From Zygnema cylindricum (lineage: Eukaryota; Streptophyta; Zygnematophyceae; Zygnematales; Zygnemataceae), in NCBI GenBank assembly GCA_037447655.1, contig JBBHKE010001543.1, forward strand, positions 1-64,000: DNA of 64,000 nucleotides. Direction: 5' to 3'. Below the pieces are notes generated by a model. The model had not been told where the DNA came from. It ran no database searches and was given only the letters and a program-made list of their open reading frames with translations. Below are positions 1-64,000 of the stretch, in pieces. Within the stretch, counting starts at the first letter, position 1. Each line of letters opens with the position of its first letter. The position numbers and the translations under genes were made by a program.

Positions 1-1393
1 CTCTCTCTCTCTCTCATGGATTAATTGTCAGAGGGAGATGCAGAGGGAAAAAAAGAGGGAAAGGGAAATGGGGAGACAAAAGGAAAGGGAATGATCGAGG
101 AAAAAGAGAGAGAAACAAAATAAAGAGGAAAAGTTGGAGTGCAATCTGCTCTCTTTCCCCCTCCATTTGACGCTTCTCTTTCGACTTTGGGCTTAATTGA
201 GGGTGAGACAAAAAAGAGAAGTTGGAGGAGAGTACGATGCTCCTCTCCCTCCACCTCACCAAAGCAGGGTGAAAGATGGAGGCAATTTTAGACAAGTGTT
301 TAGACATGGTTTGCGCCCAACCCTTTTATTTAGACGTGGCCAATCCAGTTTACTTCTTGGAACATTTTGAACGGTCGTGTCGCGTACTGTTTTTATATGA
401 CGCCGACGGTTACAACTACGATTAAAACTTCCCCAGTTGGTAACACTCTTTAGAAGGTCAAAGGTAATCAATTGCCAGCTAGTCTAATCCCAACACTAAC
501 TCTAACCAAATTCATACTAGTTTGTACTTGAATTGTACGATTTCCTATAGAGTGACGTAAGTGCTTGCGCCCAACCAAAATGACTCATGCGCCTAATTTC
601 CTACTTTAGCTTAGCCGTTTTGAATTGCATCAGAATTATCAGCACTACTATAAACCTTAAGAACTTTTTCACTCTAACAGTGATTCAAATGTAACAGTGT
701 TCTCACCTACGTCTTCTATTACAATCTTTGGCTGCCAAGTTTTATGTTTTGTTTGCAATCATGCCATTTTGTGACAACACTTGTATGATATGTCACAATT
801 CAGCTGCCCGCTTAGAAGAATCCACCACCAATGTTCCACCGACACCCAATGTCCACGGTGGACTCCCAGATGTTACGCAGATAATTCCCAAGGAGTTTCC
901 AAGAGGCTCTTTGAAACTTTGCATAGCTGGGTATAAGTTAAAACAGATTTGTATAATCCAACCTTGTGTGTGTATTCATAGACTTACATCTACAGTATAT
1001 TCATAAGCCATGTTAAAAATGCGCGATGGTGAACAATCTAAAGTCAATGGAAATTATAGAAAGGAAAAGCTAAAAAGAATCGGAAAAAACTGGCATAGAA
1101 TCAAATACCAATACCAGGAGTGTAAATAATCGCACTTAATTATTCAATCAATGGCAAGGAGAGCATGACTGCCTCCGAAAAACAGTCAATTGTAAACAGG
1201 CAAAAAATAAACATCTCTACACCCTAAAATACTACCAAAATTGTTGTTCCAACTGCAAGGAGAGCATTACTCCCTCCGAAAAACAAACAATCATAAACAG
1301 ACAAAAAAGCAAACATCGCTACATCCTAAAATACTACCAAAAGTATCGTTCCAACTGCAACTGTTTTCAACAGTTAGGTGGAACTCCAACTAT
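1..1393. other. Region downstream of the fusion gene
   Basis: Begins with a short (CT)n tract and a purine-rich stretch to about 240. The rest is AT-rich with no supportable gene. Everything just below 1394 is probably the 3' untranslated region of the minus-strand gene; I found no clear AATAAA. Confidence 0.4.
1155..1356. repeat. Two tandem 101-bp units in the probable 3' UTR
   Basis: Two consecutive copies start at 1155 and 1256 with caaggagagcat and end with gttccaactg. They differ at scattered bases, so the duplication is not recent. They lie 40-240 bases beyond the stop codon of the fusion gene and are probably transcribed. Confidence 0.75.
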
Positions 1394-4300
1394 TTAATGC
1401 AACCAAATATCTTTGAACTCTCGGATTACCGAGATTAGTTGGAAACGGATGAAAGCTTGCACAGGTTCCGTACGGTACAGCGAGTATAGGACACCAACAA
1501 CCACCAATGATATGAGAGTGATGGAGTTTACCAGAGGAAAGGTGACACTGTCACGATCGCGACGCATTAAGGTGAATTCTGGGCGAGAGAGAAGGCTCAC
1601 ACTTCCACTTAAGTTGCGAATTGAACGGTCGATACGGCCATCTTGAGGTGATCTGAGATAACACCATAGCTTCAAGGTCATTTGAAGGCCAAAAAATACA
1701 ACACACAATCAATCTTACGGCCGTAGGCAAATCAGCCTTCAAAAACTTCGATTTTGCGAGTCTGAATGCAATTTCATGAAGTGCACGGATGGATTTTTGT
1801 TAGATGCAAGAATGATTTTTTTAAACGGCCAGATTTGAGAGTCCACTTTCCTCAATCTACAAGCTCGATTGCAAGGTAGGAGCACTGGAAATTGTGTACT
1901 TCTTATTGAAAGGTGTACCGCAGAAAAACTTACCCAAACCATCTTTGAAACAATGTCGACCAGTTCTTCAATATCTTCCTCCATATTGCCTTTTGCATAT
2001 GCACATCGACCTCAGGGTGGATCTGTTTCTCCACTTCAGCCGCAGGGCCTGTCCTCCCGCCAGACTTAAGCTTAGAGGAACATAAAACAATAAATTAAAG
2101 CAAAAAAGACAATTCCATACCTCTGGAAAAATACCCTTTGTACCTCCGTCCCAAAGGAATTCAAAATGTCGTGGCATCTCAATAAGAAGACGGATGGGCA
2201 ATAAGAAGACCAAATGGGGAATCAGAAAATAAAAAACTATCCCGTGGTCACGAGCAAAATATACAAATTCTTTTCAAAAAAGGAGAGGGGAAGTTAAAAG
2301 AGAGGGAAAGTGATCGGCAATATGACGACCAAAGAGGAGCTCAAAGAGCAAACTCTACCCTTAAATATACAGTGGGTCTTGACAAGGAGGGAGAGGGAAA
2401 GGGGAAAAAGAGGGAAAATGAAAGATGACCCAAGGGAAGGTCAGAGATAAAAAAAAAATACCGTGGTTACGATGGAAAGCGTCTGCGAGCTCTGCCGGAG
2501 TCTCATCCCACTCCACCTTTCCCACAACTGCCGGCTCATACCATTTTAGGATCATTGAAACCGGGGGCCAGAGATACGCGCAGATGAGAGTACCCCAAGC
2601 AAAAGCCACAACCTGACCCTCCATACCACCCACATGAGAAACAATTTTGTCACTTTTGGAGTCATCAGTTGGGCAGAAATGAAAAGATAAACTCATCGAT
2701 TTTCGACAGTTGAAAATGGGCGTATCGGACATCACCTGCCCAACTACGTAGTCAACAGAGTAGTAACCGAAACTGAATCGCAAAAGATTAATGATGACTC
2801 CCAAAGTCATAATGGCGTAGTAGAGAAAATAAACCCAGGTAGTGCAAAGCCCTTGCCAAATGTTTCGTTCGGCGTCCTTTTTTGTCACCGTGAAGCCAAT
2901 CTGTTGCCCATCTTTCCAGGTCATGTTAACTGAAAGGAAGAGAACATGACTGGACTCACATATGACTGGGTATTACAAGCTGATTAACCTACACAACCTT
3001 GCACAAAGTTAGATATCTTGCCAGCCAGGAAAAAACAGTACCAAAGACTCAATGCCTGAAAATACAAATTACTGAATCCTGTTCTGCATGACTGTCAAAT
3101 AGCTGCAACATGGTTAAAACATTGCTCTATAAACATCCCAGCATATACACCTAATTAACGGCACATATGTTTTAGTTTTTCTGTTTGTAAATGTATGGAA
3201 ACCGTATATATCTAGTAATCCCATACATGCTTATTCATCAATTGAATAAGTATTTAGTACGAGGAAACTACATATACTTTTTTATTCCTTTTTGCACATT
3301 AGAACTATGCTGTGTTTCAGAAAACAGTGGCCACCACTACTGATGGAAACTAGGGTCCAGAAAATGCACGGAGCAAGTCTTGTCATTCTGTTTGATAAAT
3401 GACAGCGGTATTTCCGGCTTACTTTTCGCCAAAAATCAGAAGAAAATCTCTCCGCATGGAATGTCTATCCATACCTCTGAGGCGCCCAGAATCTTGAACA
3501 TCCACAGTTCAGAAGTGACCACCTTCCAGCAAGCTTCCAGATTGTTGGGAACCGTCCATACCCATGCCTGGGTTCCTCTCCACATCTCTAAGCCCTTATT
3601 AGGCACCCCATTGTGGGCTGTCCAGATCATGAGACGGTTGCAGCTGTAATACAAGCTGAAGAACAAACAGAACTCGCTCACACGAGCCATGATGGGGCTT
3701 ATTGCGAAGAACATGTAAATGATAGGCGCCAAAATCACAAGGAACGTGGGAAGGGACAGCCAGTACTGAAGATCCCCCAACCCTCCTCCCTCCCTTCACA
3801 ATCAGGAGAATGCACAATCAGATGGTTACCATAGCTGAAGCTTTTTCAATGATCTCTTATCGCTTTACCAAAACTAACCTGACAGGCTGACTGAAAGAAA
3901 AGAAGTGATTGCGGGATGGTCAGCTCCGGTTTGAAGAGAGGGTTGTCACGGCACAAAATCTGGGCACAAATGCATTTCAAATTTCAACAATTAGGACATC
4001 CCACTTCCTTGGAAGTTTACCACATGCAAGCGCACATCCCTCACACAACCGACCCTTCCGCGCAAAACATAACCATAAGCATCCGTACCTTCCAGAAAAA
4101 GAAGGGGACCTGTTATACCACATTCACAGCCAATATCTCATTATGGGAAAAGCCATCCTCACGGCTAAATGTATTTGCAATCGGAGGCTTACTTCGGAAT
4201 GCGGTGACAAAACTCCATTTAAATTATTATATGGGGAGAACCTCTGAATTTGGGGATGTCAAGCTACGGTCTCACGTGAAAAGGAAGGGGAAATTTGCTG

Positions 4301-7300
4301 CCAGGAGTTGGCCCAGAATTTTCGTGGGCTATAGTTCGGAAGGAAATATTTACCGTGTATTTGATATGGTTCGTCGCATTGTGGAAAATTCCCGCAATAC
4401 CAATTTTCATGAGGATTTAAAATGGGTTATCGAGAAATCGGTCGCATTAAAGAAAAATCTTGATTTCTACAAGGGAGGACGATGTCGCAAATTTCCGGGT
4501 GGATTCGGATGAGGATGAGGAGCCGCAATCCATTGTCAATGTCAAGAATGGAAAATTGAAAGCAGATTTGGGTTCGGAGAAATTGGACATTGACATCGAT
4601 GTTCGAAGCAATGTGAGCCGAAATTCTAAAATGTCAACGTAAACTCAAAATCGAGTTTGCCAAATGTGGATGAGGAGCAGCAAAATGTAGAACAATTTCT
4701 GGTCCTTAGGAGGAGTATTCGAGAAAATAGAGGAAAGAAACCGAATCAGCTTTCTTATGACAAAATTGGTGGAGATAATTCCAATTCTCATTATTTCATC
4801 TCCAATGTGAAGGAGACGAAATTCCTCTTGTAGCAATTAATGTGCAAGATTTTGGCCGGCGATCCTCAATCATACACCGAGGCGAGAAATTCGTGTGATT
4901 GGGAATCGAAGTGGAAGCCGGCATGGGAGAAAGAGTATAAGTTAATAGTGGAGAATCGGACATTTCAGGAGGTGACATTACCGGAAGGGAAGAAAGCGAT
5001 TGATGCAAAATGGTCTTCAAAACAAATACGGATGCATCGGGTGTGCCACAAACTTTTTGCAGTGACATCAGCAGATATAAAGATCTGATGGAAATATTAA
5101 GAGGTAGACAGAATGAACAAAATAAAAAACAATAACATGTTGCAGAAGCTATTAGCACCTGCAATGAGCCCATTGCCCAACGAAGCCGCTGTTTGAAAAC
5201 GGCATTGAGGTCTTCCGGAGCCAAACCATAGATTAGGCGCTCATTTAGGTAGATGGATGAGAAACCTGCACAGCACAAAAATGGATAAGAGAATCAATTT
5301 TGTTTTCACCATGTTATCTTGGGATCAGAAAAGGGCTTTCTGCATTCATAATTAAAAATTTCAGCTATACAGCCCAACAAAACAACTGGAAAGGATTGAA
5401 ACGATTACTAGTGGCTTCATTTGTACAGCCCAGTAAAGAAAGGGAAAAAAATGCAGCAGTCCTTTTTTGTTTCCAAGCAGTTCTCATTAAGATGATAAAA
5501 CACAGTACTGCCCAACCAGCTGACACAGTAAAGATTTGTTGCACATCACATTTGGTATACATTGTAAATACAATAGAACGCATTAAGGTAACAGCAACAA
5601 TCCTCACCTGCCCCCATGAATGTCATTGCCGTATTGTAGTCCTCAGTGATTGAGCCAAACGCCTGTCCGCCAATAGAAATGAGAGCATCACGACGGAACA
5701 CCACTCCAGTTCCCACACAAGGACACGCTCCTAAACCATCCCTGCCCTGCATCATAGGGCCATAGAAGAAGGCAGCTCGGTGGCCCATAGGATCATCTCT
5801 GCCTACATTGTAAAAATCCTGCGACAAACCCATTTCCTCCCGTGTAAGTTAGAGAGGCAAGGGCAACAAGTTTCTCTTCAATTAATCTCACTAATTTTCC
5901 ATGTTCATCAAATGAACTGGCCAATGTCAAACGTAACCTGTCTGTTTACAGGTTGTAAATAGCTACAGATTGATAATCAAATTATAAGATGTTAGTGATT
6001 AGAAATGACTTATGATCCAACATAGCAAGTTTCCTTTCTCCTGCCAGCCAATTTCTTTCCGCGCTACTGTTGAGAGAGCTTGAGCAGCTTCCTATCCCAT
6101 GTCTGACAATTGCGTGTAGGTAACAAAACAAAAAACCAAACCTGAGGAGTCTGTACAAAGGCCAGCTTTCTCCGGAGCTCCCACCCATCTTCAATTTTCT
6201 CAAAAAAGTGCCCCATGACGCGATCCAAAAAGTCTGGTCGTGGAATCATGTCGCAGTCAAAGACCACCACAAAAGCCCCCTGCTTCCCCCCCTGTCGCAT
6301 GCCTTTCAAAAGTTGACTATTGATGTTCCCAGCCTTAGCGTGGTGTGGTACTCCTTCCACCTGCAATCCCAAATATAATTGCAGAGCCCTATATCATGAC
6401 CCGCACAAGAATCACACAGTACCTCCAGCCCATCCATTCATACTCTGTAAGGTCCCCATGTAATTATGGGCATTATAAAGTGCTCAACCCGCTGCTCAAT
6501 TCCGCTCTTTGGTCAAGTGTGTCTACACTATAGTGCCTCGTAACACTCACCTGCAGCTCCTGGTTTCTTCATGCTTCACAACAGGGGAGCAAATCCCTCA
6601 CCTTGATCCTAGCCGAATACTGAAGCTTTGCCCAGCCCCGACCATAAGGTCCCGACTTTTTCAAGCACATTTCTTGTTGCAATTTTGTGCAAGTTTCTTC
6701 CACCTGCTTGCGTTTTCCATCGTCTAAAACCCACACCTGTAACTTCGCCGGTGGGTACCTGTTCATGTAAACTGTTGAACAGAATCAGCGTTTGGAAATT
6801 GGCACACCATTCTTTCTTTGACCAAAAAAAATGGTGTGAATGATAGCCAGAGTTCCAAATGCTTCATTAAGAGGTCTTAAGCTGTTGCATTCGAGCATCC
6901 ATCAGGTCATCATAACTGGGTTCCAATGTTATTTGGTATAAAACTTTCCATTTTGTAAGCTAGGCGCTTCATAACTTTATCATTTAGAAAAGCTTGCTGT
7001 TCAGCCACCATTTCTATTATATAACCACCAGTGTTTTTATCGACAGGAGACCTAATAGGGTAACTACACATACAGGATTTCTTGCCAGTAACCACAGGAA
7101 CTGTACAGAACAATGTACTAAACGTACACTTTTCGTAACAACTATTGACTGGCCAGCAGCGATGATAATCACATATGCAATATCCCAATAGGAGTGCACA
7201 AACATAAAGCAGCAGAGGGGAGGAATTGATGCGCTGAAATTGCAAGTGGGTGGCGAGGTACTCACGTCATGTTTAATGCAGCACAAACCGTTGCTTCAAT

Positions 7301-7543
7301 GATGGTAACCGGTTCATTAAAACAGACCACATAAACATCCACAGCGGGAAAGTCATTGGGTGAGAGACACATGCTCTGAAGAGAGCGGGGATCCCGCTCC
7401 ACAGGTGTCCATATCTCCATGCAAAAGATAAAGGATGGAATAAATGTAGCAAGCTCGGCGAGGAAGAAGAGGAGACTAAAGGCAAGGTGTTCACGATTGA
7501 TACTGTACCGTGCACGCCACATGAAGTAAACTATGCCTGCTAC
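1394..7543 (-). CDS. Exons 14-24: GT2 processive polysaccharide synthase domain
   Basis: Residues about 841-1523. Two N-terminal membrane segments precede the catalytic loop. All four processive GT2 signatures are present: VLDDGK (D945/D946), FDCD (D1020, D1022), ITED (D1124) and QRLRW (1160-1164). Between them are KAGNIN, YGPMMQGRDG and VGTGVVFRRDAL, as in cellulose-synthase-like enzymes. About five membrane segments follow, including WLSLPTFLVILAPIIYMFF and FPLVNSITLISLVVVGVLY near the C terminus. It would transfer sugar from a nucleotide sugar to a growing beta-glycan and pass the chain through the membrane. The catalytic residues are intact. The closest named group, from memory, is moss arabinoglucan synthase and fungal Tft1-like mixed-linkage glucan synthase. 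Confidence 0.82.
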
Positions 7544-10500
7544 CTGCGATACGCCCACATCATTCACGTCATTTAAACATCATTTATACACACATCATTA
7601 TTTACATGAATGATGATACACCAACATCATTTATATGTCAATCAGCAGAAAACGTAGCGAATCCAGCAGATCAAAAAAATCAGATCAGATAAATCTTGTG
7701 GCTGCACCCACCAAATCCTGTTACACTTCTGTTCATCTGAAAAGATCAACAATGCATTCTTATTGCTTCACATCATCCAATTCACTTTCAGTGACTAAAC
7801 AAACAGCTGCATACAACATAACGGCTCCAAGGATCCCTCCTCCAACCCACCTGACAAATGACAGCAAGCGAACGCCAGGAATAAGTACCCTTCTTCAGTA
7901 CAGTTCCATGTGTGCCTAAACCGTAATTTACGCGCCCAATGAAATCCTGCACTGCATCGTTCGGGTTTTGCATCTTGCCCAACAGTGGAGTCATCAACCC
8001 ACTCCCTTCAATGGCCAGATTTGAGCCATCAAACTCTTCTTGGTCCGGAACAGATACAGGAGTCAAGCTGTGCTTAACCAGGTGAGGAGCTCTTTGACTG
8101 TCTTGTACGGATAGAGATACTGGCGTGTTGTACATAAAAGAAATTTGTTCATTTGGAGGAGGAGCACCCTGAGGGAGTGTAGGAAAGACCAGAGGTACAT
8201 CCAGCTGATTTCCCTCATTTTGTTTGTCGAATCCAGCGTATGAACTGATTGCCTTGTACAAGGCCAAGGCCAGCTCTATGTGGTTGTTTTGCCAGGCCAA
8301 GTCACCAGGTGTAGCACCCTGAACAAAGAACACAGGAACAGTGCATAGTATCATACAGACATCGATACGATTTTCCAAAAGACTATTTTTTTTTTTGTAA
8401 GACTACCGTGATCACTGGCCAGTATTAAGAATAATAGCATAGGTAAAATTACCCTATAACCGAGGTAAGTAGGGCACCTGGAAGTTTTTCAGGCATGGAT
8501 TAGCGCCAAATTGCAGTAGAATACGAGCCACGTCAGCAAAGCCATTGGCAGCCGCATAATGTAGTGCTGTATCTTCCCAGTTCTCCTCCTTTTTGCAATG
8601 TACATTGGCGCCACGAGACAAAAGCCATTCCACTGCAGTTACCTGAAAGCAACGCCGGAAGATAAGCTATCAAAACACTTTTGAAGAGGAGAAGAAATAT
8701 CAGAACGGAAAGAAGAAGGAGAACGAGGAGAAGAAGGAACAGAAGGAGAAAAAGATAAAAAGAAAAAGGATAAAGAGAAGAAGGAGAAAGAAAAGGAGTA
8801 GAAGGAAAAGCTAAACAAGAAGGAGAAGAAGGAGAAGGAGAAGGGGAGGAATTTCTATCAACAACAATAACCAGCTCATCGGCCACACCCAAAAACACTT
8901 GTGAACATGGTTCACATCACTGATTTTTTTATCTATTTCAGAACATGTCATCATGGCATATACAATCGAGTGTGTGAAACATGTTGTATTTGAAATTAAG
9001 TTTACGTGCGCGCATGTTTGTGCGCACGTACTATATTAAAGAAAGAGTGATAAAGGTTCAAATGGATCCACGTTGGGAGAGAAAAAGTGTGAACGACAGT
9101 CTAAACTTCGAACGGGAAATTGAAAGTACAGAGCGTCTGTAATTAAACGGTGGATCATTGCAAACTTACTTGTACCATGTACCATGCTCCGATACCATAT
9201 TGTTTTAAAAGCTTTGGTCCTCTCACAAGTAGGCTGTGAGAGGGGACTTCAGGACTTAGAAAGTTTTTAGAAAGGGAAACTCTAATATGAGAGTGAATTA
9301 GTGTGACATCCTGCGCGCACGGATTTCAGACGCCGAGGGGCGGTGGGGGGCTGAGCGCAGGTGGGGCGCCGAGACCCTCGACGGCGCCAAAAGTACTTAG
9401 AACCGGAATGTAGGTTGAGTTGACACATGGTAAGATCAATGACGTTACAAGATCGATCTAACGGAGTACCCTACGCACCCTAAAAACCCTAAAAAACCTC
9501 TAAAAGCAACATGGGAAATCTGATCCTGTAAGAAGGACGGCAAAGGTCGTTGATGAATCTAATCTAACATCCGTCATAGATTTGGAAAGTGACTCGGACA
9601 GTGCTAATGCAGCTATCCTATGCCATGCTATCCTACGCCGTGTACAAAATTATGTCAGCGCTGTATTTCTTGAAAACAGAATGTTGTCGCCTTGTGTATT
9701 AATTAATTTATAGTCTGTACAGATAAAAAATTCAGCTAGGGAATTAAAGACGGGAGACGCCAAGATCTGTTTTAGGATCTGTAACGTAAACTAAGTTACA
9801 GTACATTAGTTGTAGGTGGTTCCTAAGTGTATATATTCATACAAGCTGTGTAAACCAGATTAAGCGAAAAGTAGGGACCGAAGATTTTTTACCTTAAAAT
9901 TGTCGTGTGTGTGAGAGGTGCTTCGAGTGTGTGTGAGGTGCTTGAGTGGGAGACATAGTTTCTATTATTAATGAAAAGTGTGAGTTTACACACAAAGTGT
10001 TCTGTCATTGTTAAATGTTGGTTATACTTCTTTTTTATGTTAAGCATTGTTTACGGATTGTTTAGTTTCATTTCGGATGAAGCTTTGATGAGCATTTTGC
10101 ATGAGAGTTGTCTTCACATGCTGGATTCTACACAGTGATTTAGTCTGATTACTTAGTTGAGCATTTTGTATGAAACTTTGACAGGATGTCTACGCATGCT
10201 TGATTCTGCAATCTCATTATTCTACACACTCACTGGTGTAGTCTGAATATTCTCCACTGGTGTAGGCTGAGAATAATGAGAGTTATTCTTAAATGAGATT
10301 TATGTGTCAATAGTCCTGGGTGTTTCAGCGGCCAAAAGGGCCAAAGTACAACAAAACACACCTGGTCTTGAATTACTGCAGAATGCAAAGCAGTGAAACC
10401 TAAAAGTCCCATATTGACATCAAAACCCTGCATTTTTGATATCGCCTCCATTACAGATATATTTCCCTGCACACAAATCAGTTTATCAAGCACAAAATCC

Positions 10501-13500
10501 ACGTTAGGATGTAAGACATAACCACTATGACTATGCACTTCCATGCAATCATCAAACATAAGCTTTCTTTCCGCTTCAAAGTATACAATTGACAAAAAGA
10601 TTCACTGAAGAACATTTACATTCAGAATATTTGACTGCAATCTGTGAGTTACATGACAATCCTACGGCTATAATGAGAGTCGAATGAGAGTCACACCTCG
10701 GCTGCTGCAAAGCGAAATGCTCCTCCGACAGTATTACACGTCTGCTTCCAAGCCCGTAAATGACGGCGGGTTGTGACATAGAGAGCCGTGACAAGGAGGG
10801 CGATAATGACCACAATAAGAGTAACCTCACCCTCCCGGAGGCGCAATTTTGAGGGTGTCAATGGAGCAGGAGGTCGGGGACCATCCCTTGCTGCCTGAAT
10901 TGCCACAAGAGATGACCGCGACGTACACATATTTGACCTGCAAGAAGCACTCCAAAGGAAATTGGAGGTGAATCACTTAAAGCAGACGGTGGTTGTGTAC
11001 CAACAACAACATTTGCTGATGCCGCAAACAGGTGACCAATCACGATGGGAAACAGAATAAAAGCTTGGGCTCTAAAAGTAGCTGAGCAACACCAATTTAT
11101 CGGATAAAATTGGGTTTCCGTTGCCTTCAAAATAGACTTTATGTCAAAGCCAATGAAATCAATGGCATCGAATGGACAAGCCTTACCTATTGAAGGGATT
11201 CTTCTGAAGGGGCCGAACAAAAGCACTGTAATAGAGAGTGCCTTCCTGCCAGCTGGGATCCTGGGGCTCCTTGAAGGTGATACTAATATTTACCAACAAT
11301 TTTTCTTTCCCCGTGACAATAGTTGAACCTGAGCCAAACAGAATATCCGGAATGCCGTCCTGGTTTACACTGCAATCCTCAGACCCAATGCATCATCACC
11401 TTCAAATCCTTTTTCAACCAAAAACAATCCTTTTCCACCCTACTCCACCTATCCGCAAAGATGGAGTTGCCTACTGGAGCAACGGAGAGTTGCTCACCTG
11501 TATATTTCCACTCCGACTTCTGCTTCATGGCCTTGGGATGGGACGCTGACAGTGAGTGTGATCGTCTGGTTAGCTGCATCATACACACGTGATATGTTTT
11601 GAAATACACAAGTACCGAACAATCAACCTTCTCCAACTATTAAGATAACCAAATAGTGAGATAAAACAAACTCAGTGGGAATAGAAGTCAGTTTCATTAT
11701 ACATCAACAAAATATACCATGTATATACCCCTTTTACTAATAGATTAGTAAAGATCTTCCTTAGCTGATGATTGTTTTTAATTTGTATAATTTGATGCAA
11801 TAGTAAACTACACCGTGAATCGCTATTAGTGTTAATGTTTTTTTTTAAACATAAAAACATCTTTTCTCCGTACACACATGTTGGATTGTGAATCTGACGG
11901 TTGCGATCGAAAGGTATGATTCTCAGCCTCTGATTGGCCGTCTCAAACTGAAAATTAGACAAGTATATACAGAGAAAAGATGTTTTAAGTGTCGAAAAAA
12001 TCATTAACACTAATAGCGATACACGGTGTAGTTCGCTGTTCCTTGTTGGACATTTGAATGAAAATTTGAGCTATTTCACCGTAATCCTAGGAACAACTCA
12101 GTTTTGTTATATAAAATATAAAATGCAGGTTTCCATCTTTTGTAAGCTAATACAGAATCAACACGCAAATATTGAGTACCATTTAAAAAAAAAAACTAAT
12201 TGAAACCCATTCCTGATTGTGAATAGCTGCATCACCTAAACAATCACATTAGTCTCACATTAGACAAATCATCTCATTCTTCAACCAAACGAATTTTATC
12301 ATCCACTTTCAAGCCAGAGCTAGCATGTCAGAACAAAAAAAAAACAATCATAAACAAAACGACAGCAAAAGGAGCTCCAGGAAATGTGTTTAATTTATCT
12401 CCTCGATTTCACATGCAATATTGGAATTAAGAAGTCGTTTAGAGGCAGTCACCTACTGATGATTTTGATATTTTTACATGCGATGCTTGCATCCACCAGG
12501 CGTTCATCTCTGTGGTAACCACTCAGCACTTTCCAGTAACGATGCCCGTTTTCAAGGACCTGACACATTAGGACGGCAGGACAGCTCTCATGGTAAGGAG
12601 AAACTCGGTCTGCGCGTCTTTGCCATGTCAGCAAAGGGATTTAGTCACTAAGGAATAGTACATTGAACACACTGTTTAATGAATCCATTCCCTTCACTTC
12701 CCAAGATTGTACCTTTTTATTGTTGCAACTTGCAAACCAAATGCCTCAAAGGAACAATACGGCCATCAAATAGCCATCTGCCACTAACCACAGCTATTTC
12801 TTGTCCCCACCTGCTTTAGCATATCTTGTCGAAATTTGCGTCTCACGATCGGATTGTTGGAGAAGGTCCAATCCACAGTAAGTTTGCCCTGACAGGCCAG
12901 GCCCGGTCCCAAGTAGTGCTGTTACTGCCCAGCTCAGGCCCTACGTGAAAATCCCTGGTGAACTCCTGGAGACCTTGGTTTGAGTTAGAGGTCCAGTCCA
13001 TCACGCCTGCTCCTCCTGCCAACAGCAATAGCTTGGACTGTCACAGTCACTCTCTACGAGCAAGCCCATCTAAAAGCGTCGGGACTTCTATCTTTGCTCC
13101 AGCTCCCTGTTGAGCCACCTTTATGCTAATAAGAGGCCACAGTAATTCACCTGTCTTCACCTGGGGTCCATTAGAGCCTTTAACATATTCAGCCTTTCGA
13201 ATGCATCATAGTCAGCTGGAAAGGAGGCACTTCCACTCATATTTTTTAATGACTAAACATGTTACGACCCAATACTCCACTTCCTACTACACCGTGAATC
13301 GCTATAAGCATTAATAACGCTAATTCGGCGCCCTCAAATTTTGACCCTCAAACCTAAAATAGAATTAATAACTCTAATTTTTTTTTCGTTAATATAAATT
13401 CTGTTCAATTAGCGCTAATTACTCCAAATTCAACTGTTTTTAAATAGTGTAATGTACAAAATGTGTTCAGCCCTTACTAAAACTGCTCATTATTTCGTAC

Positions 13501-16500
13501 AGACATACAGAATAAGTGTGTGTCAGAATAAGTGTCAGTGTCAGAAAAAGGCGTCGACACGGGAAATTGAGAGGGTCGCCACAGAAAAGCGCACTCAGAT
13601 TTGATTCCCAGTCATTAAGACGAGGGAAAATCGCGAGAAACTGTTCTCACATGTTCAAGCGTCGAATATGTGAACACAGACTATCGCGGCTACAATATGG
13701 GAATATGTATTCAAATTAGTGTTAGGTGTATAAATTAGCGTTAAGTTTTGTTGGCATTAGGCCCTTGAACCCAAAATAAAGTTAATAACACTAATTGTTT
13801 CTTTACACTAATTATTTCTTAACTCTAATAGTGATTCACGGTGTACCTGTCCATTAGAAGCTGTTTACTATGTCACACTATTGAAGTTCCGCAAACACTT
13901 ACTTCCCTTATCAACCATAAAGGCGTGTTCCATATATGTTACCACTCATCACATGCCAGTATTAATGGAAGAGTTAATAACCAAGAGAAGCAAGGTCCCA
14001 AGATTGATTTTTTACAACAATCCGGGATATAGGCGGTAAAGTCTTCACCTCATGTTTGCGCTCATCGACCCATGATACCATTTTAAGGCGTGGTAGCCAC
14101 TTTGAAACATCACGAGCGCCCGATTTGTCAACTCCTACATTGAACAGCTGCAGCACCATGACATCTGATGTCATTCCATGAAAGGTTTTGATCCTTCAAG
14201 AATTGGTGATTACAGTCAGAAAAAGATGTATGGCTTAACTCCCAGTGATACACAAAAGACACGCATGCAGGACACATGAAACATCAGAATATACAGATAT
14301 ATGTCAGCCTGCCCAATTTTTGGTCTTTCCCAACAATTATAAAAGACTCCGTAATAAATTAATAAATTATCTTTCTGACTAAAGGTAAACACAAAATCAG
14401 CTACAGAATGCTCTTAAAAAACCTCCAACAAAATTATTTTGCTGTGATGCTTTCAGACAACATTGCAATATTGCTATGATTGAACAAGGCACCACTGTCT
14501 AAATAAACCTGTCTTACACAAAAGCAAATGTACCCATAGGGACAATGTTCAGCAGAGGGAAATCTGTGAGGTCAATGCCAGCTAATGAGTTGAGCGACAT
14601 TCACTGAACAACAGAGAAAAAAATCAGAGCTATGCTCTCCTATTCATGTCATGAATCCGGTGAAGAAAAAGCTTAAGTTGCTTTCACCTGAGTCCACCAA
14701 TCAGATTTTACTGCCAACTCTGTGTCACAACATTCACTGTTGGGATTCCACATTGCAGACACCTCTGGAACCGCAAGTGGTTTCATGTGGACAGAGTCAT
14801 TACAGAACATGGCATAAAAATCTGGCACAGCCGTTTCATTGCCGTTTTCACCGTCATAATTGCCTGTGAGCTGCAACCATGGCACAAGCAAAGTTTCTCT
14901 CTTTCAAGCAAAGTTTGATGCATATGCTCGGCAGACATTACTAAAGAAGAAAACCGATAAAAATAAAGTTTTTAACGTGTCCAATTAGATGCCATATGCA
15001 AATGCAACGAATTGTGACTCCCATCAATGACATTGGTCAAAAAAAAAATCATATGTGAGGGGCTTTGTCATAAAGCTTTGCAGATAGGCAAAAATCTCTA
15101 TATCAACAGATCAAACATCATAACAACAATGTTGTCTGTCTAGTGGAAGGGATTGTCGACAGAGCACATACCCTATCCCAGAAAGCGTTTGGCTCTGGAA
15201 TCACATTTTTGCCCCACGGTGCTTTACGCCCCCAATGGTACATAGTCATTCCCACCCAATCCACAACGTCGTCTCCAGGATAGTATGGTGTATACATGTC
15301 ATCCTCCATTGTCAACTTCCCGTCATTGTTTGTATCCAGGATGTTGAAATCTGAGCAGAACCATTTCCTGCATACATAAAAACCGGCGAACGGATAACTT
15401 CCACCATTGTTGGGCGCCCATAACATTGCTGTTCGACACGTAAAAGACTGTACAAACCGAGCCACCATACGGAACTTCTCCTTGTATTTAGTTGGCTTTT
15501 GACACCATGGATACCTGCAAAACACCCAAGACTAAAAAAAATCATGAAACGGAAAAACGCTCTTTTCAACAAATGGCTACAATAAGGTTGAAAATTCACA
15601 AATGCAATCCATAACAGTCTCCATCTCGTGCCTCTCCGTTGACTGGTTTACAATTGGGCTGAAAAAATTTAAATGCAATCCATGGCGCTGCTTCCATCTC
15701 CTGCCTTCCAATGTCTCCCTACATCTTCAAAAAGGAATCCTCATAATCTACATATATGTAAGTACATCACCAGACTGCACCCTTCAGGAATTTTAGTCAC
15801 TCAGTTGATTGCGCTCACCAGGCACCATTCATCTCATGGCCGAACCGCAGGAAAAATGAGACGCCCAAAGTTTCGTAGGGTGCGATGAATTCCACCAATT
15901 CACGACATGCCCGTTCTGTTACAAAACTGAGGCCAAGGTAAGGCTCCAAGGTGAGCACCAGCATTCCATTAACATTAGCAACCTGCTTCCAAAAGTTTCC
16001 AATGAAAACAATTAGAATTCAGCTGAGGAGGTGCATACTATCCAAGATACGAAAAACAAAATGCTCAATGCACTCCTTCTCTGTCATTGGAAAAAGTGCA
16101 ATGTGACAACAGCATTTATACTCCATCATTCACAAACACAGGTAAAAATGGTTTTTTGTTCCCAATCATATTTGACCATTCTACAAAATGCATCCGGATA
16201 AAGTTGCTAATCAAGTTTGAAAATTGAGTTTTCAACACAAAAAAAAAATTGCTCTCACAAAAATTTTGCTTGTGCATCACTGGGATGACAACTGCACAAG
16301 ATTGAATGAGTAACTTGCTAAACAAAAAAAACAAAAAAGCAAACCTATAAACATTTTTTTTCCACTCTGGCGTTAACAACAAACTTTCCTGCTCCTCCAT
16401 GCTTGCCATAAAACAAACAAAGAGAAAGAAGACTAGCCTGCTTCAGAAGAGGTCGCAGTGACTTTTTGTCTCCCAGCGTCATAGGAAAATGGCAAAATGC

Positions 16501-16782
16501 TCCAATAGTTGTCGGCTTAAATTGGATAAAGTCAGAATACTTCTCCAGAGACACAGAGTTGTTATAGGTCACACCGACATATGCACCCTCCACGGGCTCC
16601 AGCAGTGCTCGTCTCACTCCTTTTGCGGAATCAGAAGAAGCAAATAAGTTTGATAGACCATGCGGAATTTTATGATTGTGCGGATTTTGAGGAATGAAGT
16701 TAACACCGTCAGAGTGTCCTAATGCAGTTGAACTTAAGATCAAAGAGAGAACGATAGCAATAAGCACAGCCATGGTTGCCAT
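1394..16782 (-). CDS. GH26-like / transmembrane / ankyrin / GT2 polysaccharide synthase fusion, 24 exons
   Basis: Spliced gene, about 1,523 codons. Exons: 16782-16438, 15983-15820, 15514-15172, 14870-14688, 14147-14049, 12888-12811, 11947-11878, 11573-11498, 11369-11187, 10937-10697, 10466-10362, 8642-8478, 8318-7851, 7543-7266, 6758-6602, 6360-6142, 5836-5608, 5265-5159, 3959-3879, 3765-3475, 2900-2736, 2612-2462, 2048-1934, 1652-1394. Every junction keeps phase. All introns are GT-AG except intron 1, which appears GC-AG. The start is the ATG at 16782, which opens a signal peptide; the stop is TAA at 1394-1396. The GT2 part resembles the moss arabinoglucan synthase / ascomycete mixed-linkage glucan synthase group (family knowledge, not searched). 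That both catalytic parts sit on one polypeptide is inferred from the split ankyrin repeat at the exon 10/11 junction and from unbroken phase. Least certain is the exon 20/21 acceptor, which has a weak pyrimidine tract. Confidence 0.8.
4040..5085 (+). mobile_element. Internal fragment of a Ty1/copia element in intron 18
   Basis: Plus-strand reading, opposite to the host gene. The 5' part matches the copia integrase C-terminal region (WPRIFVGYSSEGNIYRVFD, then NFHEDLKW). The 3' part matches the start of copia reverse transcriptase (DPQSYTEA, then PEGKKAIDAKW). Stops and frameshifts occur and no LTRs are visible, so it is a dead internal piece. It accounts for the large intron between the QRLRW exon and the next exon. 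It belongs to a different copia lineage from those after 27 kb. Confidence 0.75.
7851..10937 (-). CDS. Exons 10-13: transmembrane helix and ankyrin repeats of the fusion
   Basis: Residues about 514-840. Exon 10 has a proline-rich stretch (GPRPPAPLTP), then one helix, VTLIVVIIALLVTALYV (about 552-568), followed by RRHLRAWK; the positive-inside rule puts the next part in the cytosol. The ankyrin run begins at the exon 10/11 junction, where FAAAE from exon 10 joins GNISVMEAI from exon 11, a single repeat split by the intron. Further signatures are GFTALHSAVIQ, DTALHYAAANGFADVARIL and GATPGDLAWQNNHIELA, giving about four repeats. A low-complexity cytosolic linker (about 700-820) leads to the synthase. 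The repeats probably bind a partner or order the complex. Confidence 0.75.
8690..8850. repeat. Purine-rich (GAAGGA)-type tract in intron 11
   Basis: About 160 bases made almost entirely of A and G on the plus strand, variants of aggagaagaa. In the minus-strand transcript this is a long pyrimidine tract just upstream of exon 12, where it could act as an extended acceptor tract. Confidence 0.8.
9302..10007 (+). mobile_element. Probable solo LTR or LTR-like element in intron 11
   Basis: Starts tgtgacatcctgcg and a plausible end is ttctgtca near 10007. It contains a TATA-like gtatatatt near 9828, followed by aaaagtagggaccgaagat. The same TATA-then-motif arrangement recurs near 23170-23240. I could not find matching target duplications, so the boundaries are uncertain. 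Degenerate cccta-aaa telomere-like repeats occur near 9478-9500. Confidence 0.45.
11187..11947 (-). CDS. Exons 7-9: beta-rich linker domain of the fusion
   Basis: Residues about 405-513. Alternating hydrophobic strands such as NQTITLTVSVPSQG and KEKLLVNISITF suggest a beta-sandwich, as in carbohydrate-binding or Ig-like modules next to glycoside hydrolases. I recognise no specific family. Exon 7 (70 nt) begins after a strong acceptor (taattttcag), starts in phase 0 and ends in phase 1; exon 8 needs exactly one base to complete its first codon, so exon 7 is required for the frame. Exon 9 ends in AG before gtaagg and joins the transmembrane exon in phase. The domain would sit outside the cell between the hydrolase and the membrane. 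Confidence 0.6.
11811..12028. mobile_element. Inverted-repeat (MITE-like) structure with TA flanks enclosing exon 7
   Basis: Outer arms of about 27 bp begin caccgtgaatcgctattagt at 11811 and match inversely to 12028 with one mismatch. A second inverted pair, aaaacatcttttctc, lies inside. TA dinucleotides flank both ends (11809-11810 and 12029-12030), as in Stowaway/Tc1-mariner-type elements. Exon 7 (11947-11878) with both its splice sites lies between the arms. A longer relative is at 13290-13843. Confidence 0.75.
12811..16782 (-). CDS. Exons 1-6: signal peptide and GH26-like glycoside hydrolase ectodomain
   Basis: Residues about 1-404 of the fusion. Residues 1-22 are a hydrophobic signal peptide ending near TALG. 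Exon 2 ends in RFGHEMNGAW, the GH26-type acid/base motif with E165. Exon 3 continues YPWCQKP (the family usually has YPWG), then PNNG and an acidic DTNNDG loop. Exon 4 carries LAVPEVSA, with E320 as candidate nucleophile. Exon 5 has LKMVSWVD and exon 6 VDWTFSNN, typical of the barrel's last strands. GH26 enzymes cleave beta-mannans or mixed beta-glucans; the substrate here is unknown. Both catalytic glutamates are present, so activity is possible. The signal peptide implies an extracellular location. Confidence 0.75.
13290..13843. mobile_element. MITE-like element in intron 5, related to 11811-12028
   Basis: Ends share caccgtgaatcgctat (left) and its inverse, atagtgattcacggtg (right), with TA on both sides. 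The interior of about 500 bp is AT-rich with internal inverted motifs (taacactaat) and no gene. It shows that the terminal repeat family is multi-copy. Confidence 0.7.
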
Positions 16783-16867
16783 GACTGGCCGATGCTAAAT
16801 ATTCCCAGCTACTAAATAAACAAAGCCATGGTTGCCATGATTGGCTGATTCTAAATGTTCCCGGCTC
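16769..16867 (-). promoter_or_regulatory. Duplicated start-codon region with an upstream ORF
   Basis: A segment of about 43 bp around the start codon is duplicated 56 bp upstream. Both copies read ATGGCAACCATGGCT on the minus strand. The upstream copy opens an 8-codon uORF (16838-16812, MATMALFI, stop) that repeats the first residues of the main protein. If included in the mRNA it could reduce initiation at 16782. A transcription start inside the region would exclude it. Confidence 0.65.
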
Positions 16868-17559
16868 AATATTTTCATTAATCAGAAAGAAATACATTAC
16901 TGTAGTTAAACATACGCAACATACGCACAGTGATAGCCTATTCCCACCGAAGCATTTCCCATTCCGATGATTTTCCGAATTAGATAATAATATGAAACTT
17001 TTATAATCCTTTGTACGTGCGAATTTTTTTTCTATTTGTCGACGGCGATCTTTTCATTCATGGCCTATTCCACTGGGAGAAAATTCACTTCCGCAACAGA
17101 CGGACGTTGGAATAATGTACGGCTTTCTTTGAAAACCGTACAAACGAGCTTCCTCAAAATATTGCCGGATATTGAAGTCGGGTTAAAGTCGCGTATTTCG
17201 CCGAAAAACTGACGAAGCCAAAATAGCATCCGTACGACTAGTCCATTTGTGGTTCACACTTGAAAAATGGGAAAACGGTATGGTATGGAAACGGTACGTT
17301 TTTTTGTCCGCCGTGAATTGGCACGTGACGCTACTGTAACTTACGTCAACTAGCGTGTCTTGATATGAGCCACTTATCCGTACGAAAAGGAAAAGCTTTG
17401 CGGACATGATATGTACGAAGCGTTCTAAATCAAATTGTACCGCCACGCAAGCGCTTGTACAGACCGAAAATAACCCCGGATGAACTTAGAAAATCCCCAA
17501 AAAAAATACCTCGGGCGCCCGGAAAAAAACACAGTAAATGACCAAGCAGGACCAAGCTG
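16868..17559. other. Upstream region of the fusion gene, no gene seen
   Basis: Probable promoter side of the minus-strand gene. Rich in gtacg/cgtac motifs, which are also frequent at 21.6-22.9 kb. No coding region is supportable. Confidence 0.4.
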
Positions 17560-17698
17560 ACATCTCCCTCTCTCTCCCCTTCCCCCTCCCCCCCCCCCTC
17601 CCCCTCCCCTTCCCTCTCTCCCCCTCCCCCTCCCCCTCCCCCTCCCCTTCTCCCTCTCCCCCTCCCTCTCCCTCTCCCTCTCCCTCTCCCTCTCCGGG
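17560..17698. repeat. Pyrimidine-only CCCTCT/CCCCTC tract
   Basis: About 140 bases with almost no purines on the plus strand, alternating ccctct and cccctc units. Such tracts can form triplex DNA and are assembly risks. Confidence 0.9.
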
Positions 17699-19799
17699 TT
17701 TTATAAGATTCTAGGAGAGGGTCTTAGAGAAATAGCTGTTGAACGACCCCCTTTGTACCCCAATCCTAATAAAGTATAATTACTGTTTTAGCGGTATCAT
17801 TAATTTGGAATTATTTGTGTGTTTTGAATTATGGAGTTATTGTGAGACACTTTTTAGAGATAAGAAATTTTTTAAGAAAGCACAACGGGGAACTATTTGA
17901 TTACATGGGAACAAACGAGGAATGGCGGAACTGAAACTGAATAAACTGAAAGGAAAAGACAAAACTGAAAAACCCAATGCAGGTGGAAACAACGAAAAGG
18001 ACAAACAAGAAGAAAAAAACTAATAATAAAGACATTGAAAGGAACAATAAACACAAAAAATCCGTATTTTTTAGAGGATTTTGTGTCTGGAGAACAGTTG
18101 GCAATTAAAAATTCCATTTATTTTCCATATTCGAGATTAGGTCATATGTTGTTAAATTATCAAAAAATTATGAAAAGTGTATAAATGGGAAAACAAATTG
18201 CAGGAGCATAACGGATCTCAGACTATATTTATCTTTTGCATGTTAGAAATCTAAGTATCTATTAGGGTTTAGGGTCTCTTACCAAACGCCAAAAACACTA
18301 TAAGAGAAAGAAGAAAAGTTACAAAAATAACGCATTTTAACGACTGTTTTGTTACCTAGTGATGTCCCAAATAAAATAAAAAAAAACAAAAAAAACAAAA
18401 AAAATCAGACAGGTGTACATGGACATATGTTGATTTTAATAAGCAAAAAAATCTCCACTTTAATAGTGGTACATGTAGATTCAAAAATATGAAACTTTGG
18501 TTCTTACAGCTATATTATGTTTATCAACGTTGAATGAAGTTTTATAACTTTTATGAAATATATGATGGAACGTAATTATTTTTGTGGTCCAGTTAATACT
18601 TAAGAAATCCGTATTACACAACATTCGAAATTCGAGGGATTATACAGGTACATTCGAATAATTGGACCATAGTTTACCATAAAAGGTGAATATAATTTTA
18701 CCATAGTCACCGGTAATAATGGTATAGTTTAACCAAAAATATCGGTGACTATGGTAAAACTATATGCCTAGAAATCACCTTTAAAGAAAAAAAAAGGAAA
18801 AGGAAAAGAAAAAGAAAGAGAAAAAAAAGAATAAACGAATGAGAAAGAGAGAGAAAGGGAAAGGGAAAGGGAAAGAGAAAGAAAACGAGAAAGAGAAAGA
18901 GAAAGGAAAAGGAAAAAAGAAAAAAAACACAACACCAGCAAATGAAAAAACAAAAAAGTAAACAAAAAAAAAAACGGATATCGTACAAAAGAAACAAATT
19001 ACATCTTTTTTGCAACAAATGTAAGTTCTCTTTAGAAATTCGAAAAGTGAAATACGAGAAAACCTATACATATACACAAATTCACCAAAAAAAAAAAAAA
19101 ATCTAAAAGACGACCGATAATATCCCGAAAAGTAGACCAACAGTATCCCAAAAAAAAGTCGTATTCTTTTTTCCGACTTATGTAACAGAAAAAAGTCGTA
19201 TACTTTTTTTAACTTATGTATCCTCCATTGGCCCGAATAACTTGGGCATAAACCCATTCTCCCTCCTCACTACAAAGAAACTCGATGAGAGGGAGATATA
19301 TCGCAAGTTTTTCCCAATCTTTCCATTGGATTCAAATTTATTAATTTTTGAATATATTCTTCGGTTTCTCCTTTAAAAAAAAGCTCCGTCTCTACAGGAC
19401 CCGGGGCCACTCAATTTACCATAATTCGACGCCCCTTTAGTTCCATAGCCATACACTGTAAAAACCAAAAAAGCTTAAAATTAAAATAGAATTAACTTTA
19501 GCAAATATAGAGTAATTTTAATAAAAATAGAGTAAGGAAAGAAAGGAAATCGCAAGAAAAGATTGATTTCAATCACGAGACTTGAAAATTCAACAAGGTC
19601 GAGAGAGAGAGAAAGAAAGAGAGTGAGAAAGGGAGAGAGAAAAAAAAAGAGAAAGTGGTTTTTCACTGAAGGGTAAGATTTTCGGGAATCCAATGCGAAA
19701 TTGATCGAAAAAAATTGTCACAACGTTCAACCACTAGAATAACACAAAAAAATATGACCGATTGACAATTACTATATAATCAGAATTTTTACAGATATT
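17699..19799. other. AT-rich non-coding stretch with simple repeats
   Basis: No gene supported. Contains a ttagggtttaggg telomere-like motif near 18264, an inverted repeat at 18682-18783, and A-rich and GA-rich tracts at 18781-18930 and 19600-19650. Apparent open frames here are translations of GA repeats. Confidence 0.5.
18682..18783. repeat. Inverted repeat with perfect 17-bp inner arms
   Basis: ttttaccatagtcaccg at 18696-18712 is exactly complementary to 18743-18759, with a 30-base loop. An outer pair, aaaggtga and tcaccttt, extends the fold to about 100 bases. It could be a small foldback element or a hairpin RNA precursor. Confidence 0.7.
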
Positions 19800-20480
19800 T
19801 GTCTGTATAATTAATACTAACTCAGTGTTTGGTCTGTATAATTAGTATTTGTATAGTTGTTAGGTTGTGTAATAAATATTAGTACAGTTATTAGTTTGTC
19901 TAATTAGTCTTAACAAATTTTAGTATGTATAATTAGCGTGAACACAAATATTAGTCGATATAATTAGGATTAGTGCACTTCTAATACTGTATAATTAGTG
20001 TTAGTACAATTATTAGTAATGTATAATTAGTAGTAGTCCAACTTTGAATAATGTATAATTAGTATTAGTACATCTATATGTTTTTATAGTTAGTGATAAC
20101 ACAATTATTAGTCTGTATTCTAGTAATAGTACAGTTATTAGTCTGTACAATTTGTATCACTATAGTTCTATCACTATAGTTTTTAGTATGTGTTATTAGT
20201 GGTAGCACAATTATTAGTACAGATAACTCTTTACAATAGGGAAATCAATATAGTTTTTAATATGTTTAATTAGTGCTAGCACACTTATTAGTACAGATAA
20301 CTCTCTACAATTAACATCAGATCAGTTTTTTGTTTTTATCATTAATATTAGCACATTATTGGTTCATGCAATTAGTGTTAGTACAATTAGCGTTAAATTA
20401 CTGTTGGTACGGTTATTAGTCTGTAACATTAGTATAGGTAAAGTTAGTTTGTATAATAAGTATTATTACAGTTTTTAGTA
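19800..20480. repeat. Degenerate 31-bp minisatellite, about 20 units
   Basis: Repeating unit approximately gtctgtataattagtatta plus gtacaattatta, 29-34 bases each. Units diverge by substitutions and small indels but keep the gtataattagt core. The array fades after 20480 into other AT-rich degenerate repeats (ttatttctcaattattttca type). Confidence 0.7.
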
Positions 20481-22290
20481 TGGATTATTTTGTTTTACTC
20501 ACCTTCAAAACCCGACAGCGTTCCACTCGTCTCAACCGATTTGCAGTTTTTTTTCAGTTATTTCCCAGTTACTCGGTCAATTTCCCAGAGATAATTATTT
20601 CTCAATTTATTTTCAATTACTCAGTCTATGTTCCAAAACTGATTCTAGTTGTTTCACTTAAACAATCAATTTCCCAAAAATGATCATTTCTCAATTATTT
20701 TCAACACTCAAATTGTTCCAGTTAATCAATTTTTATAAAGTGATTATGGGTTTTCCCAAAGTGATTAATTTTCAGTTTTAGTCACTCTCTAAAATGAGCC
20801 TGCAAAAAAAAAAAATGATAATTTAATATACAATTCTTTGCCTTTCTTAGTATTTCACTCAGTCAAAGCATGCTAAGTACGACCAGATAATATATCCAAA
20901 CACAAAGTTGCAAAATAGATCAGGAATACAGATTTTTGTGACATTAAACTGTGACAAATTACAATTTGCTAGTTGGTTTGAGCTTAAATTTTTCAAAATT
21001 CTTAGTTCACTGTTAAAGTTTCAAACATTTCGCTTCGATATTTATTACAGTGATAGATTTTCATCGGCGTTTCACAAAAAACAATGTCTTACTTGTTGGA
21101 CTGCTTTATACGTATTGTTTCTTGTATTCAGGTCAGGTCAGGGAAGATTCACACGTTGGCTTGAAAAAAAAAAAACATGTTTGTGATGTCGACTTGCTTT
21201 AGCATTTGAAGTGTACAAAAAAAGATGCATATGGAGACTTTATCCAATTAGCGGATATGCGGAGAAATGGTATACCTGAAGTTTGTACGGCAAAATAAAA
21301 TGGATAACATAATCACTAAATAAACAGTCACATAGCGATTATGTTTAATCACTTAACAATAATTAAGCAGTAATGACTTACCATAGACTCCTACACTGAG
21401 CTTTTATTTTAAAGGAACTGAGTTTTTATTTTAAAGGAGGAGAGGCGCAGTGTGAGCTTTTATTTTAAAGGACGAGCGGAACAGTACCACCAAGGAGTGG
21501 GAAAAAGGTAACGTTTTTTTTTTTTTTACATACGTGTAAATTTTTTTTTTTTACATTACACGTTCTCTTACCTGATTGGTGGTCTAGTTTGTTCATAAGT
21601 TTGCGAGGTAATAATATCTTGTACGGTTCACGTCCGTGCGTTTCGTTTTGTAATTCTTCAAAAACGAAAAAGTGCATTCCGAACATGATGTCCGATGGCG
21701 GACGGCAGTTGCTGTTCGGTATTTGCAACTGTCAAGTTTTGACGCTTAGAACTGCATTTTTTTTTTGGCCGCTACGCTCCAAAACCGTCGAAACCTACCG
21801 CCCCAACCGTCACCGCCGCGTTTTTTGTCATTTTATGAAATTTGGCGTACGGATCCCAAAATTTATGACATCGTTTTCCCATTTTTCCAAGTGTGACCCA
21901 CGCAATTGTACTCACGAAAACACTGCAGGACTTTGAACCACCGTCGTGGTCATTCGAACATTCAATACTGCAGGTTTGGTTTCGCGCCTATGTTGGATGA
22001 CATCGAAGCGTGTACGTTTTCCGATGAGTTTTTGGAAAATCAAATGCTCCAGTGGGAATGGGCTATGAGCAGAGGTCGCAAACGTCAATATTTTATATTC
22101 CCAAAACCGACAAATTTTTATTTTTTTCAGAATGTGAACACCCGATACCCGATCGGGTAATGTCACGCTCTTAAATTGATTACCGTTACCCGATACGCGT
22201 TTACGAAAATAAAAATTAACTGAAACTTGATTTCACGCGACTACCCGTACGCGCCCGTACCCGAATATGTACAAAATTTATGGTACATCT
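20481..22290. other. No gene seen
   Basis: AT-rich with degenerate direct repeats to about 20800. Three near-identical gagcttttattttaaagga motifs occur at 21400-21470. Short open frames here show no recognisable protein. Confidence 0.4.
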
Positions 22291-22415
22291 TGTTGTTTTT
22301 GAAAAGTTAGTTTCGTGCGAACACATCGTTTCGTGGGTACGCGATGTTTCGTGCGTACGCATTTACGCGATATATTGTGGAGGTTCGAAAGGATTTATGG
22401 ATTGGGGAATTAAAT
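22291..22415 (+). pseudogene. 125-bp fragment matching the gypsy C methyltransferase
   Basis: Matches 44153-44029 (minus strand) with a single mismatch over 125 bp. In gypsy C this stretch lies right after methyltransferase motif I. It contains three imperfect 18-bp repeats of gtttcgtgcgtacgcgat. Both flanks are unrelated to gypsy C, so it is either a captured fragment or the source of a patch in C. Confidence 0.8.
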
Positions 22416-23760
22416 GTACACATAAAATTAATGGAGTAATTGAGTGGCGCGAAATGTGAGAGGAAATGGACGGCGGATCGCGAAGCAATCCGACGTGAGA
22501 TAATCGACGAAGATAAAATGGTACGTCGCACGTACGAAACATAATGCGACAGATGAAATTTATTACATGGGACGCCGCCGGTACGGAGCGTCGTATTTGA
22601 CAGGTGTACTTTAAGTTGTCGCTTATTGCGACATGCATTTATCGAAAATGACGTGTACCTTAAATGCGACAAGGCGCATTTATGACGAAGTACGTGATTT
22701 CGGTACGGACAGAATTGGATCGTACGAATTGATTTCGGCAAGTTGGTCATGGTACACGTGGAGGGCGAATGTCGTCTACCGATATTTTCAAGGGATCTCA
22801 TTATCTTTAATGACGCATTATCTAGTGGACCGTACATATGCGATGTCGGTTCACTACGTGGACTTATCGACAAGTGACTAAGCAAGTTGTCACTTATGAC
22901 GTGGATTTTTGGATGCGTCGGTGTAAATATTTGAAGCATCAATGTTTTGTCTTATTTGAATTAATGATTTAGTGTTGATTAAAATAGTTATATTTTACGT
23001 GATTAATGAGGATATCGACACTTTAATTTATGTGTCGTATTTGCAGACAAGTGTACGCTTACGATTGCTTGACTTTCAGGTGTACGCTTACGATTAGTTT
23101 GATTTAATGACAGTTACGTAATTTACGTTGGTTATTTTGACACTTAGTGATTTGTTAACAGCTCACAAGTGTATATATAGATTTGAGCTTCATTAGAATA
23201 AATAATCAATGCTGGTTAGAAAAGTAGGGACCGAAGATGTAGACTTTTAGGGTTGCCGATTAGGTCATGCATTTGAGTAATATGTTTATTGATATACTTT
23301 TGTTTATCTAATGTTTATGTGAGATTGCACTCTTTTTGTTATTATTTATTTATGTTAGTTTATGTTTGTTTGATATGCATTATTTATGCATTTGTCGTTT
23401 ATGTCGATTATTCCATCAAACCTTAGATGTTGTCATAGGGTTTATTTATGTTGATTATTCCATGAAACCCTAAATGTTGTTTGTTGCGTCTGTGTACGCA
23501 TATGGAGGATGCATTTCATATGATTGTTCGTCGACCTATTTTTGCTTAGCTTCTTGCATGATAGTTTGGGTCGCTTCTGCGGTCTATTTTAGACCAAAGA
23601 ACAACACATCTCCCTCATACCTTCCACGATAACAAGAGTAGAAAGTTCAATAATGTTGGATAGTATAGACAGTACAAAACCTTCAATTTTTTTCGTTTTT
23701 TTTACCCGACCATATCTTACATTTTTATTTTTGTGAATCACTCGCCCGAATCCGACCGGC
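22416..23760. other. Non-coding repeat remnants
   Basis: Rich in gtacg motifs to about 22900. At 23170-23240 a TATA-like gtatatatag is followed by aaaagtagggaccgaagat, as in the element at 9.3-10.0 kb, so this is probably an LTR remnant. A duplicated stretch of about 60 bp (gattattccatgaaaccct type) lies at 23395-23485. No gene supported. Confidence 0.45.
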
Positions 23761-23837
23761 CCCTAAAATTTGGCACCAGAATTGGTATGTAGTTTAACCG
23801 TGAGGAAACATGGATCCTCTAATGTTTATGAAGACTA

Positions 23838-24159
23838 CGTTTGTGCTCCGCGTAGAAACATAAGATCCACACAACGGCCACACATATCTTTAGATTGACA
23901 ATGTGGTGTAAGTATATCTGACACTTCATGTTTGATTGTGTATCGTGCTTTATTACCCACTACAATGATTGCATCTTGTAACATGTAGTGTGTTGTTGAT
24001 CGCTCCCCACCGTGCGAGCAAAAAAGCAAATTGACGCCTTGCTCATCTATAACCTCGACAAAATGCAACTGGGCTTGCCTAAAAGCGAAAGGTGTGGTAA
24101 GCCGACCCATGAGTGAAGCGCAAATAAAATTGAGAGGAAGAAACGTCGTCAACGCCTCT
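23838..24159 (-). pseudogene. Probable LINE-like reverse transcriptase C-terminal fragment
   Basis: Minus-strand reading with FRQAQLHFVEVID, LLFCSHGGERSTTHYMLQDA and DMCGRCVDLMFLRG. The pattern (cysteine, GGE, then H...D...I) resembles the C-terminal region of non-LTR retrotransposon ORF2 proteins. The solo LTR at 24160 is inserted into it, and its first residues in the longest open frame come from that LTR. The family is uncertain. Confidence 0.4.
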
Positions 24160-25227
24160 TGAAACTCTGAGACCTCCATAAGTCCTCATAATGGACAGCT
24201 TCCAAGAAGCCTCTAGGATAACGCTGACCCCTTTGTGTTTCAGCAAAAATAACTGCCACCCTGACAGTCAAAAACTTTGACCACCTTCACCCCTGTAAAG
24301 GCAAGACTCCCTTGAGTCGATAGCAAAAAGAATCTCTGAATTTGCTCCCCTGAGCAGTAAGTTATGGAGAGTCAAAGTTGACCTTTTGTACAAAAGCTCT
24401 CTGGGAGAGAGGGTCCTATCTACTAATTTTTCTAAGTCCTATCTGTCCCACATACTCTATCTACTGATGTACGGAGCCAATCATATTACACCTCCGTACA
24501 CAAAAGTACAGCTGCCGGTGTAATTTCTGTACGGACATTGTACGACATGCCCTAAATGTTGACACGTGGTATATCCGGATTTGCTCCCTTAATCCTCGGA
24601 GATGCCGCGATCCAATGTAATTCTGCCACGTGTCATCGGATGTGGCGATGACCAAAAACCGCCGAAATCCTCTTCCGCGATCTCGGCATTCATTCTGGTC
24701 GTCCGATTTTAATGCACATTTGATCGTAGCTGTAATAAATACCTGCGCGGTATTCGTTTCGCTATTGAAACAAATACGCGGTACATGTTTCTTGTCCGTA
24801 CCTTGATTTGTACTTTTACATTCCTGGATCTATGTATCCCGTAAACCGTTTCAGTTAAATAAATTATCCTACGTGGTAATGTTTAACTAAATATGAAACA
24901 ATATAGTATGTATTATTAGCTCTAGACTTAACGGATAGGGGTACCGGTTATCGGCTGCTCACCGTCCGTCAGGTACTAGGATCAAATCTTGGATGCAGCA
25001 TACATCCTTTTAGTAAATAAACCCCTAACGGTAAATAAACTAATATATTTCCCGTAAACCTCTAGAGAGCCTAGGTAGCCATGGCTCTAGCTTCCTCTCC
25101 AATTTCTCAGTGACTGCGACAAGTTTGAGAGTGGGAGAGAGAAGTTAGAGATAGATTGCCTCGATATCTTTTTATATTTTTATTTAGACCTAGAAAATAC
25201 TTAATAAACGGACCATTAATTTCTACA
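24160..25227 (-). mobile_element. Solo copia LTR (B-type), minus orientation, TSD CCTCT
   Basis: Reads TGTAGAAATTAATGG to GAGTTTCA on the minus strand. Flanked by perfect 5-bp duplications CCTCT (24155-24159 and 25228-25232). Same family as 32341-33386, 38527-39540 and 50419-51486. Contains the tRNA-like unit at 24925-24995 and two CACGTG boxes. Formed by LTR-LTR recombination. Confidence 0.9.
24925..24995 (+). other. tRNA-like Pol III unit inside the LTR, antisense to it
   Basis: A-box-like cttaacggat at 24927, B-box-like ctaggatcaaatcttgg at 24976-24992, then ccttttag downstream. Opposite in direction to the LTR. Equivalent modules occur in the other copia LTRs. Confidence 0.55.
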
Positions 25228-25840
25228 CCTCTCCCCTCCCACCCTCACACTATCGCTTTTATCTCACATTTTTAAGTGCCCTTCACGCGCATGTATGGAA
25301 AAAAAATTGCAGGGGCCTCAAGCCTCCACTTTCACTCATAGGTCCTTTGCAAAATTTTACGCCATTAATGCCTCTCCCCTCTCACTCTCACATAATCATT
25401 GTTATCTCACACTTTTTAGAATGAAACACGACGATATTGATATAAAATGAAAGATATTTAAAGAAAAAATATTTTGATAATGTTTAAGTATATTTATATG
25501 ACAAGTCGAGTGAGGAAAGTCCAAAATACGAAATTGAGAAACCATTGCTAAAAGTTATAAATTTAGTGACGTCGACGTTGTCAAACGAAAACATGACATC
25601 ACAATGTCACCAAATCCTAAACATCTACAATGTTAAAAAAAACTAGACGTCTATAATTCTCGCTATTTTTGTAAACGTCACCAATCGTCCGACGTTTCGT
25701 AGTCGTCTTCAATCATCAGAAGTTGTACCCACATCTACAATTGTCACATTCCAAAGTTTCGATTTCATTTTCGCACATTGGGACGCTTTTCAAAGTATTA
25801 CGTATAATCTCCACTACATTCCAAATACTTTATCAAAGTA
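25228..25840. other. No gene seen
   Basis: Two related stretches of about 60 bp with cctctcccct and ttatctcacac motifs (25228-25290 and 25366-25425), a loose tandem duplication. The remainder is AT-rich without recognisable content. Confidence 0.4.
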
Positions 25841-27301
25841 TGTCAAGCGTGCTTGGGTTACGTGAGGGAAGGGCCCACAGCCCGGAGTCGTCGGTATCAG
25901 AGTCCTGCAAATAACCACCGATGCGAATGCTTCCCAGAATGATGATCATGCCCAATGCTGCCCACATCCCTCCCATGGATATGCTTGCAAAATAGGAGAG
26001 ACGCTCAGACAGAGAGAAGGAATGACTGTATGGGAAAGCGAAAGGAAACCACTCCCCTACTTTTCCCCCACCTGGCCGTGAAAAGGGTTTGGGGTCTCGG
26101 TAGTGGGGTGATATCCCAATTTCGTGCTTCCTCTACGGGGAGTCGATCGCACTTGTTCCCTCAAAACCCACTGTCCTGATCCAAGGGGTTTCAATCTACT
26201 ACGGAATGGTCACCCCAAAGAAAAGACAACTCCAGATGAAGACACAAGTGCACTACCACGTAGAAATATATATAGGAAATAGGATTGGCTTTCCAGATTT
26301 AACAATATCACCTTGCCCCACAAAAGAGAATAAACGAAAGATAATGTGAAATATAGCGAAGCAAACTTAACATACCCCAACAATAAACGATGACAATGAG
26401 AGAAAGGGGACCCCTCTCCCGACAATATCGTAAATAGGTATGGTGCTCCTTCAACCTTTGGTGTCCGCAGCTCGGAATCGGCTAGACTTTTCTCGGTTTC
26501 AAACAACAAAAAGTCCAAAAACCACCCAAAAAGCAGATAGTGCCAAGTACCCGCCCGGACTGTGATTCCCACAAAAGACGTATCCAAAACCAACATGGCA
26601 ATAGAGTCAAAACAAAACAAAGATTCTCCAAAAGAAGGTTTGTTAGAATTTTTGAGGGTTTTCACAAGAGATAGTACTGAAAAGCAACTTGTCTCCTTCG
26701 AGCCCAAGTGCCTTATACATCAAAGTTTGTCAAATTGCAGGTCCAAAAGTCAAAGCTACGCTATTAACCATTGAGCGGCAAGCAAGTGTAATTGAACTGA
26801 CATAAGACAAATTAATCCATACTACATTCGGGGCAATTTTTTTTGCTCTGGACTGCACCTAGATTCGTGGCCGGAAGTAATTATTTGGTCTACTATTATA
26901 AGACAAAGTCTTGAAAATGACATTAACTTGCCAGACTTTGACCTAACGCAATTAATGGACAAAAAGTCAGTTGAGCCTGAGCTAAATTCCTACTGACGGC
27001 TAACAGCATAATCTAGATGCAAATCCGGAAAGTTACGTGGCAATCCACAATGTACCCCCCCCGGAGGCTGTCGGAAACTGGTCCCATGTAACGGAATTGC
27101 AATCTTTAAAGCGGTAGAACTTTGTCATTCGGCCACCGTTAGACGCGAAATAAAGTGCGTTCCGCTCAGTTTAGGAAATACAAGGATCTTGTCTAGCTTG
27201 ATGCACGAACTCCTCCGTACTCTGAAGACCGTACAAAGGAGAAAGGGCCTGGAAATCTTTGGTGAAATACAAGTGTGCATGAAAAGCACACGAGCTTGAC
27301 A
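25841..27301 (-). mobile_element. Gypsy LTR, complete, minus orientation
   Basis: About 1,461 bp with inverted ends TGTCAAGC and GCTTGACA. Homologous to the plus-oriented copy at 56772-58241 and in part to 54580-55813. I see no clear target duplication. A second partial copy of its 3' part follows at 27304, so two LTRs are nearly end to end. Confidence 0.75.
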
Positions 27302-27303
27302 GC

Positions 27304-27580
27304 AGTCAAGCGTGCCTGGGTTACGTGAGGGAAGGGCCCACATCCCGGAGTCATCGTTATCAGATTCCTACAAATAACCGCCCGATGCGAATGCTTCCCA
27401 GAAATGATGATCATGCCCAATGCTGCCCACATCCCTCCCATGGATTTGCTTGCAAAGTAGGAGAGACGCTTAGACAGAGAGAATGATTGAGTGTATGGGA
27501 AAGCGAAAGGAATCCACTCCCCTTTCCTTTCCCCCAATTGGCCCAGGAAAGGGTTTGGGGTCTCGGTAGTAGGCTGATAT
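27304..27580 (-). mobile_element. Truncated gypsy LTR (3' part), cut by copia A
   Basis: Repeats 25844-26117 closely (gtcaagcgtgc to tctcggtagt) and stops where copia A begins. It may be the remnant of the 3' LTR of gypsy C into which copia A inserted. Confidence 0.65.
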
Positions 27581-28468
27581 TGTTGAAAAGAGTTAATTAA
27601 TAGTTCACTTCTTTATTTTAGTTTTACTTTAAAGAAAGAGAGTGAGGATCAAAGGCACACCATGGCTGCCGCCATATTTAGAAAGTTGCAGATTTTGAAA
27701 TAGAGGATTTTTTACTAAAATGTTGCCTAAGTCCAGATTTGAACTTGTGTCTGTAACCATCTACATAGTTGTACCTCTTAACCACTAAGGCGTTATCGAA
27801 AAGATACTCGTAACGGGTTTCAAAGATATATAAACATTAACGCAACAGCTAATTAACAGCAGACTAACCAAAAGGAGCAATTCATGCATGTACGCGAATC
27901 TGAACCGTGTAAAACATGTTTTGATCGGACGGCCGGCATTATAGCCGCCACGCGAAGTGAGCTTTTGGCGGCATACGGAGATAGCGTCACGCGGTGCCAC
28001 GTGGCGCCACATTTTTTGATATCGGAGAAGATGGGAGGAGGAACCATGGCTTCCGATTTGATAGGAGTCACCTTGTAGACCTTGTCGTACAGTGGTCGTA
28101 CTACAAGTACATCTCCCATTGTACATTCTTGTACTATATAGTGTTCCTATTGGAATAGCGTTTAGTAGTAGGTATTCGTGAGTAGGCAGACCAAGACTTA
28201 GTAATATTTAGGTACCTCTCTCCAAGAGAGCTTGTAACTATAAAGGTCATCTTTGACCAGCCATAACTTAATGCTCAAGGGAGCAAATTTAGTGATTCTT
28301 TTTGCGTTTGACTCAGGGGAGTCTTATCCTCATAGGGGTGAGGGTGGTCGGAAGACTTTTGTGCCTAGGCGGCGCTTATTCAGTGGGAAAGTGGAAGAAG
28401 AAAATATTATCCTAGAAGCTTTACATAGGCTGCTCATTCTGTGGGTCAATGAAGACCACAGAATTTCA
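27581..28468 (+). mobile_element. Copia A 5' LTR
   Basis: Starts TGTTGAAAAG and ends GAATTTCA (888 bp). The same start recurs at 39931 (3' LTR) and, more diverged, at 58340 (copia E). Followed directly by the primer-binding site. Confidence 0.85.
27730..27798 (-). other. tRNA-like Pol III unit in the copia A LTR, antisense
   Basis: On the minus strand: D-arm/A-box-like CCTTAGTGGTTAAGAGG (27790-27774), then B-box-like AAGTTCAAATCTGG (27746-27733), then TTTT (27720-27717). Spacing fits a tRNA gene. The 3' LTR copy (about 40078-40150) keeps it with substitutions. The cloverleaf is imperfect, so I do not call a tRNA. Confidence 0.6.
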
Positions 28469-28483
28469 GGTTATGGGCCCACC
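28469..28483 (+). promoter_or_regulatory. Copia A primer-binding site (initiator tRNA-Met anticodon loop)
   Basis: GGTTATGGGCCCACC follows the LTR end directly. It is complementary to GGUGGGCCCAUAACC, the anticodon arm of plant initiator tRNA-Met, not to its 3' terminus. This is the half-tRNA priming type known from Drosophila copia. Its ATG is in frame with gag. Confidence 0.85.
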
Positions 28484-31400
28484 CTCTAGGGTGCCCATAT
28501 TTGATGGATCAGAATTTTTGTATTGGGAAATTATGATGGAGGGAGAACTATTTGAGAAGCATCTATGGGGCATAGTGTCTGGACAAATTCGATGCTCACC
28601 TCCACCTAGATTTGGAGGGACACGTTTTTCTAGCACCTCCGCCTCTACAGTTGGTAGAACAGCTGCCACCATCACCGAGGATGAAGATGAAGAAGGAGAG
28701 GAGATTGTCATGGAAGGAGAAAAAGGAGGAGTTGCAACTCAAGTGATACCATTGGCAAAGGCGATACCGGCAGCAGCACCACCAGCAACAACGATAAGGG
28801 TTCAGACCGAAAGATCAGAGTATGAAAAGTGGAACTACAAAGACAAGGTTGATAAGCTCTTAATTCTTAAAAGTGTAGCAAAGGGCATTGCCATTCCCTT
28901 TATGCATGTCATATCTTCATCTCAGATTTGGATATCACTAGTTAATAAATATAAGAGTGGATCATTGCCGCAACAACAGTTGGTAGAAAATAAGATTGTA
29001 GCTTATACTTATAAATGAGAAAGTATGAATAATTATTGCAATGATTTAGGAGCATTATTTGGAGAGTTAGAGAGTGCAGGTAACTCATGGTCTGAGAGAC
29101 AAAGAGTGAACACATTAATGATGAACTACCTGAAGAGTATGAGAATATCATTAACCAATTGCAGGACATAGGAGATAGCAATTGGAATTGGGATGACAGA
29201 GTGGGAATGATTTTAGTGAAAGAAAGCACCATAGAGCTCAGGAGAGGGAGTCCAAGTGTTCAAGCATTGTCTGCAGGAGCTGATTGGCGGAAGCGTGATG
29301 AGGAGAGAGGGAAAGATCCGAATCAAAACTTTGGTGGAAGAGGACAAAGAGGTGGCAGATTTGATAGACAGGGGAGAGGAACTTCTCGAGGAGGATTATG
29401 TCACTTCTGCAAGAAACCGGGACACTATATGGCAGATTGTGTCAGACTTGCTGATCTTCGACTGAAAGATGGTCAAGGAACCTCAAAGGACGGAGGAAAG
29501 AAAAAGGCTTTCTTGACTCAAGTTCTTGATGAGGAAGTGGAAGAAAAAACTGAACCAGAAGAGGAGCTTGAGGAGCTTCTCCTTAATCCGAAATACACTG
29601 AAAAGCATGTCGATTTTCCACGGAGACAAAAGTGTGCTTTCGGAGGTAAGAGGGATCCACCCGAGGATAGGTGGATCATAGACTCAGGGGCTTCAATGCA
29701 TATGTGCAAAGATAAGCGGTGGTTCACTAAACTGAGAAAGATCTCAACAGTTGAGATAGAGTACGGAGATGGTAGAGTAGAAACCACAAGTCTTGTTGGA
29801 ACTGTTGACTTGAAGGTTCTAGTTGATGGAAAGGCCTCAATTGTAACACTCTCAGACGTTCTTTACATTCCACAACTTAGCAAGAACCTAGTCTCAACAG
29901 CTGTCCTAGATGAAAAGGAGTTTGAAACAAGAACTAGGAAAGGAATCTTCACAGCAAGCTTTGATAATGAAGTTTATTTCATAGCTCAGAAGGGCAGTCA
30001 AGGAATGTTCAGAATTGTTCTTTGCAATGAAAAGAGTGTTCTCTACTCGTGTGCAAGTGAGATGATGCTTTGGCATAAAAAGTTGGGGCATGTGCATCTA
30101 GATATATTAAAGAAAATGAAGAAAAAAAGAATAGTGGAGGGTATTACATTTCAGGATGATGAGACCTTTGATGATTGTATTGGATGTGCCCAAGGGAAGA
30201 TTCATAGACTTCCATTTCCAAAGGCAACCACATTTAGGAGAGAGAAAGTATTAGATCTAGTTCACACTGATGTTTGGGGACTAGCTAGGTATGCTTCACA
30301 TAGGGGGAAGAGATGGATGTTAACTATCACAGATGATTGGTCTAGATACATGAAGGTATACTTTCTCAGACATAAGTCAGAGGTATTAAGATGTTTCAAA
30401 GAGTATAAAGTATGGAGTAATAAGCTACATGAAACCTCAATAAAAGAGATAAGAAGTGATAATGGGAAAGAATACACCTCAAGGGAATTTGAAGAATATC
30501 TTAAAGAAGAAGGAATTCATCATGAGAAAACTGTTTACTATAATCCGGAACAAAATGGAGTAGCAGAAAGAGTGAATAGAACTTTAGGAGATATGTCCAG
30601 AAGTATGTTTAGTGACAAGAGGGTAGGGCTGCAGTTTTGGGCTGAGTCTATGAACTATGCTAATTTCATCAAAAATAGAGTCCTAACTTCAGCAAATAAG
30701 GAGGAAACTCCGTATGAGAGGTGGACAGGAAGAAAGCCTGAGTTGTCTAGTTTGAGAGTGTTCGGAAGTCAAGTTTATAGTTTGGATTCCGATAAGACTA
30801 AATGGAAGTTAGAGGGAAGAGGGAAACCATGATATCTTGTATGATATGATGAGAGCACAAAAGGATATCGGGTGTATGACTTGAAAAAGAGAGATATAAT
30901 TTTGGTAAAACAAATAGTGGTGATGAATGAAGTGAAGTCCATTGACCCATTCAAATATAATAAGGAAGTCAAAATCAGATTTGAAACGGATCAGTTTTAT
31001 GACTTTGACTTTGAAAATGAAGAGAAGGAAGATTAAAGAAAAAGGAAAATATGGAGATCTACCAAAGGAGGAGGAAAGGACAACATCCGAGGCAACGCCA
31101 CAATAGGAAGTAGAAACCGATGAAAATTTTGATTACACCGAAATTGGAAGATAGGGGAGCTGAAAATCTTCCTAAACGAAACCCAAGGATGCCTTCTATA
31201 CCGGCTTCCGATTTTGAAGGGGGAAGAAGAAGTAGTAAAAGACTTCAAGAAAGACAAGTAAATAACCAACTCACAAAGATGCCTCACCCGAGTGAACCTC
31301 AGACATACTTAGAGGCCATAAACACCCCTGAAAGTAGTCGGTGGATCACAGCTATAAATGAAGAAATGGCCACTATCATGGAAGCAAATACATCGGAGTT

Positions 31401-32340
31401 GGTAGATTGTCCACCGAACAGAAAACCGATCGGATGTAAGTGGGTTTTTAAACTTAAATTAAACCCTGATAATACCTTTGAGAGGTACAAAGCAAGGTTA
31501 GTTGCAAAAGGTTATACTCAGAAAGAGGGGATAGACTACGAAGAAACCTTTGCACCTGTAGTCAGATTTCCTTCTGTTAGAATCCTTTTAAGTATAGCCG
31601 CAGCAGAGGATATGGAAATACACCAGATGGATATTAAAACGGCCTTTTTGCACGGAGAGTTAGAAGAAGAAAGTTACATGAGGCAACCGGAAGGATTCGT
31701 GGAAAGTGGGGAAAAAAGCAAAGTTTGTAAACTGATAAAATCACTCTATAGGCTTAAGCAAGCCCCGCGACAATGGAATATAAAGCTAGATGAATTTTTG
31801 ACCGGTTTGGGGTATATCATAATTAGTTCAGATCACTCTATATATTTATTTGAGGATGAGAATGGAGTGATATTTATTGCTATATATGTGGACGATTTGT
31901 TGGCCTTAAGCAAGTCCTTAATTAAAATTAACAAACTAAAACGGATCTTAGAAGCAATTTTGATATGAAAGATCTCGGCGAAGCAAAGTATATTTTGGGA
32001 ATTCAGATTGAGAGAGATAGAGGGAATAGAATTATAAGACTCACTCAAAAAGAAGCAATCGGTAATATGCTAGAAAAATATCAGATGGAAAAGGCAAACG
32101 GATGTACTACTCTTATGGATTTGAAGAAAGTGTCTGAGGAGAGTGAAGAGAGAGGAATATTGGTCATTAATAATAAAATGGATGAGATAGAAAGGAAATT
32201 TATAGAAAATATTCCTTATCGGCAGATTGTAGGCAGTTTAATTTATTTTATGAACTGTACCTGTCCAGATATAGCAGCAGCTGTAGGTGTCCTTAGTAGA
32301 AGTCTAAATGAACTAAGAAAGAGAGACTGGGAGGCTACCA
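28473..32340 (+). pseudogene. Copia A gag-pol, 5' part, decayed
   Basis: Order: gag (PIFDGSEFLYWE), zinc knuckle CHFCKKPGHYMADC, protease WIIDSGASMHMCKDK, GAG-pre-integrase MLWHKKLGHVHLD, integrase (HTDVW, SDNGKEYT, PEQNGVAER), then RT with GCKWVFKLKLNPDNT and YVDDLLALSK. Stops or frameshifts near 29016, 29100, 30830, 31035 and 31967 kill it. The reading breaks at RSLNELRKRDWEAT, where copia B is inserted at 32341, and resumes with RNase H at 39541. Confidence 0.9.
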
Positions 32341-33386
32341 TGTAGAAATTAATGGTTTTAAGTATTTTCTAGGTCTGAATAGAAACAAAGAAGCCGAGGC
32401 AGTCTACCTCTAACTTCTCTCTCCAACTCTCAAACTTGTCGCAGTCACTGAGAAATTGGAGAGGAAGCTAGAGCCATGGCTACCTAGGCTATCCTCAGGT
32501 TTACGGGAAATATATATTAGTCTAGGAATTAATTACTAAAAGGTATGTGCCGGCGGCAGGATTTGATCCTGGTACCTGCCGGCCGACAGATGGTTGATAG
32601 CCAGTAGCCTTAGCCGTTAAGTTTAGAAGTAGTGTTACATAGCATATAGCACGATAATTATTTATACAGGTACACGTAGAATATTTCATTTAACTATAAC
32701 AGTTAACGGGATACATAGATATGGTAGTGTAAAAGTACGAATTGCGGTACGGAATAGAAATCAATACCGCACATTGATTTCGTAAGCAAAACAAATACCG
32801 CGCATGTATTTATTACGGCTACGATCAAATGCGAGTTTAATCGGACGGCCGGAATTAGCGCCGAGATCGCGGAAGCCGAATTCGGCGGTTTTTGGACATT
32901 GCCACATCGGATGACACGTGGCGATGCTACATTGGAGGGCGGCATCTCCGAGGATTAAAGGAGCGAATCTTGACATTCCACGTGTGGACATTTAGACCAT
33001 GTCGTACACTGACCGTACATAAAGTACACCGGCAGCTGTACTTTTGCGTACGGAACTGTAATCCGATTGGTCCGTACATCAGTAGATAGAGTTTGTGAGA
33101 GAGATAGGACTTAGAAAATTTAGAAGATAGGACCCTCTCTCCCAGAGAGCTTTTGTACAAAAGGTCAACTTTGACCCTGCATAACTTACTGCTCAGGGGA
33201 GCAAATTCAGAGATTCTTTTTGCTATGGACTCAAGGAAGTCTTGCCTTCACAAGGGTGAAGGTGGTGAGAGTTTTTGTCTGCCAGGGTGGCGGTTATTTT
33301 TGCTTAAACACAAAGGGGTCAGGATTATCCTAGAGGCTTCTTGGAAGCTGTCCACTCTGAGGACTTATGGAGGTCTCAGAGTTTCA
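32341..33386 (+). mobile_element. Copia B 5' LTR
   Basis: TGTAGAAATTAATGG to GAGTTTCA, 1,046 bp, inserted into the RT-RNase H region of copia A. Contains two CACGTG boxes (32915-32920, 32979-32984) and repeated taccgcgcat-type motifs in U3, and the antisense tRNA-like unit. Confidence 0.9.
32550..32622 (-). other. tRNA-like Pol III unit in the copia B 5' LTR, antisense
   Basis: Minus strand: CTTAACGGCTAAGGC, then CCAGGATCAAATCCTG (GATC within the T-arm-like hairpin), then ACCTTTTAG. Same layout as in copia A although the surrounding LTR sequences differ greatly. Confidence 0.6.
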
Positions 33387-33401
33387 GGTTATGGGCCCAC
33401 C
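33387..33401 (+). promoter_or_regulatory. Copia B primer-binding site (initiator tRNA-Met anticodon loop)
   Basis: Identical 15 bases to copia A, directly after the LTR. The internal ATG (33391) begins the gag reading MGPPSRVPIFNG. Confidence 0.85.
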
Positions 33402-33663
33402 CTCTAGGGTACCAATATTTAATGGAACTGGCTTCATATACTGGGAAAGTATGATGATAGGAGCTCTATGCGAAAAAAGGTTTTGGGGGATAGTGAGTGG
33501 ACGATTGGGGCGTCCATCAAGTCTTGGAATTCCTCCAGGGTTTAGAGGAAGCAGATTCACCAGGAAAGAGGATTCACCTTCAACGGAAGAAACAAAGGAA
33601 GGAGAGGTGGTGGACAAAGGAAAGGAGAAGGAGGCGACCACACCAATAGCAACTGGTTTAGCA
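33391..33663 (+). pseudogene. Copia B gag, N-terminal part
   Basis: Gag start MGPPSRVPIFNGTGFIYWES, about 90 residues, cut by the LTR-like insertion at 33664. Gag resumes at 34451. A start at 33367 inside the LTR is also open, but the PBS ATG directly precedes the conserved part. Confidence 0.75.
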
Positions 33664-34450
33664 TGTTGAGAAAGTAATCATAAGTTAGTTCAGAAGATAG
33701 TGCATTAAAGGGAGAGAGCGCAGTGGCGCAATGGAGAAGCGCAGTGCAGAAGTGCAAAGTGGAATAACTTTCTTGTTAATGGTTAAATCGAGCACGCGAC
33801 TAAACGATCTTTATCTACAGAGAAAGAGCTTTCGAACGAGCTATAGAGAGCAAGATTTGGATACGTAGATCAAAAGTTACAGGCGTGCAAAGCAGAAGCT
33901 TCTAGAAGGTTCCACAGGAAACGGTATGGACTTTTCCGAGGTGGTTCCTAAGTGTTTCCTTGGAGTTTCGGGGACATGTCTAGTAGGTTCTTGTGACGTG
34001 GAGAGCCACGAGTTTCGGGGACATGTCTAGTAGGTTCTTGTGACGTGGAGAGCCACGAGAAGGACACTTGTCAATAAGTTAGAGCTAGAAATGTCTAGAA
34101 TGTCTAGAAGGGTAGAGTAGAAAAGAGTATATATGAAGTAGGAGAAGTAGACAAATCAATACAATTGGAGAATTGGTTGTGACCATAGTTGAAGAGATAG
34201 TAAGAGTCCCTATAGTGAGAAAGCATTGTAACTCTGTGTGAGTTGAGATACAAAGATAAGTGAAGCCTTGTAAAGAGAACTTAGAGATAATAAAGTGATT
34301 CTTCTCGGAGAGGAAAATTTGAGCAAGTGTGCTTTTACTTTGTGAGTGAATTCTTTGTGGCTTCGGAAGATTCTTGAGTGACCTGTGAGAGAGTTTTTGC
34401 TTTGTGAAGCTAGATTGTTGCAAGATGAGTGAGGCCCACAAAATTTAACA
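33664..34450 (+). mobile_element. LTR-like insertion (third family) inside copia B gag
   Basis: 787 bp starting TGTTGAGAAAG and ending TTTAACA, splitting a gag that is otherwise continuous with its relative in copia A. It has a TATA-like agtatatatgaag near 34124 and shares aggtggttcctaagtgt with the element at 9.8 kb. Contains an exact 47-bp tandem duplication at 33963-34056. The flanking bases TAGCA and TTCAT do not match, so the target duplication is lost or the boundary is slightly off. Confidence 0.6.
33963..34056. repeat. Perfect 47-bp tandem duplication
   Basis: Two adjacent identical units beginning gagtttcggggacatgtc (33963 and 34010), within the LTR-like insertion. Perfect identity suggests a recent event. 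Confidence 0.9.
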
Positions 34451-34453
34451 TTC

Positions 34454-37400
34454 ATGTCACCTATTCCGAGGAACGAGGAAAATGATACTGAAACCTGGGA
34501 CTTCAACAATATGGCGGCAAAGCACTTCATCCTACGCCATCTCACTCAAGGACTTGCATGTCCTCATTTGCAGGTAGAAAGGGCATACGATCTTTGGATG
34601 GCTCTCATAGAGATATACCGAAGTGGTACGATTCAGCAACAACAGTTGGCTGATCAGAAAGTTAAGGAGTATGTATACAAAGGGGGAAATATGTTGGATT
34701 TTTCCAATGAGCTTGCTACACTCTTCATGGAGCTAGAGAGTGCGGGAAAAGATTTTAGTGAAAAAGAAAAGGTTAACTGCTTACTGATGAAGTTACCTGA
34801 TGAGTTGGTGAACATAGTTTACCGTGTGCAGGACTTTCCTGACTCAAGGTGGATATGGAACTCAGTGGTAGGGATGATTCTCGTTCAAGAGAATACAATT
34901 GAGATCCGAAGGGGAGGAAAGAGTGGCCAAGCCTTGGCAACAGCGACTGATTGGAGGAACAAGGATTCCCGAAAACCGGTCGGAAACTATGGGGGTAGGG
35001 AGCAAAAAAAACAGGCCGACGAGTTCGAACCAAGGGCTCCCAAAGGTTTATGTCATTTTTGTAAGAAACCGGGGCACTATATGGCAGAGTGCACTAAGCT
35101 AACCGAGCTTCGGCTAAAGGAGGGGAAAACCGGTGGTACCCTGAGAGGAAAGAAAAAGGCCCTTGTCACACAGGTACTTGAGGCTGAATCCGAGGACGAG
35201 GACGATCAGCTCCTTTTGGATGAGGAGTTGGAGGCAAAAAATGAGGTCGAAATTCCACGAAGGCAAAAATGTGCTTACGGTGGATTGAAAGGTGAAGCAG
35301 GCTGGATCATAGATTCAGGTGCCTCCATGCACATGTGTAAGGATAGGCACCTGTTCACTAAGATAAATAAGATTCCCACCGTAGAGATAGAGTACGGGGA
35401 TGGGAGGATAGTCACCACTACTCTTGTAGGATCGGTAGATCTGAAAGTGTTGGTAGAAGGAAAGACATCCATATTAACATTCTCCAATGTATTGTTTATT
35501 CCGGAGCTGAACAAAAACCTTATCTCTACATCAATATTAGATGATAAGGGTTTTTTCACTAGCACTAGGGAAGGAGTCTTTACTGCTAGTTTTGAGGAGG
35601 ATGTCTATTTCATTGCTGAGAAAGGTAGCCATGGGATGTTTAAGCTGGTTTTAAGTAATGAAAAGAAGAAACTTTATTATGCTGGTGTTCATGATATTAT
35701 GATGTGGCATAAGAGGCTTGGGCATGTCAATCTAGATAAGTTAAGAGAGATGAAAAAGATGGGAGTGGTGGAAGGGATTCAGTTCAGTGAGAGTGATGAT
35801 ATAAGTGATTGTAGTGGATGTGCTCAAGGTAAAGCACACAGATTACCCTTTCCTAAGTCAGCCACCTATAAGGGAGAAAAAATTCTAGATCTAGTACACA
35901 CAGATATTTGGGGACCGGCTAAAGTGCCCTCACCGGGGGGGAAGAGATTTATGATGACTATAACTGATGATTGGTCTCGGTATTCCCGGGTATATTTTTT
36001 GAAAAACAAGTCCGAAGCTGAGGATTGTTTTAGACAATATAAAGCATGGAGCGAAAAACTCCATGAAACTCCAATCAAGAGAGTAAAGAGTGACAATGGT
36101 GGAGAGTATACTTCTAACCAGTTTGAGGATTTTCTGAGGGAAGATGGGGTCCAACACCAAAAGACAGTTCCAGAAAATCCTGAACAGAATGGGGTAGCTG
36201 AAAGGTTAAATAGAACACTAAGTGATAGTGCTAGAAGTATGTTGTCGGATAAAAAGATAGGAAAAAGGTTTTGGGCAGAAGCAATGAACTGTGCTAATTA
36301 CCTCAAGAATAGAGTTCTTACTTCAGCTATAAAAGATCAAACACCTTATGAGAGATGGACAGGCCGGAAACCAGACATATCTCACTTAAAGGTTTTCGGC
36401 AGTCAAGTATTTAGTCTAGATACTGATCGGTCAAATTGGAAGCTAGATCCTAAAGGAAAACCGGGATACTTATTAGGATATGATGAAGATGTTAAAGGAT
36501 ATAGAGTTTATGATCTAAAAAGGGAAGATATAATCTTAGTAAAGCATCTAGTAGTAATGAATGAAGGAAAATCGGTGGATCCCTTCAAATATACGAAGCC
36601 AGTAAAAATCAGATTTGAGTCAGAAAATTCCGATGACTTTGAGCTTCCTAACTATCCAGGTTTTAGAGAAGATGACATTCTTGCAGGTACAAATCAGACC
36701 GAAAAGGACTCGGCTGTGGAAACTCCAGTGACAACTCTACCAGAAGCGGAAGACGTGGTGGAAATTGATTCAGAATCAAGGGATAGGGGAGAAGCTGAGT
36801 TTGTTCGAAAGAATCCACGAGAACCATCTATTCCGGCCTCAGATTTTGAAGGGGGGAGGAGAAGTAGCAAAAGACTGCAAGAAAAACAGGTTAATAACAA
36901 GGTAACTAAACTATCTCATCAAGATGAACCTCAAACTTATGGAGAGGCGATGACTTGTCCAGAAAGAAACCGGTGGAAGACAGCCATCAATGAGGAGATG
37001 GCTTCAATCATGGCAGCCGATACGTGGGAGCTGGTGGATTGTCCACCTAACCGAAAACCAATCGGTTGTAAGTGGGTTTTCAAATTAAAACTAAACCCAG
37101 ATAATACAATCATGCGCTAGAAGGCCAGATTAGTGGCAAAGGGATTTACACAAAAAGAGGGAATTGACTACGAGGAAACCTTTGCCCCGGTGGTCAGATT
37201 TCCCTCCGTCCGCATACTTCTCAGCCTGGCAGCTGCGGAAGACATGGAAGTGCACCAGATGGACATCAAAATAGCCTTTTTGCATGGAGAATTGGAAGAG
37301 GAGATCTTCATGCGACAACCCGAAGGGTTTGTGGAAGAAGGAGAGGAGAGTAAGGTATGCCGACTAATTAAATCTCTTTATAGTTTGAAACAGGCGCCTC

Positions 37401-38513
37401 GACAGTGGAATAAGAAGCTTGATGAGTTTCTTACCTGTCTGGGATATAACCCGGATCAGCTCAGATCACTCAATCTATGTTTTCGAAGATGAGGAAGGTT
37501 TTATATTTATTGCAATTTATGTTGATGATTTGCTTGTTTTAAGTAAATCAATGGAAAAAATTAATAAACTGAAAACCGATCTTAAGGGGAGATTTGAAAT
37601 GAAGGATAGGGGAGAAGCAAAATATATTCTGGGAATTCAAGTAGAGAGAGACCGAAAAAGGAAAATTATAAAACTGACTCAAAAGGAAGCAAAAGGGAAC
37701 ATGCTTGAAAAAATTCAAATGGATAAAGCTAATAGTTGTACAACTCCAATGGAGTTGAAGAAGGGAAGTGAGGGGAGTGAGGAAGAAGGAGTCATAGTCT
37801 TAGACGAGGAATTATCTCCTGATGAACAGAAGTTTATGCAGACTATTCCTTACAGGCAAGTAGTGGGAAGTCTAATCTATTTTATGAATTGTACCCGACC
37901 GGATTTAGCTGCAGCTGTAGGAGTGCTGAGTAGAAGTCTAAATGCTCCCACTAAGAAGGATTGGGAGGCAGCTAAGAGAGTCCTTAGATATTTGGTAGGA
38001 ACTAGGGATCTATGGTTGCATTTGGGTGGGGAGAATACTGACATCACTACTTGGAGTGATGCTAGTTATGGTGATGCTCCGATGAGGAGATGCACTTCTG
38101 GATATGTATTATATGTGGGTGATGGGGCTTGCTGTTGGAGTACCAAACAGCAAAAGGTTATTGCTCAGTCCACCATGGAGGCTGAGTATATGGCCTCTTG
38201 CTCTGCTGTAAAAGAATTGATGTGGGTCAAGTCTTTGCTTGGTGAGCTTGGTCACCTTAAGAGTGGTGTGCAGAAAATATTTTGTGATAATCAGGCAGCA
38301 ATCGCTATTTCTGCCAATCCTAAACATCATTTTAAAGCCAAACACATGGACATCAGACTCAGCTTTGTTAGAGAGAAAGTAGAAAACAAAATAATCAGTT
38401 TAGAGTACAGACCAGATAGTGAGATGGTAGCAGATATGATGACCAAACCTGTGCCTTCCCCTAAACTAATTTTCTGCAGGGAGAAGTGTGGTTTGAAATT
38501 AAAGATTGACTAG
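34454..38513 (+). pseudogene. Copia B gag-pol, nearly intact
   Basis: Zinc knuckle CHFCKKPGHYMAEC, protease WIIDSGASMHMCKD, GAG-pre-integrase MMWHKRLGHVNLD, integrase HTDIWGPA, SDNGGEYT, PEQNGVAERLN, RT with YVDDLLVLSK, RNase H with TWSDASYGDAPMRRCTSGY and QSTMEAEYMA. One open frame runs 34454-37117. It is broken by a TAG at 37118-37120 (a tyrosine codon in relatives) and a frameshift near 37450; the rest is open to 38513. Apart from the gag insertion these are the only lesions I see, so B is among the youngest elements here. Confidence 0.92.
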
Positions 38514-38514
38514 A

Positions 38515-38526
38515 AAATAAGGGGAG
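38515..38526 (+). other. Copia B polypurine tract
   Basis: aaaataaggggag lies directly before the 3' LTR, the usual plus-strand primer. Copia A has aagggaag before 39931 and copia F agaaaataaagggag (inverse) at 61453-61467. Confidence 0.75.
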
Positions 38527-39540
38527 TGTAGAAACTAATGGTTTATTAGTATTTTCTAGGTCTGAAAAGAAATATAGAAGTCGAGGCAGTCTATCTCTAA
38601 CTTCTCTCTCCAACTCTCAAACTTGTCGCAGTCACTGAGAAATTGGAGAGGAAGCTAGAGCCATGGCTACCTTGGCTATCCTGAGGTTTACGGGAATTTT
38701 ATGTTAGGGTTTATTTATTTAATTAAAAGGTATTTGCCGGCGGGAGGATTTGATCCATGTACCTGCCGGCCGGCAGATAGGAAGTAGCCGGTAGCCTTAG
38801 CCGTTAAGTCTAGCAGTAGTGTTACGTACTATATAGTTTGATATTTATTTAAATGATTATGCGTGCGATAAACCATTTAACTGAAATGAATTACGGGATA
38901 CATAGATCCAGTAAAATATAAATGTACGACTTACAGTACGGACACAAATCAGTACCGCGCATTTGTTTCGTAAATGAAACAAATACCGCGCATGTATTTA
39001 TTACGGCTACGATTAAAGCCGACTTTAATCGGACGGCCGAGATTAGCGCCGAGATCGCAGAGGAAGATTTCGGTGGTTTGTCTCCATCGCCACATCGGAT
39101 GACACGTGGCGAAATTCCGTTAGATTGTGGAATCTCCGGAGATTATGGCACCGAATCCGGATTTGACATGTGTCGACATTTTGGCCATGTCGTACAATGT
39201 CCGTACATAAAGTACACCGGCAGCTGTACTTTTGCGTACGGAACTCAATTCTGATTGGTTCCGTACATCAGTAGATAGAGTTTGTGAGAGAGATAGGACT
39301 TAGAAAAATTAGAAGATAGGACCCTCTCTCCCAGAGAGCTTCTGTACAAAAGGTCAACTTTGACCCTCCATAACTTACTGCTCAGGGGAGCAAATTCAGA
39401 GATTCTTTTTGCTATCGACTCAGGGGAGTCTTGCCTTCAAAGGGGTGAAGTTGGTCGGAGTTTTTGTCGGCCAGGGTGGCAGTTATTTTTGCTTAAACAC
39501 AAAGGGGTCAGGATTATCCTAGAGGCTTCTTGGAAGCTGT
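38527..39540 (+). mobile_element. Copia B 3' LTR, last ~44 bp missing
   Basis: Starts TGTAGAAACTAATGG. It is collinear with the 5' LTR until cttggaagctgt at 39540, where the expected end (ccactctgag to gagtttca) is replaced by copia A RNase H sequence. Contains the tRNA-like unit at 38738-38812. Confidence 0.9.
38738..38812 (-). other. tRNA-like unit in the copia B 3' LTR, antisense
   Basis: Minus strand: ACTTAACGGCTAAGGCTACC, then ATGGATCAAATCCTCC, then TTTTAATT. Same position as in the 5' LTR. Confidence 0.55.
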
Positions 39541-39930
39541 GGAGTAGCAAGCAACAAAAAGTAGTTGCTCAGTCCACTATGGAGGTTGAGTACATGGCTT
39601 CCTGTACTGCCACCAAAGAATTAATGTGGGTTAAATCTCTTCTTGAAGAACTTGGGTTCATGAAGTATGGAACTCAAAATGTTTTTTGTGATAATCAAGC
39701 TGCTATCTCTATTGCAGCTAATCCGAAACATCACTTCAAAGCTAAGCATATGGATATTAGACTAAGCTTTGTCAGAGAGAAGGTTGAAAATAACATTATT
39801 AAACTGGTTCATAAAACTGACAGAGAAATGATTGCAGACATGATGACAAAACCAGTGCCTTCCCCTAAGTTGATTTATTGGAGAGAAAACTGTGGATTAA
39901 AATTAAAAAAAGACTAAGAATTAAGGGAAG
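39541..39930 (+). pseudogene. Copia A RNase H, 3' continuation after copia B
   Basis: Reads WSSKQQKVVAQSTMEVEYMA to PVPSPKLIYWRENCGLKLKK, stop at 39915. About 54 residues are missing relative to copia B between this and the break at 32340 (the TWSDASYGDA region), so the B insertion and a deletion together removed them. Confidence 0.85.
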
Positions 39931-40604
39931 TGTTGAAAAGAGGTAATTAATAGTTCACTTATCTATTTTAGTTTTACTTTAAAGAAAGAGAGTGAGGATC
40001 AAAGGCACGCCATGGCTGCCGCCATATTTAGAAAGTTGCAGATTTTGAAGTAGAGGATATTTTACTAAAATGTTGCCTAAGTCCAACTTTGAACCTGGGT
40101 GTGTAGACATCTACATAGTCGTACGTCTTAACAACTAAGGCGTTATCGAAAAGATACACCTGACCGGTTTCAAAGATATATAAACATTAACGCAACAGCT
40201 AATTTACAGCCGGCTAACCAAAAAGAGCAATTCATGGATGTACGCGAATCTGAACCGTGTAAAATATGTTTTGATCCGACAGCCGGCATTATAGCCGCCA
40301 CGCGAAGTGAGCTTTTGGCGGCATACGAAGATAACGTCACGCGGTGCCACGTGGCGCCACATTATTTGATATCGGATAAGATGGGAGGAGGAACCATGGC
40401 TTCCGATTTGACAGGTGTCACCTTGTATACCTTGTCGTACAGTGGTCGTACAATAAGTACATCGCCCATTGTACATTCTTATACTATAAAGTGTTCCTAT
40501 TAGACTAGCGTTTAGTAGTAGGTAGTCGTGAGTTGGCAGACCAAGTTTGAGTAATATTTAGGTACCTCTCTCTAAGAGAGCTTTAACTATAAAGGTCATC
40601 TTTG
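39931..40604 (+). mobile_element. Copia A 3' LTR, truncated
   Basis: TGTTGAAAAGAGG start, collinear with 27581-28263 until ggtcatctttg at 40604. There it abuts gypsy C integrase; the last ~205 bp of the LTR are lost. Confidence 0.85.
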
Positions 40605-41270
40605 GTCACGGCTGGTCAACCGATGGTCGACAAAGCATTTTTCCAAGAGTTTGGAAAATCCTCCTGCAAAGTCGGAGCCTTGGTCGGTTAGAACGTTTGC
40701 AGGCGCTCCGAATTACGCTAAAACCCTTTGCAAAAAAGCATCTGCAATTGCCTTGGACTCCTTACGGGGCAAAACAACAAACTCGATCCACTTAGAAAAA
40801 TATTCCCTCATGACCAGTACGAAGCGGTTCTCCCGCCTGCAGGTCGGCAATGGTCCTAACAGATCCAAAGGCCAACGATAAAACATTCCATGGATAAGAA
40901 GCGAATGAAGCTTAGTACCGCCCTTTTTGTAAAAAATTGCCTGTACTCGGTCGCATGAAGAGCAAGTCTACACAATTCAGTTGAATTCGGTCTGCAACGC
41001 GTGCCACCAATAAGAGCCCGTAACCAAGGACGTGGTCCGATTCTGGCCGAAGTGTCCACATTGCTGATGGAGACTCGGAATTAGAGTTTCTTTGTCTGAC
41101 GGAAGAGGAACCACTTTCGTGGTTCCGTCTGACCATTTCCGGAACAGAACTCATCCGTCCCAATCGTACACCGCCATTCGAGTCTGCACTCAAGATAATT
41201 GACTTCGAGTCAAGTGGGGAAGATGTGCCCCCTGTTGGATCGATTAGAGGGAATCGAGATCGTTCCATAT
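40605..41270 (-). pseudogene. Gypsy C integrase, decayed
   Basis: Minus reading with WPLDLLGPLP (first catalytic Asp), REYFSKWIEFVVLP and VLTDQGSDF (second Asp), with an internal stop between. The C-terminal part is lost at the junction with copia A. Confidence 0.75.
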
Positions 41271-41274
41271 ATCG

Positions 41275-41880
41275 TTACGTCCGACCCCTATGGGCGCCTG
41301 CCCCTCCACGTCGGCCGAGAAAGTTGGCAGTTCCCCCCCCAGATTGGGGAAGCCAGAGGAAGGCGGAGGATGCTTGAATGAGTCCTATACTGATTTCCGG
41401 GTCCTCATCATGCCGAGCTCCGGTGGAATCTATAATGGAGGGATCGAGATTCCAGCTAAAGCCGTCGACATTGCCATGGTTTTCCCTTGCCCGGTGAACA
41501 ATGTCCAAATCACATTCCTGCAGGATAAAAACCCACCTGGCGAGTTTGCCGGTTAACTTGCCATTTTCTATGATCAATATTAGGGGTTGGTGATCCGTGA
41601 TCAGGGTGAAATGGACCCCGTACAAATAAGGCCAGAAATGCTGGATTGCCCAAACCGCTACGACTAGCTCTCTGTGGTAACTACTATAATTTCCCTCTGC
41701 CCTGTTGTTGCTCCGGCTGGCGTAGGCCTCCACATATTCAGCTCCAGCATCATTGACTTGAGCCAAAACTGCTCCCAATCCAAACCTGCTCCAATCACTG
41801 AAAAGGAGGAAAGGCCTCTGGTGATCAAGCATACGGAGCACTGGGTGTTGCTTCTCCTTTAAAAATTGGAAGGCGGTCTA
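41275..41880 (-). pseudogene. Gypsy C RNase H
   Basis: LLFSDWSRFGLGAVLAQ, then YHRELVVAVWAIQHFWPYL and ITDHQPL, the Ty3/gypsy RNase H pattern. Separated from RT by a stop and frameshift near 41880. Confidence 0.85.
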
Positions 41881-42015
41881 TTGTTCTTCGGCCCACTGCC
41901 ATTCTTGGTTCTTTTTCAATAGTTGGTTGAGGGGCTAAGCGTGACTAATGAACTCGAGGATGAACCGTTGATAGTAGTTAGCCAGGCCCAGGAAGGTGCG
42001 AAAGGAAGAGATGTC

Positions 42016-42990
42016 CTACGGTGGGGGAAGAGCGTCAAGGGCTGCCACCTTGACCATGTGGGGACCCACAGTCCCGGAAGTCACCTCATATCCAAGGTAG
42101 ATGATTTTTAGTACACCAAAAATACATTTCCCCGGGTGACATTTCAAGCCCGCTGTTTGGAGTGCCCGGAGAACAATCTGGACATGCTCCAAGTGTTCCT
42201 CAAAAGTTTTGGAGAAGATGTTAACGTCATCAATATAGCACCAGGCACAATTTATTCCTCGGAGCGCTTCTTCCATTGCCCGTTGGAATTTGGCCGGGGC
42301 GTTCTTGAGCCCGTATAGCATGTAGATCAATTCATAAAGTGTGGAACCAGCCCAAAATGCAGTTATCTCCCTGTACTTCGGTTCCATGGCAATCTGGTGA
42401 AAATTGTTTTTCATGTCCAGAGTGGAGTTGATAGTGGCGCCAGCAAGAGAGTCGAATATCTCTTCCGGGGTCGGCATCGGATACCGGTCAGAGATGGTGG
42501 AAGTGTTCAGCATGCGATAATCTCCACACATCCGGAAATCTACAGTCTTTCCGGACGAGTCCTTTATTGGAGGGAGAAATGTCGGGGAAGCAAACCCATG
42601 AAGTCTTGTGATCTCTTGAACCAATCCGGACTCCACCAAAGTCTGGACTTTCGCCGTAATGAATTCCTTCTCCTTGAAGATGAGAGGATACTGCATCTGC
42701 CAAACAGTAGTCGTCTCGTCGATCAAATCGGTTCGGAAAAGTGTTCCTTTATAAATACCAACATCTGTTTCTGACCATAAGAACACCTCTTTGTTTTTGG
42801 CTAACAGTTCAGAAAGCCGCGCCTTCTGCTGAGGGTCCAGCTGCTCCCCGATGGTCCAATCCATTTTCTCCGGCTCAACGGCAACCCAAGCTTCCGGCGG
42901 CCTACCCCAAAAGTTAATGTCGAATTCCAATCCCACCAGTGGATTTGCCCCTACCCCTCCGGCTAGGACACTACTGCTAATAACTTCCGC
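42016..42990 (-). pseudogene. Gypsy C reverse transcriptase
   Basis: Long open stretch with VDFRMCGDYRMLN, LDMKNNFHQIAM, YGLKNAPAKFQRAM and the catalytic YIDDVN. The N-terminal extension (LEFDINFWGRPPEAW) follows the methyltransferase after a glycine-coding poly-G tract at 43010-43024. Confidence 0.9.
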
Positions 42991-43089
42991 TAAGCTGTAG
43001 CCATCTTAGCCGCCCCCCCCCCCCACTAGGAAAACGTGCGGCGGTGAAATGTCAATTTTTCCTTTTCTTCTTCTTTCTCTCCCCCCCTC

Positions 43090-44190
43090 AAGCTGCAAAG
43101 TTGCTTGCATCGCTAACAACTGATGAGCTTCAAAGTAAATAGCCCGTGATTTCGGGGACTTGAGACTGGAAAAGGCGAGTGCATGCTTGAGCACCAATGT
43201 GATTGAATTCAAATCCATACTTTGTCCAATAATGCTACATCTCTGAAGGTCTGACATACCTGGTGCTGCCGTGGTGCCTTTATGAAATACCTTTGCTTCT
43301 ACCCGTTCCACAATCGTCGATGTTGTCCAGAGTCCTGCCTTGTTGTCAAAAATCATTCATGTTGCTCTTTTCCGATAAGCGTGAGTGTGAGGAAATGACA
43401 CCAAAGTCAAGAGTGCTTTCCGTGGGAATCCTGGTTTGTTACACCAAAAGAATAGGGAGCGCTCCGGTCGAGTCACAAGGGTGGCCATTCTACCTTCCCC
43501 AAGTATTTGTAGCACAGAATTTTGCAGGTCACGGATTTCTTTCTCCAACAGTTGCCGGAGAACTGGAAAGATATCATATTGGTCCAATCTGCCCTGACTC
43601 TGTGTGCTCGGGATCCCATCTGAGCGGCGTCGAAAACCAAGGGAGCTCCTAAAATCCGGGTTACGTGATTCTAACAGTCCGCAACTTGTTTCCGTTTATC
43701 ATCTCCCGGGTGGACAATTTCTAGAACGTACCCCACTGGTGTATCTTTGAGCTGTTGAAGCCACGAGATTAATTCGATCAGCTGGTAAAACGTTCCACTT
43801 CTGAGATCTTGATGCCCTACTCTTTGTCCTACTAGGGAGTATCCCTGACAAGGCCAACTTGCCAACACCAAATCCACTCCTCCAAACTGACATATGGGTC
43901 GCCATGATGTTTTCTACATTTCGGGGAAGACTCTGGTGAGCTTTGGAGAAGGCTGATACTGGAAGTTGTTGAGGATATAAGTAATGAAGTTGGTGGAGGA
44001 GGTGTTTGCTGACAGCCCATGCATTGAGATTTAATTCCCCAATCCATAAATCCTTTCGAACCTCCACAATATATCGCGTAAATGCGTACGCACGAAACAT
44101 CGCGTACGCACGAAACGATGTGTTCGCACGAAACTAACTTTTCAAAAACAACACTAATCCCCGAAAATAGAGATAAAACAAGTAGTCAGA
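43090..44190 (-). pseudogene. C5-cytosine DNA methyltransferase carried by gypsy C, decayed
   Basis: Lies between protease and RT on the element's strand, read across frameshifts. Motif I: VLSLFSGIS (about 44190-44160). Motif IV: ASWPCQGYS with the catalytic Cys (about 43855). VGYVLEIVH stands where the family has ENV. Motif VIII region: SRAHRVRADWTN. A target-recognition-like stretch, LVSFPHTHAYRKRA, follows, then ERVEAKVFHKGTTAAPG and GQSMDLNSI (motifs IX-X region). There is a TAG at about 43673 and several frameshifts, so it is inactive. The pattern resembles the Dnmt3-like or prokaryotic-type MTases reported inside charophyte and dinoflagellate retrotransposons. No host gene lies between it and the neighbouring pol domains. 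Confidence 0.82.
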
Positions 44191-44397
44191 ACCGGGGACT
44201 GCTAATGACAGCACTTGTCGATCGAACTCCACGTTATCGGACTTGGTGTTGGAAGATTCAGACCGGGTTGTAGAAATAACTTCCTTTAATGATAAAGTCG
44301 CGAAAGTTTGATCCACTCCCCGCCGGAGTGTCGCCACCTATAATAATCTATTTTTGTTTTTCTCTTCCCACCGCTTAGAAATGGGGAATTGCTAGAT

Positions 44398-45000
44398 TTA
44401 TTCCACTATATCTGTGGAACTGCCAAACAGTTCCCTCGGAGGGGACATAGTATACACCGGGTAACATCCAAACACCGGGACATTTGTTTTCCCCGGATTC
44501 CATAAATCTAAAAGAACCACCACTTTGGTTCCTTCCGGATTTCCGGGGTCCCAAACAGTACATTGTCTTTTCCAATCGCTTAAACTCATATTTAGCCGGG
44601 TCCAAGTGGCCATCCCTAACAGAATTTCAAATTGAGTCCCTTCAACCTCTAAAAAGGGGAGTTCAATTTTCACCCTTTGGCCTGCGTCATCTGAGAATTC
44701 GATTTCTATGGCTTTGATGGTGCCATGGACAGGTTCGCTACCGCTGCTTACCGTGATGAAGCAAATGTTACCTGGGCAGATTTTTGGCCGGATTTCTTCA
44801 GGCATTTTTTGTAAGGCGAAAGTGGTAATGAGGTCGGAGCGCTGCGGTGTCGACCACAGCGTCCAGGTATCCTCCGTACCCGTTGAGCTTCAAATTTCTT
44901 GTTCAGTTCAGTATAAGAGCCACGGATAGGGCTTTGTAGTCCCTATCCACTATAAGGGTTTTCGGATCTGAGGACAAAAAGACTGCGGGTGGCAAAGAGG
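44398..45000 (-). pseudogene. Gypsy C protease region
   Basis: Corresponds to gypsy D's intact AVVDTGALPNLIT aspartic protease reading; in C the active-site region is degenerate and the rest is open (MPEEIRPKICPGNICF to SSTDIVE). Lies just upstream of the methyltransferase. Confidence 0.65.
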
Positions 45001-45129
45001 CCCTGTCGACCCTCCCTTTTCCAGAGCTGATCTATTCTCCCAATGCATGAATGAGGATTTTTTCGGGCAGGTTTTGGGAGGATGCAAGAGTCTTCATGTG
45101 GGTGAGGGCATATGGCATGATGTGCCTGA

Positions 45130-48100
45130 CTAACATGACAGTCGGTTTGGAGGAAAGAATGGTAGCTTTAGGTTAAGATGGGAGGGAATCCGGTTCCTGC
45201 GATCCTTATCTTGTCTTTCTTCCTCGTTATCCTCGGAGTCGGAATCTGGGATTCGCCGAGTTTGAGGAGTGTCATTTTCCGCGCGTTCGGCCATGTATCT
45301 CTCAAACCAATCTTGGTTGTCATTTTTTTCTCGCTCCAGTGACTCATTTTCCCGTTGTTGTTTCTTACTCTGGTAGTTCTCGAACCCGTGAGGTAGTTTA
45401 AGTTTGATCGACAGAGAGGGCGGGTGAGTCGGTCTGATCCCGAGGCCAATGTCGTTGTTGAGGATTACTGCCCTAGAAGTAAATGACAATGGGACTTGTA
45501 GCTTTCCGGTTGTGGTCCTTCTGACCCATTTTCCGCCTGTCTTGTCTTTGCATCGAGGTGGAATTGGAGAGTTTTCGACGGCTGTCTCCCACCTCAACAT
45601 TCCAAGCCCCGGACAAAAAGGGTCTGGCATGGTGGGAATTTGGGGGTTCCAAATCCCAGCCCAATAAGTCATCATCATTTTCACGTGCTGTACTTTGAAG
45701 CTTCTGTAACAATTCGTGTCTTTGTCTCTGGAGTCGTTGTGATGCTGCGAGAGGAGCCGGCCGAGAATGAGATCCCAAACAGAGGGGAGCCAACTCTGCA
45801 GCCATTGCGTCCAGTTGTTGACGTTGCTACAGGATAATGATTTCTGACGTAAGTCTGGTTGTAGCTACCGAGGCTCGCTCCGGTTCTTGTGCGGTGAGCG
45901 GAAATATTCTTCCCTAAGGATAGAGGAGTTGAAGTGGGAGAGGGTTAACGACAGTTTCTCCTTCTCCAGTAAATAGGGCTAGCTGCATCATTTCTTTGGG
46001 AACTCCATTCTTTCGGAAACATCGCGTCTCCTTATGCCACATGAAACCGCAAGCCTTGCATTTTGTTCCCTCGGAGGTGTATTTTGTGTGGATTTCATTG
46101 GAGATCTGGGCGTCATCTAACTTTGGGAGTTTGATTTGTCGCAGCTGAGATTGCCACATTTTGGCGGTTTCCCCTCGAGGGTCGGACGGTAATTGTTCTT
46201 GGTTATTGGTGTCTTTTCTCCCCCCCGCTTCCCCTTTGAGCATTTTTTGCTGCTTCCGTGTCCTTTCTGCTTTTTCTTTCTCCCATTTCTTGAGCTTCAA
46301 AGCCAGCTCCAGTTCCCGTTTAAGTTTGAGTGTGCAGTGCTTCCACCCATGGCCTGTTTGCTAACAATTTAAGCAATTGTAAAGAAAAACTCTTTCGTGT
46401 TCTCCAATTGCCGGCTCTGACCCGCTCTCTTCCACTTGCTTCCCTTTGAGCTTCCGCAAAGCTTGAAGTTCAGACTTCTCCTCCTCACTCAAGGAGGTCT
46501 CCCCGATGAATCTGGCAAAATTGGTGCGAGACTTGCCGGTCACGGCTTTCTCCCTTGCCTCATTGTGGACGAAGTGGTCGTACAACTTCATCGCCACCAA
46601 TGAAATTTCCTTGGCTGAGGGATTAATGTCATGAATTGCCTGTCCGACAACCCAATTATCCAAAGCAGTCTGCCTTGTTGGCCCGAATGAATTACGGACG
46701 GCAATGAAATATTTGGTTGCCATCGCCGGAAGGTCAATCGTGGATAGCTATGTCTTCTAACAAAGGCTGGAGAGTCGGGTAAAGAGCGTCTGCGGAGTCC
46801 CGTTCTTCAAATATCGGAATTCCGTGAATTCCTTGATCGCAAACTCGTTCCTCTTGGTGTAAAGTAGTCTTCAGATGTCAAGCAAGGTGGTACAACGGTT
46901 GGGATTGGCAACCATGCGAGTTACTGCTTGGCCTTTCTGGATTGCTTGCGGCTGGTTAACTTACGCACTTCCCTGCGCCTATAGTTTCATGTCCTGTGTA
47001 AAGGTAGCATTCACAAGGGTTGCAGCCTCCGCAGCCAAGTCAGCCTTCGCTTGCAAAACTGCAGCATCAAGGGCTGGATCCGAGATCTTGATGCTAGGAG
47101 CCATCAAAAGAGGTTGACGCTCCTTGTAATCCGCCAACGCCTCTCCAGACAGGTAGTTGACCATCATGGGGAAGAGGGTTGTCTCGAAATCATCTAGAAT
47201 GGCTCCCCCCCCTGTACGTATTGATTTTAGATTGTGTGAAAGATTTCCACAACAACTCGAAATCAGAAAATGTGATCCCCGAGCTATCTCCTGTAAAGAT
47301 CGGGATATCCCCCATTTCCTTTTTTTCCTCTACAGAATTGGTGAAATGGGAAGAGGAAGGCCCGGTGGGGCTGACAAACTGAGCTGGCGAGACGACTCCC
47401 ATATCCTCTTCCTCGGGACCGTAATCGTGTCCTCCTCTGGTAGAAAGTGCGGCCCCTTCCGAAGTGGATCCCCTTCCCACAGAAGAAGTACCAGCGCCTG
47501 AAAATATGGTTGGAGGAAGGATGTTCCCCACCACTCCTCTATATCCATAAGAATATTGTGCCTCCCTGAGCACGGTCTCCACCGATGGAATGTGGAGACG
47601 AGGCTTGTTTAACGGCTTTGGTGGGATGGCCGGCGATGGAGACGGAGAAGGAGATGGAGACGGAGACTTTGGAGCCCTTGGGGGGAAAGGTGTCTGTCTC
47701 CTGGTTCGCTTCCTAGAGGTCTCGAGAGGTGGAGTTGCGGAGGTGGAGGAAGGAGAGCTTCGGTGAGAAGGTGAATAGACAGGTACGTCGTATTTGTAGG
47801 GTAACACAAGCGGACCAGGCGACCCACGGACAGCTGCAACCGGAGAAATTGATGGAGAAAGAGAGGAGGCGGGACAGTCCCGGGGCTCTGTGGTGGGTCC
47901 CGAGGAGAGAGGAATAAGGTGGAGGAGGAGAAGGTGGGAGCTCTAGAGATCCTTTGGGAGAAGTGGAAGGAGGTGTTGGCGCTCTCAAGGGAATGTGAAT
48001 CCTCTCGTCAGGTCGTAACTCCACCAAAGCCTCCACGGCAGTAGACACCTCCACCGAGACAAAGGTAGTCTCTCCCCGAAAAGCCGAAGCGAGTCCAGAA

Positions 48101-48299
48101 GGTAAATTAGCACCAAACCCTCCACATTAGGTCTTTTGTTTCCCTCCCCTTTTCGCTGAAGCAGAGGCTCTCGGCTCGGCTCCGAGGACAGAATATAGGG
48201 CTTAGTGCTGGCGAGAGGAGAGGTCCCCACAGCAGGTGATTCTGAATGTGGCCCTATCTTTAATGTAGGAGGAATCTTCCCGCTAAAAATCCCACTTGT
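45130..48299 (-). pseudogene. Gypsy C gag, decayed
   Basis: From the 5' side: proline/serine-rich segment, conserved gag core (IPIFTGDSSGITFSDFELLW), then two CX2CX4HX4C zinc knuckles: CLNC..GHGWKHC near 46370 (with a stop inside) and CKACGFMWHKETRC near 46045. A charged region follows, ending in NRIPSHLNLKLPFF. Homologous throughout to gypsy D. Ends at the N gap. Confidence 0.8.
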
Positions 48300-48309
48300 N
48301 NNNNNNNNN
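48300..48309. other. Assembly gap (10 Ns)
   Basis: Ten Ns exactly between the gag end of gypsy C and the protease end of gypsy D. Ten is a conventional placeholder, so the true distance is unknown and the RT-integrase half of D may be missing or collapsed here. Confidence 1.
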
Positions 48310-48399
48310 GGCGTCAGAAAGACAGGTGACTAGGTTTTTGGTGATATCACCTATCCCTGATGTTTAGGAATAGTCACCGAGAATAGGATTTATCCTGGC

Positions 48400-49250
48400 C
48401 CTTGAAGTCCGAGTTGCCCATGCCCCCTATGGTCCTACGACACCAGCTATGGCCTCGTGAGGGGTTGGAGTAGTGGTGGAGGCGAAACATTGAGCCCCTT
48501 CAACCACTAAGAAGGGAAGCTCAATTTTCACTCGCTGGCTTGCGTCATCAGAAAACTCGATTTCCATGGCCTAGATAATTCCATGGACGAGCTAACTGCC
48601 GCTGCTTACGGTGCTTAAGCAGATTTTGCTTGGGTAGATTTCGGGCCGGAGTTCTTCGGGCATTTTTTGCAAAGCGGAGGTGGTGATGAGGTTGGGGAGT
48701 GCTCCGGTATCGACCACAGCATCCTGGTATCCCCCGTACCCGTTGAGCCTGAAGTTCCCGGTCCTATTTAGGATAAGAGCCACTGATAAGGATTTGTAGT
48801 CCCTATCCACTATAGTGGTTTTTGGATCAGTGGACAGAAAGACTGCGGTTGGCGGAGTGGTCTTGTTGACCTCGGCCATTCCGGATCGAATCTCATCTCC
48901 CAATGCCTGAATGAGGATATCTTCGGGTAGGTTGTGGGAGGATACTAGGGTCTTTACATGGGTAAGAGCGTATGGCATGAGGTGCCAGACCAGCATGACG
49001 GCAGGCTGGGAGGATGGGAGAGCGGCTTTCGGAGAAGATGGGGATGAATCCGGATTCTACAAATCCTGAATCGGTCCTTTGTTCTCACTTTAGGAGCAAG
49101 AATCTGGGATGGGAGGAGTTTGGGGAGTGTCATTCTTCGGGCGTTCCGACATGTATTTTTCAAACCAGTCTTGATTGTCATTTTTCTATTGTTCCAGTAA
49201 TTCCTTCTCCCGCTGCTTTTTCTCATTCTGATAATCCTCGAAACCGGGAG
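48400..49250 (-). pseudogene. Gypsy D protease region
   Basis: Retains the aspartic protease core AVVDTGALPNLITTSALQ, with DRDYKSLSVALILN upstream, more complete than in C. The reading stops near 48592, with frame-shifted homology to about 48490. Confidence 0.8.
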
Positions 49251-49255
49251 GAAAT

Positions 49256-50418
49256 TTAGATTTGGGAGGAAGCGATGGAGGATGATTTGGTTTGATTCCT
49301 AGGCCGATGTTGCTTTTCAGCATCACTGCTTTGGGAGTAAATGACAAAGGACTCGTTGCTTTCTAGTTGTGGTCCCTCTAACCCATTCCCTTCTGGTCTT
49401 GTCTCTGCATTGAGGTTGAGTTGCAGAGTTGGCGACGGTTGTCCCCCACCCCAACATTCCAAGCTCGCGATAGGATGGTTTGGGCATGGTGGGCATTTGG
49501 GGGTTCCAAATCCCAGCCCAATAAATCATCGTTATTCGCACCAGCTGTGCCTTGAAGTTCAAGCTTTGCCAGCTTCAGCAACAACTCTTATTTCTGCTTT
49601 TGGATTCATAGTGCTGCGGTGAGAGGAGCAGGCCGCGAAGATGATCCTAAGCGGAGGGCATCCAAATCTGAAGCCATTGCGGCAACGTGCTGACTCTGCT
49701 GCTGTATGATGATCTCTGGCGTAAGCCTTGCCAGAGCAGCCGCAGTTTGCTCAGGCATCTTCGGTGTAGACAGAACTTGGCGCCCCCAAGGGTAAAGAAG
49801 TTGAAGTGGGAGAGGGTTGACTGTCGCTTCTCCCTCGCATGTAAACAAAGCAAATTGCATCATTTCCTTGGGAACTTCGTTCTTCTTGAAACATTGCCCT
49901 TCATTGTGCCCCAAAAATCCACAAGCTTCGCACTTTGAACCCTGGGTGGTATATTTACTCCGAATTTCGTTGGAGATTTGAGCATCATTAATCTTTGAAA
50001 GTTTGATTTGCCGCAACTGTGATTGGGACACCTTAGAGGTTTTGCTCCAGGGAGGTGGACGGTATGTCTCTTTGGTTACGGGTGTCTTGTCCCCTCCCAT
50101 CCCTCCCTTGATCCTTTCTTGCTGTTTCAAGGTCTTTTTTGCCCGTTCTTTCTCTCATTCTTTATGTTTCAAAGCCAGCTCCGGTTTAAGTTTCCGGGTG
50201 CAATGCTTCCACCCATGACCCGGTTGTTGACAATTTATGCAATTATAGAGAAATACTTGCTCCTCTGCTCCTATAGCTGGTCGTGACCCACTGTTAGCCA
50301 CTTGCTTCCCTTTAAGTTTCCGCAAAGCTTAAAGTTCAGCCTGTTCCTCCTCATTCAAAGAGGTCTCCCTTGCAAATCCTGCAAAATTTGATCGGGCTTT
50401 GCCGGTCACGGCCTTCTC
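49256..50418 (-). pseudogene. Gypsy D gag, C-terminal half
   Basis: One clean zinc knuckle, CEACGFLGHNEGQC, near 49930, with MMQFALFTCEGEATVNPL after it, and a degenerate upstream knuckle near 50240. Collinear with gypsy C 45470-46560. Interrupted at 50418 by a copia solo LTR. Confidence 0.85.
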
Positions 50419-51486
50419 TGTAGAAATTTATGGTCTTTTATAGTATTTTCTAGGTCTGAATAGAAATAAGAAAGAAGCCGAGGCAGTCTACCTCTAACTT
50501 CTCTCTCCAACTCTCAAACTTGTCGCAGTCACTGAGAATTTGGAGAGGAAGCTAGAGCCATGGCTACCTAGGCTATCCAGAGGCTTACGGGATATAAATA
50601 TTAGTTTATTTATAATTAAGAATAAGTTTACTAAAATATATGTGTCGCCTCCAAGATTTGATCTTGAAACCTGCCGGCCGGTAATTAGTCGGTAGCCGGT
50701 AGCTCTAACCGTTAACTATAGAGATAGTGTTACGTATTATAGGAATTGATATTTAATTAAACGTTTATACGTAGGATAGTTCATTTAACTGAAATTGTTT
50801 TACAGGAGACATAGATCCAGTAAATGTATAAGTACGGATTACGGTACGGATAAGAAACCAATACCACGCATTTATTTCTTTACCGAAACGAATACCGCGC
50901 ATGTATTTATTACGGCTACGATTAAATGTGAATTTAATCGGACGGCCGAAATTAAATGCCGAGATCGCGGAAGAGAATTTCAGCGGTTTTTGATCATAGC
51001 CAGATCGGATGACACGTGGCGGAATGGCATTGGATCGCGGTATTTCCGAGGATTAAGGGAGCGAATCCGGATATACCACGTGTCGACATGTAGGCCATGT
51101 CGTACAATGTTCGTAGAGAAAGTACATCGGCAGCTATACTTTTACGTATGGAGGAGTAATCTGATTGGCTCCGTGCATCAGCAGATAGAGTTTGTGAGAG
51201 AGATAGGACTTAGAAAAAATTAGGAGATAGGACCCTCTCTCCTACAGAGCTTCTGTACAAAAGGTCAACTTTGACCCTCCATAACTTACTGCTCAAGGGA
51301 GCAAATTCAGAGATTCTTTTTGCTATCGACTCAAGGGAGTCTTCCCTTCACATGGGTGAAGTTGGTCGGAGTTATTGTCTGTCAAGGTGGCAGTTATTTT
51401 TGCTGAAACACAAAATGGTCAGGGTTATCCTACAGGCTTCTTGGAAGCTGTCCACTCTGAGGACTTATGGAGGTCTCAGAGTTTCA
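50419..51486 (+). mobile_element. Solo copia LTR (B-type) with TSD TTCTC in gypsy D gag
   Basis: 1,068 bp, TGTAGAAATTTATGG to GAGTTTCA. Perfect TTCTC duplications at 50414-50418 and 51487-51491. The empty site is visible in gypsy C near 46550. CACGTG at 51013-51018 and 51077-51082; tRNA-like unit at 50647-50716. Confidence 0.95.
50647..50716 (-). other. tRNA-like unit in the solo LTR, antisense
   Basis: Minus strand: GTTAACGGTTAGAGCTACC, then TCAAGATCAAATCTTGG (perfect short hairpin around GATCAAATC), then ATTTTAGT. Matches the other LTR copies in position. Confidence 0.55.
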
Positions 51487-51491
51487 TTCTC

Positions 51492-54480
51492 TCTTGCCTC
51501 ATTGTGGACGAAATGGTCATATAATTTCATTGCCAGTAGGGAGATTTCTGTGGTGGAGGGGTTGATGTCCTGAATGGCTTGTCCAGCAATTTAGTTATCT
51601 AGAGCAGTCTGCCCTGTTGGTCCGAATGAATTACGGACAGCAATGAAGTATTTAGTTGCCATTGCGGTAAGGTCTATCGTTGACAATTTTGTTTTTTGGC
51701 AAAGGTTGGAGAGTCGGTTGAAGAGAGTCTGGGGAGTCTCATTCTTCAAACATCAGAATTCCGTGAATTCCTTGATTGTGGACTCGTTCCTCCCTCTGTA
51801 GAGGATTCTCCACATATTTAGCAGAGTTGTGCAAGGGTTAGGATTAGCAACCATGCGGGTTGCTACCTGGGCTGCGTGAATGGCTTCTAGATGGTTAACA
51901 TAGGCAGTACCTTGTGCCCGCAATTTTATATCACGTGTAAAGTTAACAGTCACAAGGGTTACCGCAGCCGCGGACAAGTCAACCTCCGCTTGCAAAACAG
52001 CGTCATCAAGGGCCAAATACGAGATCTTGATGTAAGGAGCCATCAAAAGAGGTTGACGCTCCTTGTAGTCCGACAACGCCCCTCTAGAAAGGTAGTTGAC
52101 CATCATGGGGAAGAGGGTGGTTTCGAAGTCATCCGGAATGGCTCCACCCCGGTACTTGTTGATTTCAGATTGGGTGAATGATTTCCACAACAACTCGAAA
52201 TCTAAAAATGCAATCCCAGAGCTATATCCAATAAAGATTCGAATATCCCCCATTTCTTTTTTTCCTCGGTTGAGTTGGTGAAATGGGAAGAGGAAGGCCC
52301 TGTTGGGCTGACAAATTGAGCGGGCGAGATGACTCTCGTATCCTCTTCCTCGGAATCGGAACCGGGTCCTTCTCTGCTAGAAGGTGCGGCTCCCGTTGTT
52401 GTGGATCTTCCTCCCACTGAGGAAGTACCAACGCTGGAAAATATGGTTAAATGTAGGATGTTCACCACTCCTCTATTTCCACAAGAATGTTGTGGATCAG
52501 TGAGAACGGTTGCCACGCAGGGAATGTGGAGGCGCGGTTTGTTCATAGGCTTTTGGGGGATTGTTAGTGGCTGAGACGGTGAAGGGGATGGAGACGGAGA
52601 CGGCTAAGCCCTTTCGGGGAAAGGTGTCTGTCTCCTTGTTTGCCTTCTGGAGGCCTCCGGAGGTGAAGTTCCGAAGCTAGAGGAAGAGGAGCGTTGGTGA
52701 GGAGGAGAATAGGCAGGTATGTCGTATCTGTAGGGTAACACAGGCAGACCAGGCGACCCACGGACAGCTGCAGCGAGAGAGAGGGATGGTGATAGAAAGG
52801 GATCTAGACAGCCTTGGGGATTTGTGATGGGTTCCAAGGAGTGAGATGGATAAGGTGGAGGAGCCGACGATGGGGGCTCCGAGGATTTTTTGGGAGAATT
52901 GGGCGGAGGGGTTGGAACTTTTAAGGGGATGTGAATCCTCTCGTCAGGTCGTAGTTCCACTAAAGCCTCCACGGTAGTAGACACCTCCACCAAGACAAAG
53001 GTAGCCTCTCCCCGAAGAGCCAAAGCGGTTCCAGAAGGTAAATCTTCACCCAAACCGTCCACATTAGGTTCTATGTCCACCTCCCCTTTTCGCGGAAGGA
53101 GAGGCTCTTGGCTTGGCCCTGAGGAAGGCATTTCAAGCGGAGTATTGGCAAGAGGAGAAGTCCCCACTCCTGAGGCTTCCGATTGCGGCACTATCTTTGG
53201 TGTAGGAGGAATCTTCCCTCTAAGACTCCCACTTGTCCTACGCCGAGCTTCCCTAATGAGCGTCAATTCCTGTTCCCAAGCCTTTCGCCTCTCTTCCTCT
53301 AAGGCCTCCTAATCTACCGTGACAGGTACGGCTCTCGCCGTAGCATGTCCTGGGATTTTAGGACCCCCACTAGTTCCTTGGCTTTTTCCACTACTTTGGT
53401 AAAATCCGCTATCTATATCCCCGGAATTTTGGGATAATTAGGTCTGGTCCGCCACCATCCCTCGGACAAATTTTATATTCCCGTACCTGAAACCTTTGAT
53501 CTGTTGGTTCAGATCGCCAAAGCCCTCCAAAAAGGCGGTCATGAGGTGGTGCAGGAGCTGGTTTCTAGGTCGAGGCGGACAAAGAGTTCGGGACATCTCC
53601 TCCTTGGGAAGCGGAGTATTCTCCCCTTTCTGTCACGGTGGTCAAACCTCTTCCCCCTCAATGGGTCTTGGGTTTCCCTCTCGATACCCCCTTCTCCTCT
53701 AGAAGGCCTCGAAGAGGTACGCCCTTGGGAGGGTCAGCTGGCGGCGGTGTTCTGAGAGGAAGATGGGGAAGGGCGAGAAAAGGGGTCTCTCTAGGACCGG
53801 TCCTGCACCGATGGTGAAGAGCGGCCCTTCAAAGAACTGTTCAAAATCTCCACCACCCCTCCCATGGGTCTAACCATGCTGACTCGATCTGTGCGAGCAA
53901 CTCCCTGTACGAACTCCTTCTTCACCTTGAGCTCGTGGAGGTCGTGAAGTGGAAGGAGTTCCTTACGACTTCTGCGACGTGGATCCGTCAAAACCGCGGG
54001 GTCAATCTAGATCTCGGCCCAAGGGATCTTTGATCTGGTGTGAAGTTAGACCTCCGGAAGAGGACCCAAATGGGGCTCCCTCTGAGCTTGGCTCTTTCGC
54101 CTGGCCCTGGGTGACACTCGGTTTTTCTTTCTTGAGCCTATGTTGTAGAATCCTTTCTTTCCTCAGCAAAGGCCTTGGAGGCCTCCGCCAAGGAAGGAAA
54201 ATGTTCAAGAGTGAGGCTAGGGGGAGATGGGGGCGAAGTTTGTTGTTCTCGCTGTTTTAGAGGAGTCTTAACTCTAACAGGCTCAGGCATCATTCCCTGG
54301 AGAAAAGGCTCTATGTTTACAGCCGAGGTGAAAGGGACAAATTCTTTGGGAACCTGTGACTCTTCCTCTTGTACCACCGCTTCTTGATTCACCGTTCTTC
54401 TGGCCTAGCACCGGAGAGATTCTTATCTTGAGCTTCTCCTCCCCCCATGATGACAATGGTATCGAAAGAAGAAAAAATGA
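51492..54480 (-). pseudogene. Gypsy D gag, N-terminal half
   Basis: From the ATG near 54447 (MGGGEAQDKNLSG) through proline-rich sequence with stops, then the core IRIFIGYSSGIAFLDFELLW near 52200 and KERQPLLMAPYIKIS. About 85-90% similar by eye to gypsy C. Multiple lesions. Confidence 0.75.
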
Positions 54481-54579
54481 AAGTAACCAAAACTCACTTA
54501 TACCAAGAGAGCTTCTAAAGTCAAAAGCTCCTATCCCTTCTTATCCGAGCAGACAGGTGGCTTTTCAGTACTATGTTTT

Positions 54580-54712
54580 CTCTACAGGAAGTCTATAGCA
54601 CTTGTTCCCTCAAAACCCGCTGTCTCGATCCAGGGGATTCCAGTTTACTTCGGGTTGGTCACTCGAAAGCCAAAGAGAACTCCAGACAAAGACACAAATG
54701 CACAAATCACGC

Positions 54713-54784
<72 letters not shown>

Positions 54785-55813
54785 ATAAATATGATAGGCT
54801 TTCCAAATTTAACAATATCACCTTGCCCCAAAAAGAAAATAAAAGATAGAAAATGTGAAGTATAACGAAACAAGCTTAACATACCCTAGCAATTAACGAT
54901 GACAATTACAAAGTGGCGACACCTCCCCCGATAGTCTCGCCAATAGGTATGGTACTCCTGCACACTTTGGTGTCCGAAACTCGGAACTGACCAGACTCTT
55001 CCTCGTTCAAATAGCAAAAAGTCCAAAATCACCCAAAAAGGAAGATAGTGCCAACTACCTGCCTGGATTGTGATTTCCACAAAAGACACAATCAAAACCA
55101 AGTTGGCAATAGAGTCGAAACAAGACAAAGATTCTCCAAAAGGTTTGTTGGAATTTCTGAAAATTTTCACAGGAGACAGTATTGAAAAACAACCTGTCTC
55201 CTTCGACCCCAAAGGCCTTATACATCAAAGTTTTGTCAAATTGCAGGTCCCAAAGTCAAAGCTACGCAATTCACCAATGAGCGGCAAACAGGTGTAATTG
55301 AAATGACATAAGACAAATTAATCCGTACTACACTTGGGGCAAAATGTTTTGCTCCAGACTGCGGCTAGATCCGCGGCAGGAAGTAATTATTTGTTCCACT
55401 TTTATAAGACAAAGTCCTGAAAAGGACACTAACTTGCCCGACTTTGACAAAATGTATCTAATAGACGAGCAGTCAATTGAACTTGAACTAAATTCCTAAC
55501 GACGGCTAACAGCATAATCTAAATGCAAATCCGGGAAGTTACGTGGCGATCCACAATGTACCCCCCACGGGGGCTGGTGGCAAATGGTTCCATGTAACCG
55601 TATGGTAATCTTTGAGACGGTATAACTTGGTCGTTCGACCTCTGTTAGGCGCGAAACAAATTGCGTTCCACTCAGTTGGGAAAATCCAAGAATCCGGTCT
55701 GAATGGGTGCACTCTTTCCTCCGTACAGTGATCACCGTATAGGTTGAGAGGGCATATGAAATTCTTCATGATATAAAGATGTGCTTGTAAAGCACATGAG
55801 TTTGATAGTTTGC
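54580..55813 (-). mobile_element. Gypsy D 5' LTR, partial
   Basis: Homologous to 26118-27301 in the same orientation (gcacttgttccctcaaaacc at 54598, gcacatgagtttgat near 55800). It lacks the last ~275 bp present in the complete copies and carries the TA microsatellite. The first bases are changed from TGTCAAG to TATCAAA. Confidence 0.75.
54713..54782. repeat. (TA)n microsatellite, about 35 units
   Basis: Uninterrupted alternating TA inside the gypsy D LTR; absent from the other two copies of that LTR, so it expanded after insertion. Confidence 0.98.
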
Positions 55814-55831
55814 AAAATTTATAGAGCGCAT

Positions 55832-56404
55832 GATAACAAATCTGGATATGATAGATATCACCGTCATGGCCATGCTATACAAATGCTGTACAAAAAGTAC
55901 TCCGACACATGTTTTTTATGTACGGTACAGTAATGTGAATGGTGCCGTACCTTAATAGTAGAGGGTTTAGAGTGGGGTTTAGGACTTCAAAAAATAGAAG
56001 GTAGACCCCACTCTCCTAGAGAGCTTTTGTACAAAAGGTCAACTTTGACCCTTCATAACTTACTGCTTAAAGGAGCAAATTAAGAGATTATTTTTGTTGC
56101 GGACTCAGGGGAGTTCACGCTACACACGAGTATCTTTGGTCATAGTTTTTGCTTGCCAGGGTGGCTGCATTTCTAAAGGAAAGTCAAAGTGGGGAATGTT
56201 ATCCAAAAGTCATATTCTAATTTTGCATTTTGTGGTGGAACTGAGCACACAGAAAGTCTTATTTCACAAGGGTGAAGCTACTACGTGGTTTTGATTGTTA
56301 AGGAGTCAATTATTTGGGTTTTAAATCAACTTAAAGTCGGCACTATCTAGATAAGCTTCTTGTGAGTTACCTACTCTGAGGACCAATGGAGGTCTCAGAG
56401 TTTC
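55832..56404 (+). mobile_element. Copia G: 3' half of a B-type LTR
   Basis: Matches the LTR from the gtccaccgg/U3 part to the exact terminus GAGTTTCA at 56404, but no PBS follows; it abuts copia H RT. 5' part lost next to the gypsy D LTR. Confidence 0.75.
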
Positions 56405-56771
56405 AATATTTTCGGCCAAGTACAATTCATAAAATAGATTAGGCTTCCCACTACTTGTCTATAAGGAATGGTCTGTATGAACTTCTTCTCTTCAAGGCCT
56501 AACTCATCATCCAATATAATAACTACTTCTCCCACACTCCCCTCACTTCCCTTCTTTAGATCCATTAGAGTTGTACAACTATTGGCTTTGTCCATTTGAA
56601 ATCTTTCCATCATGTTCTCAATGGCCTGCTTGTCAGTGAGTGTGATTATCTTTCTAGCTCTATCTCTCTCTACCTGAATTCACAAAATATATCTTACCTC
56701 TCTTATATCCTTCATCTCAAATCTCCCATTTAGATATGTTTTCAGTTTATTAATTTTATCCATAGATTTAC
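56405..56771 (-). pseudogene. Copia H RT fragment, first part
   Basis: Minus reading: FQMDKANSCTTLMDLKKGS and IPYRQVVGSLIYFMNCTWP, as in copia B. Cut at 56771 by the gypsy solo LTR; continues at 58242. Confidence 0.85.
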
Positions 56772-58241
56772 TGTCAAGCTCGTGTGTGTTTTTGGCACAC
56801 TATTATTTTCCCAAGATCTTCGGAACCTTTTCTACCTGAACAGAAATCAGCGTACGGCGAAGGAGGCGCACAAAACCGGACCAGATCAAGGGATTTCCTG
56901 AAACGAACGGAACGCACTTTATTTCACACCTAACGGATACCAGAAAGCCAAGTTATGCAGCTTCGAAGATTTCATTTCTGTTACATGCAGCTAGTTGCCA
57001 CTTGACCTTTTGAAGGTCACATGGTGGAACGCCACGTAACTCTTTGGATAGTCATTTAGATTTGGTTGTCTTATGTCAGTGGGAATTTAGTTCAGGTCCA
57101 ACTGGCTTTTTTTCCATTAATTAGGCCAGGTCAAAATCTGGCGTTTAAGCGTCAGTTTCAGTACTTTGTCTTATTGAAGTGGAACCAACTTTGACTTTCA
57201 GCCGGAAATCTAGCCGTAACTGAAAGCTCATCTTTTTGCCCCAAGCGTAGTACAGCTTAATTTGTCGTTTGGCAGTTTTATAGCCTTTGCTTCCCGCTGA
57301 TTGGTTCATTGAATTGCTTTCACTTTTTGGACCGAGAGTAGACACACTTGGTTGTATAAGGCACTTGGGGTTGAAGGAGACAGGTTGTTTTTCAGTACTG
57401 CCTCCTGTGAAAAACCTCAGAGAAATTCCAAACAAACCTTCTTTTGGAGAATCTTTGTTGTGCTTGCTTGTTTAACTCTATTGCCATCTTGGTTTGGATT
57501 TGTCTTATTTGGAGATCGTAGTTCGGGCTGGTAGTTGGTACTATCAATCCTTTGGGAGGGTCTTGACTTTTTGCTATTGAAACCAAGAAGAGTCCAGTCG
57601 GTTTCGATCTGTGGAAACCGAGTGGTGAAGGAGAATTGTACCGGTCTTCCGTGTCCCTGGGAGATATTTCGTCTTCCTTTGTGGTCATCTTGGCTTTCTA
57701 GGGTAATTTGCGCTTGCTTTGCCATCATTCTTAATTCAACCTTTCATTCCATCTCTGGGGCAAGGTGATATTGTTGAATCCGAAAAAGCCACTCATTTCT
57801 ATTTTTATTATTTTCACGTGGAAGTTCCCTTGTCCTTCCCCGGTAGTGCCCTTTGGATTCTGTTGTATTCTCTCCGGAACCAGTTTCTTTCATCTTGGGT
57901 ACTTCAACAGTGGGTTCTAAGGGTACAAAAGCTAGACTTCCAGTGGATCAACACGAAAATTGAGACTTCGGCCCGATGACCTCTACGGCCACCCTTTTCG
58001 GTCATATGGGGAAAAGGGAGGGGAAGTGGGGTATCTTTTTCTTCCTCCCAACCTTGCATTTCTCATTTTGCCTCATTATCTGCAATGCCATGCATGCACG
58101 TTGCCGGGAGGTTTGGGAGGGCTAAACTGGATATTTTCACTGTCATGGGAAGCCCCCGCATTCTGGGGTTATTACAGGATTCCAGGCCGCCAATTTACGC
58201 CAAAAGCTTTATTCTTTCTGGTGCACCAGGCACGCTCGACA
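56772..58241 (+). mobile_element. Solo gypsy LTR with TSD TTAC, inside copia H
   Basis: About 1,470 bp, TGTCAAGCTCGTG to CACGCTCGACA. TTAC flanks both ends (56768-56771, 58242-58245), and the interrupted copia RT reading joins correctly across it. This defines the ends of the LTR family of gypsy C/D. Confidence 0.88.
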
Positions 58242-58339
58242 TTACTTAAAACAATTAAATCATCAATGTTAATCACAAATAAAATTTATACCTTCCTCAT
58301 CTTCAAACAGTCAAATGAAAAGATCTAAGCTGATCATTT
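58242..58339 (-). pseudogene. Copia H RT fragment, second part
   Basis: Minus reading FEDEEGINFI followed by a degenerate YVDD-LLVLSK region; adjoins 56771 in the uninterrupted element. Copia E begins at 58340. Confidence 0.8.
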
Positions 58340-59299
58340 TGTTGAAAAAGGCATTATTATCTTGTATTGCATAAGTCTATGGTCTTACTACAACCCTCAT
58401 ATTTGTAGTAGTCACTGAGGAATGGCAGGTAGCCATGGGTACCGCAAGCAAACATACAGACACGCTAAGTGAACAAAAGAGACAGCCCTCTGCAAATAAT
58501 AGGCGGTTAAGTCTAGGATTTTATCTGGTGACCTTTCGGATGACCGTCGTACGGCATAGCCATCCGCCTTATCTGGTAAGTCTTGGTGAAGCGTTACGTA
58601 TATAAGGTACGACATTTATTTAAACGTGGACAACACGATATGTTTAAATTAAAATCTTACAAGACAAATTGAATATGGAAATGGACTTGACCGCACGAAA
58701 TTTACGAAAAGACATTTCATGTCGACGGACAAAATCAAATGTAAATCTCATATTTAACGGCTCATAGTGGATCTGATGCACAAGAGTACACATTTGGCGT
58801 TTTGTGAAGCTAATGTCAGTGGGTGACACATTGCAGGCCATGAGTGGACAACAGATATTGAGGGAGGAGCAACAACGGCTTAGGAACTGACGGGCGTCAG
58901 TGGGACGACCATGTAGTACCATGATAGTACAAGAAGTACAATGGCACCTGTACCTTCTTGTACCTTAGAATCTTGTGATCGGTGAGGTACACTAGTTGTT
59001 GGGGTTTAAGAGAGGAAGTTTAGGACTTACATCTTTTTTGAGGCACCTCTCTTTGAGAGACCTTTTGTATATATAGGTTATCTTTGTCCAGCCATAACTT
59101 AATGCTGAAGGGAGCAAATTCAGTGATTCTTTTTGTATTCAATTTAGAGGAGTCTTACCTTCACAAAGGTGAATGTGGTTAAAAAAATTGCGTGCCATGG
59201 TGGCACTTATTCACTGGGAAAGTCAAATGGGCAAATATTATCCTAGAGGCTTCATATAAGCTTGGCATTCTGTGGGCCAATAGAGGTCACACAATAACA
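58340..59299 (+). mobile_element. Copia E 5' LTR (A-type)
   Basis: Starts TGTTGAAAAAGG and ends ACAATAACA. Shares with copia A the ccataacttaatgct and ctagaggcttcat segments. An antisense tRNA-like remnant (CCAGATAAAATCCTAG on the minus strand) lies near 58510. Confidence 0.75.
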
Positions 59300-59314
59300 G
59301 GTTATAGGCCCACC
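59300..59314 (+). promoter_or_regulatory. Copia E primer-binding site with one mutation
   Basis: GGTTATAGGCCCACC: one G-to-A change relative to A and B, which also destroys the in-frame ATG. Confidence 0.8.
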
Positions 59315-61070
59315 CTCTAGGGTGCCCATTTTTAATCAAATGGGGTACATATATTGGGAAACCATGATGATGGGTGCATTGTTTGAAAAACGGCTATGGG
59401 TCATTGTAAGTGGTTGTGTGCGCCAGCCAACTACAAAATTGGGAGTTCCACCTAGGTTTGCAGGATCTCGAATCACAAGAGGATGTGCGGAGGCAAAGGT
59501 GGTAGAAGATGAGGGAGAAAGCATTGTGTTAGACAAAAGGAAGGAGAAGGGGAAGGAGAAACTCACACCGATAGCTACTTGATCGGTAATGGTAGTGGAT
59601 GTTAAAAAAACCGGGGCAAATGATACTGAAATCTAAGATTTCAACAAAAGTGTGGCAACTCATTTTATTCGCGCGTGTCTCACTAAAGCTGTTTCTACAC
59701 CACACCTTCATGTGGATAAGGCGTTGAGTTGTGGGAGGCTTTTGTCAACATTTAGATGAGTGGTGCGATTCAGCGCTACAAGCTGGCAAATCACAAGGTC
59801 CAAGCATATGTTTACAAATGAGGATAGACGTTAGACTGTTGTAATGACTTAGCCGGGTAAATTTATGGAGTTGGAGTGTGCAAGGAAAAGGGAGACCGAG
59901 AAAGAGAAGGTGAATACTTTGTTAATGAAAATTCTAGATGATTATGAAAACATTGTTAACAAAGTTCACAATATGTTAGATCATCAATGGATCTGGAACT
60001 TTGTTGTCGCGATGATTTTGGTTCGGGAAAACACAATTGAGATTCGGAGAGAAGGGAGGAGTGTTTTATCATTGGCTGCTGGAACTAACTAGGGGGATAA
60101 GGATTCTAAAAAATCTTATGGCAACTTTGGTGGAGGAGGAAGAGGATCAATAGGACGAGTGCAGAACAAAGCCTCCGAAGGGGCTTTGTCACTTTTGTAA
60201 GAAGCAAAGACATTACATGGCAGAGTGTACTAAATTGACAGAGTTGAGATTGAAAGAGGGGCAGATCCACAAATTAGCCGCAGGAAAGAAAAAGGCATAT
60301 AAGGAAACAAAAGCCATGGGAGAGGGTTCCGATGAGGACGATGGAGAACTCCTCATCAACGAAGAGATAGAGATGAAAGGTGAGCCGAAGATTCTAACGA
60401 GGCAAAAATGTGCTTTTGGTGGAGTAAGAGAAGCTCATGAAGAAGGATGGATAATTGATTCAGGTGCCTCTATGCCTATGTGCAGAGAAAAATCATTATT
60501 TACCATAATGAGAAAGATCCCTACTATAGAGATAGAGTATGGGGATAGGAGAATAGTAACTATTAGTTTAGTGGGATATGTGGACTTGAGAGGCTTAGTT
60601 GATGGGAAGACATCCATAATCACTTTCTCTGATGTTCTTTTTATTCAAGAGTTGAACACGAATCTTATCTCTAGGTGAGTATTAGATGATAAGGGTTTTG
60701 AGACTAGTACTAAGAAAGGAGTCTTTGTTCCTAGCTATGAGAATGAAGTGTACTTCACAGCTAAAAAGGGTAGGTAAGGAATGTTTTGGCTGAATTTGAG
60801 TAATGGAAAGACGGAACTTTACTATGCCGGTGTAAGTGATTTGATGATGTGGCATAAAAGTTTGGGAGATGTGCATCTAGATAGATTTAAAGAAATGAAC
60901 AAAATGGGTATAGTTGAGGGAATACATTTTGGAAAAAACGAGACCTTCGATAATCGTACTGGATGTGCTCAAGGTAAGGCCCACTGATTGCCTTTCCCAA
61001 AAACAACAACATATAAAGGTGAAAAGGTCCTTGGTCTAGTTCATATTGACATATGGGGACAGGCCTTAAC
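59315..61070 (+). pseudogene. Copia E gag and 5' pol, decayed and truncated
   Basis: Gag start PIFNQMGYIYWETMM, zinc-knuckle remnant CHFCKKQRHYMAEC (His changed), protease WIIDSGASMPMCREKS, GAG-pre-integrase MMWHKSLGDVHLD, then HIDIWGQ, where it stops at the junction with the copia F LTR. Many stops. Confidence 0.85.
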
Positions 61071-61452
61071 ATGAATTCTTTGTTCGCTATCCGTAATTCC
61101 GTTAATCGAACAAGTTTTTTAAAACAATTTTTAAATAAATATCAAACCCTATGTCATGTAACGCACTCCTACAACAGACGGGTTAGAGCTAACGGCTACG
61201 CCAAGATTTGTCGCTCGGAGGTTCGAGTCCTACCGGACTCGACCTTTTGTTAAGAGTGACATAAGTCACTCTTTAGTCCTGCTTATTAAACTAAGATAGC
61301 CATGGCTCAACCACCCTCTCTATCCTTCAGTAACTACAACAAATATGGTGGCTACAAAGAGGAGGTGGAGGATGGCTGTCCGCCCTTTTTTTTTCCTATT
61401 TAATGATCTATTTAGACCTAGAAAATACTCTATAAATCTAGTAAATGTAACA
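61071..61452 (-). mobile_element. Copia F 3' LTR, truncated
   Basis: On the minus strand starts TGTTACATTTACTAG, then tattttctaggtctaaatag and gagccatggctatctta as in B-type LTRs, in the same order. Only the first ~380 bp remain before the junction with copia E. Confidence 0.75.
61180..61248 (+). other. Best preserved tRNA-like Pol III unit (copia F LTR, antisense)
   Basis: A-box-like ttagagctaacgg (61183-61195), consensus B box GGTTCGAGTCC (61220-61230), TTTT at 61245-61248. The B box matches the eukaryotic tRNA consensus exactly. Folding into a full cloverleaf is not convincing. Confidence 0.65.
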
Positions 61453-64000
61453 CTCCCTTTATTTTCTAGTCTAATTTTAACTTCAATTTTAGTCCACGTT
61501 TTTCTGTGCAATATTTTAATTTGGGAGAAGGCACAGGTTTTGTCATCATATCAGCCGCCATTTCCTCATCAGATTTATATATAAAATTCACAATCTTATT
61601 TTCAACTTTTTCTCTCTTAAAACTCAATCTTATGTTCATATGCTTAGCCTTGAAATGATGTTTTGGATTAGCTGCAATTTCAATGTTAGCTTGTTTATCA
61701 CAAAACAGTTCATGCACTCCCTCTTTCATATACCCGAATTCTTACAACAAGGACTTGACCCACATCAACTCTTTCACGGCAAAACAACAGGCCATGTACT
61801 CAACATTCATAATAGACTGAGCAACCACTTTTTGTTGCTTGCTGCTCCAACAACAAGCACCTTCTCTCATATACAATACATACCCAGAAGTGCATCTTCG
61901 CATAGGAGCATCCCCATAAATGGCATCACTCCAAGTAGTGATGTCAGTGTGCTCCCCTACCAAATGCAACCATAACTCTCTGGTTCTTACCAGATATCTC
62001 ATGAATCTCTTGGCTGCCTCCTAATCTCTCTTCGTAGGATCATTAAGACTCCTACTGAGGCCTCCTATTGTTGCCACTATGTCTGGCCTTTTACATTTCG
62101 TAAAGTACATCAAACTTTGTACAACGTGTCCATAAGGAATAGAGTTCATAAACTCTCTCTCCTCTAGACTCATCTGATCATCTAAGATTATTACACATCC
62201 TTCTACACTCCTATCAATTACTTTTTTCAAGTCCAAATGAGTGGTATAACAGTTTGCCTTTTCCATCTGGAATATCTCAAGCATATGACCTATTACTTCG
62301 TCATGGGTAAGTCTAATCATCCTTTTCCCCTTATCTCTCTCCAATTAGATTACCAAAATATATCTTGCCTCCCCCAAATCCATTATGACAAATCTGCTAG
62401 TATGATCTTTTTTTAAACTTATTGATCTTTTCCGAAGATTCACTTAACACCAGCAAAATCATCGAGAAAAATTGGAATAAATATGACACCATTCTCATCT
62501 TCAAAAATATAGATAGAATGGTCAGACCTAATCCAAATATATCCCAGATCAGCACGAAACTCATCTAGTTTCTAATTCCACTATCCGGGAGCCTGCTTCA
62601 GTCTAAATAAGAACTTTATGAGTCTGCAGACTTTACTCTCTTCTCCTACCTCCACAAACTCCTGTGGTTGCCGCATGAAAATTTCTTCCTCTAACTCACC
62701 ATTGAGAAAAGCAATCAATATCCATCTGGTGTATTTCCATGTTTTTCTGTTGCTCCCAGACTGAGGAGAATCCTTACTGATAGGAACCGAACACCTAGAG
62801 CAAAAGTCTCCTCAAACTCAATCCCTTCTTTTTGGGTGAACCCCTTTGCTACCAATTGAGCCTTGTATCTCTTAATGGTATTATCTGGGTTCAATTTTAG
62901 TTTAAACACCCATTTACACCCAATCGGTTTCCTGTCTTGAGGTCTGTCTGCTAGTTCGTAAGTATTTGTTTCCATGATAGAGGCCATCCCATCATTCATG
63001 GCTCTAAACTATTTGTCTTTATCGGGACTATTCACTGCCTCCTAGTATGATTAAGGCTCATCTGGGTGAGATAGCTTAGTTACCATGTGAGTGGCCTATT
63101 TTTCTTTTATCTCTTTGCTGCTCTTTCTCCCTCCCTCAAACTCCGAAACTGGGATGGAGGGAAGTCTTAGATTTTTCCTTACTGTCTCATCTGCTCCACT
63201 ATCTATGGAAGCCAGTTCTAGTTCCTCCTCTTATGTCTCCTTGAAGTCCATAGGAATATGTGAGGTTTCTGATGGATCTCGTGTATCTTTGATCTCTACT
63301 GAACGTGCAATCTCTGTTTGACTCATGTCCTTTTCAAGAAAGATGGAGTACTCCTCACCTTCGGACACAAATCTGATTCTTATCTTCTTGGTGTGTTTAA
63401 AGGCATTAAATGACTTCCCTTCATCCATGACAACTAGGTGTTTAACCAAATTGATATCTCTCTTTGTTAAGTCATAGACTCTATATCCCTTGACATCCTC
63501 GTCATACCCTACAAAGTATCAAGGTTTTCCCTTAGCATCTAGTCTTCAGTTTTTCCTATCTGTGTCAAGAATGTCAACTTGGCTACTGAATACTTTAAGG
63601 TGAGAGATATTTGATTTCCTTCCAACCCATCTCTCATAAGGTGTCATTCCCTTTACAACTCAAGTAAGGACTCTATTCTTAATGTAGTTGGCACATTTTA
63701 TGGCTTCTACCCAAAATCTTTTTCCTATTTTATTTTCCGCCAACATATTGCATGCACTATCTCCTAGTGTTTGGTTCAACCTCTCAACTACCCCATTTTG
63801 TTCCGGGTTATATGATACGGTTTTTTGGTGATGAACTCCCTCATCTCACAAGTATTCCCAAATCTGGTTAGAGGTATATTTCCCGCTGTTATCACTCTTT
63901 ATTCTCTTAATGGGGGTTCCATGCAACTCCTCACTCCAGACTTTATATTCTCTGAAGTAAGTTGGTGTTTTAGACTGTGTTTTTAGGAAGTACACTCTAG
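61453..64000 (-). pseudogene. Copia F pol, decayed, continues past the window
   Basis: Minus strand from the window end: integrase (SDN, PEQNGVVERLNQ), RT (GCKWVFKLKLNPDNTIKRYK, FTQKEGIEFEETFA), RNase H (TTWSDAIYGDAPMRRCTSGY, PVPSPKLKYC). A polypurine tract (61467-61453) precedes the LTR. Stops and frameshifts throughout. Gag and the 5' LTR lie beyond 64000. Confidence 0.88.

What the first reader, a model, noticed from the sequence alone, without database searches (positions are those of the whole stretch)
1394..16782. One polypeptide with an exported GH26-like hydrolase and a cytosolic ankyrin-GT2 polysaccharide synthase
Seen: 24 exons join in phase with no stop from a signal peptide through E165/E320 hydrolase motifs, one transmembrane helix, ankyrin repeats and the four GT2 motifs. 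Known: GT2 relatives (moss arabinoglucan synthase, fungal Tft1-like enzymes) make beta-glucans, and bacteria encode a separate cellulase beside their cellulose synthase. Inference: here trimming or editing of the nascent glycan is tethered to the synthase across the membrane. I know of no described enzyme with this order.
Basis: partly seen in the sequence, partly recalled or inferred. Interest (0 to 1): 0.88.

Follow-up and report, generated by a model that had tools for sequence, protein, structure and literature searches.

The report
Glycan synthase fused to exported hydrolase
What looks like an algal genome encodes one long membrane protein that probably builds a sugar polymer inside the cell and carries, on the outside, an enzyme that could cut that polymer; related algae have the same joined protein, and some bacteria keep the two enzymes as neighbouring genes.

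Summary
Confirmed. A 24-exon minus-strand gene (16782..1394) encodes 1,528 aa without a stop: signal peptide, GH26 domain (E165, E320), a linker domain, one transmembrane helix, ankyrin repeats, and a BcsA-type GT2 with D, DxD, TED, QxxRW and FxVTxK motifs. One exon spans the fusion point. A transcript protein (P0001), a second uninterrupted ORF (P0002) and a gene model named Chlat1 (P0003) share the order. Ankyrin-GT2 without GH26 occurs in Klebsormidium, chlorophytes and a chytrid, so the hydrolase was probably added to an older algal synthase. New here: 20 of 79 bacterial loci with a close GH26 relative have a processive GT2 gene within 5.5 kb, 15 of them upstream on the same strand. Best reading: a tethered biosynthetic hydrolase that cuts or releases its own synthase's beta-glycan. 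The solved sequence nearest to the hydrolase is a mixed-linkage glucanase, but structural ranking among GH26 is mixed. Topology, activity and substrate are untested. Closest described kind: tunicate CesA-GH6, whose hydrolase lacks a catalytic Asp; here both catalytic Glu are kept.

The parts
1394..16782 (-). Whole gene, 24 exons, 1,528 aa: GH26 - linker - TM - ankyrin - GT2
   Evidence: all exons join in phase, no internal stop; collinear with P0001, P0002, P0003
16717..16782 (-). Signal-peptide-like N-terminus (aa 1-22)
   Evidence: hydrophobic stretch aa 4-22, mean hydropathy 2.35; no dedicated predictor available
12823..16611 (-). GH26 domain (aa 58-400), spread over exons 1-6
15833..15835 (-). 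Catalytic acid/base candidate E165 (motif HEMNG)
   Evidence: Glu in 135 of 135 aligned GH domains; role assigned by motif
14763..14765 (-). Catalytic nucleophile candidate E320 (motif VPEVSA)
   Evidence: Glu in 131 of 135 aligned GH domains; role assigned by motif
15301..15336 (-). EF-hand/dockerin-like loop DTNNDGKLTMED (aa 230-241) inside the GH26 domain
   Evidence: EF-hand Pfam matches below their cut-offs; similar loop in the other five aligned GH domains
10877..12822 (-). Membrane-proximal linker domain, probably all-beta (aa 401-545)
   Evidence: of 256 proteins scanned only the 4 fused ones match, all four being in the profile; model of the P0002 piece at pLDDT 55, mostly strands
10697..10937 (-). 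Exon 10: one exon encodes the end of the linker, the TM helix and the start of the ankyrin region, so the fusion point lies inside a single exon
10769..10825 (-). Single TM helix between hydrolase and ankyrin region (about aa 563-581)
   Evidence: mean hydropathy 2.59 (draft numbering 600-618), sequence
8244..10466 (-). Ankyrin repeats (aa 606-720)
   Evidence: Pfam Ank_2 57.4 bits, Ank 52.1 bits
3592..7901 (-). TM helices and processive GT2 core (aa 835-1260)
   Evidence: PF13632 76.3 bits, PF03552 73.7 bits; BcsA 5ej1 E 3.6e-47
6719..6724 (-). GT2 D motif, D956-D957 (VLDDGK)
6250..6258 (-). GT2 DxD motif, D1031-C-D1033 (FDCDM)
   Evidence: identical in all four fused proteins
5639..5647 (-). 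GT2 TED motif (aa 1127-1129)
   Evidence: identical in all four fused proteins
5177..5191 (-). GT2 QxxRW motif (QRLRW, aa 1165-1169)
   Evidence: identical in all four fused proteins
2877..2894 (-). FxVTxK gating-loop motif (FTVTKK, aa 1302-1307)
   Evidence: signature [FXVTXK] as printed in PMC10374906 (passage)
1394..1652 (-). Last exon with C-terminal hydrophobic helix (about aa 1483-1501) and stop codon

Best explanation
The gene encodes a tethered synthase-hydrolase. The BcsA-type GT2 core polymerises a beta-linked glycan from a cytosolic nucleotide sugar and extrudes it through its own TM channel. The GH26 domain, carried across the membrane by the signal peptide and held by one TM helix, sits where the chain emerges and makes occasional endo-cuts in it, setting chain length, releasing the chain, or clearing misassembled chains, as separate synthase-cognate hydrolases are thought to do in bacteria. 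The ankyrin repeats are a cytosolic docking or regulatory module, in place of a bacterial PilZ domain. My first guess for the polymer is a beta-glucan with mixed beta-1,3/1,4 linkage. By origin it is an old green-algal ankyrin-GT2 to whose lumenal N-terminus a bacterial-type GH26 was added within streptophytes. Shown: gene structure, fusion, domains, motifs, distribution, bacterial neighbourhoods. Inferred: membrane topology, activity, substrate, role, direction of the change.
For: Relatives at 55% and 50% identity over 96-97% of the draft, one a Trinity transcript marked as a complete ORF, one an ORF of 1,534 aa on a 5,924-nt contig. Order GH26-linker-ANK-GT2 in 4 proteins (window, P0001, P0002, P0003); ANK-GT2 without GH26 in 28 of the 42 proteins P0019-P0060. 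Both catalytic Glu kept in all four fused proteins; GT2 motifs identical or conservative; FxVTxK in all four. GH domain 65, 61 and 51% identical to the three fused relatives, the disordered stretch 21-26%, which suggests constraint. Bacteria: 20 of 79 loci with a close GH26 relative (19 of the 68 with at least 4 kb upstream) have a processive GT2 at E below 1e-50; 15 of the 20 lie within 2.5 kb, 15 are upstream on the same strand. Against uniform placement over 8-kb flanks p = 7e-5 and 4e-6, or 0.005 and 0.0008 after I collapsed near relatives by hand to 15 groups. In the GH26 tree the window lies in a 13-row set (100/99) with loci L001, L002 and L006; L002 and L006 have an upstream GT2, L001 holds only 831 nt upstream; L022, just outside (97/84), has one too. 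Of ten bacterial GH26 N-termini printed, eight look membrane-anchored by eye (lipobox-like in L001, L002, L022, L077; TM-like in L048, L055, L070, L074). Literature: hydrolases are called highly conserved parts of exopolysaccharide synthase operons (passages of PMC7710045).
Confidence: 0.62

Rival explanations
1. The exported GH26 domain is catalytically dead or nearly so and only binds and guides the emerging chain.
For: Precedent: the GH6 domain of tunicate CesA lacks a catalytic Asp and is called likely functionless (passage of PMC10334666). P0002 has QEMNG for HEMNG.
Against: Both Glu are kept in all four fused proteins, and the domain is 38-47% identical to the 120 listed free-standing-length relatives.
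Confidence: 0.15
2. The GH26 domain is a transglycosylase: it cuts the new chain and joins it to another wall chain, so that the protein makes and grafts.
For: GH26 enzymes are retaining (recalled), so transfer is chemically possible; charophytes have transglycanases (abstract starts of PMC10962555 and PMC5722204 in the listing).
Against: No sequence feature that separates transfer from hydrolysis was tested; by analogy with bacterial operons release or trimming is the simpler guess.
Confidence: 0.13
3. The hydrolase acts on other wall polymers (mannan, xylan, or walls of food or neighbours) and the fusion merely holds it at the membrane.
For: GH26 holds mannanases and xylanases with similar folds; 59 of 79 bacterial loci have no strong GT2 beside the GH26 gene.
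Against: L002, L006 and L022, the close bacterial relatives with enough upstream DNA held, all have an upstream processive GT2.
Confidence: 0.08
4. Two separate genes wrongly joined by exon chaining.
For: No transcript of the window's own species was available.
Against: Exon 10 alone encodes linker end, TM and ankyrin start; a transcript protein (P0001) and an uninterrupted ORF (P0002) carry the same order.
Confidence: 0.02

Closest known systems
Tunicate cellulose synthase CesA (GT2-GH6 fusion)
   Same: One polypeptide with a processive GT2 and a glycoside hydrolase, in a eukaryote, with both parts thought to come from bacteria (passages of PMC6523144 and PMC10334666)
   Different: Hydrolase is GH6, C-terminal after TM7, lacking a catalytic Asp; no ankyrin repeats in the passages seen. 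Here GH26, N-terminal, catalytic Glu kept
Green-algal ankyrin-GT2 proteins (e.g. Klebsormidium nitens P0019, named cellulose synthase catalytic subunit)
   Same: Same ankyrin-TM-GT2 body; window, P0001-P0003 and P0019 form a clade in one tree (96/91)
   Different: No GH26 and no linker match; in P0019, P0020 and P0027 only a short stretch precedes the TM and ankyrin region
Bacterial BcsA with cognate hydrolase (BcsZ GH8, CcsZ GH5)
   Same: BcsA-like GT2 core, FxVTxK motif, hydrolase beside the synthase
   Different: Separate proteins and other hydrolase families; PilZ in BcsA, ankyrin here; the window scores 265.5 on TIGR03030 against a cut-off of 699.1
GH26 lichenase CelH/CtLic26A, with AlXyn26A and the Vibrio beta-1,3-xylanase
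   Different: Not parts of a synthase; 16-23% identical to the P0002 model; Foldseek ranks a mannanase first; substrate of the window's domain untested
CslO (moss AGlcS; related to fungal Tft1)
   Same: GT2 of the cellulose synthase superfamily in green plants, tied to beta-glucan synthesis (passages of PMC9915684)
   Different: Not among the named best GT2 hits; that paper's main text has no GH26 and no ankyrin. The AGlcS paper is not held

Membership tests
GH26 | Pfam PF02156 above its gathering score | tested here: met
   26.2 bits on a 230-aa piece, 22.0 on the draft ectodomain, cut-off 20.2; NCBIfam names no family
GH26 | Two catalytic Glu (acid/base in HE motif, nucleophile) | tested here: met
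   E165 and E320; Glu in 135 of 135 and 131 of 135 aligned domains
GH26 | Fold of the family | tested here: met
GH26 | Hydrolytic activity | not testable with these tools
   needs expressed protein
Processive GT2 (BcsA/CesA superfamily) | D, DxD, TED, QxxRW | tested here: met
Processive GT2 (BcsA/CesA superfamily) | FxVTxK gating loop | tested here: met
   FTVTKK at 1302; motif as in PMC10374906
Bacterial cellulose synthase CelA/BcsA (TIGR03030) | Equivalog cut-off | tested here: not met
   265.5 against 699.1 bits; note that the L002 GT2 also stays below it (397.5)
Bacterial cellulose synthase CelA/BcsA (TIGR03030) | PilZ domain | tested here: not met
   no PilZ in the Pfam scan of the draft window protein; of four bacterial partner GT2s scanned, L002 and L022 have it, L006 and L055 do not
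Tunicate CesA-GH6 | C-terminal GH6 domain | tested here: not met
   no PF01341 match at E up to 0.01
CslO / AGlcS / Tft1 | Clusters with AGlcS and Tft1 in a GT2 tree | not tested
   those sequences were not in hand
Synthase-cognate hydrolase (BcsZ-like role) | Encoded with its synthase | tested here: met
   by fusion here; as neighbouring genes in 20 of 79 bacterial loci
Synthase-cognate hydrolase (BcsZ-like role) | Cuts the polymer its synthase makes | not testable with these tools
   needs assay

The most novel reading that the evidence does not exclude
GH26 is a further, unrecognised family of biosynthetic hydrolases: in some bacteria a mostly membrane-anchored GH26 is encoded beside a processive GT2, and in streptophyte algae the same kind of pair was welded into one protein that makes and cuts its glycan in cis, with the catalytic site kept (unlike the tunicate fusion). 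This would give the algal relatives of land plants a single-chain system in which synthesis and cutting can be uncoupled by point mutation.
Probability: 0.5. Interest if true: 0.86.

Novelty: new variant of a known kind. Interest (0 to 1): 0.74.

Why it matters
Why polysaccharide synthases need a hydrolase (BcsZ in bacteria, KORRIGAN in plants) is a long-standing question. A single chain with a fixed 1:1 ratio and apparently intact catalytic residues makes it directly testable. It would also be a second eukaryotic synthase-hydrolase fusion beside the tunicate one, a case of a bacterial-type enzyme added to an algal synthase, and, from the bacterial loci, a candidate role for a large group of GH26 proteins that mostly bear no functional name in the listing.

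Tried and rejected
Two-gene model: rejected (exon 10 spans the junction; P0001 and P0002). Bacterial contamination: rejected, since the GH26 part itself is split by introns. Kinship to AGlcS/Tft1: left open. GH26 and GT2 in one bacterial ORF: looked for in the 79 loci, none. Fold of the linker domain: low confidence (pLDDT 55), not searched. Own-genome search for paralogues: tool unreachable on all seven tries. Single or repeated origin of the fusion: not resolved. P0003 pairs with GH-less P0019 in the GT2 tree (92/87); a second GT2 tree with other rows leaves P0003+P0019 and window+P0001+P0002 in an open fork, so the five-row streptophyte clade (96/91) is not repeated there; in the GH26 tree P0003 lies in an open fork, the bootstrap had not settled, and composition is flagged as unlike for the window, P0001, P0002 and others. 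The linker profile was built from the four fused proteins, so their matches to it are no independent evidence. The placement p values assume 8-kb flanks on both sides, which a few loci lack, and a grouping by hand.
Full report
WHAT IS THERE. The minus strand from 16782 to 1394 carries one gene. My first chaining of exons gave 26 exons and one internal stop. After a protein search returned full-length relatives, alignment showed five places that I had set wrongly, and the corrected model has 24 exons, consistent phases, one terminal stop and 1,528 aa. Of 23 introns 22 are GT-AG and the first is GC-AG. Exon 10 (10937..10697) alone encodes the end of the linker, the TM helix and the first ankyrin residues, so the halves cannot be split between exons 9 and 11 without an internal start.

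RELATIVES. Search with the draft protein, words from the first 500 residues: 18 hits among 5,860 candidates. P0001 (EukProt, a Trinity transcript marked complete; 55%, 96% coverage), P0002 (1,534 aa on a 5,924-nt contig; 50%, 97%) and P0003 (jgi/Chlat1, by its name a Chlorokybus model; 42% over 40%) have the same order. Search with residues 600-1260 of the corrected protein: 357 hits, 120 listed. Profiles of four regions were run on the 135 proteins then in hand and printed for P0001-P0060: GH+linker+ANK+GT in the window, P0001, P0002, P0003 only; ANK+GT without GH in 28 of the 42 proteins P0019-P0060. Named ones: Klebsormidium nitens, Nannochloris, Micractinium, Picochlorum, Scenedesmus and the chytrid Boothiomyces. 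In a tree of 50 GT2 domains the window joins P0001 and P0002 (100/100), then P0003 and Klebsormidium P0019 (96/91); a second tree of 40 rows does not resolve that last step. So the window is probably from a streptophyte, most likely an alga (inference; the species was not identified), and the ankyrin-GT2 body is probably older than the fusion.

ORIGIN OF THE HYDROLASE. A profile of six GH domains found 3,627 proteins among the 7,999 best candidates (120 listed), at 38-47% identity over 89-100% of the domain; the named ones are bacterial except one Symbiodinium. E165 is Glu in 135 of 135 aligned domains and E320 in 131 of 135. In a tree of 94 GH26 domains window, P0001 and P0002 group (100/100), inside a 13-row set (100/99) with P0003, P0009 and Symbiodinium P0136, a Verrucomicrobia locus (L006), and a group including Sporolactobacillus (L002) and a Eubacteriales locus (L001).

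BACTERIAL NEIGHBOURHOODS. With a GT2 profile 22 loci had a hit at E 1e-5; two (L009, L010) were weak and dropped; 20 remain at E below 1e-50. Nineteen of the 20 show all four motif patterns; L006 lacks the first by my pattern. Of the 68 loci with at least 4 kb upstream and 1.5 kb downstream, 19 have one. Fifteen of the 20 lie within 2.5 kb, domain to domain. Fifteen are upstream on the same strand; the five that are not are L033, L034, L037, L041 and L077. p values against uniform placement are 7e-5 and 4e-6; after collapsing close relatives by hand to 15 groups, 0.005 and 0.0008. Of four partner GT2s scanned, L002 and L022 have PilZ, L006 and L055 do not. In L055 (Bifidobacterium) a second GH26 lies between GT2 and the first. 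Of ten GH26 N-termini printed, eight look anchored by eye, L006 and L041 do not. The bacterial partner GT2s are not the source of the algal GT2: the eukaryotic ones form their own group (100/99). So hydrolase and synthase were probably paired at least twice.

MECHANISM. See best explanation. Shown: structure, distribution, neighbourhoods. Inferred: topology, activity, substrate. [quoted passage not shown]

LITERATURE. Ten searches, listings unless said. No paper held the phrase arabinoglucan synthase. GH26 + streptophyte + glycosyltransferase: one paper. GH26 + cellulose synthase + operon + exopolysaccharide: three, none on this by title. Ankyrin repeat + cellulose synthase + Chlorophyta + glycosyltransferase: one, whose only ankyrin passage concerns another gene. 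PMC9915684 and PMC11096116 (passages) treat streptophyte GT2 families; GH26 occurs in the main text of neither, and ankyrin not in the first, the only one searched for it. PMC10374906 (passages), PMC7997180 (passages). Tunicate CesA-GH6: passages of PMC6523144 and PMC10334666. Not finding it in this open-licence library does not prove that it is unpublished.

VERDICT. A real fusion conserved in relatives and not found described in these searches; a new variant of the synthase-hydrolase fusion known from tunicates, strengthened by a bacterial gene-neighbourhood signal. Activity is the open step.

Noticed in passing
window 28416-38513 (+): Two Ty1/copia-type retrotransposon bodies (zinc-knuckle, integrase, reverse transcriptase and RNase H-like reading frames), the second with 895- and 374-aa ORFs. 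Names by eye.
   Followed up: no
window 41275-53308 (-): Ty3/gypsy-like reverse transcriptase and other retrotransposon-like ORFs, partly repeated. Names by eye.
   Followed up: no
window 3960-5158: The intron between exons 18 and 19 holds a plus-strand copia-like fragment (about 4.2-5.1 kb) and does not disturb the coding frame. Name by eye.
   Followed up: partly
window 15301-15336: EF-hand/dockerin-like loop inside the GH26 domain, seen also in the aligned bacterial relative: possible calcium site.
   Followed up: partly
L055 4055-6537: Bifidobacterium locus with two different GH26 genes beside a processive GT2; the one in between, on the other strand, resembles the shorter lichenase type by eye.
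   Followed up: partly
P0004-P0008: The same GH26 type at the C-terminus of proteins with the domain list of PQQ-dependent sugar dehydrogenases; P0008 is named so, from Chloroflexi.
   Followed up: no
P0009, P0136: The same GH26 type in P0136 (Symbiodinium) and in the chimaeric P0009 (unnamed source, other domains beside it); the two domains are nearly identical.
   Followed up: no
P0018: A protein named poly-beta-1,6-N-acetylglucosamine synthase whose Pfam list includes GT2, GH18 and polysaccharide deacetylase entries (names recalled from accessions), another possible synthase-hydrolase fusion.
   Followed up: no
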